Shown here: in pieces, positions 1 through 37,725 of the stretch
Layout: each line of letters opens with the position of its first letter
How positions within the stretch are numbered: position 1 is the first letter of the stretch
Origin: a virus
DNA: 37,725 nt
Reading direction: 5' to 3' (one strand)
Virus record (IMG/VR): IMGVR_UViG_3300010354_000230
Coordinates: 1-37,725 of that record
Notes under the pieces: generated by a model
The model's database searches: none
Seen by the model: only the letters and a program-made list of their open reading frames with translations
Told to the model about the DNA's origin: nothing
Program-made: the position numbers and the translations under genes

Positions 1-1044
1 CATAATCTTAAATAGGTCCTGCATTGTTTGATTGTTCTTAAGAGTAGTTTGAGTAACTTGACTTGGTATTAGATCAATGTTTAATTTGAATTCATCGCCT
101 TTAGCAAAGTCAGCTTTTTCAATGCCTAAATCGTTAAGGCCTTTTCCTCTTCTTACAATATAGTCATTAAATATTGATGAAACTAATTCAAGATATCTTT
201 CATCGGGCGATGTACTTAGTAATTCATTACCTCTTAGTCCCCGCTCTTCTATAAATGCAAGTATATCAAGTAAAAGAATTTCATTAATATCAGCAGGTAT
301 CTTTTTATGGTCAATCGGCTCTCTATAGCTTAATAGATTTATTGTATAAGGATCAATAAGCTTAGCAGATATTGATTGTGAACCTCCTGGTTTATAAAAC
401 TTAAAAACAATTGATTCGATTGGTTTACTTAGGTCATCCTGTAAAATTGTTGAGGTTAACTTTGGATTAAGAACCGTTATAAGATACTCTGCAAATGAAG
501 ATGTTTTGAAAATTTCCAGTTGGTCTTCAATTGGGGTTGAAATAAACTTTTTAATTTTTTCTTTTTGATTATCCGTCAAATAACCCTTAAATATTGGCAA
601 CAGCGGAGTAACACCTAATGCATTTGCCCAGTCTTCAATAACTCTAGGATCTTCGATTATCTTAGTAATCTTACCATTTGAATTCTTTACTTGGATATGA
701 GTCAATACCAAGTTATTCTTAGGTAATTTATCATACTTAATTACACCAGGTTCATTATGTACAAAATACTGAAAACAAAATCTCCAGGTATTAGGAATAG
801 AATCAAAAAAAGAAGATGTAGAATCTTTAATGTAGGTAATTGGCTTTTCATAATATACCATTAAAGTTCTATCAATTAAATTAATTGGCTTATCATTTGA
901 TTTAAAGAATTTTAAAGACTGTCCAGATTTTTCAAATGAAAATGCAGAACCGGATAACTTTTCAGTTACCACCAAATAGTCCTTAAATAGGTCATTGACA
1001 AAATCTTGGCCTAATTCTTTATAAATCTTAGCTAATTCTTTCAT
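1..1044 (-). CDS. Nucleotidyltransferase (RNA/DNA ligase-like) fold protein, 3' end cut off by window
   Basis: The reading frame is open from an ATG at 1044 to the left edge, giving 348 codons with the C-terminus missing. Residues 26-33 read VTEKLSGS, in the position and context of ligase motif I (KxDG), but with Ser where Asp is expected. Around residues 80-105 the RFCFQYF segment followed by IKYDKLPKNNLVLTHI resembles the motif III region of phage ligase-like proteins. Later PIESIVFKFYK resembles motif IV/V (EGIVF...K). I infer a divergent member of the covalent nucleotidyltransferase superfamily; the family link comes from motif order, not from a search. The gene follows the 1199-2470 gene after a terminator and has its own promoter-like element at 1067-1077. 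It could be a real enzyme with an altered motif I, or a non-catalytic binding protein. Codon use looks like that of its neighbours. Confidence 0.7.
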   Translation of the reverse strand, partial: MKELAKIYKELGQDFVNDLFKDYLVVTEKLSGSAFSFEKSGQSLKFFKSNDKPINLIDRTLMVYYEKPITYIKDSTSSFFDSIPNTWRFCFQYFVHNEPGVIKYDKLPKNNLVLTHIQVKNSNGKITKIIEDPRVIEDWANALGVTPLLPIFKGYLTDNQKEKIKKFISTPIEDQLEIFKTSSFAEYLITVLNPKLTSTILQDDLSKPIESIVFKFYKPGGSQSISAKLIDPYTINLLSYREPIDHKKIPADINEILLLDILAFIEERGLRGNELLSTSPDERYLELVSSIFNDYIVRRGKGLNDLGIEKADFAKGDEFKLNIDLIPSQVTQTTLKNNQTMQDLFKIM

Positions 1045-1066
1045 TTAATTAATTTTTGTATTACCT

Positions 1067-1077
1067 TTTATATATTC
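1067..1077 (-). promoter_or_regulatory. Late-promoter-like element GAATATATAAA
   Basis: The minus strand reads GAATATATAAA, ending 22 nt before the ATG at 1044. The identical 11-mer occurs at 8191-8201 and 35595-35605, also upstream of starts. It resembles the T4 late promoter TATAAATA. It lies just past the terminator at 1094-1121, which fits a new transcription unit starting here. Confidence 0.45.
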
Positions 1078-1093
1078 TTAGAAAATACCTAAA

Positions 1094-1121
1094 TAAAAAA
1101 TAGGTGAGACGATAGCTCACC
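1094..1121 (-). terminator. Rho-independent terminator
   Basis: On the minus strand GGTGAG-CTATCGT-CTCACC forms a 6-bp perfect stem with a 7-nt loop (1103-1121), followed by TATTTTTTATTT. It lies about 78 nt past the stop of the 423-aa gene and before the promoter-like element of the next gene, so it probably ends the unit that contains the 423-aa gene. It is the clearest terminator in the window. Confidence 0.75.
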
Positions 1122-1198
1122 CATTATCGTTACCGATTTCTTTGAAAATAAATTCATATTACTTAAAATAGATAGCCTATTAGAAGTAAGATCTGGTA

Positions 1199-2470
1199 CT
1201 ATCTACCGTATTTAATTATACCGAGTAATTGATTGAGTGCAGCAAAGGTTCCGGTTAGTTTATAAAGTTTGCCATTGTATCTAAATACAATGCCTTCGGT
1301 AGGATAGATTGAATTTATTCCGCCAATTCTATCAAGTCTGGCCAATTCATCTTCAACCTTTTTAACCTGATCAGCTCCACCGGTTTTTCTAATTTTATCT
1401 GCCTCAGCTTGTAGATATGCCCGAAGTCTTTCGGTTTCTCCGGTTGGATCGGCTGCAAGAAAGTTACTTGCATTCTTAAGAATGACAGATCCTAATTCCA
1501 AAAACAGATCTTCAAAAGGCCTGATGTTTTCTTTATACTTTTTCTTAACATCCTCCTTATCAAATTTCTTAATCTTTGCAGATTCTTCTGGTGTTAATAC
1601 TTTATCTAACGATCTCATATTTAAAGTATTCTTATCATCATAGGCCCATCTTCTTAAAAGACCTTCTTTTACATCTTGTGGAGCAGAAGAAAATTCTTTA
1701 TCAATCAATTCTCTCCACCACATTTCATGATATCTTGATACTTCATCACCATCATTAAGATTATACCTTTTTTGTAATTCAATTACCTTATTAATGAACT
1801 TTTGTTTATTTTCACTGAAGTCCATGTCCTGTTGTAATTGTATAATTCTAGGTGGTATAATCTTAAAAGTTTTTCCTAAATCAGCTTGGACTTTGGATAA
1901 GATAGCAGGTATCTCCTTTGCAGGTCTAGCCTCAGTACCAACAACATTGCCGTTACCGTCAGTTTTAGTTATATTATGAAACTGAATAACATCAGTATCA
2001 TAATTGATAACATTAGGATTCTTAGAATAGATAAGTTCCATGTTCATGAAATTCTTACCGTTTGCAAAGGTTTCATCCTGAACTTTTTGTGGTAATCTAA
2101 TTAAAAGATCAGCAAGATCTTGCGCAGCAAATTGGAATGTATCTCGTACCGATGCACTTGGATGATCTGCAAACTTTTGCTTAAAATCAGAAAGAGACAT
2201 TGGATTAATACTCTCCCCTTTATTTCTTGCAAATTTTACTTCTCCATCTTGAATAGTAGCCCATACATTTTGGCCATCAGTTTTTTCGGTAGGATCTTCT
2301 TCAAAGTTTAATTCACCACGAAGCCCAGCATCAATGATACTTTTAAAGTCTCCAAAAGTTAAACCCTTATCATCAAACGGATGATTCATGTGGCCAGCAG
2401 CGCCACCTTCTAAAAGTAATGGCTGGCTTTTATCGGCCAGCCATTGTTCAAAAAGCTTAATATATTTCAT
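1199..2470 (-). CDS. Ligase-like nucleotidyltransferase with capsid-targeting leader
   Basis: 423 aa. Seen: motif I KTDG at 63-66 (Lys63 would be the nucleotide-accepting residue), an ARNKG segment at 81-85 matching the usual RxxxG motif, a NMELIY motif III-like strand at 143-148, and EGIVF at 392-396 followed by Lys401/Lys404 for motifs IV and V. This motif order is that of the covalent nucleotidyltransferases (DNA and RNA ligases, capping enzymes); similar proteins with GHMxHPF before the KxDG region occur in T4-like phages. The first 21 residues (MKYIKLFEQW...LLLE) look like a T4 capsid-targeting leader ending at a perfect prohead-protease site LLE/G, so the mature enzyme would begin at Gly22. 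I infer packaging in the head. The substrate (nick, RNA end or protein) cannot be told. A terminator follows the gene. Confidence 0.8.
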   Translation of the reverse strand: MKYIKLFEQWLADKSQPLLLEGGAAGHMNHPFDDKGLTFGDFKSIIDAGLRGELNFEEDPTEKTDGQNVWATIQDGEVKFARNKGESINPMSLSDFKQKFADHPSASVRDTFQFAAQDLADLLIRLPQKVQDETFANGKNFMNMELIYSKNPNVINYDTDVIQFHNITKTDGNGNVVGTEARPAKEIPAILSKVQADLGKTFKIIPPRIIQLQQDMDFSENKQKFINKVIELQKRYNLNDGDEVSRYHEMWWRELIDKEFSSAPQDVKEGLLRRWAYDDKNTLNMRSLDKVLTPEESAKIKKFDKEDVKKKYKENIRPFEDLFLELGSVILKNASNFLAADPTGETERLRAYLQAEADKIRKTGGADQVKKVEDELARLDRIGGINSIYPTEGIVFRYNGKLYKLTGTFAALNQLLGIIKYGR

Positions 2471-2479
2471 GTATTAAAA

Positions 2480-3835
2480 TTACTTTCCCATTGAGGATTG
2501 TAAAGCCCCAACCATTGCACCATAGTCACCTTTGTACTTAGACTTAAGGCCATCGATAACTTCCTTAGCTTTTGCTTCATCAAATTTATCGCCATGTGCA
2601 GATTTCAAAATTTCAGTTGCGTATTCTTCAAAATCAGAATCAGACTTAATTTCTTTTTCTGAAATCTTACCTTCTTTTACAACAACAGTACCTTGTGTGG
2701 CTGCTTCATCTTTTGCAGTTTTAGGTTCTTCAGTAATTTTTTGATCTTTAGTTACTAATTCTTCGCCTTCTTCTTCCTTCTTTTCAGTAGGTTCTCCAGT
2801 CTTTACTAATTCTGCAGCAATTCCTGCGGCAGTTTTAGAACCATCTCCTTTTACAACTGGTATTTCAATTCCATTTTGATCTTCTTCATTTAAGTATGAC
2901 TCAGAAACAAACTGTGAGAATGATCTTATTGAAGATACAGAACGAGAAACCGTTTCCTCAACTTCTTCTGTTTCTTCAGTCTCATCGGTTTCAATAGAAT
3001 CAGCTACAGGAACCGCTTCATCGTCATCTTCAGCATCATCTTGATAAGTAACCTTTTTGTTAATGTTAATATCCTCTTCTTTAATAAAATCTTCAAAGGT
3101 CATTATTCTACGTTTAGCAACCGGATCAGTTCCTGATTTTTCATCATCGCCTTCAGCAGGTACCTCTGCGGTAATTTCCTGATCTTTAGTTACTAATTTT
3201 TCGCCATCCTTTTCGCTATCTTCTTTAGGTTCACCTAATTTAACAGTCTTATCTTCAATTTCTTCGGCGGCGTCTTCTTCAACTTCAGCACCAACCAGAT
3301 TACCACTTGTATCAAATTTAAGTTCTAAACCATTACTTAGGTATACTTCAAAACCTTCTTCATCGCTTTCAGCCTTAGTTACCTTTGCATCAGTATATTT
3401 TGAAGCAACATAATCAAGAATCCCTTTAGGTAATGTATTAGGATCTACATAATCCTCATCTTTATCTTCGGCACCGGTTTCAGGAGCAGGAGCAGCAATT
3501 TCTTCGTCACCTTCAGCAACCTCACCAGTTGCACCAACTTCTTTGTCTTCTTCTTTTTCCCCTTCTTTATCTTCTAAAGATTTAGGTTCGCCCATATCTT
3601 TAATTTCATCCTCGATATCTTCAGCATCATCTTCACTGATATCATTCTTTGGATTGAATTCTTTTAATAAGGCCTCTAATTTTGAAAGAAGAGATTTTTC
3701 CTTTTTGATTTCGTCAATGTTATTATAGCCTAGCTTTTGAACTAATTCCGCTAAAGCTTCTTGGCTAAGATTTGCTGATTCAAGGATAGAAAGACTACCA
3801 TTAGAAGCAGCTGAAAACTTTTTAATAGGCTTCAT
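2480..3835 (-). CDS. Acidic head-core-like protein with three capsid-targeting-like motifs
   Basis: 451 aa, extremely rich in Glu and Asp, mostly low complexity. The N-terminus MKPIKKF...SILE/S matches a leader plus T4 prohead-protease site (I17-L18-E19 before S20). Two similar short motifs recur inside: MTFEDFIKEED at 245-255 and RSFSQFVSE at 304-312. A unit of about 26 residues is repeated: GEPK...GEKLVTKDQEIT at 201-222 and GEPT...GEELVTKDQKIT at 347-368, with a weaker copy near 82-97. Residues about 396-451 look like a compact helical domain. In T4 the acidic scaffold protein gp22 and other core proteins are built and cleaved in this way, so a prohead core or internal head protein is a reasonable inference. 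It is not a clear gp22 homologue. A promoter-like element lies 25 nt upstream. The next gene, ten bases on, has the same kind of leader. Confidence 0.75.
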   Translation of the reverse strand: MKPIKKFSAASNGSLSILESANLSQEALAELVQKLGYNNIDEIKKEKSLLSKLEALLKEFNPKNDISEDDAEDIEDEIKDMGEPKSLEDKEGEKEEDKEVGATGEVAEGDEEIAAPAPETGAEDKDEDYVDPNTLPKGILDYVASKYTDAKVTKAESDEEGFEVYLSNGLELKFDTSGNLVGAEVEEDAAEEIEDKTVKLGEPKEDSEKDGEKLVTKDQEITAEVPAEGDDEKSGTDPVAKRRIMTFEDFIKEEDININKKVTYQDDAEDDDEAVPVADSIETDETEETEEVEETVSRSVSSIRSFSQFVSESYLNEEDQNGIEIPVVKGDGSKTAAGIAAELVKTGEPTEKKEEEGEELVTKDQKITEEPKTAKDEAATQGTVVVKEGKISEKEIKSDSDFEEYATEILKSAHGDKFDEAKAKEVIDGLKSKYKGDYGAMVGALQSSMGK

Positions 3836-3860
3836 TTGTATTTGATTTTTTTGTTCTTTT

Positions 3861-3871
3861 TTTATATATCC
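3861..3871 (-). promoter_or_regulatory. Late-promoter-like element GGATATATAAA
   Basis: The minus strand reads GGATATATAAA, one mismatch from the 11-mer GAATATATAAA found at three other sites, with 25 nt to the ATG at 3835. It lies between uvsW and the acidic head-core-like gene, where expression would plausibly change from replication to head genes. Confidence 0.35.
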
Positions 3872-3896
3872 ATGACATTATGAAAAGATATTACAT

Positions 3897-5399
3897 TTAG
3901 AATTTAATGGACTGTACTTCAAATGGAAATTTCTCTTCCTTATAGATTTTTCTGCGTTCCATTCCATGCCTGTATATGTAATTCATCCAGTCATGATCAT
4001 CTGTCTTATACCTAATATCATCAATAAAATCATAAATTTTGACAATATCCTTTGCCACATGTTTACGGAGACCACGACCGATGGATTGGCGAATGATTAC
4101 TTCTGACTTAAAAGATTCTGTAAAAAAGATGTTATGTATATTTTTTATAGAGATACCGGTTGAAAAGGTACCGTATGATGCAACAATGATAACATCATTA
4201 TTCTTTTCCATTCTTGACTTAAATTCTTCGCGAATATCGGCATTAACGGATCCATCCACATAATATATTTTCTTATCAGTTATCTCTCGCAGCTTTTTGT
4301 ATATTTTTTCTCCGTATGCTATTTTATGAAAAAGAACCAGAGAATTTGAATTTGACTTTTTAATTACATTACAGATAAAGTCTAGTCTTTTTTCATTTTC
4401 ATTAATAAAGTTTTGTTCTAATGAAAATAGTTTTTGACGATCATACGGATTTTTAGATAGTTCTGAAAACGCCTCTTTTTGCGAGTCAGTTGCATAATCC
4501 ATTAAAATCTGTAATACTTTACATTTTGCAATATGGCCTTCGTCTTGTAAATAATTTGCTTTAACCTGAGTTACTAAAGGACCCATTGCCGACATTAGAC
4601 TTAAACGATCAACGGTACCTCTTTTAGGAATAGTACCGCTTAACCCAAATCTATAATCACAATGCCAGCACATATCCATTATCTTTTGAATTGATGTTGC
4701 CTTAGCCTTATGTGTTTCATCTACAAATACAGCATCAAATTGGGTAAAGTAATCTTCTTCATATTTAACTAAAGACTGGTATGTACCAATAACTATGTTA
4801 GAACTTTTTCTTAATTTTACACCGGCATATATTTGTTGGATTCTTATAGGAACCCTGCTCTTATTATATTGTTCAAAATCACCAGTGGCCTGCACAACTA
4901 AACTTACATTAGGAACAATCATTAAAATCTTTTTCTTACCTAACTGCTCCATCATATATGCAACAACCATAAATGATATTAAGGTTTTACCGGCAGATGT
5001 TGCTAATTCTGCTAAACATCTTCGATATCTTAATATCTTAAATGCAGCATCAACCTGATAATCTCTAGGTTTAATATCTGAATCTTTAAAGAAATCATCT
5101 ACCCATGCAGTAAAAGATTCAATAGTAATACTTTGATCAAATATATTAGTAATGCCATTCATGGTAAGAGGAAGATTATATTCTTTACAGATATCAATGA
5201 CCTCTTTCCATAATCCACCTGGAATCTTATTCTTCTTAATAAAAGATATATTACCGTCCCACACCTTCTTCTTAACCAACGGATGAAATCTCCACCCGTC
5301 AATCTTTTTTGTAAGACTGCTTTTTAGCTGTTCATATTCCAATTCGGTACATGAATCAATTACTAAAAACTTTTTATTATCTGATAATGATAGTTCCAT
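3897..5399 (-). CDS. uvsW: UvsW-like recombination DNA/RNA helicase (SF2)
   Basis: 500 aa, the usual length for T4 UvsW (about 500). Residues 1-105 form the small N-terminal domain before the helicase core. Core motifs: PRDYQ at 111-115 (Q-like motif), Walker A ATSAGKT at 133-139, motif II DETH at 227-230 (a DExH variant), motif III SGT at 254-256, and motif VI QSIGRGLR at 438-445. UvsW unwinds R-loops and D-loops and drives branch migration and fork regression, helping T4-like phages shift from origin-dependent to recombination-dependent replication. The start ATG overlaps the stop of the uvsY-like gene by one base (TAATG), so translation is probably coupled. The uvsW-uvsY neighbourhood is also seen in T4. 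Confidence 0.93.
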   Translation of the reverse strand: MELSLSDNKKFLVIDSCTELEYEQLKSSLTKKIDGWRFHPLVKKKVWDGNISFIKKNKIPGGLWKEVIDICKEYNLPLTMNGITNIFDQSITIESFTAWVDDFFKDSDIKPRDYQVDAAFKILRYRRCLAELATSAGKTLISFMVVAYMMEQLGKKKILMIVPNVSLVVQATGDFEQYNKSRVPIRIQQIYAGVKLRKSSNIVIGTYQSLVKYEEDYFTQFDAVFVDETHKAKATSIQKIMDMCWHCDYRFGLSGTIPKRGTVDRLSLMSAMGPLVTQVKANYLQDEGHIAKCKVLQILMDYATDSQKEAFSELSKNPYDRQKLFSLEQNFINENEKRLDFICNVIKKSNSNSLVLFHKIAYGEKIYKKLREITDKKIYYVDGSVNADIREEFKSRMEKNNDVIIVASYGTFSTGISIKNIHNIFFTESFKSEVIIRQSIGRGLRKHVAKDIVKIYDFIDDIRYKTDDHDWMNYIYRHGMERRKIYKEEKFPFEVQSIKF

Positions 5400-5845
5400 T
5401 ATTGTTCATCTTCGAGTCTTATGCGATTACGAATTGCAAATGCAAGATTATCTAATGTCTTAATACATTCATAGTAATAATCTACGTGGGATTGCAGCAT
5501 ATCTATTTGTGTTCTTAATGAACTAAGTTCTGCTTTAATAAATTGATGTTTTTCGCCGCTCGTTAATTTAACATCATAATTTAATGTATATTCTCTGTAC
5601 TGAGATCTATAATATTTTTCCCATGTTGCATTTCTCTTAAATATCATTGTCTTAAAATCAGTAACTTTATCTAACAAGATTTGTCTATATGATAACATGT
5701 TTACTTGACATTCAGCAAGCTCATTCATATTTTTGATCTTAAGAACTAGTTCATTTATTTTATTTTTCCAATCAATCCTGTCACTTGTTAGTCTAGCCTC
5801 AAGTTCCTCGTTAGCCTGTTTTATTTGTGTATCGTCAAATGCCAT
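5399..5845 (-). CDS. uvsY: UvsY-like recombination mediator
   Basis: 148 aa, close to T4 UvsY (137 aa), nearly all helical and highly charged. The second half has the arrangement I associate with UvsY: a Lys/Tyr-rich segment, then SGEKHQFIKAELSSLRTQID (97-116) and a final helix with IRNRIRLEDE. UvsY loads the UvsX recombinase on gp32-coated single-stranded DNA. The assignment rests on this pattern and on position immediately before uvsW and in the same run as gp32- and primase-like genes. The start is preceded by AAGGA with 8-nt spacing, one of the few Shine-Dalgarno-like sites here. The gene overlaps both neighbours by one base (TAATG at both ends). Another helical accessory protein cannot be excluded. 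Confidence 0.7.
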   Translation of the reverse strand: MAFDDTQIKQANEELEARLTSDRIDWKNKINELVLKIKNMNELAECQVNMLSYRQILLDKVTDFKTMIFKRNATWEKYYRSQYREYTLNYDVKLTSGEKHQFIKAELSSLRTQIDMLQSHVDYYYECIKTLDNLAFAIRNRIRLEDEQ

Positions 5846-6066
5846 TAGAATATTCCTTTATCGTTATTAATGCGTTTTGCCATTTTTATTTTAGGCTGAA
5901 ACTTTTTCTTAGGTTGATCTACTTTAATATCTTTTTTATCATGGGATAGTTTACTTTTAGTAAACGAAGTAAATAGCCTGATTCTTTTTTGGCTATCTTC
6001 ATAATCTTCATAAAAGTTTTCTATCTGCTCGTTCACAAACGATTCATATTTTTTTATTTCAATCAT
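5845..6066 (-). CDS. Small basic protein with capsid-targeting-like N-terminus
   Basis: 73 aa. The N-terminus MIEIKKYESFVNEQ resembles the MKxIKxFExF leaders of the other suspected head proteins here, but no [L/I]-x-E-[A/G/S] site follows. From about residue 27 the protein is Lys-rich (FTKSKLSHDKKDIK, then KKKFQPKIKMAKR), which suggests nucleic acid binding. It overlaps the primase stop by four bases (ATGA) and uvsY by one base, so it is translated with replication genes. It may be a small internal head protein or an accessory factor for primase or recombination. I do not recognise the family. Confidence 0.6.
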   Translation of the reverse strand: MIEIKKYESFVNEQIENFYEDYEDSQKRIRLFTSFTKSKLSHDKKDIKVDQPKKKFQPKIKMAKRINNDKGIF

Positions 6067-7133
6067 ATAAAAATAATATCTAAATGATTGTTTGTAAAAT
6101 ATCTATCAATGCTTCTTAGACACCCAGTTCGGTTTTCGTATTCATATTTTACAAGATCATTTAAGTCCTTAACTTTTTTACTAGGTATTGAATAATCTTT
6201 TAGAAACTTATCCCACATAAATACCGTTTGTCCAGATTTAAGTTTCTCAATCATTCTAGTCTTTCCTTCAATATCATTATCAAAGAAATACCTTGCGGTT
6301 GGTATTTCATTAAATTCAAGTATTTGTTTTTTAACACCAGTAAGACCTATTGAATTGGTCATAAACATTGCATCTATAGGACCTTCAAATATTGTAAAAT
6401 CTCTGCTTAGGTCTGCTGTTAATATTCCAAATAACATAGATATCTTATTAAGATTATCCATGTCTTCTTCTGATACATTCAAAGGCTTTTTTAGTCTATC
6501 ATAAATTCTTTGAATGTTCCATGTTTTATATTTAGGTCCTTTACCTTCAAGATCTCTTGTTTGAAATCCTATTACTTTACCATCCGGCGTTAGGTTAAAA
6601 ACAAAGAGTTCTTTTTTACGAGGATCATATCCAAATTGATTAGTTTTATGTTGTAATAATCTACTCTTAAGATATGGATATGCTCTATATGTTAATGAAT
6701 TTATTGGATATACATTAAACCCAATCGCCAATTCATCAAAGGTTAATGCAAGTTCTTTAATTTTATCAAAGAGATAAAAATCAAGAGATTCACCTAAAGA
6801 AAAAGATCTTTTATTTTCTTTTATGTAATTGAGTACTTCAACGCGATCCTCTCCTTCAAAGTTAGAGTTAAAGTCCTTAAGAAATGTATCTAATGATACG
6901 TGAGCAGAACAATTATAACAATGAACATAGAGATCGTTCCAATAAAGGTTACCTCTTTTCTTATTAGGTGAAGAAGTTGAATCTCCACAATAAGGGCATG
7001 CAAAGTTCAATCTGTCTCTGCCTTCTAAAACCCTTTTCTTTTCAGGATGAGAATGGCTATTATGAAGAACTCGGACTATTTTATCAATAATCCGAGTCTT
7101 CATTTCAGAAGATATCATAACTTCTGTAGCCAT
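6063..7133 (-). CDS. 61: DNA primase, gp61/DnaG type
   Basis: 356 aa (T4 gp61 is 342). An N-terminal zinc-ribbon is clear: CPYC at 46-49 and CYNC at 72-75. The Toprim catalytic core has FEGPIDA at 247-253 (Glu248) and the acidic motif FFDNDIEGK at 281-289 (Asp283, Asp285). Together these define a bacterial/T4-type primase that makes RNA primers for lagging-strand synthesis with the replicative helicase, which is not in this window. The gene starts four bases after the stop of the gp32-like gene and overlaps the next gene by four bases (ATGA), so ssDNA-binding protein, primase, small protein, UvsY and UvsW appear to form one coupled series. Confidence 0.93.
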   Translation of the reverse strand: MATEVMISSEMKTRIIDKIVRVLHNSHSHPEKKRVLEGRDRLNFACPYCGDSTSSPNKKRGNLYWNDLYVHCYNCSAHVSLDTFLKDFNSNFEGEDRVEVLNYIKENKRSFSLGESLDFYLFDKIKELALTFDELAIGFNVYPINSLTYRAYPYLKSRLLQHKTNQFGYDPRKKELFVFNLTPDGKVIGFQTRDLEGKGPKYKTWNIQRIYDRLKKPLNVSEEDMDNLNKISMLFGILTADLSRDFTIFEGPIDAMFMTNSIGLTGVKKQILEFNEIPTARYFFDNDIEGKTRMIEKLKSGQTVFMWDKFLKDYSIPSKKVKDLNDLVKYEYENRTGCLRSIDRYFTNNHLDIIFI

Positions 7134-7137
7134 AGGA

Positions 7138-8046
7138 TTAGAGATCTAATCCATTAATGAAATCATCGAAATCATCAGCCTTTTCCGATGTAGATGTTTG
7201 TTCATCAAGATCTAAATCATCCTCTTTAGGTGCAGCCTTAGGGGCCGGTTTAGCGGCAGCCTTTGGTGCAGATTTAGTTATTGTTTCAATTGAACTACCC
7301 GGAGAAGAATACTGTGAAAGGATGTTCATTACTTTATTTCTCTGTTCATCATTCCAAGGTTTGTAATCAAAGTTAGCCAGATCCGGAGCATCCTTAAGAT
7401 AATCCAAAATCATTTTACGACCTTCGTTAGTATCGGTTACGTTTTCACCGTCAATGGTCATAGCCGAACGAGATCCTTGGAATTTACATGAATCATAATT
7501 AGGATAACCTCCTTTCTTGGAAAGAACCAATTCAAAGTTTTTACCTTCAAACGGATCAAACACCTGAGTAGGTTCATCGAATTGAGGATTCAATTCTTCA
7601 TCAATCTTAGCCTTAATCTTATATCCAAATTTGAATACTTTGATTTGACCTTCAAGATCGCGATTTTGTGGATCCTTAACGATTTGAACCAATGCATAGA
7701 ATACTTCCCTACGCTTTAGCCCTTCAGACATTTTTTTATCTACGGCAGATTCCGAATTACGTAGTTTAAAGAACATATCCTGTACCGGACATTTCTCACC
7801 TACAGTAGAAGGAGAATCAGCATAGAAACCATTTCCGTCTCGGTCTTCTAACCAATAAACGAATTTACGAACGAAAGGTTTGCGGGGATTTTTGATATTA
7901 GGTAAGAACCTAAGTAAAGAACGGTAAGTACCGTCTTGCCCTTGATCGGGCTTTGGAGAGTAAAGATCGCTGCCTCCACCTGAAGGGCGATCTCCTGTGT
8001 CGAGGTCATTAACACTCACACTGAAAATGTCGAATTCATTTGCCAT
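7138..8046 (-). CDS. 32: gp32-like single-stranded DNA-binding protein
   Basis: 302 aa, same size as T4 gp32 (301). Residues 43-99 (LLRFLPN...PSTVGEKCPVQDMF) align with the T4 gp32 core around its zinc site, and VFYALVQIVKDPQNRDLEGQ (115-134) matches the T4 ILVVKDP segment. A flexible Ala/Pro/Lys linker is followed by an acidic tail ending DDFDDFINGLDL, the usual partner-binding tail. The zinc ligands are not kept: T4 CPVC reads CPVQ here, and the other Cys and His positions appear replaced. The T4 N-terminal LAST motif (KRKST) is not seen. The protein coats ssDNA in replication and recombination with primase, UvsY and UvsW, encoded directly downstream. A long leader precedes it. Confidence 0.9.
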   Translation of the reverse strand: MANEFDIFSVSVNDLDTGDRPSGGGSDLYSPKPDQGQDGTYRSLLRFLPNIKNPRKPFVRKFVYWLEDRDGNGFYADSPSTVGEKCPVQDMFFKLRNSESAVDKKMSEGLKRREVFYALVQIVKDPQNRDLEGQIKVFKFGYKIKAKIDEELNPQFDEPTQVFDPFEGKNFELVLSKKGGYPNYDSCKFQGSRSAMTIDGENVTDTNEGRKMILDYLKDAPDLANFDYKPWNDEQRNKVMNILSQYSSPGSSIETITKSAPKAAAKPAPKAAPKEDDLDLDEQTSTSEKADDFDDFINGLDL

Positions 8047-8190
8047 TTTAGTTGCCTTTTTTTAAGTTTTGTTTTTAATTTAGTTAAAAGCATAACTTAG
8101 CATTGCCTATTTACGTGCCCGGGATTGCCAATAAAAACTCTGCCTTGTTATTGCCAGTTAAAAGGTCCTAATAAATTAGTTCCTTTGTTA
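8047..8190 (-). promoter_or_regulatory. Leader of the gp32-like gene with repeated GGCAA
   Basis: The 144 nt between the promoter-like element and the ATG hold no gene. On the minus strand the motif GGCA occurs six times (near 8151, 8141, 8125, 8116, 8103 and 8052), four of them as GGCAA. The last 45 nt before the start are almost only A, U and C. T4 gp32 represses its own mRNA by binding an unstructured A/U-rich stretch next to a 5' pseudoknot. A similar autoregulatory leader is plausible, but I could not fold a convincing pseudoknot by eye. Confidence 0.35.
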
Positions 8191-8201
8191 TTTATATATT
8201 C
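8191..8201 (-). promoter_or_regulatory. Promoter-like element GAATATATAAA / TATAAATA upstream of gp32
   Basis: The minus strand reads GTGAATATATAAATAAC. It contains the shared 11-mer GAATATATAAA and, overlapping it at 8189-8196, an exact T4 late-promoter box TATAAATA. It lies 144 nt before the gp32-like start. Confidence 0.5.
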
Positions 8202-8217
8202 ACAATAGTACTTAGTT

Positions 8218-8505
8218 TCAGATGATTTGAAGATCATTATCTTCAACTATTGCTACCACATCAATATCTCTTATACTGTAAATTTTAGTATCTTCAAACT
8301 TAAACTCTGTACCGGCAAGATCATGAAACATTAATCTGCACCCAACTTTAATGTCCTCATCCTTTACATCTGGACCAACTGATATGACAGTTCCTATGTA
8401 AGGTGGAGCATTATGCCCTTCTTTTTTAGGAACATAAATTAATCCAATTTTTTCAGGATACTCATCTTTTTTAAGAAAAATTCTATTTTTTATTGCAGTT
8501 AACAT
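8218..8505 (-). CDS. GroES-type co-chaperonin (functional counterpart of T4 gp31)
   Basis: 95 aa, the length of bacterial GroES (97). The Cpn10 pattern is clear along the whole protein: an N-terminal AIKNRIFLKKDE strand, a mobile-loop region GLIYVPKKEGHNAPPY at 21-36 in which LIYV would be the GroEL-binding hydrophobic segment, IGTVISVGP at 37-45, KVGCRLMFHDLAGTEF, and IRDIDVVAIVED at the end. Such proteins cap host GroEL; T4 gp31 does this to fold the major capsid protein gp23. This gene looks closer to cellular GroES than to the divergent T4 gp31. A promoter-like element lies upstream at 8531-8541. Confidence 0.92.
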   Translation of the reverse strand: MLTAIKNRIFLKKDEYPEKIGLIYVPKKEGHNAPPYIGTVISVGPDVKDEDIKVGCRLMFHDLAGTEFKFEDTKIYSIRDIDVVAIVEDNDLQII

Positions 8506-8530
8506 AAAAAGCTGAAACTAAGTTTATTTG

Positions 8531-8541
8531 TCTATATATAA
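8531..8541 (-). promoter_or_regulatory. TATA-like promoter element upstream of co-chaperonin gene
   Basis: The minus strand reads TTATATATAGA, with 25 nt to the ATG at 8505. It is a looser relative of the GAATATATAAA element. In sequence this AT-rich the support is mainly its position. Confidence 0.25.
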
Positions 8542-8571
8542 AATTTAACTGATTGATTGAAAGAATAGTAT

Positions 8572-9228
8572 TTATTGGTTAGCGGTTTGAGATTTAAGTA
8601 TAAAGTATGCATCTACAAGATCATCAATAGGTTTTGGAATTTTTTCACTAAAGTCTTTTCCTTGTACATATTTCCATAATTCTGTCATTCTCAAGTCTTT
8701 ATCATCTAGGACATCATCTTGAAATGCTTTAACCATAAAATGTTTATTTGCATTTCCTTTCCCTGCTAATTTTTTAACGTGAGATGGTTGAAAGATTGAT
8801 ATCTTTTCAGAACCATAAATTTCTAAAAGTCTTGATCTTAAAAAGGAATTGTATTGAACGATGTCTATAAATGAATTACCTGTTGATCCGTATGAAAACC
8901 CTTCAAGAGATATATGAACATTACTGGTTCCAAAGAATGTAACCAATGAATTTGTAATTAGACTGGTTATGGATCTACAGTCTTCTAATTTTTCGCGTTC
9001 TCTAACTAAAAATGTATCGGCAGAAAGATTACGAAAATAAGGAAATCCTAAGATCCCTTTTTTATCTATAAGTTCTTTATGTACTTCAAATGCTTTTGGC
9101 ATTTTCTTAACATCATCCCAGATCCTATCTCCAAAATTAAAGAAAGATATAAATGTATAATCTCCGCCTGTATTCTTTACACATACGGCTGGACTATTTA
9201 GAGAAAAATCAATTCCTATTCTTATCAC
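8572..9228 (-). CDS. RuvC-fold Holliday junction resolvase-like nuclease
   Basis: 218 aa. RNase H/RuvC-fold landmarks are present in order: RIGIDFSLNSP at the N-terminus (catalytic Asp7), ISLEGFSYGS at 106-115 (Glu109), PSHVKKLAGKGNANK at 148-162 (Lys-rich substrate region), and PIDDLVDAYF at 200-209 (Asp203 and Asp206 as final acidic residues). Such enzymes cut four-way DNA junctions; in a T4-like phage this would debranch recombinational DNA before packaging, the job done in T4 by the unrelated endonuclease VII (gp49). Location beside gp32, primase, UvsY and UvsW genes fits. The start ATG is 10 bases from the stop of the preceding gene. Confidence 0.85.
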   Translation of the reverse strand: MIRIGIDFSLNSPAVCVKNTGGDYTFISFFNFGDRIWDDVKKMPKAFEVHKELIDKKGILGFPYFRNLSADTFLVREREKLEDCRSITSLITNSLVTFFGTSNVHISLEGFSYGSTGNSFIDIVQYNSFLRSRLLEIYGSEKISIFQPSHVKKLAGKGNANKHFMVKAFQDDVLDDKDLRMTELWKYVQGKDFSEKIPKPIDDLVDAYFILKSQTANQ

Positions 9229-9238
9229 AAATGTAAAA

Positions 9239-9592
9239 TTAGAGCCTCTTACCTAACACTGCACCTAATGCAGCACCAACTAAACGACTGGTTAATAAAT
9301 CATAAAGAGCACCCTTTTCAATTCCTAATACCTTACAGATGGCTTCACCTATAGATTTTCCTAATGCAAAACCAGTAAGACCTCCAAAAATTGAACCAAG
9401 TAAACCTTCGTTGACCAGTTCTTCAACAACCTCATCAAGATTTTTACCATTATTATGAGCATCTACTATTCTTTGTACTGCTTCATTAACAATAGCATTT
9501 TGTTCTTCGGTTAGTTCTGATTCATTTAAGACCTGTAACAGATCATTGGTGTCAGCTTTTGATTCGTAAATATAGTCTTTAAAAGTTTTCAT
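9239..9592 (-). CDS. Small glycine-zipper protein with T4-type capsid-targeting leader
   Basis: 117 aa. The N-terminus MKTFKDYIYESKAD closely resembles the leader of T4 internal head proteins (MKTYQEFIAEA). A perfect prohead-protease site follows: L22-N23-E24 before S25. After an acidic helical stretch, residues 63-117 are hydrophobic and full of small residues (GLLGSIFGGLTGFALGKSIG, then LVGAALGAVLGKRL) with several GxxxG spacings, as in membrane-inserting glycine zippers. I infer a head-packaged, proteolytically matured protein that could act on the host membrane during DNA entry; the alternative is a hydrophobic core protein. A promoter-like AAATATATAA element is 15 nt upstream. Confidence 0.75.
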   Translation of the reverse strand: MKTFKDYIYESKADTNDLLQVLNESELTEEQNAIVNEAVQRIVDAHNNGKNLDEVVEELVNEGLLGSIFGGLTGFALGKSIGEAICKVLGIEKGALYDLLTSRLVGAALGAVLGKRL

Positions 9593-9607
9593 CAGTTCTT
9601 TATTTTA

Positions 9608-9617
9608 TTATATATTT
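9608..9617 (-). promoter_or_regulatory. TATA-like promoter element upstream of glycine-zipper gene
   Basis: The minus strand reads AAATATATAA, with 15 nt to the ATG at 9592, overlapping the stop codon of the preceding gene. It is a weaker match to the shared GAATATATAAA element. Confidence 0.25.
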
Positions 9618-10170
9618 AAGTTAAATCTACCACAAACTCAGTAAAGTTATGGTGGAACACAAGATCAAATGTCTGAAACTCAACTGTATTACTTGAAAAG
9701 TTGAGATCCAGATCGCTAACGCTAATCCATATCATTTGTCTAAGTTTTACTGTAACCAAAACATTTCCTTCTCCGTCTAGCATTTGAATTCCGTTTCCTT
9801 CCGGTACATGCGAATATTTACCACTTAATTTGTAATAATAGTTAAAGGTGTCTAAAGCCATCCAATAATTAATCCATCCGTCAAATGCCTGCATGGTTAC
9901 ACGAAACTCGCTTTCATATAGTTCTTCTACCGGTATGCTTGATCTATAACCTCTGGTATATCCTGGAAAGTTTTGCTGCTCGGTAGGATTATAAGATGGC
10001 CCAGGTAAATTCAATGATTGGACTCCATAGTTCCAATAATCTATAGGTTCCTTAATAAGACCGCCTGGCATACGATTAAAGTATGGTCTATATTTATCCG
10101 CTATTTCAGGCGGAATAAAGTTTCTAGGAAATGAAAACCTAAACTGATTATTTCTTGCACTTAATAACAT
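9616..10170 (-). CDS. Tail-tube-fold protein (gp19/gp54-like), probable
   Basis: 184 aa. The second half shows the strand pattern of contractile-tail tube proteins: EFRVTMQAFDGWINYWMALD (87-106), then IQMLDGEGNVLVTVKLRQMIWISVSDLDLNFSSNTVEFQTFDLVFHHN in two hairpins, with the ISxxDL / FxTFxLxF alternation near the end. Members of this fold include T4 gp19 (tube) and gp48/gp54 (tube start on the baseplate). Which one this is cannot be decided; its place after the baseplate-type genes, with no tail sheath in sight, would suit a tube-initiator role. It is a little longer than gp19 (163 aa), with an extra aromatic- and Pro-rich N-terminal segment of about 70 residues. Confidence 0.55.
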   Translation of the reverse strand: MLLSARNNQFRFSFPRNFIPPEIADKYRPYFNRMPGGLIKEPIDYWNYGVQSLNLPGPSYNPTEQQNFPGYTRGYRSSIPVEELYESEFRVTMQAFDGWINYWMALDTFNYYYKLSGKYSHVPEGNGIQMLDGEGNVLVTVKLRQMIWISVSDLDLNFSSNTVEFQTFDLVFHHNFTEFVVDLT

Positions 10171-10172
10171 AT

Positions 10173-11135
10173 TTATAGAGTATAGTTATTGAATCCGCTT
10201 TCTCCACTGAGATCTGTAAAGCCATTTTCACCACTGAGGAATGATAATTTACCTCTGCCACCACCACCTGAAAATACAGGACCTGCCCCAACAGAATTTA
10301 CACCAGGTATTGTTTGTACTAATTGCTGGGCAGCTTGTTCAAAGAATGCTTGTTTCTGAGAAGCGGTTGCAGCAACTTCAGCCACCTTTTTAGTTGATTC
10401 TAATTGAAGTCTTCTTAGTTTTACCAATTCTTCTTCTTTTTGTGCTGACGTTGCCTCTGCCAATAATTGTGATGCCGTAGTTGATCCTAACTTATCACTT
10501 AATATTTTAACCTCATCGGAAAGATTTTTATTACTTTCTTTTAGAGAATTAATTACGGTAATTTGTTCTCCTATCAATTGATCCTTTGCCCTTATGTCAG
10601 CATTTAAACTATTTACTTGACTCTGTAGAGATGCAATTTCTTTTGCATATTGTACTCTTGCTTCTTCTAATTGATCAGTTAAGCTTTGTTTAGCTGCTTC
10701 GGTAAATGTTAAGAATGATCCTGTATACAAAACAGATTCATCGGACTCTCCATCTGGATCAACCATTTTGGTTGAAATGTAAAAAGTTCTATCACTTAAT
10801 GCAAGTATTCTTTTTGCATCATCACCATCTATTCTAAATAAAACCTGCCCAGCCGCCATGTCTACATTCTCAACATTGGTATAATTAGGTATTCTTATTT
10901 CATCTTTTTCACTAATAAAAACCATGTAAATAGTACCAACATTGCTAAGATCAATTGGTGTGTTAACCCCATCTATTTCATCATAAATAGTAAAAATGAA
11001 ATAGTCATCAAACGGAGATATTCTAATGGTACCTTCACCCTGAGGCATAGGAGATTCGTTTACAGAAAGATTTACAAATCTTTTATAAACTTCAGATTCC
11101 TTTTCAGATAATGCTATGTCAGTTGTAATTGCCAT
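10173..11135 (-). CDS. Virion protein with beta-rich head and long coiled coil
   Basis: 320 aa. Residues about 20-145 are beta-rich and acidic, of the kind found at the N-terminus of phage baseplate and fibre attachment proteins. Residues about 150-215 form a strong coiled coil (TDQLEEARVQYAKEIASL onward), continuing as an Ala/Gln/Glu-rich helix to about 275. A glycine-rich hinge (GGGGRG) then leads to a short repeat, LSGENGF and LSGESGF, at the very C-terminus. The shape suggests a trimeric rod or whisker-type protein. It begins one base after the stop of the preceding structural gene. No specific family recognised. Confidence 0.55.
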   Translation of the reverse strand: MAITTDIALSEKESEVYKRFVNLSVNESPMPQGEGTIRISPFDDYFIFTIYDEIDGVNTPIDLSNVGTIYMVFISEKDEIRIPNYTNVENVDMAAGQVLFRIDGDDAKRILALSDRTFYISTKMVDPDGESDESVLYTGSFLTFTEAAKQSLTDQLEEARVQYAKEIASLQSQVNSLNADIRAKDQLIGEQITVINSLKESNKNLSDEVKILSDKLGSTTASQLLAEATSAQKEEELVKLRRLQLESTKKVAEVAATASQKQAFFEQAAQQLVQTIPGVNSVGAGPVFSGGGGRGKLSFLSGENGFTDLSGESGFNNYTL

Positions 11136-12491
11136 TTATCCTGTAATGTTTTGTATTTTAGCGGGTGATATTGCAGCTTTAATATTTACTCTATCTCTGA
11201 ATGTAGTAACATACTTTGTTTTTACCACCAGCTTTTCTGTTATCTGTTGCGTTGTATCAGCACGATTACCAGAAGAACCTGTTGATACAATGATATTTCT
11301 ACCATCATCCGGCGCAATTTGATTTACCACGGTTGCTACGGTAGGTACCGTTCCTAAATTAATTTTCATTAATCTGCGCCCATACTTTTTTACATCAAAT
11401 GAAGTTAAGCTAGCCTTTTTGATTATCTGACTATTATCAACTCTATTATAAAGTCTTAAGACATAGTTAATCACAAACGATACTGCAATGCCACTGTTAA
11501 GAACGATAGGGCGATATAAAATAGGATCATCAAAATTAGATGTTTGTGTTATTATTTGATTACCTGTTTGTATAAATGTATTTCCTATTTGTTCACTTAG
11601 TGTAATTTCATGAAACACAATATAATTACCTCCGGCGGAATTAAGTTGGGCAATGAGATTAGATAAACTTGAACCGGTTACTAATCCTGTTAATTCAAAA
11701 TAATCACCAACACTTGACTCGGTAACACTTGCATATAGGAAATCATAAATATCACGATTAAGAATTGTATATGCATTGATCTCTTCTACTTGATAAAAAT
11801 TATATGCATTAACAACCTGAGTATTAAGTATACCCAATGCTCTTAGTGTAATAGGCGGGGTAGTAATAAATCCCAGTCCTTCGGTTAGTTTATATCCTAA
11901 TCCGTTTGGATCATTAGAATTAAATGTTTGGGTTAAGTAATAAGTAGAAGGTATTCGCCATTCAATATATGTTGAATATAACTTATCAGCAATTAAAAGA
12001 GGATCAGGATTAAATACCGGTGTATCGGTCTTTAAGAAATTTATTGAAGATAAAACAATGTCATCACCATTTCTCTTTTGTGTGGTAACATCAAATATGA
12101 TACCATCATATCCTTCAAAGGAGAACCCAGCAACAAAGTGTACCCTAACCCTATCATATTCTACATTTAAGTTAGGCGAAAACGTTTGTAATAGCTGAGA
12201 CGTTGGTGTTAATTCAGGATCATAATCATTATAAGGTACTCCTATACTGGTATCAAGATAAACATATTGAGTCTTTTCTTTATTAGTAGGAACAGCGGAA
12301 ATGTCCCTATAGTTTCCCATAGTAGAAGAAACAGAATCAGTATTAAAAAAATAGGAACCATTGGTATATCCGTCTCTCATTATTTCAATAGGATATGTAG
12401 CCGTATTGAATGTAGTAGGATTTGCCTGATCGGTATATACATACTCAATCAGAATGCTTTCGGATATTTGTATAAACTTAGATGATTCCAT
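11136..12491 (-). CDS. Virion structural protein, unassigned
   Basis: 451 aa, rich in Thr, Ser, Asn, Ile and Tyr, with predicted beta strands throughout and no signal peptide or membrane segment. This composition matches the neighbouring large tail proteins. It sits between the membrane/coiled-coil pair and the coiled-coil virion protein, which starts one base after its stop. The start at 12491 follows a GAACAAATG context without a Shine-Dalgarno. No catalytic motif or known domain seen. Confidence 0.5.
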   Translation of the reverse strand: MESSKFIQISESILIEYVYTDQANPTTFNTATYPIEIMRDGYTNGSYFFNTDSVSSTMGNYRDISAVPTNKEKTQYVYLDTSIGVPYNDYDPELTPTSQLLQTFSPNLNVEYDRVRVHFVAGFSFEGYDGIIFDVTTQKRNGDDIVLSSINFLKTDTPVFNPDPLLIADKLYSTYIEWRIPSTYYLTQTFNSNDPNGLGYKLTEGLGFITTPPITLRALGILNTQVVNAYNFYQVEEINAYTILNRDIYDFLYASVTESSVGDYFELTGLVTGSSLSNLIAQLNSAGGNYIVFHEITLSEQIGNTFIQTGNQIITQTSNFDDPILYRPIVLNSGIAVSFVINYVLRLYNRVDNSQIIKKASLTSFDVKKYGRRLMKINLGTVPTVATVVNQIAPDDGRNIIVSTGSSGNRADTTQQITEKLVVKTKYVTTFRDRVNIKAAISPAKIQNITG

Positions 12492-12500
12492 TTGTTCTAT

Positions 12501-13331
12501 TTATTTACCCCACTGTAACCACTTAGGAGTGTAATGTAAGCCAATACCTACTATAGGTCCAGTTGAAATAACTCCATTGGAAATTACTATCCCGTATCCA
12601 GCGGTTAACCCAAGACCAAATGTTTTTCTTTCAGCTTTTAATGCTTTTCTAGTAGCAGGATCATCTACCATATCTAATGCTTGAATATCATTAAATGTAA
12701 TTCCTGGAAATGAAGTTGAAGCTCTTACATATAAACGATTAGTTTTTGGATCTCTGTAAAGACCAGTAACTAAATCTATTCTTTGCTCAATTGATAACTG
12801 AACATTACTTGAATTAATAGAAGGATAATAACTACCGTCTGGTAAAGTATCTAATTTTAATTCGTATGGGAGTTTTCCACTTATGCTTAATTTATTAGAT
12901 CCTGGCAAAGTAGGATTATGTAAAAATGTTAAGAAGCTAGAACCATCTTTAATCTCTGTTTTTACAGGTACATAAATTGAAGTGTCTTTATATGCAATTT
13001 GAGTTTCAATTATAACACCAGGTTTCTTTTTCTTTTCTAATTCTAATTGAGCAATGAGATTCTTTTGCTCTTTAGTTAATTCATTATACTTAAGCTGAAA
13101 TGCAGATTTTTCAACAAGAACATTTCCTAGTTTTGAATTAATAATTCTAAGACTATCCTGTTCTGCTAAAAGATTATGTAAGTTTCTTTCGGCTTCTCTC
13201 TTTGCATTTTTAGTAGCATCACATTGTTTTAATAAAAGTAAAACAAGAATAATCAACCCACCTATTAATAGGATCCTACTACTCTTTGGATTTAGTATAA
13301 AATCGGTAATCTTTTTTAATGTGTTAATCAT
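12501..13331 (-). CDS. Membrane-anchored coiled-coil protein, possible spanin-like
   Basis: 276 aa. A short basic N-terminus is followed by one membrane helix at about 19-35 (SRILLIGGLIILVLLLLK), then a periplasm-type coiled coil at about 40-105, a beta-rich domain (about 110-230) and an aromatic-ended tail at about 236-276 (FGLGLTAGYG...GPIVGIGLHYTP) that resembles outer-membrane beta strands. I recall proteins of this build (membrane helix, coiled coil, final GLGLxxGYG segment) from Bacteroidota phages. An inner-membrane anchor with an outer-membrane-like tail would suit a spanin-like protein that joins the two membranes at lysis, but no holin or endolysin is visible nearby. The start overlaps the stop of the small coiled-coil gene by four bases, implying coupled translation. 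Confidence 0.6.
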   Translation of the reverse strand: MINTLKKITDFILNPKSSRILLIGGLIILVLLLLKQCDATKNAKREAERNLHNLLAEQDSLRIINSKLGNVLVEKSAFQLKYNELTKEQKNLIAQLELEKKKKPGVIIETQIAYKDTSIYVPVKTEIKDGSSFLTFLHNPTLPGSNKLSISGKLPYELKLDTLPDGSYYPSINSSNVQLSIEQRIDLVTGLYRDPKTNRLYVRASTSFPGITFNDIQALDMVDDPATRKALKAERKTFGLGLTAGYGIVISNGVISTGPIVGIGLHYTPKWLQWGK

Positions 13332-13570
13332 AAACCTTCTTCATAAATTTGTAAAAGCTTATAAGGAGTAACTTCAGATGCTCCATATTTTTCAATGAGA
13401 GATTTCATAAAAACTTCTTCTCTCTTTTTAAGAGAGTCTAATTCATCAAAAAGATTATCTCTCTTTTTTGCTAAACTTTCAATACTTTTTTGCATTAATT
13501 CAATAGATGTTTCAATTTCTTTATAACGATCTACAAATTCTTTAAGCTCTACTCTTTCTTCTTTATTCAT
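13328..13570 (-). CDS. Small coiled-coil protein
   Basis: 80 aa, charged and helical, with an uninterrupted heptad pattern over residues about 5-58 (LKEFVDRYKEIETSIELM onward). No signal peptide or membrane helix. It overlaps the next, membrane-anchored gene by four bases, and starts 10 bases after the stop of the fibre-like gene. The pairing suggests a partner for the membrane protein or a chaperone for the fibre. Function unknown. Confidence 0.6.
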   Translation of the reverse strand: MNKEERVELKEFVDRYKEIETSIELMQKSIESLAKKRDNLFDELDSLKKREEVFMKSLIEKYGASEVTPYKLLQIYEEGL

Positions 13571-13579
13571 AAATTATTT

Positions 13580-15916
13580 TTAAGTGATGTTTAATGTTGT
13601 TACTGCGGTATCATCAAATGAATACGGACCTGGATAATTTACTGTAACTACATTAGTGATTACCCAACCTCGTTGTGAAGTTTTATTTGTTATAGATGAA
13701 CTATCTTCCCACTGTGTTGTATAAGTTTGTCCAATCCATAAAAGTTCTGCAAATAGTTCTCCTGCAAATTGACTAGGTAGAAGATCGTATGCAGAGCACG
13801 ATGGCGTTCCTATAACAGCACTTGTACCATTTATAAAGCTATTAAGTTTAACCCCGATTGATGCAATATTTCCACTGGCTGGCCAGTTATATTGTATACC
13901 GCCATCATAATGTCTTCCAGGCTGTACTATAACATGAAGCTGAAGTCTTTGACCTGAATAGAGACCGTTAGGAATAGTAATATCCCAATCTTCATGAAAC
14001 GACGGTGCCACACCGCCAGTTCCGCTAAAGCTGCCTATATGAATATCAAGAAATGATGCATCCATATAGTTACTAGGTACCGTATAACCTGTGCCTGAAG
14101 TAATCCCGGCTGTCATAGGATCTATTGGCAAGTATTTTCTTACATATTGGAATCTATTACCAACTGCGGTTGTATTTTCAGATGCCCAAAATTTTGTACT
14201 ATATACACCTGAAACAGTATCATACGCATCGGCCCTTAAACCAAATCCGGTTGCAAGTGCACCACCGGTGTAAGCATTAGTAGCCCAAAAACCAGAAAAT
14301 CCTGCATTACCTGAATTTGTACTTGTATATACAGATGCAGTATTAATGTTCACCTCCTCAATGGCATTACCCGCCCCATCATTTTTTGCAAACTTAGCCA
14401 TTGACGCGGCAGTCGTTGCAGCAGGGTCATTTCTTAAAACCCAAATAGCAGGCTTATTTGTGGCAATCCCATCAGCCGAAATATGTATATGACGATATGA
14501 TGCTACATTACCAATGTAAGAAGATACACCCCAAGTTAGGTTACCTTTTATCTTAGTACCACCTGCAACAGTAGAAGTATTATCAACCCTAAGTGAATGT
14601 ACCGCTCCTGCCTGTTCCAAATAAATATTCTTATTTGTTGTGTATAGATTAATGTCTCCGCCACCGCCAGTATATACATTAATTGCAGTAGAAGCCTGAA
14701 GATCAAGTGTAGTTGCAGCGCTAATATTTATAGCCTGAGATACTGTTTGCAGTGAAAGAGGACCTGTAGTGGAAAGTAATTCAACTCCAGTCGAGTTAAC
14801 TCTAATGTAATTTCCAACAGAATATGCAAGTTGAACGGTATTACCCCAAAGTGTTATGTTATTGGCTTGTCCTAATATCGTACCAGTTTTCGTAGTAGGT
14901 GATACAGGTAAAGCTATATTACCACCTACTTCAAATGCAGTAGTCGCACTAGCAAAAGTTGTTGCAACAGAGAACTTAGCAGGAGTAGATGTATTAGATG
15001 TACCTACTACAAAACTAATATCTGAGATTTCACCAGAAACTCCACTATACACATTATCTATACCTGAGATAAAATTAATTTGTTTTCCAGAATAAAACTG
15101 TTGTCCTCTCTTTAGTGTATTAAGATTAAAACCAATTAAGTCAGAAACAGAAACCGGAGAAGTTGCTGGTTTAGGTACATTAATATTTAATGAATCATCA
15201 ATTCCTAAACTAATATCAGAAAGATTAGATAAGGTAGTTTGTTCAAACTTATCCCCCGGTATTGCGCCGCCACCCATAAACTTAATAGCAGCAGATGAAG
15301 AATCTTTTTGGTGTACTAAGATAGATAGTAAACTGGAATCTAAAGATTTAATCATTAGATCAGGTATTAAGAACGCGTTCGTAAAAGTAATACCTGTAGG
15401 AGGAATTGCGGTTGTAGCAACTCCACCAAAAATAGGAACAGAAATACCTTCGTTAGTTCCTTGGCTTGCGCCGGCAGATGTACCACCTGGCATAGGAACA
15501 ATAAATGCTGTATTTTGATTATTGATTGAAGCCGCACCCGGATAACCACCTGCATAGTTAAATCCAAAACTTGAACCTGATGGACCAGTTGGACCTATTA
15601 AGTTTACTGGGGTTATAACCCAAAGAGTACCATTATATTTCCAAACATCACCATTTGCTTGTAAGTAAAAATCATCTTCCTCAACGGTTGCAATAATAAG
15701 GGTGTTAGGATCAGTTCCAGGTGAAGGAGCTGGATCATTATACCAGGTAGCACCACGAAGACCTCTGCCTCCAACTGGCCCGGTTGGTCCCGTAGGACCA
15801 GACGGTCCAACTGGCCCACCACCATTAAGAAGTAATTGATCAAAATTAAAATTAATTTTGTCAACCGCTTGCGAAATAGTATCTGATGCTATTAATTCCT
15901 GTATTGTGATAGCCAT
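13580..15916 (-). CDS. Tail-fibre-like protein with collagen-like segment
   Basis: 778 aa. The N-terminus MAITIQELIASDTISQAVDK continues INFNFDQL, the anchor pattern also found in T4 gp10 (KINENFDEL) and in the 217-aa protein here. A true collagen-like run (GPVGPSGPTGPTGPVGGRG) follows at about 33-51, and a second short one (GPTGPSGSS) near 107. The body is Gly/Ser/Thr/Asn-rich and beta-structured, as in trimeric fibres; residues about 400-450 contain repeated short strands. The last 200 residues are more complex (aromatic, with HEDWDITIP and QPGRHYDGG) and could be the receptor-binding tip. The fibre role is inferred from build and position at the end of the large structural run. Confidence 0.65.
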   Translation of the reverse strand: MAITIQELIASDTISQAVDKINFNFDQLLLNGGGPVGPSGPTGPTGPVGGRGLRGATWYNDPAPSPGTDPNTLIIATVEEDDFYLQANGDVWKYNGTLWVITPVNLIGPTGPSGSSFGFNYAGGYPGAASINNQNTAFIVPMPGGTSAGASQGTNEGISVPIFGGVATTAIPPTGITFTNAFLIPDLMIKSLDSSLLSILVHQKDSSSAAIKFMGGGAIPGDKFEQTTLSNLSDISLGIDDSLNINVPKPATSPVSVSDLIGFNLNTLKRGQQFYSGKQINFISGIDNVYSGVSGEISDISFVVGTSNTSTPAKFSVATTFASATTAFEVGGNIALPVSPTTKTGTILGQANNITLWGNTVQLAYSVGNYIRVNSTGVELLSTTGPLSLQTVSQAINISAATTLDLQASTAINVYTGGGGDINLYTTNKNIYLEQAGAVHSLRVDNTSTVAGGTKIKGNLTWGVSSYIGNVASYRHIHISADGIATNKPAIWVLRNDPAATTAASMAKFAKNDGAGNAIEEVNINTASVYTSTNSGNAGFSGFWATNAYTGGALATGFGLRADAYDTVSGVYSTKFWASENTTAVGNRFQYVRKYLPIDPMTAGITSGTGYTVPSNYMDASFLDIHIGSFSGTGGVAPSFHEDWDITIPNGLYSGQRLQLHVIVQPGRHYDGGIQYNWPASGNIASIGVKLNSFINGTSAVIGTPSCSAYDLLPSQFAGELFAELLWIGQTYTTQWEDSSSITNKTSQRGWVITNVVTVNYPGPYSFDDTAVTTLNIT

Positions 15917-15924
15917 TATTCTTT

Positions 15925-18900
15925 TTATTTTTTAACTATTGTAACACTGAAGCCGAATGACTCAGAGAAACCAGTCCTTTTGTTATATATTAAGCTTAAA
16001 TCAAACGGATTCGTGTTAAGTGTTTTTGATGATACATTTTGATTTATTATTAAGCCAGCTGCAATCTTTTCTTGATCGGTCAACTCGGCTGTTGTATAAA
16101 TTGAACCAGTATTTTCTCGGGTTGATTTAACATAAAAGTCAATCTTACCTATTTTATATAAGCTTAGTATATTTAGATTAATGTAAGCATTGACATCATC
16201 ATCCAGTGTTGTAATGTCACCAAATCCAAATGCTACATTGACATATTTTTCAAACTGAGGTTTTATGTAACTAAATAAATACTCGGTTAATCTTTTTTGT
16301 ATAAACATATAGAATTGTACATACGGTATAGTTTCATTAACCATAAATGTACCGTCTGTCACGCCAGGAATATCAATAAAATCTTGTTGGTCAATAGTAG
16401 AGCGTGTAAATGTTTCTAATTTTATTTCCTGAGGTACTTTAAGATATTTAGAACCTAAGAAAGATTTCTTTTCTAACATGGATGCTGTACCTATCACAGA
16501 TTGGATCTTAGTCTTATCTATACTCTTAATAAAATAACCAGGCTCCCAGTTAGAAGAAAAAATGTAATAGTCTTTATAATCAATTCCAACTTCATTAATT
16601 AAAGGATATAGACTTAAGAATGCGCCATCAGTAGATAATTCTAATACCGTAGATGGATCTTCTTGATTTACTTTATGATAAAAATAATTCTTTAATAATC
16701 CAAAGGATTCGTGTGCACTATAAAATTGTGCATTTGCATATCTACATAAATTAAAAACTTTATACTTATACACATCATCAGGTATAGGATTACCTGTGTT
16801 CCCTGTTGTACCAGTATTTCCTGTTGTACCAGTATTTCCTGTTATGCCTGTATTTCCGGTATAATACCCATTATCAAAATCAACATCTGCATATGGGTCT
16901 CTAAAGAAAATGATATCCTTTGCCAATGGCTTAAACCAACCAGAATGTCTGGCAATTGGTGTAATGTTAGGTTTTTCTAATAATGATAAATCATAACCAA
17001 TAATATCAGTTAAGTTAAAAATTGTTGGTTTGTTTTGATCAGGAAGAATTCCCACGTAAACGGATTTAAGAATATCATCTTGTGCTCTCAATTGAATTGA
17101 AAAGGTTTGCGCAAGACTACCATCCGATGCAAGAACCTGATTTCCGTTAACATCTATTGTCTCATAAATGATATCCGGGTTTCCTAAATTAACATCATTA
17201 ATAATGTTAGCAAAACTAACGCCATCAAACGTATATGTATATCCATTAAAGCCTCCACCTATCACGGTGTACGGTATTGTCTTAAGATTACCAGTCGATG
17301 GTATCGGTGAAGGCAATGAAAAGGTAGCATTATTTTTTAATACTGTAGAAGCATATAATTCAGAATCAGATAAAATTCTTGATATTCCTTCTATTCTATA
17401 TGTATCACCCCCGATAGAAAACTCAATAGGATTAAACTGTCCGCTTACACCGATTGTAATATCTCTAATAAATCTAGTAGGATTTCCTAATGCGTCAGGA
17501 ACACCTTGTATTAAATATTGTCCAACCGACGGACTCCAAACAGAAGCAGCAAAACTTATAGCACCTTGCATTGTTGTATTTTCATACGAACCTTGTATAG
17601 GTGTACAATCAGACTGTGTTTGTATTGAACTATTAAGAGAATATAGAGAAGTTCTATCTATTGATTTACCGGTTGGATTTAAACATCCATTTTCAAATGA
17701 AACAAAGATTAGCATTACAACCGTTTTCCACTTATCATTTTTTATAAACTTAATTTGTCTTCTTGGCTTCCCTGGATCATTAGGAACCATCATAACAGAA
17801 AATCTATAATCATTAAATGCACCGTCTCGTATGTAAGATAATTTGGTTGCATTAAAATCTGGCTTATCATCACCAGATGATTTTGTTTTTGCTATGATTC
17901 TAACGCCTCTTAAAAAAGCTTCAGCAAAATTTAATTTATTACCACCAGAAAATCTACCATATCTTAGTTGTCTATCTATAAGATTAATAGTTGTTCCATT
18001 AACAAACCTATCCGCAATAAAATATTCATTAAAGAAGTTTTTATCAATTCTTTGAAATGTACCAGGTGTAGTTCCAACGGTATCGGTTGGTGCTTCATTA
18101 AAATAACTCCATGATGACTTAATGGCATCATTGGTAAAATATGAAGGGAATTCACATAAGTAATACCATTCATGACTAAATCCATCCGGTGATCTTCCGG
18201 TGTTCCAAACAGACGGTGCAAAATTATTAATACCAAAAGCAAGACTAAGATCTAATCGGTATGGATTATTCCTAACATCCGTACCATCATCATACCAACA
18301 CCACTTATTAATATAAGGTACAACTCTTGAAGCAACGGCCTGCTCCTTTAGGTAATTTTCTTCTAGTCTTTGATATTCAGATGTTACATCAACATCAGTA
18401 TTAATATCTGGATCAGAACCTTTTAATAATCCTATAAGATTTGCAAAACCACCTGCAGAATAAAAGCTTCTTATGTCAGGCCAATCACTTATACCAATAT
18501 AATCAAAAGAAGATCCAGTAACACCGGTAACACCAGTAGAAGGTGGCTCACCTTGATTGTATCTGCTGATTTCATAATTAAGTTCTCCTAAATGACTATA
18601 ACTATCATCATAAAAATCAAAATCAAAATCCCTTATTGGAAAAAACGAAAATCTACCAAATGTAGGAGTAAAGTCGGTGTACAGCGCAAGCTGTCCTGAA
18701 TTACTAATATCAATTTGACTCTCAATTAACCCTTCGGTTTTATTAGAGTTTGGATTACCTATTTGTGTACCGGTTTGACCTAAGTTTTTACTCCTATCTA
18801 AGGTGATGATAACATACTCATCTATTCCTCTATAACCAGTTTGAATACCGGATCTACTCTTAATAGGTTCTTCTAGGTAAGGAATCCAATCAGACACCGA

Positions 18901-20751
18901 AACAAACCCGCCTTTAGACTTAACATAACTTCCTTTTACAAATCTGTCTTGGTCACCAGATTTAACTTTGAGCAATGAATTCTTTGTATCCGTTCCTCCT
19001 ACAAAATTTGCATTCTGAGAAACCGCCGATGTTATTGGATAAGTTAATAAGCAGTCTTCTAATTCAGGGTATGCTATCCAAGAGACTGTGAAGTTAAGTC
19101 TATTAAATCTACTTCCGCCATATCTAGATTGAATATAAACGGTAGAGCCATTTATACTTGAATCAAAAAATTTATTTTCAGAATTGATACCGTATGTGAT
19201 TGCTTTATTAAGAGCTGATGCAATTTCTTCAGGAGTACCCGTTGGATTAAAGAAACTTTCAAATGAAGTTCCAGGACCAGATGTAAGGGATGTATTAGCA
19301 GATACTTGTCCTATTTGAATATTTCCATCATAAAAAGTTATAGATGCTCCAATAGGCACTTCTCCAAAAATATTAATATAAGAAGTGGCTTTGCCAAGCC
19401 CTGGTATTGTTTGATATGATGGGGCTACGGTATCTTGGCTTACTGAATTTACAGTAGATGTTACAGGAATATTTATTGAAGTTTGTACTGCATTAATAGG
19501 ATTGGCCATAGCAAAAGTATCAGGTTCATTATAACCTGCAAATGCTGATATGTCTAATTTTTTATCAAACAATCTTATCTGATTATTTCCCCAAACAGAT
19601 CCCTTCTTAACAGTATGAAATTGGTTATTTTTATCTTTAACATAAAAAATAGACTCAACTTCATTTACCCGACTAGGTGTAGGTAACCCAGTTACAGTCT
19701 TAACAGAAGACTGATCTAAATATAGTAATACTCCTCTTTCATTAGTAATTGTAAACGGTGTGTTTAGATATTGAGAAACTTGATCTATTGTTGAAATTTT
19801 TGGTAATTGAGTTTTTTCAATATTTTCATAAAAACCAGATCCTGATATCTTAAACGAACCTTCTTCTATTTCATTTACATAAAGTCCAAAGTATCTATTC
19901 ATGGAGTAATCATCTGCATAAGTATCGCTAAATAAAAACTCTAAGTTAATTAGGTTTGCTAATAAAACACCATTTCTTTGAAATCCTTGTGTTATGTAAT
20001 ATTCATTTTGAATAATTGATGCATCTTTAGTAATAAGATCATCATATGAATAACTGCCCGAAGAAGTAAAACCTCCATTAAAATATGATATGCCGTTCCA
20101 ACTAATAGGTTCATCCTGTCGCCAACTTATTGTTAATGGAGCCTTAGGAAATGAAGTCTGCTGTCTATATCTTCTAAGATAAGATCCTAATTTAGAGGTT
20201 TCTCTTAGATCAAAAGTTTTAATAGCAGTACAATTTTCTAAAACGAATTGAGAAAACTTTTCAGAAGTTTGAGCAAAAATATCTCCACTATCTGAGGAAT
20301 CGGCATTATAATTATTTACAGCCGATGGATTATCTAATCTAAATATTACAAAATAATTAGGTACTTGTTCATTTAACCAGAGCGGTGCAAGTATTCCCAG
20401 GTCTTCAGTATAAGACTCTGATGATATTGACCTAGTACCGTAAGAATAGAACATTTCATACTGTCCACTATATTGCGGTAAAACTGAAGTATCACCAAAT
20501 TCTTGAAATACCTGATATGCTAATTCTGTAGGAAATGAACCGTTTCTAAAAAATCTAAAAACATCTTGGTCATATGTTAATGTACCATCAATCTTAAATG
20601 CTTTAAATGATGAAGACGATAATTCCGTATTTGCACTGAATGACTCAAGATACAAACTATCCTCAGATACAATTAATTTTACATTCCCTGTTAATTTTGG
20701 ATTGGTACGTACTAAACTGTATGAAGCTTTATCAAATAAAGGCTCTGCCAT
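15925..20751 (-). CDS. Very large virion protein with Gly-X-Thr inserts
   Basis: 1608 aa, the largest gene in the window. Mostly beta-rich with many Tyr, Asn and Ser; no membrane segment. Collagen-like inserts interrupt it at about 737-749 (TGVTGVTGSS) and about 1296-1319 (TGNTGITGNTGTTGNTG), between what look like separate domains. The segment after the second insert (to 1608) is conserved-looking and mixed alpha/beta. I recognise no enzymatic motif. Its place, downstream of the gp6/gp7-type genes and before the fibre-like gene, indicates a baseplate-periphery or long-fibre component. The start follows a 71-nt gap with competing hairpins and a GAATAAATAAAA stretch. Confidence 0.6.
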   Translation of the reverse strand: MAEPLFDKASYSLVRTNPKLTGNVKLIVSEDSLYLESFSANTELSSSSFKAFKIDGTLTYDQDVFRFFRNGSFPTELAYQVFQEFGDTSVLPQYSGQYEMFYSYGTRSISSESYTEDLGILAPLWLNEQVPNYFVIFRLDNPSAVNNYNADSSDSGDIFAQTSEKFSQFVLENCTAIKTFDLRETSKLGSYLRRYRQQTSFPKAPLTISWRQDEPISWNGISYFNGGFTSSGSYSYDDLITKDASIIQNEYYITQGFQRNGVLLANLINLEFLFSDTYADDYSMNRYFGLYVNEIEEGSFKISGSGFYENIEKTQLPKISTIDQVSQYLNTPFTITNERGVLLYLDQSSVKTVTGLPTPSRVNEVESIFYVKDKNNQFHTVKKGSVWGNNQIRLFDKKLDISAFAGYNEPDTFAMANPINAVQTSINIPVTSTVNSVSQDTVAPSYQTIPGLGKATSYINIFGEVPIGASITFYDGNIQIGQVSANTSLTSGPGTSFESFFNPTGTPEEIASALNKAITYGINSENKFFDSSINGSTVYIQSRYGGSRFNRLNFTVSWIAYPELEDCLLTYPITSAVSQNANFVGGTDTKNSLLKVKSGDQDRFVKGSYVKSKGGFVSVSDWIPYLEEPIKSRSGIQTGYRGIDEYVIITLDRSKNLGQTGTQIGNPNSNKTEGLIESQIDISNSGQLALYTDFTPTFGRFSFFPIRDFDFDFYDDSYSHLGELNYEISRYNQGEPPSTGVTGVTGSSFDYIGISDWPDIRSFYSAGGFANLIGLLKGSDPDINTDVDVTSEYQRLEENYLKEQAVASRVVPYINKWCWYDDGTDVRNNPYRLDLSLAFGINNFAPSVWNTGRSPDGFSHEWYYLCEFPSYFTNDAIKSSWSYFNEAPTDTVGTTPGTFQRIDKNFFNEYFIADRFVNGTTINLIDRQLRYGRFSGGNKLNFAEAFLRGVRIIAKTKSSGDDKPDFNATKLSYIRDGAFNDYRFSVMMVPNDPGKPRRQIKFIKNDKWKTVVMLIFVSFENGCLNPTGKSIDRTSLYSLNSSIQTQSDCTPIQGSYENTTMQGAISFAASVWSPSVGQYLIQGVPDALGNPTRFIRDITIGVSGQFNPIEFSIGGDTYRIEGISRILSDSELYASTVLKNNATFSLPSPIPSTGNLKTIPYTVIGGGFNGYTYTFDGVSFANIINDVNLGNPDIIYETIDVNGNQVLASDGSLAQTFSIQLRAQDDILKSVYVGILPDQNKPTIFNLTDIIGYDLSLLEKPNITPIARHSGWFKPLAKDIIFFRDPYADVDFDNGYYTGNTGITGNTGTTGNTGTTGNTGNPIPDDVYKYKVFNLCRYANAQFYSAHESFGLLKNYFYHKVNQEDPSTVLELSTDGAFLSLYPLINEVGIDYKDYYIFSSNWEPGYFIKSIDKTKIQSVIGTASMLEKKSFLGSKYLKVPQEIKLETFTRSTIDQQDFIDIPGVTDGTFMVNETIPYVQFYMFIQKRLTEYLFSYIKPQFEKYVNVAFGFGDITTLDDDVNAYINLNILSLYKIGKIDFYVKSTRENTGSIYTTAELTDQEKIAAGLIINQNVSSKTLNTNPFDLSLIYNKRTGFSESFGFSVTIVKK
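16796..16862 (-). repeat. 18-bp tandem repeat encoding Gly-X-Thr triplets
   Basis: Two perfect 18-bp copies (16802-16819 and 16820-16837) and a third diverged one (16838-16855) lie inside the 1608-aa gene. The unit is six codons long, so gain or loss of copies keeps the frame and only changes the length of the collagen-like linker. Confidence 0.8.
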
Positions 20752-20776
20752 CTAATTTTCACTTTTTTTATTTATT

Positions 20777-20817
20777 CACTAAATGATTAGTGAAAACCAG
20801 ATAATAAACCTAATCAT
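20777..20817 (-). other. Overlapping inverted repeats in gap
   Basis: In the gap between two large structural genes an 8-bp perfect inverted repeat (ATGATTAG at 20783-20790, CTAATCAT at 20810-20817) shares one arm with a 6-bp hairpin (CACTAA-ATGA-TTAGTG at 20777-20792). The two structures exclude each other. There is no T-tract, so this is not a standard terminator; a weak attenuator or mRNA-processing site is possible. Confidence 0.4.
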
Positions 20818-20822
20818 AGGTA

Positions 20823-23800
20823 TTATGTTAAGTTTCCTATAGTTAAACCTCCTTGAACTATACCACCGGATTTAACGGTTTGATTAACCTTAGTTTCTAT
20901 TACACTTGGTCTAAGTTGTGATATTACCTTTTCTAAATCACCAAGACCTTTAGTTACGGATATTGATGGGAATACGTCAATGCTGAGATTATCAGACTTA
21001 TATTTAGCAAATATTTCAATATCATATTGATAAACATTATCGGCATTAGGCCAAATATCAAATCCTATTTTCTTAGAATAGGTAAGATTAGTAATTGCAC
21101 CAGTAGAATCACCAGCAACATTACCTAATCCCCCTGTAGAACCAGATCCTGTTCCAAAGTAGTCTGTCATTCTATACTGGAAAACCATTGGTACATTTAT
21201 AGAATTTTGACTTCCAAATTGTACTAATCTTTCTGATAGAACAGAATCACCGTTTACTTGTATCATTTCATGATCATCTGTTGAAATGAACAGATATGAA
21301 CCACACGTTTGCTTTCCTAATAAATATTGATCAAATGAATCAAATGATGTTTTTGTATTTCTAGAATAATTTACAAAGTTAGGATTTGCAGGATTACTTA
21401 ATACAGGAATATATGTTAATGTTGGACTTGCTTGGAGAGTTTGTCCTGTATTAAAGTTTATTATTGTTGAGGCTAAAGAAGTTAGATCAGCTACATTTTC
21501 ATTTAAGTAAATTGATTGTTGCTTTCCTTTCGGTTGATCAGATGCTAACGGTATAAATTTAGATTGTCTAAACAATACACGGGCGGTTCCGTTTCCACCG
21601 CCACCAGCAGTACAATTAATTGGGCCTCCTAATGAAGCAGGTAATGTCGTAGTATCGCCTGTCATATAAATGTAAGCATTCCTATATGCAGCATATGAAG
21701 CAACCCAAGGATGATTAATATGTACCTCTATACTATTATCGCCCTGCGGTAAATCATATGAACCTGCTGTTGTAGGATTACCTGATGCATCAAATCCGCC
21801 ACCCCAAATAAATTGGCCTGCGGTTATTGATGTAGAAAAGTTATCTTTTATAAAAAAGTTTTCACATGTATCAAGATTAAATGTGTAATCATCATCAGGA
21901 TTAATGTAATTATAAAAAGTTTCTTCTGATGAAACGTCTCTAAATCTTGAGAATATAAACTGGTTTTTATTTTGAGCAGATTGGAAAGGGGCCAATGATA
22001 TGTCTTGTCCAAACTTACTTGTTGATGTAACGGTTGGATTAGTTAAAATAAGAGGTACGAGATCATACTTACGAATAGTATTATAATCACTATCATTGGT
22101 TTCAAATGTTGCTCTATTACTACTTTGATTTACAGCACTATTATCAAGCCATGAATACGTTGCAGGTAAAATAACCGAACCGTTGGCCGCCTCACTATTT
22201 GTATATCCTGGTGATTCTGATTGTTTAACCATGCGGGTACGAGAACCTGCAATTCTTGCGATTAATCTCAATGCGGTTTGTTCAGCATTTGCAATATTAA
22301 TAAAGAATGTTTTTGTAACAATAGCACCACGAGGATCATCGAGGTCCTTAACCTCATTAAAGTAAAACCCAGCAAATACTTTGGTTGAAGAATTCCTCTT
22401 AACATTAATGGTATTACCCTGATCGTCTATTAATGTAACAACAAGTTCACCAGCAGCCTTTCTAAGTATTTCAGAAAATTCATCAAGCCTTGCTTGCATT
22501 TCAACTAATTTTGAAAACAGATCAACGGGGGTTTGGTTTTCTGATAAGAACCCAGATGATATAACTGTGGATGTATGAGCAAAATATTTTTCATTTGCAG
22601 TAAATGAACTACTTAAGTGTTCGTCAATTCCTTTTGCTCTAAGACTTTCTTCAAGATTTACTTTTGCAATGTCCTGTTTATTCTGATTAAGAATTGCTTC
22701 AACTGCATTATCAGAACTTAAGTCAGCTGGGAACTCAACGCGTATTGCATCTGACCAATCACTCTCCAACGGATTAGATGGCCACCCTGCCTCTGAGATT
22801 GACTTAACCTGTACTTCTAATATTTCACCCTTTCTGATAGCTATATCTAATTGGTTAATATTTACAGCATCAGCATTATCAACATTAATAGGATCCCATT
22901 GGTATAAACCAGTGATAGGATTCTTTGATCTAGGACGAAGTACACTTTCAACTATTTCATAATTAGAAAATGCACCTTGACTTTTACTAGTACCGTCGGT
23001 AAAAGTAAATTGATCTACGGGATTTGCTGCACCGTCTGGGGAAAGATATCTATATCTTATCTTAAATTTAACAATAGACTGTGGACCTGTTGCAGGTGTT
23101 GATTTTTCCTGCGGCATCGGCCAAAAACCTCTTGCTCTATATTTAGGTGCAATGCTTGCAACAGAGTTATCTTTACTGCTTGCATCAATCTCTTTTACTA
23201 TAGATGCATATAATTCAGCCTGAGTACTTCTATCTGTTATTAATCCTTGTAAAGCATTTTTATCAGCATCTCTTTCAACATTAGTATTATAGTTTGTTGT
23301 TTGAATCTTTGTTCTATACTGAGATATTGCTGTATCTAATTCTTTTAATGAAGATGATATTGTATTCTTTTGATTATTAAGATCCTGAAGTTTTACAATG
23401 GCATCTGAATTAGTTACCTGGCCATTTACCAAAGCAACCTTAAAATCGGTTGAAGATAAAACCGGTGCATTAGGAATTAAACCTTCCCTCGTGGTAGGTA
23501 ACTTATCCTGGGCAAACGATAATAAAAATCTTCCAAAGTCAACGGCAGATTTTTGATAATATTCTGCTAATGTTTGCTGAGCCCCGTCCGCAGATATAGT
23601 GGTTAAATTATTAGTATAAAATCCTGCACCAGGAGACCAATTAACAGAAGGTATCTTTGAATCAGGATCAATCGGTTTAATAAAGGTAACACAGCGTTCA
23701 TCAAATCCAACCGTAACATCTACTTGAACATTATCATTAAGAGATGATCCAACTTTAAGAACATCAGCGCCAATTCTAATTGCCTTTGTTCCTTCAACTA

Positions 23801-24674
23801 AATCAAGAATTACTGAATTAGTACTGGTATCAACACTCTTAACAATGTATCTTGTATCTACTGGGTTTGAAACAACCTCTATGCTGTCTCCTACTTTTAA
23901 CTGAACTGTATCAGGAAAATCTGCTAATGAGTCAGTATAAAATATCTTATTAAGTTTATACGATTTCTTTTGAGAGGTAACAGAAACACCATTAACCTCT
24001 TCGGTAAAAGAAATGTCAGATATTCTAGTTACGCTAAAATTTCCAGTATATCTTTTTGATCTAGGAGGAAGATCAACAACAGCTTCATCTAAAACATACG
24101 AGATGTTTCTCTCAACGATTTGCTGTAAGAATGTAATATAGTTAATGTCAGATCTTCCGTTAAATGTGTTATCAAAAAACTGAACTTTAGACTGGGTATT
24201 GGTATCTAATATGTATCTTTGAACAATTGCTTTTTCAGTATCAATAGGTACCTGGCCAGTCAAATCAAATGAAATGTATAATAGAGGATTAATTAACTCT
24301 TCAAAAAACCAATTAGGTTTTATGTTGAATTGATTAATTGAATTAATAGAGGTTAAGTTAGGGGCCTCAGATGGTAATTTAGCCAATACTAATTTTCTAA
24401 ATGTACCATCAGCAAGCCTAACAGAACTGGACCCTCCACCTACATTAGTTATAGTATTAATGTTATTATCTAATCTGGTTATCGAGTTCTTTAAAAATCC
24501 AAAAGACGGTATAGTTAAACGTGATAATGTTCCATCCTCGTTTTGAATATTTATTGTAACTGACTCCTGGCTTGATGTGATTGCCTGATTCACTCTTTCA
24601 AAGCTCTCTAATGAATTATTAAAGAGTCTTAAAAGTTCAGGTAACAGTGTTGATATTGAATTTTGTTCAGCCAT
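20823..24674 (-). CDS. Large baseplate-associated virion protein with FnIII-like domain
   Basis: 1283 aa. N-terminal helices (about 1-45) are followed by beta-rich regions. A helical coiled-coil stretch lies at about 425-480 (LNNQKNTISSSLKELDTAIS onward). Residues about 530-650 look like a fibronectin type III-like domain (VKFKIRYRYLSPDGA ... EVQVKSISEAGWPSNP ... DWSDAIRVEFP). A second short coiled coil lies near 718-745. The rest is beta-rich. No catalytic motif. Fibronectin-like domains are common in tail proteins, where they bind carbohydrate or act as spacers. The gene is 21 bases from the preceding 703-aa gene. Specific T4 counterpart not assignable. Confidence 0.55.
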   Translation of the reverse strand: MAEQNSISTLLPELLRLFNNSLESFERVNQAITSSQESVTINIQNEDGTLSRLTIPSFGFLKNSITRLDNNINTITNVGGGSSSVRLADGTFRKLVLAKLPSEAPNLTSINSINQFNIKPNWFFEELINPLLYISFDLTGQVPIDTEKAIVQRYILDTNTQSKVQFFDNTFNGRSDINYITFLQQIVERNISYVLDEAVVDLPPRSKRYTGNFSVTRISDISFTEEVNGVSVTSQKKSYKLNKIFYTDSLADFPDTVQLKVGDSIEVVSNPVDTRYIVKSVDTSTNSVILDLVEGTKAIRIGADVLKVGSSLNDNVQVDVTVGFDERCVTFIKPIDPDSKIPSVNWSPGAGFYTNNLTTISADGAQQTLAEYYQKSAVDFGRFLLSFAQDKLPTTREGLIPNAPVLSSTDFKVALVNGQVTNSDAIVKLQDLNNQKNTISSSLKELDTAISQYRTKIQTTNYNTNVERDADKNALQGLITDRSTQAELYASIVKEIDASSKDNSVASIAPKYRARGFWPMPQEKSTPATGPQSIVKFKIRYRYLSPDGAANPVDQFTFTDGTSKSQGAFSNYEIVESVLRPRSKNPITGLYQWDPINVDNADAVNINQLDIAIRKGEILEVQVKSISEAGWPSNPLESDWSDAIRVEFPADLSSDNAVEAILNQNKQDIAKVNLEESLRAKGIDEHLSSSFTANEKYFAHTSTVISSGFLSENQTPVDLFSKLVEMQARLDEFSEILRKAAGELVVTLIDDQGNTINVKRNSSTKVFAGFYFNEVKDLDDPRGAIVTKTFFINIANAEQTALRLIARIAGSRTRMVKQSESPGYTNSEAANGSVILPATYSWLDNSAVNQSSNRATFETNDSDYNTIRKYDLVPLILTNPTVTSTSKFGQDISLAPFQSAQNKNQFIFSRFRDVSSEETFYNYINPDDDYTFNLDTCENFFIKDNFSTSITAGQFIWGGGFDASGNPTTAGSYDLPQGDNSIEVHINHPWVASYAAYRNAYIYMTGDTTTLPASLGGPINCTAGGGGNGTARVLFRQSKFIPLASDQPKGKQQSIYLNENVADLTSLASTIINFNTGQTLQASPTLTYIPVLSNPANPNFVNYSRNTKTSFDSFDQYLLGKQTCGSYLFISTDDHEMIQVNGDSVLSERLVQFGSQNSINVPMVFQYRMTDYFGTGSGSTGGLGNVAGDSTGAITNLTYSKKIGFDIWPNADNVYQYDIEIFAKYKSDNLSIDVFPSISVTKGLGDLEKVISQLRPSVIETKVNQTVKSGGIVQGGLTIGNLT

Positions 24675-24695
24675 TTAATTAGATACTTTTATTAT

Positions 24696-26807
24696 TTATT
24701 TGATGATATCATACACAAAATTAAGCACGCCTTGCTCTGTGCAAATTAATTCAATAATAGGTCTAGTTGTAATTTCATTATTTGGAATATTAGCAATCGT
24801 AACACCATAAACCCCTTGATTTAGCCTATTTAACGAATCGGTATAAACTTTAATATTCTTTGAAGAAATATTTAAGTTATCATTAAATGTAAGTCTTATT
24901 GTTTGTCCAGTTTTCCACTGAATATCGGAATCGTCAATGTAAATTAATAAATCTCCACCTGCAGTGTTTATTGTACTTAACCTTAACATATTAGTAAATG
25001 TCTCTAAGGAAGCATATGCTTTAGGAGAAATCACGTTTAGATCAAGTGGATTATTTGTAGTAATCTCATTGCCATTTTCATCAAATGGAATCATAAATGT
25101 ATACTGTTGTGTAACCGAATCAACTCTAACCTGATTAGGTGTATTCCTATTTAATGATATTCCAGGACCTGGTCTTAGTACATCGGTATTATACTGTAAT
25201 GTTGTTGAAACATTTCCATTTGCAAGAGATTGTATTTCATCAGCATTTTTTGCAATCAGATCCAAAAGAGTTGCCCCGTTTGCCATCGATAATGATGCAT
25301 TATTAAATTGCTGCTGTAAGCTATTAATTTGTTGTTGTAAAGAAGTAGAGTTAGATAATGCATCTATTGTATTTTCTAATCCCTGTACTCTTTGTTCTAA
25401 TGAACCTATCTCTAACTGTTGTCTTTGGAATATTTTAGCTGATTCCTGCAATTGAGCAGTGGCCTCAGAGAAAAGACCCATTGAGAACGTATTATAATCA
25501 TTGATAATTGTATCAATACCAGCTGTTCCTGGTGATGCATCAAATCTTAAATTAATCTTAAACCCATAACTATTACCATTTTGCCCAGTAACTCTATTAG
25601 GCTTAAACTTAGGATATCTCTGAATGTATCCACCGTCAACGGTAGGTGTAATATTATCTAATAGTAAAATACCATATAAGTTAGTAACTGTGTTTGCAGA
25701 GTTACTTAAATCTACTAGGTCATAATAAACCAAGACCGCATTAAATTCAAATGTGGTTGCAAGATCAATTCCATTAAATTGTGAAATTGTTGAAATAGTA
25801 GGATCTTCAATTATTTGCTGATAATGCGAAGGATTAAAATCTAAACTAATACCATCAAGTTTACTTCTACGATATGCAGATCCGCTAAATCCTGCAGGAC
25901 TTCCATAATCAGTAGGATACTTTCTTATATCAACATTCGTTGAATTTGTAAAGGTAGTAGGCTCTGTGAAATATGCATCAATCGTACTAGGAGGAGTTGT
26001 TTCATTCATCCAGTTCGCATTAGGATCAGTATATCCAGCAGGACCTGCTCCTAATAGAGGTTGATCATAATCATAGAATGCAAAAATATCCAAACCTTGC
26101 GGATGGATCGTATTAGAATTTCTTCCTAAGATATATTCGCTAGGACCTTGAATTCTTAATCCCGGTTGATAATTATTGTCAGAAAGAGATTGGAATAAAA
26201 CAGTAGGTGTATTTCCTACCTCGGTTGGAACATTAATATAAAGTTCGGTATAGGCCTCGCCTGCTTTATCTACATTATTTACAATATCAATCTCTCCTAA
26301 GTATTTGACTACTCTTCTGTATTGAACTGTACCACTTAGTACTTCATCTTCTTCTACAAATAGAGTACCGGCCGATCCGCTTTTTTCAAGATTAGTAGCA
26401 GTTCTAAATCTGATTGCTCCAGTCTCTTTAAGCCACTTAAAAAATACACGTTCGGTTACTGTTCTTCTAACCGTGTTATCATAACCTGAATTACTTAGTA
26501 TTAATTCCTCTAGATTAAGTGCATAATTTTGAAAGCTCTCTGCCCAGTTAACATTTGGATCCCCCTTTAACCCACCGTTTTGAATCATACCATCAATGGT
26601 ATCAAACTGCATATAGTTTTGATAATTACTAAAGGTGGACGGATCCAACCTATCAAAGTCTGGTATATTAAGAAGTGCAAACTTAGAAAAGACCAATCTA
26701 AGATTCTCATTATTAAGAGTCTTTGAGAGGTCTCTTGCTGCTGAAGAGAAGGTATAAAACGTTCCCCCGTCTGCTTGTGGTGTTTTAATTAAAGGCGTTG
26801 TGGCCAT
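24696..26807 (-). CDS. Virion/baseplate protein with central coiled coil
   Basis: 703 aa. The N-terminal 90 residues contain FYTFSSAARDLSKTLNNENL and FALLNIPDF, a pattern compatible with an attachment domain. A coiled coil occupies about 442-500, ending Gln-rich (LQQQINSLQQQFNN), so it is probably a trimer. The C-terminal 180 residues are beta-rich. Its position two genes after the gp7-like gene raises the possibility of a gp8-like wedge protein, but it is twice the length of T4 gp8 and I see no decisive motif; a fibre-attachment protein is equally possible. Confidence 0.5.
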   Translation of the reverse strand: MATTPLIKTPQADGGTFYTFSSAARDLSKTLNNENLRLVFSKFALLNIPDFDRLDPSTFSNYQNYMQFDTIDGMIQNGGLKGDPNVNWAESFQNYALNLEELILSNSGYDNTVRRTVTERVFFKWLKETGAIRFRTATNLEKSGSAGTLFVEEDEVLSGTVQYRRVVKYLGEIDIVNNVDKAGEAYTELYINVPTEVGNTPTVLFQSLSDNNYQPGLRIQGPSEYILGRNSNTIHPQGLDIFAFYDYDQPLLGAGPAGYTDPNANWMNETTPPSTIDAYFTEPTTFTNSTNVDIRKYPTDYGSPAGFSGSAYRRSKLDGISLDFNPSHYQQIIEDPTISTISQFNGIDLATTFEFNAVLVYYDLVDLSNSANTVTNLYGILLLDNITPTVDGGYIQRYPKFKPNRVTGQNGNSYGFKINLRFDASPGTAGIDTIINDYNTFSMGLFSEATAQLQESAKIFQRQQLEIGSLEQRVQGLENTIDALSNSTSLQQQINSLQQQFNNASLSMANGATLLDLIAKNADEIQSLANGNVSTTLQYNTDVLRPGPGISLNRNTPNQVRVDSVTQQYTFMIPFDENGNEITTNNPLDLNVISPKAYASLETFTNMLRLSTINTAGGDLLIYIDDSDIQWKTGQTIRLTFNDNLNISSKNIKVYTDSLNRLNQGVYGVTIANIPNNEITTRPIIELICTEQGVLNFVYDIIK

Positions 26808-26828
26808 CTATGTCTTATTAGTTTTTTA

Positions 26829-27482
26829 TTAAGAGATTGTATAACCGGTTCCACCGATTACATACCATTCACCGTTTCCGGTTCCATCATCAACGCATAA
26901 GAAATGAACAGAGTCGCCCTTTTCATCTAATGTAACCGTTGGCGTGGCACCGGCCCCTGGTAAAATTAAAGCATTAATAGCTCCCTTAATTGCAACAGCA
27001 CCGGTTGAAGCATCAGAATATGTAAAGATTACTTCTTGACCAATTGAGCCATCATTTAATAAAATATTAAGTGGAGAACCTGTATTTGCATTTCCTACTC
27101 TTTCAATTGTGTAAGGTGGAATCGCAGTACTGGTACCAACCTGGATTGTCATAGATGGACCTGCAAATGTATCATTAAGAGTTTGCGGATCAACATCATT
27201 TCTAAATAATCCTGCACCGTTAAGATTAAGATTACCACTCATATTAACTCTCGTTAAGATATTAAATGTACTAGCATTAATATCAAGTAGCACTGTACTT
27301 AAACCTACTCTTAACGATTCGGTCTTAACGTCGTTTAGGTTGTTAAGTGTTCCTGCGGTTGGATTAAAGTAAACTTCCATTGCATTAATCTCACTTGCAA
27401 GAATGTTAAAGTTATCATTGATAACTAGTCTTGATCCAGATAATGAATCGGTTCCAAGAATTTCTGTTACGCTTATAGCCAT
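26829..27482 (-). CDS. Small fibre or baseplate protein with gp10-like anchor
   Basis: 217 aa. The start MAISVTEILGTDSLSGSRLV is followed by INDNFNIL, the same anchor pattern as the 778-aa fibre-like protein and T4 gp10 (KINENFDEL). Then comes a helix AMEVYFN and a Gly/Asn/Thr-rich beta region (NMSGNLNLNGAGLF) typical of trimeric fibre shafts. The C-terminus (HFLCVDDGTGNGEWYVIGG) resembles the closing strand of fibre-head modules. Likely attached to the baseplate. Sits directly after the gp7-like gene. Confidence 0.55.
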   Translation of the reverse strand: MAISVTEILGTDSLSGSRLVINDNFNILASEINAMEVYFNPTAGTLNNLNDVKTESLRVGLSTVLLDINASTFNILTRVNMSGNLNLNGAGLFRNDVDPQTLNDTFAGPSMTIQVGTSTAIPPYTIERVGNANTGSPLNILLNDGSIGQEVIFTYSDASTGAVAIKGAINALILPGAGATPTVTLDEKGDSVHFLCVDDGTGNGEWYVIGGTGYTIS

Positions 27483-27491
27483 TTTTTTTTA

Positions 27492-30400
27492 CTATTTTAT
27501 GATTAGGATATTTCTTTCCTTTTTATATTTATTCCCATTAGAATCTGTTAGTTCTAAGCCTATTTCATATCTTCCGGGATCTTGGAACAGGTATGTTAAG
27601 TACTTGCTCTCAAAATATATATCAGAAGCATTAGGATCAGAGGTATTTCGTATCGTCCATTTAGGTTTATCCTTTCCAACTATTTTACATTTATCATACA
27701 CAAACATGATCCATGTTAATTTAGGTAATGTCTTTCCTTCATTAATAAACTTAGCAGTATTCCATGTTGGATTACTTGAGCGGTGTAAACCTTTTCTATA
27801 AATTAAGCTTGCACAACCAGTACCTGTATTCCCTGTGTTTCCGGTATTCCCTGTGTTTCCGGTATTCCCTGTGTTTCCGGTATTCCCTGTGGCTGCACAA
27901 ATTCTATTACCGTTGACGTCTACAATATCAACCTCTTGCCAATCTCCATAGAGACCAAAATATCTAGAAACGGCCTGAATAAATTTTTCATTACTTGAAG
28001 CATCTAATACAACATTATAAACATACTTATTAATTATAGGATCGTTACTTAAATTTAATTTAGTAGCAGCTTGAGATAATGTGGTAATAGAAGGATCAAA
28101 ATAAAAGGTTCCAATGTTACCTTTAAGATCAAAAATTCTTAAATATGAAAATGGAGATATCTCCTTAAATTGAAAAAATGCTGGAGTATCCCCGGTAATT
28201 GAAGTAAGATCCCACCATAGATGATAAGTGTCATTCCACGTTCCTTTAGATAAATTATTCCAGTAATAAGGTCCTACAAAACTTGTATTACCATTATCCT
28301 GATAATTTAATAATCTAAAGTTAGGGGATACACCTAAACCAAAAGTATTTAGAATTGCGTTAACTCTATCAAGCGAATCATATAAACTAGGTGTCTCTTC
28401 ATCCCAGGTTACACTTGGTTCAATAGGAAGATTCCACATTGATCCATAGTCTTCCCATTTCCATTTGCCTTCGCTTAACCAAGTATAATCACTTTTTCTA
28501 GACTGATACCAGCCAGAATATTCAACCTCTTTATTATCTATACATATTGCATCTGTTTTTACAATAGATGAAATATTATTGTATAAATCAAACAGTTTCA
28601 TTTCAACTGAATATGTACCTACATACGGTAATGTTATAGGTAAACTATTATATATGTTTATAGGACCTCTTACCTGAAAATAATATTCAGGTGAAGTTTC
28701 AGTTTCTTCTTTATAAACAGTCCATTCAATTTCACTAAAGTTAGATCTTTGAATACTATCCCATGTATATAAAATCTCACCAGGATTATCAAGCTTAAGA
28801 AATACTGCACCGCTTGCTAAAGAACGTATAACCTCCACCTGAATGTTTTGTGTGTTACTTCCATAAAGACGAACTGCATCGCCAGAAAAAACAGTAACCT
28901 GACTAATATCAAAAAACATCCAAGGTGCAATAAAATTATTTTTGAAAGTTGTCAATTGGTTATATAACGAAGTTACAACGGTAGCATCAGTATCTCCAAG
29001 TTGAACTATATATGAAGCCTGAGAACCTGTAACAGGATCATAGATTCTAAATTCGTCCCCTGGAGTTGCACCCTGCGGATTAAAGTCAAATGTATGATAT
29101 GTATTTGCATTTGAAACCTGATTCCATGTTAGTTCAATATTATCCCATGTTAAATTACCAAATGAAGTATTCTCCAATACAGCAAGAGCCCCTGTAGGTA
29201 CACCCGGCTTATCCGGCAAATAAGTACCTATGCCTGGAGAATATCTTGTAAAATAAGAAGCATATACATTTGCAACATCAGCTATAGAAAGCGTTTGCCC
29301 GCCAAAAGGTTGACCTAATATACTATTTGGGTCAGGTCCTATAGGAGGATTAGGTAAAGGATCTCCACTATTATAAGGTCCTACTACCAAATTTCTGTAG
29401 GTTTGTGAAGCTGTATTATTAGTATTACCACCCGTTGGATTTCCTGAAGAATATGGAAATAGTGGAGCAATATAAGCATTACAGAAATTTACAATTGCCT
29501 GTCCAACTATACCTTGTTCTTGATAACAAAAATCAGCAAAGCTTCTAAGGTCTTGTAAATATGAACACCCATCTGGACTAATTTTAAAGTCAGCAGCAAT
29601 ACCTACATTAACATTTCTTTTATCATTTCTACTTATAGTATTACTTAACTCTGCCAATCCAAAAAAGTCAGCCTCACCAGTGATATCTTTAATATGGGCA
29701 TTAAGTGGAAGAAATTCTTTTTCTAATTTTTTCTTAAGACCAAAAAGTTTAATAAGTACTTCTTCTAATGTATAGTCAAATACTTCTTCTGTTTGTGGTA
29801 AATCATCCTCATCATAAAAACCATTTTTAATCTGGTTAATTTTATAAATAAGACTAAACATACTAGTCTTCCTAAAGTTTTTATTAGGAAGAGTAATTGT
29901 CATATCATTATAATTAACCTCAGGATCAAATAGATTTATTGCATTAGATTGAATATACTTACCATAGGTAGGAGACGACTTATTTATATTTTTCCAAAAC
30001 TCTTTAACTTGCAAGTTATTATAGCCAAAGAAATTGATTGCATTAATCAAACCTTTATAAGAACCTATGAAAGGATAGATATTATGACCTTCCATCATAA
30101 GTTCTTTTCTCTTTCTATTTAATTCAATAAAATCAGGTCTCTGTTCATAAACATTTGTATCTCTGAAAATGGTAGTATCATTAAGAGCAATGTTATATCC
30201 AAAATTATCAGTCATGGTTCTAAGACGTTCGTCTTCACCTATAGTTTCGCCATAGACAGTTAATTTTGCAATAGTAGTTCCTGTACATTCATCCCTGATG
30301 ATAAGAGTTCTTTTAAATGTATCTTCTTCATCAGAATTTATTGTAAAGTTAATTTGCAATACTTGTGATCTTATATCCGAAGTTACTACATAGTCTTGAG

Positions 30401-30857
30401 CATTTACATACTGATAAGGATCATAGTCCAACGGAATATTGATTTGATCATACTTAATTAAAGGAGGACCAGGAACTTCTACGGATAACGCAGAATTGGT
30501 ACCGGTAACAAAATTTTCATTGAATTGAAATAAAAAGATTTCTTCAGGATCATCGGTCTCCCATTCAACTATCCATTCACATAAACCTGTATTTCCACCA
30601 GTAGAACCAGTAATACCAGTAACACCAGTTATTCCAGTTGCATGAGGTTCATACGAATGTGGATATCCAAATTTTTTAAGTCCATTTGAAGCATCAATGA
30701 ATTCTTGTACAATAAATAATTGTCCAACTTCAAACAGACCAGTGGAAACTTCTGGTAAGTAAATGTTACCGGTCCAAATATCATTTGTTTGATCGTAATC
30801 AAAGTTATAATATTTACCGTTCTTATCAAAAAAGTATATATGACTCCAGCGATTCAT
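27492..30857 (-). CDS. 7: gp7-like large baseplate wedge protein
   Basis: 1121 aa (T4 gp7 is 1032). Residues about 209-400 form a helical core (RTMTDNFGYNIALNDTTIF ... FIGSYKGLINAINFFGYNNL ... EVLIKLFGLKKKLEKEFLPL) resembling the wedge-organising core of gp7 and the tail protein I family. The gp7 call rests on this, on size, and on position two genes after gp6 in the T4 order 6-7-8. Two collagen-like segments are inserted: GITGVTGITGSTGG near 73-88, and seven GNT triplets near 990-1012 just before a C-terminal Ig-like domain. In T4, gp7 holds gp10, gp6, gp8 and gp53 together. Inserts of this type are absent from T4 gp7. Confidence 0.55.
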   Translation of the reverse strand: MNRWSHIYFFDKNGKYYNFDYDQTNDIWTGNIYLPEVSTGLFEVGQLFIVQEFIDASNGLKKFGYPHSYEPHATGITGVTGITGSTGGNTGLCEWIVEWETDDPEEIFLFQFNENFVTGTNSALSVEVPGPPLIKYDQINIPLDYDPYQYVNAQDYVVTSDIRSQVLQINFTINSDEEDTFKRTLIIRDECTGTTIAKLTVYGETIGEDERLRTMTDNFGYNIALNDTTIFRDTNVYEQRPDFIELNRKRKELMMEGHNIYPFIGSYKGLINAINFFGYNNLQVKEFWKNINKSSPTYGKYIQSNAINLFDPEVNYNDMTITLPNKNFRKTSMFSLIYKINQIKNGFYDEDDLPQTEEVFDYTLEEVLIKLFGLKKKLEKEFLPLNAHIKDITGEADFFGLAELSNTISRNDKRNVNVGIAADFKISPDGCSYLQDLRSFADFCYQEQGIVGQAIVNFCNAYIAPLFPYSSGNPTGGNTNNTASQTYRNLVVGPYNSGDPLPNPPIGPDPNSILGQPFGGQTLSIADVANVYASYFTRYSPGIGTYLPDKPGVPTGALAVLENTSFGNLTWDNIELTWNQVSNANTYHTFDFNPQGATPGDEFRIYDPVTGSQASYIVQLGDTDATVVTSLYNQLTTFKNNFIAPWMFFDISQVTVFSGDAVRLYGSNTQNIQVEVIRSLASGAVFLKLDNPGEILYTWDSIQRSNFSEIEWTVYKEETETSPEYYFQVRGPINIYNSLPITLPYVGTYSVEMKLFDLYNNISSIVKTDAICIDNKEVEYSGWYQSRKSDYTWLSEGKWKWEDYGSMWNLPIEPSVTWDEETPSLYDSLDRVNAILNTFGLGVSPNFRLLNYQDNGNTSFVGPYYWNNLSKGTWNDTYHLWWDLTSITGDTPAFFQFKEISPFSYLRIFDLKGNIGTFYFDPSITTLSQAATKLNLSNDPIINKYVYNVVLDASSNEKFIQAVSRYFGLYGDWQEVDIVDVNGNRICAATGNTGNTGNTGNTGNTGNTGNTGTGCASLIYRKGLHRSSNPTWNTAKFINEGKTLPKLTWIMFVYDKCKIVGKDKPKWTIRNTSDPNASDIYFESKYLTYLFQDPGRYEIGLELTDSNGNKYKKERNILIIK
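27826..27891 (-). repeat. Perfect 18-bp tandem repeat encoding Gly-Asn-Thr
   Basis: The 18-bp unit (gtattccctgtgtttccg on the plus strand) occurs in three perfect copies, 27826-27843, 27844-27861 and 27862-27879, plus 12 bases of a fourth. Each unit encodes two Gly-Asn-Thr triplets of the gp7-like protein. The complete lack of synonymous change indicates recent expansion. Confidence 0.9.
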
Positions 30858-30858
30858 T

Positions 30859-31128
30859 TTAATTTATTTTTTGATAGTCTTTAGGTACAGCAAAATTATA
30901 ATAAATTCTTAGAAACTTAACTCTATTAATAAAGAAAACCATAATAGGTCTGAGATAACCATTAATGAAAGTTGAAAGTCTTTCATTCTGAAACATATAA
31001 GGAGATAATGTTTTATTCATTAACTGTTCGCTATAATCAAATCCAAGATATTTCAAATCCCAGTTATATTCATATGTGGTCTTATATGGACTTTCAAATC
31101 CCCTTCTTTTTTCAGTTAATTGATTCAT
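30859..31128 (-). CDS. Small unknown protein coupled to gp6
   Basis: 89 aa, rich in Tyr, Phe and Arg (KTTYEYNWDLKYLGFDYSEQ, then LRPIMVFFINRVKFLRIYYN). The hydrophobic stretch at about 60-80 contains Arg and Lys, so it is not a convincing membrane helix. Its ATG overlaps the gp6 stop by one base (TAATG) and its stop is one base before the gp7-like start, so it is translated between two wedge proteins and probably belongs to the baseplate. Family not recognised. Confidence 0.65.
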   Translation of the reverse strand: MNQLTEKRRGFESPYKTTYEYNWDLKYLGFDYSEQLMNKTLSPYMFQNERLSTFINGYLRPIMVFFINRVKFLRIYYNFAVPKDYQKIN

Positions 31129-32984
31129 TATAAATTCTTAATTAGTTTTTGTGTTGTATTAGAAGACAGTCTACCAGTATTAGTTGCCCTTGCATTATTA
31201 CCTGTTGCAATAGTGGTACCTCTATTTCTCTTAAGTTCATTAAGTCTTTCCTGCTGTGTTTTATTATAAAGGTTTGCAGCCGTAACATTCTTAAAGAAAA
31301 TATTAAGAGAACCAATTCCATTTTTAACCGGTGTTTCTTCAAAATATGTACCATTACGATCTTCCCATCCTCCTCTTATTACAACAAGGTCAGTCGGCCC
31401 AATTACAATATCGCCGAATTCATCCAGTCCTAACTGAGGATCCTCGCCTTCTTTTAGAACGATCTTTTTATTCTCTACTAAAACCTTTTGATCCGTAGCT
31501 GGATCAATTCCGTAAACTGGAACAAAATAGAAACCATTCTTTATTGCAGTTTCATTTTCTTCCGAGATAAAGAATAGGTTGACAGAATCAATACCTGGAA
31601 TATCTTCTATTAAAGAAATTAAATCCGATCTTGGTACTCTGTCTCTTCTATTAACATTTAAGAAATAATTATTCAATGTATTTCTAATATCAATTACCAA
31701 CTGATCTTTATCATATCCTTCAATCCATCTAGTAACAACATTGATTACGTATTTCTTAACAATAGGATCATCTATTCTAACCTCAGCGGTAACAACCTGC
31801 CTTCCACTCTTATTTAAGATTTCAATGACCTGTTGCTTTTCATCCGTCGTTAATGTAAATTCTTCAAGAGGAACATTAAAGTAATCGGTATTACTAGTAA
31901 TCTTTTTATTAATGTCAGGTATCAAAAACAAGTAAATGATGTTATCATCATTAATGTACTTATCGTCTTTAGTATTATATGCATCTATAAAAGAAAAAGA
32001 ATCATATTTACTTAAATAGTAAATGTAATTATTAGGATTAGCCAATACAAATGAATTACTCTGATACGGTGCAATCATTCGTGTGAATAATGGATCTTCA
32101 CTGTCAGAACCAAAATTAGGATTTCTAACAATATTAAGAGATAAGACCTGATTAAGATCAACTTCTTGTCCTAAGTAATCAGTTCCTGGCTCAATAAATT
32201 TAATATCAAGATTCTTTCCGCTAATATTACCGGCATTACCACGTGATTTAACATAAGTAACCTCGATAAGAGAGCCAAGTGGTGGAATTAATCCAAATTG
32301 CTTATTTCCAAAAAATATACTTAATCCACCGTTAATACCGGTCTTACACATAAAGTTTTTATGTCCAGGACCCATGTCATATAATGAATCTACTTTTTTC
32401 CACAATTCGCCATCCACGGTTACGGTTACCATGTATTGATCGGTAGGTTCCTTGGTTATTAGGTTTAAACTCTGTAAAGGAAATCCATCACCACTGAATG
32501 TTTGCGTTTCAATCTCACCTTGTATTAATTCTACATTAATGAATTGTTTATTAGATTTTTCAAGTCTTATAAAATCACTATCGGTTTTAATAAAGTATCT
32601 TAATCCATTTTGACCGATCTCTACTGCTGCGCCATTAAGAATCTGTACATAATCTCCGCTTATTAAATTACTGGCTAATGTATTTAATCTTAATCCAATA
32701 ATTCCTTGTGCAGATATACCTCTCGTAGGATCATGACCAGTTAATCTTGAGAGTCCATAAATTGATTCAATATTTCTTGCTCTACTAATATTAAGTTCTG
32801 TTGCAACTGCTTCAATGTAATAAAAAATCAATTCTCCTAGATTTGAAACAACAGTTAATAGTTGTCCAAATGGAGAAGCCGGGGTAAAAACTTCAACAGC
32901 CTGGTCGTAGGTTCTCTGAAGAAATTCATAAGCATCGTAGAATAACTCGGTTGCTCTTAATCTTGTTTTACTAAAGAATGACAT
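31128..32984 (-). CDS. 6: Baseplate wedge protein gp6 (Baseplate_J family)
   Basis: 618 aa (T4 gp6 is 660). The opening (RATELFYDAYEFLQRTYDQA...FGQLLTVVSNLGELIFYYIE, about 10-60) and the following segment ARNIESIYGLSRLTGHDPTRG (69-89) are typical for this family. A beta-rich middle region around a DMGPGHKNF segment (about 205) and a C-terminal half with NVVTRWIEGYDKDQLVIDIR and PRSDLISLIEDIPGIDSVNL complete the Baseplate_J pattern. gp6 dimers form the inner ring of the baseplate around the hub and join wedges together. The gene follows gp25 by 15 bases, as often seen in contractile tails. The last 60 residues are Asn/Thr/Arg-rich and probably disordered. Confidence 0.88.
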   Translation of the reverse strand: MSFFSKTRLRATELFYDAYEFLQRTYDQAVEVFTPASPFGQLLTVVSNLGELIFYYIEAVATELNISRARNIESIYGLSRLTGHDPTRGISAQGIIGLRLNTLASNLISGDYVQILNGAAVEIGQNGLRYFIKTDSDFIRLEKSNKQFINVELIQGEIETQTFSGDGFPLQSLNLITKEPTDQYMVTVTVDGELWKKVDSLYDMGPGHKNFMCKTGINGGLSIFFGNKQFGLIPPLGSLIEVTYVKSRGNAGNISGKNLDIKFIEPGTDYLGQEVDLNQVLSLNIVRNPNFGSDSEDPLFTRMIAPYQSNSFVLANPNNYIYYLSKYDSFSFIDAYNTKDDKYINDDNIIYLFLIPDINKKITSNTDYFNVPLEEFTLTTDEKQQVIEILNKSGRQVVTAEVRIDDPIVKKYVINVVTRWIEGYDKDQLVIDIRNTLNNYFLNVNRRDRVPRSDLISLIEDIPGIDSVNLFFISEENETAIKNGFYFVPVYGIDPATDQKVLVENKKIVLKEGEDPQLGLDEFGDIVIGPTDLVVIRGGWEDRNGTYFEETPVKNGIGSLNIFFKNVTAANLYNKTQQERLNELKRNRGTTIATGNNARATNTGRLSSNTTQKLIKNL

Positions 32985-32998
32985 TCACTATACTATTT

Positions 32999-33373
32999 TT
33001 AGAAGAGTGCTCCAATTACTCTTTGTTCATTAACATAAATATCTACTAAAGCACCATCTCTTTCAGCTGTACTAAAAAACTGTACTTTAACATTAATACC
33101 ATAATCGGCATTCTGTTCACTAGGGCCATTTAAGCAATAAGATGCAATCTGACTTTCTATTTTTTGTTCGATCACAGATTCATTTAACACTAAAGAAAAA
33201 AGTAACTCTTCAAGATTACAACCGAATTCAAATGCCCCTAAAACGGATCCACGATTAGAGAAAAGAGTATTTTCTATCTTTAAAATAAGCTGAGACAATC
33301 CATCAGTCACTTCAATGACATCTGGTGAATATTTATTTTCTTCAGGACCTCTGCTATAGATATCAATTAACAT
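32999..33373 (-). CDS. 25: Baseplate wedge protein gp25 (GpW/gp25 family)
   Basis: 124 aa (T4 gp25 is 132). The family pattern is clear: LSQLILKIENTLFSNRGSVL, then GAFEFGCNLEELLFSLVLNE, an IEQKIESQIASYC helix, and a C-terminal beta part. gp25 is the conserved wedge component that contacts the first sheath ring and starts sheath assembly. It is followed by gp6, forming the conserved gp25-gp6 pair of contractile tails. A perfect 9-bp hairpin and a TATA-like element lie just upstream. Confidence 0.88.
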   Translation of the reverse strand: MLIDIYSRGPEENKYSPDVIEVTDGLSQLILKIENTLFSNRGSVLGAFEFGCNLEELLFSLVLNESVIEQKIESQIASYCLNGPSEQNADYGINVKVQFFSTAERDGALVDIYVNEQRVIGALF

Positions 33374-33402
33374 AGAGAATATTCTTTTAATATATATTCT
33401 CT
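33374..33402 (-). promoter_or_regulatory. TATA-like element within a perfect hairpin at the gp25 start
   Basis: The minus strand reads AGAGAATAT, an 11-base loop, then ATATTCTCT directly before the ATG. The 9-bp stem is perfect and includes the promoter-like GAATATATA. If transcription starts upstream, the hairpin would mask the initiation region; if this element is the promoter, only part of it would be transcribed. Confidence 0.45.
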
Positions 33403-33432
33403 TAAAAATTTACCTGTCTTATATTATATTTC

Positions 33433-34275
33433 CTATGCAGTGTAAAAATAATCAACCCCTTCATCGCCTTTAATTTCCTCAATGATTGCAGTTAATTCCT
33501 CCTGCCCTTCACTGGCTAACATATCATAATTGATCGTAATATTACCTGGAAGGTTAAAGTTAAATGTTCCTAATATTCTTGACAGTTGTATTTTTGCTTT
33601 TGCTACGCAATATCTATAGAAAACCTCATCGGAGAATAGAGCACAATCAGGAATCTTAGAATATATCTGAAATATGCATGCATTGGTTGGAAGTTCTCCT
33701 TGGAATCTAAACTTTTGAGTTAATCTATTATATGAATATGATATTTGTGGAAGAAGTATTTGTCGAGCAGTATCAATGTATTTTGAATTAATGACATAAT
33801 ACATAAGATTTTCTGATCCTATACCAGCACCATAGGCATCTGAATAAATGAACTTATCAATAGAGAAGTCAATATCACCAGCAGAAAATGAACTATTTCC
33901 AAATCCGCCGTCTTCTCCACCAAAACCGTTCCACTCAAATACATTATTTACAGAATATACAAGAGGTGGCATTTGTACAACCCCTCTAGGATTATTAATA
34001 TTTGCGTTTGTTACGGTATCACTACTATCATTAATTCCTTGATTAAAATTAGGATTTGCCCATGCTGTTGAAGGTAGAGCAATATACATTTCCTCTACAC
34101 TATCTTCATATATTTTGTAAAAATATTCTTTTGCTTTACTAACGATACGAGCTATTTCAGCTTTAGGAACCGTAAAAGGAATTTGGCAACCTATGGTTAA
34201 TTCTTGGTTGATTTGTTTTATTAAATCCTCTAAACACGATTGTGCGGCTGGATCATTGCAGTCTATGTAAGCCAT
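33433..34275 (-). CDS. Unassigned virion protein, possibly neck or connector
   Basis: 280 aa, mixed alpha/beta. The first 60 residues are helical (SCLEDLIKQINQELTIG, IARIVSKAKEYFYKIYEDS) and the end is helical with SRILGTFNFNLPGNITINYD and then a Glu-rich final helix. This helical framing around a Gly/Asn-rich middle recalls connector or neck proteins of myophages, but the match is by impression only. It lies between the amidoligase-like gene and gp25, six bases after the former's reading frame starts its neighbour. No enzymatic motif. Confidence 0.5.
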   Translation of the reverse strand: MAYIDCNDPAAQSCLEDLIKQINQELTIGCQIPFTVPKAEIARIVSKAKEYFYKIYEDSVEEMYIALPSTAWANPNFNQGINDSSDTVTNANINNPRGVVQMPPLVYSVNNVFEWNGFGGEDGGFGNSSFSAGDIDFSIDKFIYSDAYGAGIGSENLMYYVINSKYIDTARQILLPQISYSYNRLTQKFRFQGELPTNACIFQIYSKIPDCALFSDEVFYRYCVAKAKIQLSRILGTFNFNLPGNITINYDMLASEGQEELTAIIEEIKGDEGVDYFYTA

Positions 34276-34280
34276 ATTCT

Positions 34281-35579
34281 TTAATCAATTTTTTCAATTT
34301 CAATAATTTCTGTTGAATCAGAAAAATGAGCAAATTTGGTTGCTCTTCCTTGTCTAAATATCCCGCCTTCCATTTCACCGCTAAATACTCCTCTATGACC
34401 AAACACATAGCAGTTATCAACAATTACATTTCTACTAACATATGAATCTTCAACCTTGCAACCAGTAACAGTACTTCCACCAAATACATTTGATTCAAAA
34501 AGAGATGCATCATGAATCTCTGAATCAAAAATGTCACAATTCTTAATGTTTCCTTTTACTTTACATTCTACAATATCAACCCCGGTAATTTCAAAACATC
34601 TTTTAAGGTCAGCATCTTTAATTTGCATTTTACCAGTATCAGAATCATAATTAATTAAACCGGTATCCATGTCAGCTTTAGTTAATAGTTCAAATACTTT
34701 TTCTCTTATCTTTGGATAATACATTTCAACAATTTGCTTAGATGATTGAAGGTCAACCATCAGAGTAATGTTTGGAAACACTTCTTTAAATTTTGAATAT
34801 GTTTTATACGATTGAACTACACCTCTATGTTTTTCTAAAACAAGATTTAGTTTCTTAATATCATCATCTGAATATTTTGGATTATCAAGAGTTTCATATA
34901 AAGAAGTTATAAAGTGTTCCATCATGGATAAGATGGTGGTATACTTCTTTTCATAATCAGCTCCACCTAAATAACGAAATTCTATATAGCCTTTTGGAAT
35001 CTTTGTAAAATTTATTCCATAATACTTTTCATTAACAAACATGTAATTCTTCCAAAGAGCTCTTTCTGGTGAAGGCTGTGTCATACCGCTTAACGGTACT
35101 ATAAATTTAATTGACTTAGCATAAACAGAATCTTTCCTGTTAGGAAATGCTTCATATACTTTATCTTCATCAAAATTAAGTACAAATTTACCAATATCTA
35201 ATTTTGTCATATTGGCAACAGGTCCTAATTTTTTACCATCAAATGAAATGTTAACATGTATAGAACATCTGTCATTAGTTGAACCGTTCTCCCTGATCCA
35301 TTTTAACATCTTTGCTAAAATGAGCTTTGACTCAACAAAGGGAAGAGAACCTGTTACAAGTTCAATCATACCAGTACCACCTGAATTATCAGGTTCCATC
35401 TTAAATACATCACCAGTTGGAGAAAAGTCACTATGGGCTTTTTCTTCAATTCTGATCTTCTTATTTAAGGTATTTGCAACACTTTCCTTTGCTTTTTGAA
35501 TATCTTCATTGGCAAAGAACTCAAATTCAAATCCTATCTTAGAAGAATAAATTGCATTAAGCTGTTCGTTGGAATACAT
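34281..35579 (-). CDS. Amidoligase-type (COOH-NH2 ligase) enzyme with C-terminal beta-helix
   Basis: 432 aa. Motifs of the amidoligase family (glutamine-synthetase-like fold) appear in order: KIGFEFEFF at 14-22, MEPDNSGGTGMIELVTGS at 61-78 (Asp64, Glu73), CSIHVNISF at 105-113 (His108), and KGYIEFRYLGG at 196-206 (Glu200, Arg202). The family joins carboxylates to amines using ATP. Residues about 333-415 form a short-strand repeat region (VECKVKGNIKNCDIFDSEIH and on) rich in Cys, Asn, Ser and Val, as in pentapeptide or right-handed beta-helix domains. A promoter-like 11-mer lies 15 nt upstream. Family members have been proposed to modify peptides or cell-wall material; here a virion-linked or host-modifying role is open. 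HxN replaces the more usual HxH. Confidence 0.75.
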   Translation of the reverse strand: MYSNEQLNAIYSSKIGFEFEFFANEDIQKAKESVANTLNKKIRIEEKAHSDFSPTGDVFKMEPDNSGGTGMIELVTGSLPFVESKLILAKMLKWIRENGSTNDRCSIHVNISFDGKKLGPVANMTKLDIGKFVLNFDEDKVYEAFPNRKDSVYAKSIKFIVPLSGMTQPSPERALWKNYMFVNEKYYGINFTKIPKGYIEFRYLGGADYEKKYTTILSMMEHFITSLYETLDNPKYSDDDIKKLNLVLEKHRGVVQSYKTYSKFKEVFPNITLMVDLQSSKQIVEMYYPKIREKVFELLTKADMDTGLINYDSDTGKMQIKDADLKRCFEITGVDIVECKVKGNIKNCDIFDSEIHDASLFESNVFGGSTVTGCKVEDSYVSRNVIVDNCYVFGHRGVFSGEMEGGIFRQGRATKFAHFSDSTEIIEIEKID

Positions 35580-35594
35580 TCACTATCTAATTTG

Positions 35595-35605
35595 TTTATA
35601 TATTC
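35595..35605 (-). promoter_or_regulatory. Late-promoter-like element GAATATATAAA
   Basis: The minus strand reads GAATATATAAA, identical to 1067-1077 and 8191-8201, with 15 nt to the amidoligase-like ATG at 35579. It sits in the 40-nt gap after the S1-like gene. Confidence 0.45.
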
Positions 35606-35619
35606 TAACAAATAGACGG

Positions 35620-36777
35620 TTAATCAGCAAGAGCCATCACGATCTTTTTATCGCTTGAACTAAAACTTAAAATTCTTACGGAAATCTTATCGCCGCGATT
35701 CGGTGAAATATCCTTTAATTTAGTTTTATGAATTAATCCACTGATCCCCTTTTCTAATTCAACGAATGCACCATATTTAGTTATTTTGGTAACTGTACCC
35801 GTTGCGGTAGTCATAGGCTTATACCGTTCAGATGCCTCATCCCAAATATCTTCACGAGGACCTTGTTGTGTTAGAATAATCTTTTTATCTGAAATTATTT
35901 CCTGTACCCAGAATGTTATGCTATCTCCTGGCTTAATTCCATCATTTAAGAATAATTGGCGAGTTGCATCATCCAATGTGGTATCAGGAATAAGGCCAGT
36001 TAAACACTTATTAAATTCGGCAAATATACCAAACTTAGTAGTACCCGTTACAAACCCTGTTACCGGTTCTTTAATGTTTTCTTGGAGATCACTAATTGCA
36101 GATGGAATAAGTGTCTTAAGATATGCTCTATGAGAAACTATAATCGTATTCTTTTCTTCAGAAAATGATATTGGCATTACTATGAGTTCTTGACCAACTA
36201 AAGAATTAAAATCATATAACTTATTTAATCCAGCCAATGAACCTGGCATAAAACATTTTATTCCACCAACTTCAACCCAATATCCACCATGAATAAGTTC
36301 GGTTATTTTACCAGTAAACCCAACGGATTTATCTCCGATAGATTTCATGATTTCGTTAGTCTTAACTTCATCTATTGCATCTGAAATAGACGCGGTAATC
36401 ATACCATGAGGACCAGATTTAATCCTAACATTAACCGTCATTCCAACCACCAACTGTTCAATAATTGATTTAGGTTCTTTTATTAAAGAACATGTTGCAG
36501 TATATTTTGTACCAATATCAATTAATGCACTTATCTTATTTCCATCTCGATCCTTTGTAATGGAAACAATAATTCCTTCTGTGCTGTATGATTGGTTACT
36601 TTCACAAAGCTTCAGTTGGTCATCAATTGAAGAATCCATTATTCCATAGAGGGATAATGCTTCAAGAACATAAGGTTCTGTACTTAGAATTTTTGTTCCT
36701 TTTGGAACATTGACTTTAAAAGTTTTTGTGTCAAATGGATCATCGCTTACGCGAATCGTGATTTCTTGTTCTATCAT
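35620..36777 (-). CDS. Ribosomal protein S1-like protein (four S1/OB repeats)
   Basis: 385 aa. Four S1-type RNA-binding OB repeats can be traced: about 68-132 (TEGIIVSITKDRDG...ASISDA), about 152-215 (FTGKITELIHGGYWVEVGGI ... TIIVSHRAYL), about 237-306 (VTGFVTGTTKFGIFAEFNKC ... KIILTQQG) and about 325-383 (ATGTVTKITKYGAFVELEKG ... KKIVMALAD). The last is the closest to consensus, with GAFVEL and GLIHKTKL. The first 60 residues are not an OB repeat. Cellular bS1 has four to six such domains and brings mRNA to the ribosome. Phage copies of ribosomal proteins are known in large phages. I infer a role in favouring phage mRNA, though RNA protection or packaging roles are possible. Two promoter-like boxes precede it. 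Confidence 0.88.
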   Translation of the reverse strand: MIEQEITIRVSDDPFDTKTFKVNVPKGTKILSTEPYVLEALSLYGIMDSSIDDQLKLCESNQSYSTEGIIVSITKDRDGNKISALIDIGTKYTATCSLIKEPKSIIEQLVVGMTVNVRIKSGPHGMITASISDAIDEVKTNEIMKSIGDKSVGFTGKITELIHGGYWVEVGGIKCFMPGSLAGLNKLYDFNSLVGQELIVMPISFSEEKNTIIVSHRAYLKTLIPSAISDLQENIKEPVTGFVTGTTKFGIFAEFNKCLTGLIPDTTLDDATRQLFLNDGIKPGDSITFWVQEIISDKKIILTQQGPREDIWDEASERYKPMTTATGTVTKITKYGAFVELEKGISGLIHKTKLKDISPNRGDKISVRILSFSSSDKKIVMALAD

Positions 36778-36805
36778 TTACTTTTTGTTAAAAGGTTAAC
36801 TATAG

Positions 36806-36841
36806 ATTATATATTACTCTTCTTAAAATACAGTATTTATA
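36806..36841 (-). promoter_or_regulatory. Two promoter-like boxes upstream of the S1-like gene
   Basis: The minus strand holds an exact T4 late-promoter box, TATAAATA, at 36834-36841 and a looser TAATATATAAT at 36806-36816. They lie 56 and 28 nt before the ATG at 36777. A small hairpin (TTAGC-TTAT-GCTAA, 36843-36856) lies just upstream of the first box and after the preceding gene. Confidence 0.4.
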
Positions 36842-36861
36842 CTTAGCATAAGCTAATTTGT

Positions 36862-37152
36862 TTAAACTATAATTGCAGGTGGAGACGGTACTGTGGTTGC
36901 TCCTAACACAGGACCAGCTGCACTGGCCGATGAAACGGCCTGCCCTGGCGGAATTGTAATTGTTGCTGATTTAATATAAAGATCAATAGCGGGTGTAGCC
37001 AATGCTGCAAATGTTTTTGCTGCAGCCTTTCTTGCTTTTTCAGAAACATCAGTTCCTTGTGGACTATTTGCTATAGTTTCAGCAAAAACAAACATTGCTT
37101 TATCAAATGCTTGTTCGAGAGCGACATTTAGTGTTGCAGATACCAGTGGCAT
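36862..37152 (-). CDS. Small spike-associated protein, unassigned
   Basis: 96 aa. The first 55 residues are Ala-rich helical (NVALEQAFDKAMFVFAETIA, KARKAAAKTFAALATPAIDL), followed by YIKSATITIPPGQAVSSASA and a Pro/Ala/Gly/Val-rich end. Small proteins with a final IxxATITIPPGQ-type segment often follow spike genes in myophages. It starts two bases after the stop of the spike gene, so the two are likely co-translated. No membrane helix or signal peptide; role unknown. Confidence 0.6.
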   Translation of the reverse strand: MPLVSATLNVALEQAFDKAMFVFAETIANSPQGTDVSEKARKAAAKTFAALATPAIDLYIKSATITIPPGQAVSSASAAGPVLGATTVPSPPAIIV

Positions 37153-37154
37153 AA

Positions 37155-37725
37155 TTATTTAGTTTTTACTTGTTTTTGACTAAGATGAGTTGGCGTCATA
37201 GGTTGTACAGGTGGACTGGTTGGGGCTCCTAGGTTTCCAATATGAGTATGACTATTAAATAGTTTCATAAATGAATTTCCTAAAACTAATTTTTCAGTAG
37301 CACCCTGACCTAATTCTATTGATGATGAATGATTAATGATTGTATTTTCACAATTGATAATTGCATCCTTACAATTGATCTCCGTATTATCGGTACTATT
37401 GATTATGAACTTAGCAGAATGTGTAAATGTAATATTTCCATCATTAAGCATAACAATTGAATCACCATTAGCATTTTTAATTTCAATTGAATTATCAGGC
37501 TTTATATTAATTATGGTTGGCCCGGTTGCTGTAGTATAATCTAGCATTAATCCCTTTTCTTCTGTAAAGAATACCTTAATGCTTTCACCTTCTCTTTCAT
37601 TTGTGATTTCTTCATTACCTCCACCGGTTAATCCGAATGCAGTATCATAAATAAGTACATGGGAATTTTGATATGAATTTTGGATTTCAGCTTTTACCTC
37701 ATCGGAAGGATAAAGACTTTCATGA
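37155..37725 (-). CDS. 5: Baseplate central spike protein gp5/gpV type, N-terminal part outside window
   Basis: The frame is open to the right edge, so only the C-terminal 189 residues are visible; the apparent start MLDYTTATG at 37547 is internal because the frame continues upstream as FFTEEKGLMLDY. Visible: an OB-to-shaft transition (GEGSIKVFFTEE-like strands), then short beta-helix repeats (EIKNANGDSIVMLNDGNITF, then INCKDAIINCENTIIN) as in the trimeric spike needle, and the tail FNSHTHIG followed by GAPTSPPVQPMTP. The SHTHIG-PTSPP ending is typical of gpV/Mu gp45-type spikes; the HxH could bind a metal ion as in P2-type spike tips. The spike pierces the outer membrane. Confidence 0.8.
   Translation of the reverse strand, partial: HESLYPSDEVKAEIQNSYQNSHVLIYDTAFGLTGGGNEEITNEREGESIKVFFTEEKGLMLDYTTATGPTIINIKPDNSIEIKNANGDSIVMLNDGNITFTHSAKFIINSTDNTEINCKDAIINCENTIINHSSSIELGQGATEKLVLGNSFMKLFNSHTHIGNLGAPTSPPVQPMTPTHLSQKQVKTK

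Follow-up and report, generated by a model that had tools for sequence, protein, structure and literature searches.

Capsid-targeting leaders in known phages

The T4 internal proteins IPI, IPII and IPIII join N-terminal leaders of 10–19 residues, with aromatic residues in positions 4 and 7, to unrelated mature parts. IPII and IPIII read MKTYQEFIAE/A (a slash marks the cleaved or predicted bond), IPI reads MKTFKEFTSTTTPVSTITE/A; an L/I-x-E site is found at the leader end or shortly after, and the protease is of the gp21 type. According to the accessible part of PMC9026906, mutants of the T4 capsid-targeting sequence (CTS) assign residues 4 and 7 to targeting, and residues 8 and 10 to processing; Asp in position 10 blocks processing and leaves targeting intact. 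The CTS is proposed there as a general route for loading various proteins in T4-like phages, and CTS-like proteins are reported in T2 and T6. T4 gp22, gp67 and gp68 are cleaved into peptides (PMC9958956, accessible part). In the giant phages SPN3US and phiKZ, propeptides of head proteins (the ejection or inner-body proteins) are removed by the prohead protease and many of the proteins enter the cell; in contrast to T4, several propeptides exceed 100 residues, the motif is A-x-E or S-x-E, and a shared start is reported, in the accessible parts of these sources, for the paralogues gp53 and gp54 only (PMC5694885, PMC13282480). In Sphingomonas phage PAU the start MKT[LI]x[QK]L[YF]E recurs on gp149, gp150, gp152, gp153 and gp154 of the head cluster, gp154 being annotated as "internal capsid protein". 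PAU starts are one residue shorter than the leaders described below, and lack the [ILV]-x-E core in the corresponding position. In the literature searched, mostly outside subscription journals, leader families are described only for T4 and close relatives, and no paper was retrieved with the leader peptides used as words.

Leader proteins in the window

Four proteins encoded in the window, the whole stretch of 37,725 nucleotides analysed, carry leaders of this type (Table 1). The first-pass annotation had described them as 423-, 451-, 73- and 117-aa proteins with MKxxKxF starts; all are present, on the minus strand, and the three sites assigned to the 423-, 451- and 117-aa proteins are exact. 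Among the 29 window genes, MKxxKx[FY] followed by [LI]xE[AGS] retrieves these same three proteins, with a site in 3/3. Such a site occurs in 3.3% of random 16-aa stretches (n = 14460, same 13 start places as in the window rule). The register that is conserved is [KR]x[FY]xx[FYW][ILV]x[ED] rather than MKxxKxF. The core K-x-[FY]-x-x-[FYW]-[ILV]-x-E is arranged as in the T4 CTS, and its aromatic residues match T4 positions 4 and 7 in the 423-, 73- and 117-aa proteins, and only partly in the 451-aa protein. The leader end often is an [ILV]-x-E site already, as IYE10/S in the 117-aa protein and VNE13/Q in the 73-aa protein; the latter, described as leader only, has the leader but is not devoid of a site.

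The four genes adjoin replication and recombination genes. Scanning predicted 39 sigma-70 promoters (41.0 expected) and 4 terminators (4.0 expected), with no excess of either. No S77 (gp21-like) protease was found in the window record (0/1), which is a genome fragment. A search of genome contigs for related loci, as a clue to the host, returned 69 stretches, none being a relative.

Table 1. Leader proteins, leaders, candidate cleavage sites and leader-like units in the window
Feature	Position	Strand	Basis
423-aa leader protein; putative nucleotidyltransferase of ligase-superfamily-like type after the leader	1199..2470	-	ORF call
Leader of 423-aa protein, residues 1-13, MKYIKLFEQWLAD	2432..2470	-	profile score 17.3, own family excluded
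Predicted prohead-protease site L19-L20-E21/G22 (423 aa)	2405..2416	-	conservation in relatives
451-aa acidic protein, IPI-like start, two leader-like units inside	2480..3835	-	ORF call, relatives
Predicted site I17-L18-E19/S20 (451 aa)	3776..3787	-	[IL]xE/S in all 21 distinct relatives of 451 type whose N-terminus is visible
Internal leader-like unit 1, M245-TFEDFIKE253 (451 aa)	3077..3103	-	score 15.4
Internal leader-like unit 2, R304-SFSQFVSE312/S (451 aa)	2897..2926	-	score 13.2
73-aa leader protein, MIEIKKYESFVNE13/Q	5845..6066	-	profile score 17.8, relatives
117-aa leader protein, glycine-zipper-like C-terminal segment	9239..9592	-	ORF call, sub-cut-off Pfam, relatives
Leader of 117-aa protein, MKTFKDYIYE10	9563..9592	-	score 9.6, own family excluded
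Predicted site L22-N23-E24/S25 (117 aa)	9518..9529	-	conservation in relatives
Further candidate site V60-N61-E62/G63 (117 aa), directly before glycine-zipper segment (63-117)	9404..9415	-	relatives

Leader profile and cleavage motif

A leader profile was trained on 39 other leader families, the window families and T4 being left out. It ranks the four proteins first to fourth among the 29 window genes, with scores of 17.8 (73 aa), 17.3 (423 aa), 9.6 (117 aa) and 4.1 (451 aa), the next gene scoring -5.3. None of 8265 shuffled N-termini reaches 17.3, 1 reaches 9.6 and 25 reach 4.1, which makes the N-terminus of the 451-aa protein the weakest of the four. In T4 (160 kb of the 168.9 kb, with 250 ORFs) the profile assigns 17.6 to gp61.1, 16.7 to IPIII and IPII, 7.3 to Soc, 7.1 to IPI, and 2.3 or less to the rest. 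Soc is an outer capsid protein, and scores as high as IPI. Columns mutated in the T4 CTS study coincide with the conserved leader columns, and the Asp found in the 423-aa protein is accompanied by a second site.

Strict motif starts fall within the first 20 residues in 79 cases over nine related contigs, against 3.4 expected from the internal density, though these counts are not independent because contigs share genes. The residue following the leader Glu (P1') is seen neither by the motif nor by the profile. A, G or S is found there in 44/72 leader families, compared with 19.6% after internal [ILV]xE (n = 10747; P = 1.4e-14), and in 28/72 families the residue is another one. In relatives of the window proteins, leader and site are conserved across linkers of variable length.

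Leader genes and cargo in related phages

In twelve related genomes or genome fragments 194 leader genes were found, sorted into 107 cargo clusters. Reversed proteins also score above the profile cut of 8 (1 in LR756500, 677 genes; 2 in G024, 341 genes; 0 in PAU and PTm1), and a small number of the 194 will therefore be spurious; moreover, genes were called as the longest ORF, hence some starts lie too far upstream. PTm1, which encodes an S77 protease along with a related capsid, gave no profile hits among 311 genes. The leader is common to otherwise unrelated proteins: representatives of 105/107 clusters could be scanned, and align at 4% mean column identity, with MKxIKLFExFxNE as consensus. 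Three internal proteins are known in T4, whereas up to 30 leader genes per genome mark the present lineage, which also differs by its own leader wording, other cargo, and a fusion of protease and scaffold.

Some leader proteins of relatives combine one leader with an unrelated enzyme-like domain (Acb1-like, zeta-toxin-like kinase, DUF2201 metallopeptidase, ATP-grasp), and one cargo enzyme was found with the leader in some phages, without it in others. Of the Acb1-like proteins, G005_2454 matches PF23474 (Acb1) with 31.4 bits (cut-off 27), and the L324 relative with 23.7 bits, below the cut-off; the latter matches 2_5_RNA_ligase2 with 27.3, just above the cut-off of that family. The paired H-x-T of 2H phosphoesterases is found as HCT and HMT in 4/4 Acb1-like cargo proteins, and in 2/2 further ones retrieved by a pattern demanding both. 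A PDB sequence search detected Acb1 at E 0.8 only, and the AF2 model, built with two sequences as input, has a pLDDT of 47. Sequence likeness suggests that the relatives' cargo includes an Acb1-like (anti-CBASS-like) enzyme. PADLOC assigned eight models to the 105 representatives, one member apiece (best ShosT, 2.6e-7), and no Pfam match was found for a 943-aa neighbour protein in G020.

A faster turnover of leader genes is not evident. G008 leader and other genes with a homologue do not clearly differ in four comparisons: 21/29 and 178/245 with G005, 13/29 and 123/245 with G006, 11/29 and 126/245 with G004, 11/29 and 164/245 with G024.

Protease, scaffold fusion and head cluster

S77 proteases were identified in 8/22 and 15/15 related records of two sets, and reside in long relatives; 14/22 records of the first set, including G003 (161 kb), gave no S77 match. 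In this lineage the protease is fused to a scaffold carrying tandem 14-residue repeats with the leader core, Y-S-E-Y-I-A-E in the repeats, Y-Q-E-F-I-A-E in the T4 CTS. The count of exact cores in six fusions is reached by 0/2000 shuffles, evidence which is overstated because the test takes each repeat as independent; in the LR756500 fusion the count is 1, and is reached by 86/2000 shuffles. The repeats are absent from the listed top full-profile scores, and share with leaders the core alone. The idea that repeats track the leader wording of each lineage was discarded, as LR756500 repeats resemble the others though its leaders read MKYIKEYEEF.

Leader genes stand in runs of neighbouring genes in related contigs. 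In 5/7 contigs of this lineage one is found on the stretch from the portal gene to that of the S77 fusion, the place of T4 gp67 and gp68; portal and gp23-type capsid were confirmed by Pfam where tested.

Conservation and probable roles of the four proteins

Related loci were collected with three queries (best 80 of 570, best 80 of 218, 2 of 2). For the 423-aa protein, 65 of the best 80 loci yielded an ORF, giving 26 distinct N-termini; these were chosen by GGAAGHM, because a tighter pattern passes over many of those loci. Among the matches listed, [LIV]xE precedes GGAAGHM in 26/26. The leader ends with Asp (WLAD13), and the LLE site lies 8 residues further. E21-G22-G23 are invariant in 21/21 relatives; leader and linker vary, with indels. 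A leader-less fusion in Mel-JY01 retains IAE/GG, and hence E/GG may belong in part to the enzyme itself; LR756508, too, has a leader-less fusion, but without this motif. K63-T64-D65-G66, E392-G393 and K404-L405-T406 are also invariant in 21/21. We take E62-K63-T-D-G to be the context of the KxDG nucleotidyl-lysine motif, E392-G-I-V motif IV, and K404-L-T motif V. K-x-D-G, E-G-I-V and K-L-T are common to ATP-dependent DNA and RNA ligases (T4 Rnl1, Rnl2 and others), but the 423-aa protein has no significant sequence or fold match to them. Its model (pLDDT 69.9, pTM 0.49) finds T4 Rnl1 as best Foldseek match at a non-significant E of 0.27; ligases fill the top VIA-align rows (best Z 6.6 over 108 residues, rmsd 3.3). 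Pfam and PHROGs gave no match better than E 0.056, and a PDB sequence search matched a single molecule, represented by two of its chains (E 0.029, 77 residues). The protein is probably a ligase-like enzyme and true head cargo, with Gly22 as predicted mature N-terminus.

The 451-aa protein features 125 D+E and 57 K+R residues, and its Glu19 corresponds in position to that of T4 IPI. From 60 loci, 32 distinct acidic upstream ORFs were obtained: 21 are 451-type with visible N-terminus, 10 are other proteins, and one (L060) has a wrong start. Both internal units are present in 19/21 451-type relatives, a single unit in the remaining 2. The first-pass annotation had counted it, with the 423-aa protein, among head-packaged candidates; a core or scaffold-type prohead protein cut at at least three sites, rather than cargo, is probably the better description. 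It resembles T4 gp22, gp67 and gp68 in having several L/I-x-E sites, and leader genes of relatives also lie between portal and capsid; the likeness is one of sites and, for the relatives' leader genes, of gene place, no sequence relation having been found, and the 451-aa gene is outside the head cluster. This gene adjoins UvsW.

The leader core of the 73-aa protein is conserved in 11/11 distinct relatives, Q or E following the Glu. The protein is probably targeted to the head; its cleavage is uncertain.

For the 117-aa protein, 77 of the best 80 related loci were used, giving 45 distinct proteins. Among the matches listed, the leader core with E is conserved in 45/45, and L[NL]E[SAGE] at the site in 43/45. 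N23 and E24 are invariant in 26/26, as are N61, E62 and G63, where the Lak-C1 relative reads VDE/G; Pfam glycine-zipper matches are below cut-off. The site before Ser25, proposed as mature N-terminus, is conserved; the protein may mature at Gly63 instead. It is perhaps the precursor of a small hydrophobic peptide.

Interpretation

Capsid-targeting leaders with matching prohead-protease sites, as first proposed, are the best reading (probability about 0.8), given the match of a T4-blind profile to T4, the P1' bias, S77 in relatives, and leader genes in head clusters. The short N-terminus, with two aromatics three residues apart, would dock the newly made protein onto the prohead core; the S77 protease would cleave [ILV]-x-E behind its Glu, either where the leader ends or at another site a few residues downstream, and the mature protein would be left in the head. 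By analogy with T4, such proteins would accompany the DNA into the host and be active immediately. Leaders, sites and conservation, like the protease and head-gene linkage of relatives, have been established computationally; from them we infer targeting, cleavage, packaging in the virion and injection.

The leader might serve solely for docking to the core: the proteins bearing it would build the core and then be degraded or removed, with delivery of few, if any, to the host. The acidic 451-aa protein with its three units, the leader genes at the gp67/gp68 place, and the fate of gp22, gp67 and gp68 in T4 (PMC9958956, accessible part) speak for this; but many proteins consist of a single leader and an unrelated, sometimes enzyme-like domain, and 107 clusters far exceed what a core needs, which leaves the alternative unlikely. 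Targeting to the replication compartment, membrane or tail, the Glu not being a protease site, is highly improbable: the neighbourhood of replication and recombination genes would suit it, and head location in these phages is deduced, but the profile matches the T4 CTS, A/G/S are enriched after the Glu, the core is tandemly repeated in the protease-scaffold fusion, and gene order points to the head. A recombination or translation-initiation cassette copied as DNA is hardly credible, since, adjacency of leader genes and a PAU codon identity of 0.71 (0.51 expected) notwithstanding, synonymous codons at identical residues, compared between leaders of different cargo, agree about as often as codon usage predicts in 3/4 genomes (observed/expected 0.62/0.57 in G008, 0.68/0.64 in G024, 0.71/0.77 in LR756500), and the peptide stops at a motif of protease type whose P1' is biased.

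We tentatively suggest, at somewhat less than even odds, that the leader is a detachable scaffold unit: one-copy proteins would join the core by mimicking the repeats, and the cut that processes the repeats would also release them. If so, any protein could be plugged in, and some 10–30 proteins, ligase-like and anti-CBASS-like enzymes included, would be delivered to the host at time zero.

In this T4-like phage from the environment, and in the large phages related to it, leader tagging is larger in extent than the four window proteins first described. The localisation of proteins in the T4 scaffolding core is described as mysterious (PMC9958956, accessible part); a large natural leader set, along with a scaffold repeating the same core, makes it testable, and the profile predicts an additional T4 internal protein, gp61.1. 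For uncultured large phages, the leader provides a sequence-level label of candidate virion-delivered proteins, most without family match, and can be read as a list of proteins probably carried into the host with the viral DNA. Among them it flags enzymes (Acb1-like, ligase-like, kinase) whose action would precede the expression of phage genes.

Leader-bearing proteins of the window

The 37.7-kb record is a fragment of a T4-like phage. Its four ORFs with a T4-like N-terminal leader (423, 451, 73 and 117 aa) lie among genes running from UvsW to the resolvase and tail genes, and leaders and sites are exactly as read in the first-pass annotation. The literal rule proposed there, an MKxxKx[FY] start followed by an [LI]xE[AGS] site, selects 3 of the 29 window genes, all three with the site, which a random 16-aa stretch contains in 3.3% of cases.

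Features of the window and of related records
Record	Positions	Feature
Window	1-1044	second nucleotidyltransferase-like ORF (TEKLSGS), truncated by the record end, adjoining the 423-aa gene
Window	3897-5399	UvsW
Window	5399-5845	UvsY-like
Window	6063-7133	primase
Window	7138-8046	gp32
Window	8572-9228	RuvC-like resolvase
Window	9242-9406	glycine-zipper-like 55-residue segment behind invariant NE/G
Window		large ORFs after the resolvase: tail genes, assigned by eye
Window	15925-20751, 27492-30857	large, probably tail, proteins with collagen-like TGNTGNTG / GxTGxTG runs
G020	59838-60137	additional 99-aa leader gene between 451-type and 423-aa genes; no such gene in the window
T4 (AF158101), L245	18966-19130, minus strand	gp61.1
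PAU, L419	7429-13735	genes starting MKT[LI]x[QK]L[YF]E, several of them between portal gp147 and capsid gp156
G006 / G008	86745-87293 / 37762-38538	pair with leader-like motif (KFKSFEDFIKD in one of the two)
G008	42885	623-aa protein, leader-like motif at C-terminus too

G020 is the closest long relative of the window. From 65 of 80 loci among the matches listed, selected by GGAAGHM, 26 distinct N-termini of 423-aa relatives were obtained, and all feature the leader core and [LIV]xE before GG. The linker between leader and GG varies in length and sequence, and in an alignment of 21 sequences invariant positions start at E21-G22. Against E/GG as a cleavage site, a leader-less fusion in phage Mel-JY01 (L249), where the 423-aa domain follows one annotated as cytidylyltransferase-like, also reads IAE/GG. 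IAE/GG is missing in the leader-less fusion of LR756508 (L370), where the domain is C-terminal to a ParB-like domain named by eye. Relatives of the 451-aa protein all carry [IL]xE/S (21/21), and 19 of 21 both internal units. Among the matches listed, the leader core with Glu is found in all 45 distinct relatives of the 117-aa protein, and L[NL]E[SAGE] in 43. N61-E62-G63 (26/26) lies directly N-terminal to the best conserved part, the glycine-zipper-like segment, possibly a small membrane-active internal peptide, with relatives in Lak megaphages. The core is kept in 11/11 relatives of the 73-aa protein, the next residue being Q or E.

Comparison with T4 and with chance

Re-registered as [KR]x[FY]xx[FYW][ILV]x[ED], the motif starts 79 times within the first 20 residues in nine related contigs retrieved at full length, versus 3.4 expected from intra-protein density; these counts are not independent, as genes are common to contigs. 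A profile made of one member from each of 39 families, those of the window and T4 withheld, scored 17.8 (73 aa), 17.3 (423 aa), 9.6 (117 aa) and 4.1 (451 aa), the highest score among the remaining window genes (29 in total) being -5.3. Of 8265 shuffled N-termini, 25 scored at least 4.1, one at least 9.6 and none 17.3 or more; E. coli K-12, sampled over 50 kb (51 ORFs), gave a top score of -4.1.

Applied to 250 T4 ORFs (160 of 168.9 kb), the T4-blind profile ranked gp61.1 first (17.6), followed by IPIII and IPII (16.7), Soc (7.3) and IPI (7.1), all others scoring 2.3 or less. IPII and IPIII begin with MKTYQEFIAE/A, IPI with MKTFKEFTSTTTPVSTITE/A, the latter cut being read from sequence. On its sequence, gp61.1 (54 aa, MKTFKEFIKE/D) is predicted to be an internal head protein. 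According to work reviewed in PMC9026906, targeting by the T4 capsid-targeting sequence (CTS) depends on residues 4 and 7 and processing on residues 8 and 10, Asp at residue 10 reportedly abolishing processing but not targeting. These four residues are the four conserved columns of the present leaders. The 423-aa leader bears Asp in the last conserved column and a second L-x-E site 8 residues downstream. The 451-aa start, MKPIKKFSAASNGSLSILE/S, has the layout of IPI, with Glu at 19 in both.

Size and spread of the leader set

Across 12 genomes or fragments, the profile (cut 8) or, for phage PAU, that phage's own leader wording called 194 leader genes. Their cargo groups into 107 clusters, of which 71 have a single member. 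Leader genes number 30 in G008 and LR756500, 29 in G005, 25 in G024, 17 in G006, 16 in PAU, 15 in G004, 12 in G002 and 9 in G001; shorter contigs hold 5 (G020) or 3 (G018, G010). Reversed proteins gave one match in LR756500, two in G024, none in PAU or PTm1; PTm1, searched for leaders, had none. Leaders are mostly MKYIKEYEEF-like in LR756500 (462 kb, uncultured) and MKT[LI]x[QK]L[YF]E in PAU, a wording that a looser pattern found at 18 PAU N-termini and in none of 13 other sets. In 44 of 72 families the leader Glu is followed by A, G or S, versus a background of 19.6% (P=1.4e-14). Across different cargo, leader codons diverge about as codon usage predicts in 3 of 4 genomes, PAU being the exception. 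A DNA pattern for MK[HKNQ][IVM]KLFE[EQ]F-like starts matched at least 120 stretches in viral contigs. In the G006/G008 pair, KFKSFEDFIKD followed by a stop is the C-terminus of one protein, and a motif of this type is internal to a longer protein in the other phage.

Protease, scaffold and head genes

The gp21-like protease family S77 was matched in 8 of 22 related records and in 15/15 further ones, made up of 7 named phages and 8 contigs that carry the leader pattern. Among 6 records with relatives of Acb1-like cargo, 5 gave an S77 match, two of these above cut-off; the window record, a 37.7-kb fragment, gave no match. In the window's lineage S77 makes up the N-terminal portion of a protein 573-666 aa long; 14-residue repeats arranged in a row, among them DKNIAYSEYLGENL and TKSIKYSEYIAENA, fill its middle. 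In four genomes the [FY]xx[FYW][ILV]xE core is 37-78 times denser in these repeats than in other proteins of the same genome. Head genes run portal, leader gene, protease-scaffold, capsid, with the leader gene (113-130 aa) present at this place in 5 of 7 contigs; the T4 order is gp20, gp67, gp68, gp21, gp22, gp23. By Pfam, the portal is Portal_T4 in G001, G008 and G002, and the capsid Gp23 in G001 and G008; the small leader proteins of the G008 and G002 head clusters had no Pfam match. A leader gene directly follows the capsid gene in G001, none in LR756500.

Cargo

A Pfam search of 105 cargo representatives matched 32 families, and each of those listed (25/32) has a single member; thus at most about 32 of the 105 match. 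LRR, PNK3P, GNAT and DegT matches involve one representative each. Other cargo include a zeta-toxin-like kinase (G024), a DUF2201 metallopeptidase with VWA domain (LR756500), an ATP-grasp protein (G001) and, below cut-off, a phosphoribosyltransferase (PAU). An Acb1-like 2H phosphoesterase with both H-x-T motifs is cargo in G004, G005, G008 and G024, all gathered by their leaders. Seven further relatives were taken from a phage collection regardless of leader: by eye, two have a leader-like start (LR756502, LR745206), three lack it (LR756508, Maribacter phage Molly_1, Microbacterium phage Knox), and two are ambiguous (LR756511, LR756504). The 423-aa protein features ligase-type motifs; its AF2 model, of middling quality, gave a VIA-align list headed by ligases (Z <=6.6), which is no more than suggestive. 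The RNA_ligase match of the truncated ORF next to it has an E value of only 0.053.

The leader system is of a known kind, that of the T4 CTS; new are its scale, its cargo and the fused repeat scaffold. We infer that leader proteins are targeted to the head, cleaved and injected.

What the first reader, a model, noticed from the sequence alone, without database searches (positions are those of the whole stretch)
1199..2470. A ligase-like enzyme that appears to be packaged in the head
The protein has the KTDG, RxxxG, motif III, EGIVF and Lys motif V order of covalent nucleotidyltransferases, and a leader ending at a prohead-protease site. A packaged ligase could seal nicks or ends of incoming DNA, or repair host RNA damage, before any phage gene is expressed.
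Basis: partly seen in the sequence, partly recalled or inferred. Interest (0 to 1): 0.7.

Follow-up and report, generated by a model that had tools for sequence, protein, structure and literature searches.

The report
Ligase-like enzyme with head-packaging leader
A large group of T4-like phages from water makes an RNA-ligase-like enzyme carrying the same kind of removable tag that phage T4 uses to load helper proteins into its head, so it may arrive in the host with the phage DNA and act (perhaps mending broken RNA) before any phage gene is read.

Summary
ORF 1199-2470 (-) encodes a 423-aa protein with intact covalent-nucleotidyltransferase motifs; Lys63, Glu145, Glu392 and Lys404 are invariant in every unique homologue covering them (about 105 of 107). 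AlphaFold2 plus Foldseek place it among RNA ligases. It is not a clean member of Rnl1, Rnl2 or DNA ligase: a helical block sits between motifs III and IV, motif V is KLTG, and nothing follows it.

The leader is a T4-type capsid-targeting sequence (F7xxW10L11xD13, then LLLE21|G22), kept in diverse homologues while the linker varies. Similar leaders are enriched in two relatives' genomes (8 vs 0.6 and 5 vs 0.4 expected), and most relatives carry the gp21-type protease. Packaging is well supported but not shown. An experimental parallel: a cyanophage cytidyltransferase related to this enzyme's usual partner domain carries the same leader and was found in S-SM1 virions.

The gene is paired with a second, Rnl2-fold, partly degenerate ligase, usually fused to an NMN-adenylyltransferase-like domain; distant homologues fuse that domain directly to the ligase. 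Relatives also carry a separate DNA ligase, which favours RNA as substrate, but this is unproven. New variant of a known kind.

The parts
1199..2470 (-). LigA: 423-aa divergent RNA-ligase-like covalent nucleotidyltransferase precursor
2408..2470 (-). Predicted removable leader, residues 1-21 (MKYIKLFEQWLADKSQPLLLE)
   Evidence: T4-CTS-like pattern; cut site [L/I]xE|G; low confidence (pLDDT about 60 or below) in the model; leader kept in diverse homologues with a linker of variable length
2432..2452 (-). Capsid-targeting core F7-E-Q-W10-L11-A-D13
   Evidence: matches T4 IPIII Y4..F7 I8.E10; determinants from PMC9026906; enrichment
2407..2408 (-). Predicted prohead-protease cut between E21 and G22
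   Evidence: E21 103 of 105 homologues, G22/G23 105 of 105; distant homologue L170 starts Met-Gly-Gly exactly here
2273..2284 (-). Motif I, K63-T-D-G66 (predicted nucleotidyl lysine)
   Evidence: invariant; aligns with Rnl1 K99
2216..2227 (-). Motif Ia, R82-N-K-G85
2027..2044 (-). Motif III, N143-M-E145-L-I-Y148
   Evidence: aligns with Rnl1 E159
1328..1819 (-). All-helical insertion (residues 218-381) between motifs IIIa and IV
   Evidence: AF2 model
1283..1297 (-). Motif IV, E392-G-I-V-F396
1250..1261 (-). Motif V, K404-L-T-G407
1..1044 (-). NTase-B: downstream partner gene, cut off by the window edge (348 aa visible); Rnl2-fold, with a degenerate active site in the family
   Evidence: LigA-to-B adjacency 157 of 165
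949..963 (-). NTase-B motif I, E28-K-L-S-G32
2480..3835 (-). Acidic 451-aa protein just upstream of LigA, with CTS-like sites FEDFIKE, FSQFVSE and FEEYATE; possible head-core or cargo protein (inference)
5845..6066 (-). 73-aa ORF with CTS-like leader MIEIKKYESFVNE (possible further cargo)
9239..9592 (-). 117-aa glycine-zipper-like protein with CTS-like leader MKTFKDYIYE (possible further cargo)

Best explanation
LigA is a head-packaged, divergent RNA-ligase-type nucleotidyltransferase. It is made as a precursor whose 21-residue leader binds the prohead core through F7/W10, as T4's internal-protein leaders do. The gp21-type protease then cuts after LLLE21, leaving a mature enzyme starting GGAAGHM inside the head, which is ejected with the DNA. 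In the cell, Lys63 takes AMP from a nucleotide cofactor and passes it to a 5'-phosphate end, which is then sealed. The likeliest target is RNA damaged by host defence nucleases, repaired before or while phage genes are first expressed, with the neighbouring Rnl2-fold protein (and, in most relatives, its NMN-adenylyltransferase domain) as partner. Shown by computation: motifs, fold, leader pattern, gene pairing. Inferred: packaging, cleavage, catalysis, RNA as substrate, defence role.
For: Catalytic residues invariant in every unique homologue covering them. AF2 pLDDT 88.9; the top PDB fold matches are RNA ligases or their close kin: T4 Rnl1 2c5u prob 0.91, archaeal/bacterial Rnl3-type enzymes, fungal tRNA ligase, Rnl2; named viral matches are mostly RNA ligases. 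Profile match to the Rnl1 family E 4e-4 with K63/K99 and E145/E159 aligned. Leader matches T4 IPII/IPIII MKTYQEFIAE|A and, as a two-part leader, IPI MKTFKEF...ITE|A; targeting and processing determinants from PMC9026906. Such leaders are enriched in relatives; gp21-type protease in 7 of 10 and Gp23 in 6 of 10 long relatives. The cyanophage cytidyltransferase T4-GC190 starts MKKFSAFLNE|A and was found in S-SM1 virions (PMC3037559); it matches the partner domain's profile. Separate DNA ligase in 8 of 10 relatives. One distant relative fuses LigA with a CCA-adding-type domain.
Against: No virion proteomics and no biochemistry. The Foldseek PDB E-values stay above 1e-3 with low global TM, because of the helical insertion. 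No Pfam hit for the protein itself. A kinase/phosphatase that would make Rnl1-type ends was rare in relatives (2 of 10 by AAA_33). The window's nearest relatives lack the NMNAT domain in the partner. The EGG part of the cut site is also a conserved core motif, so its conservation alone does not prove cleavage.
Confidence: 0.58

Rival explanations
1. Packaged DNA-end or nick ligase: it travels with the genome and seals nicks, gaps or ends of the incoming phage DNA (or joins termini) before replication.
For: Packaging with the DNA would place it there; the core is shared with DNA ligases (weaker hits); neighbouring window genes are recombination and repair genes (uvsW, uvsY).
Against: Eight of ten long relatives encode a canonical ATP-dependent DNA ligase elsewhere. 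No domain follows motif V, so no OB-fold with motif VI. The nearest folds and profiles are RNA ligases.
Confidence: 0.17
2. NAD-linked enzyme: ligase-like and NMN-adenylyltransferase-like domains work as a cycle, for example an NAD+-using nucleotidyltransferase whose NMN product is turned back to NAD+, or an enzyme that modifies RNA or protein ends with NAD-derived groups.
For: The NMNAT-like domain goes with LigA in most of the family: fused to it (L001, L003, L165-L168) or to the next gene. Unusual invariant H30 and near-invariant H27 next to the core.
Against: No match to NAD+-ligase families. NadV is present in only 2 of 10 relatives. The window's own clade has lost the NMNAT domain from the partner.
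Confidence: 0.15
3. Not delivered as an enzyme: the leader only targets it to the assembling particle, where it helps assembly, as Rnl1 of T4 is also annotated as a tail-fibre attachment catalyst; or it is not in the virion at all and the leader is a common N-terminal feature of this phage group.
For: T4 RnlA is annotated with both roles. The EGG of the putative cut site is also kept in the L001 fusion, where it is not N-terminal.
Against: The leader keeps exactly the T4 CTS determinants while the linker varies in length and sequence; active-site residues are invariant; the leader is disordered in the model.
Confidence: 0.1

Closest known systems
T4 RNA ligase 1 (Rnl1/RnlA, gp63; PF09511) and related RNA ligases
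   Same: Nucleotidyltransferase core with motifs I, Ia, III, IV, V; top fold match; E 4e-4 profile match over motifs I-III.
   Different: No Pfam match; about 165-aa helical insertion between IIIa and IV; motif V KLTG instead of KxK; no C-terminal domain; capsid-targeting leader.
T4 RNA ligase 2 (Rnl2/RnlB; PF09414)
   Same: The downstream partner NTase-B has this fold (2hvr E 9e-6); three LigA homologues show weak PF09414 matches. T4 rnlB also lies a few genes from uvsW, next to head genes.
   Different: NTase-B has lost or varied several catalytic positions; LigA itself is closer to Rnl1-type folds.
T4 internal head proteins IPI, IPII, IPIII and Alt
   Same: Removable targeting propeptides and an [L/I]xE cut site; the IPs have the aromatic residues at the targeting positions (PMC9026906).
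   Different: None of these is a ligase: IPI inhibits a restriction nuclease and Alt is an ADP-ribosyltransferase (PMC9026906).
Cyanophage cytidyltransferase T4-GC190 with neighbour DUF6267 (PF19782)
   Same: CTS leader MKKFSAFLNE|A and NMNAT-like domain in a virion-detected protein; the adjacent DUF6267 protein shows the same motif order as LigA (HxEHPED, KxDG, D/E, NxxxY, H, EGxV, KLxxxxFxxxN).
   Different: Profile comparison of LigA with DUF6267 is not significant (E 0.02-0.43); the two cyanophage DUF6267 proteins of S-SM1 and syn9 lack the leader.
Polyvalent proteins and other packaged phage effectors (PMC5512222, PMC9503650)
   Same: Multi-domain enzymes thought to be injected with phage DNA; the fused relatives (L003, L168) combine ParB-like, CCA-adding, NMNAT-like and ligase-like domains.
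   Different: In the passages of those papers found by term search, no RNA ligase is described among the injected domains.

Membership tests
Covalent nucleotidyltransferase (ligase) superfamily | Motifs I, Ia, III, IV, V in order with the nucleotidyl lysine | tested here: met
   invariant in all homologues covering the sites
Covalent nucleotidyltransferase (ligase) superfamily | Nucleotidyltransferase fold | tested here: met
   AF2 pLDDT 88.9; top Foldseek hits are ligases in PDB and, beyond its own family, BFVD
Covalent nucleotidyltransferase (ligase) superfamily | Lysine-dependent nucleotidyl transfer | not testable with these tools
   needs biochemistry
Rnl1 family (PF09511) | Match to the family profile | tested here: inconclusive
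   no Pfam hit; hhalign to an eight-member Rnl1 alignment E 4e-4, motifs I-III only
Rnl1 family (PF09511) | Motif V KxK and a C-terminal domain after it | tested here: not met
   K404-L-T-G; the protein ends 19 residues after K404; Rnl1 keeps K240 and K242
ATP-dependent DNA ligase (PF01068) | Family profile; OB domain with motif VI | tested here: not met
   a separate PF01068 gene in 8 of 10 relatives
DUF6267 (PF19782) | Match to the Pfam profile | tested here: not met
   no Pfam hit for P0001
DUF6267 (PF19782) | Shared order of invariant motifs | tested here: inconclusive
   motifs correspond by eye, hhalign not significant
T4-type CTS cargo (internal head protein) | Aromatic-xx-aromatic-aliphatic-x-acid leader near the N-terminus | tested here: met
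T4-type CTS cargo (internal head protein) | [L/I]xE cleavage site after the leader | tested here: met
   LLLE|G here; LxxE|GG in homologues
T4-type CTS cargo (internal head protein) | gp21-type protease and Gp23 capsid in the phage | tested here: met
   in relatives: 7 of 10 and 6 of 10 long contigs; not inside this window
T4-type CTS cargo (internal head protein) | Presence in the virion | not testable with these tools
   only cyanophage relatives of the partner domain are known from virions (PMC3037559, PMC10665884)
Polyvalent injected protein | Several enzymatic domains in one polypeptide encoded near virion genes | tested here: inconclusive
   true of distant homologues (L001, L003, L165-L168), not of the single-domain window protein

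The most novel reading that the evidence does not exclude
A whole branch of aquatic T4-like phages preloads its heads with an RNA-repair and NAD module (an active divergent ligase, a degenerate Rnl2-fold partner and an NMN-adenylyltransferase, sometimes with a CCA-adding enzyme, made as CTS-tagged proteins or protease-cut polyproteins) that counters host RNA cleavage or NAD loss at the moment of DNA entry; Pfam DUF6267 of cyanophages would be the same enzyme.
Probability: 0.25. Interest if true: 0.85.

Novelty: new variant of a known kind. Interest (0 to 1): 0.62.

Why it matters
Packaged phage enzymes act before any phage gene is expressed, so they can shape the first minutes of infection. 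ADP-ribosyltransferases and a restriction inhibitor are known cargo; an RNA ligase is not described as cargo in the papers read here. If true, RNA repair can be delivered ready-made; a large unannotated family (several hundred IMG/VR loci), and possibly DUF6267, would gain a function; and a simple leader rule could find other head cargo in T4-like phages. It also offers a lead on why T4 keeps Rnl2 among its head genes.

Tried and rejected
Pfam, PHROGs and PDB sequence searches of the protein alone gave nothing usable; an HMM of 31 homologues against PDB sequences gave only chance hits. Single-sequence hhalign to T4 Rnl1 and gp30 was not significant, though the Rnl1 alignment placed the motifs correctly; hhalign LigA against NTase-B found no homology. 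A profile link to DUF6267 failed significance although motif order matches. The idea that the NMNAT domain always needs NadV was not supported (2 of 10). A canonical Pnkp-Rnl1 pair was not general. The idea that the variable C-terminal parts of NTase-B are PD-(D/E)xK nucleases was considered from the sequence but Foldseek gave no support. Earlier leader patterns were replaced by the one; because that pattern was drawn from the data, its P values are descriptive. Literature searches for a virion-packaged RNA ligase found none; DUF6267 appears in no held paper. Supplementary tables were not readable here, so whether T4-GC71 (DUF6267) itself was in S-SM1 virions is unknown.

Full report
What is there. 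The ORF at 1199-2470 (-) encodes 423 aa. It lies in a T4-like phage contig next to uvsW-, uvsY- and GroES-like genes and a tail/baseplate cluster. By itself it matches no Pfam family, has no significant PHROG match and no related solved sequence. It belongs to a large family: IMG/VR gave 570 and at least 586 relatives in two overlapping scans, annotated phages three distant ones, and bacterial and archaeal genome contigs six (probably mostly phage contigs binned with cells).

Catalytic core. In 107 unique homologues, every row with a residue at the position keeps K63, D65, G66, E392, G393, V395, F396 and K404 (106 rows) and R82 and E145 (105 rows). The AF2 model is confident (pLDDT 88.9, pTM 0.85). 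Its best PDB matches are T4 Rnl1, archaeal and bacterial RNA-ligase-type enzymes, fungal tRNA ligase and Rnl2, with DNA ligases lower. E-values stay above 1e-3, plausibly because an all-helical block (residues 218-381) sits between motifs IIIa and IV and the chain ends just after motif V. Against viral models the first hits are proteins annotated with a cytidyltransferase-like domain (E 2e-38, TM 0.88), that is, fused relatives, and most named hits further down are RNA ligases. A profile of homologues matches an Rnl1 profile at E 4e-4 with K63 on K99 and E145 on E159. So it is a divergent member of the RNA-ligase-type nucleotidyltransferases, not a proper Rnl1, Rnl2 or DNA ligase.

The leader. 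T4's IPII and IPIII start MKTYQEFIAE|A and IPI starts MKTFKEFTSTTTPVSTITE|A (cut points by the [L/I]xE rule). In T4, residues 4 and 7 of the IPIII leader direct targeting, residues 8 and 10 direct processing, an Asp at 10 still targets but is not cut, and gp21 cuts after [L/I]xE (PMC9026906). The window leader, MKYIKL-F7-EQ-W10-L11-A-D13-KSQP-LLLE21|GG, has the targeting positions, an Asp at the uncut position, and a later cut site, like the two-part IPI leader. Across homologues the linker changes in sequence and length, but the pattern and LxxE|GG stay (one of 18 leaders listed misses the strict pattern). The first 25 or so residues are the poorly ordered part of the model. The distant homologue L170 begins Met-Gly-Gly at exactly the predicted mature start. 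Genome-wide, the pattern at residues 3-8 occurs in 8 genes against 0.59 expected in G002 and 5 against 0.43 in G004; one of these genes lies directly after the major capsid gene. Seven of ten long relatives carry the gp21-type protease and six the Gp23 capsid.

Independent support for packaging. T4-like cyanophages encode a cytidyltransferase, T4-GC190. In S-SM1 it begins MKKFSAFLNE|AERSF, in syn9 MKKFSAFLSE|A, and a profile of the NMNAT-like domains found next to LigA recognises both (E 3e-9 and 3e-10). That protein was detected in purified S-SM1 virions (PMC3037559), and a cytidylyltransferase was detected in S-CREM2 virions (PMC10665884). Its neighbour in S-SM1 and syn9 is Pfam DUF6267, whose invariant residues follow the same order as LigA's, including KxDG, EGxV and K(L)xxxxFxxxN. 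Profile comparison did not reach significance, so common descent is only suggested. In Methylophilales phage Melnitz-2 the gene before the DUF6267 gene begins MQGFKTFLSE|A, and the DUF6267 protein itself has a looser CTS-like start, MLTLINFSKYITED.

The partner. In 157 of 165 places with room to tell, a second gene, NTase-B, follows LigA; the eight others are distant, mostly fused forms. NTase-B has the Rnl2 fold (2hvr E 9e-6), but its motif III acid, motif IV and motif V vary, while Lys29 is kept in 95 of 99. In most relatives it ends in an NMN-adenylyltransferase-like domain of the NadM type followed by a C-terminal TFxxF tag resembling the leader. In the window's own clade that domain is replaced by other modules. 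The window cuts this gene at residue 348. In distant homologues the NMNAT-like domain is fused directly to LigA, before it (L001, L003, L165, L166, L168) or after it (L167), and in L168 also to a CCA-adding-type domain.

What it does. The best reading is a packaged RNA ligase. Relatives have a separate DNA ligase (8 of 10) and seldom a canonical Rnl1 (1 of 10), so the replication-ligase role is already filled. The link to an NMNAT-like domain leaves an NAD-based reading open. Packaging, cleavage, activity and substrate remain inferences.

Limits. No supplementary tables could be read, and no cellular-protein structure library was on hand. The leader pattern was defined after seeing the family, so its P values are descriptive. 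G002 and G004 are contigs whose completeness is not known.

Noticed in passing
window 1-1044 (-) and L004, L008, L054, L145: The partner gene NTase-B keeps its N-terminal ligase-like domain but swaps C-terminal modules (NMNAT-like; an SSKAG-GGTP type; a SIKKGAGGAS type), with CTS-like sites between modules, as if cargo modules were exchanged.
   Followed up: partly
window 2480-3835 (-): Acidic 451-aa protein before LigA with a PepSY-like domain and three CTS-like sites (FEDFIKE, FSQFVSE, FEEYATE); possibly head core or cargo.
   Followed up: partly
window 9239-9592 (-): Glycine-zipper-like 117-aa protein with leader MKTFKDYIYE|S, close to T4 IPI's MKTFKEF; a possible membrane-active head protein.
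   Followed up: no
window 5845-6066 (-): 73-aa ORF just upstream of the uvsY-like gene with leader MIEIKKYESFVNE.
   Followed up: no
L188:3184-3526: A relative of the window's phage (G004) carries a tmRNA gene with tag DNAELAMAA, followed by tRNA-Ala.
   Followed up: no
L059:5980-7284 and 10077-11354: Two LigA copies near each other in one relative, the second followed by its own NTase-B.
   Followed up: no
L217 and L208 (phage T4, 103-115 kb): T4 rnlB (RNA ligase 2) lies between gene 24 and hoc, a few genes from uvsW, resembling the window's order of ligase-fold genes beside uvsW.
   Followed up: partly
L228:726-3051: In Methylophilales phage Melnitz-2, adjacent genes including a DUF6267 protein have CTS-like starts; an isolate suitable for virion proteomics.
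   Followed up: no
L170:8022-10430: A LigA homologue in a WOR-3 bacterial chromosome MAG starts directly at the predicted mature N-terminus and has a C-terminal GGFKPPHLGH nucleotidyltransferase-like part.
   Followed up: partly
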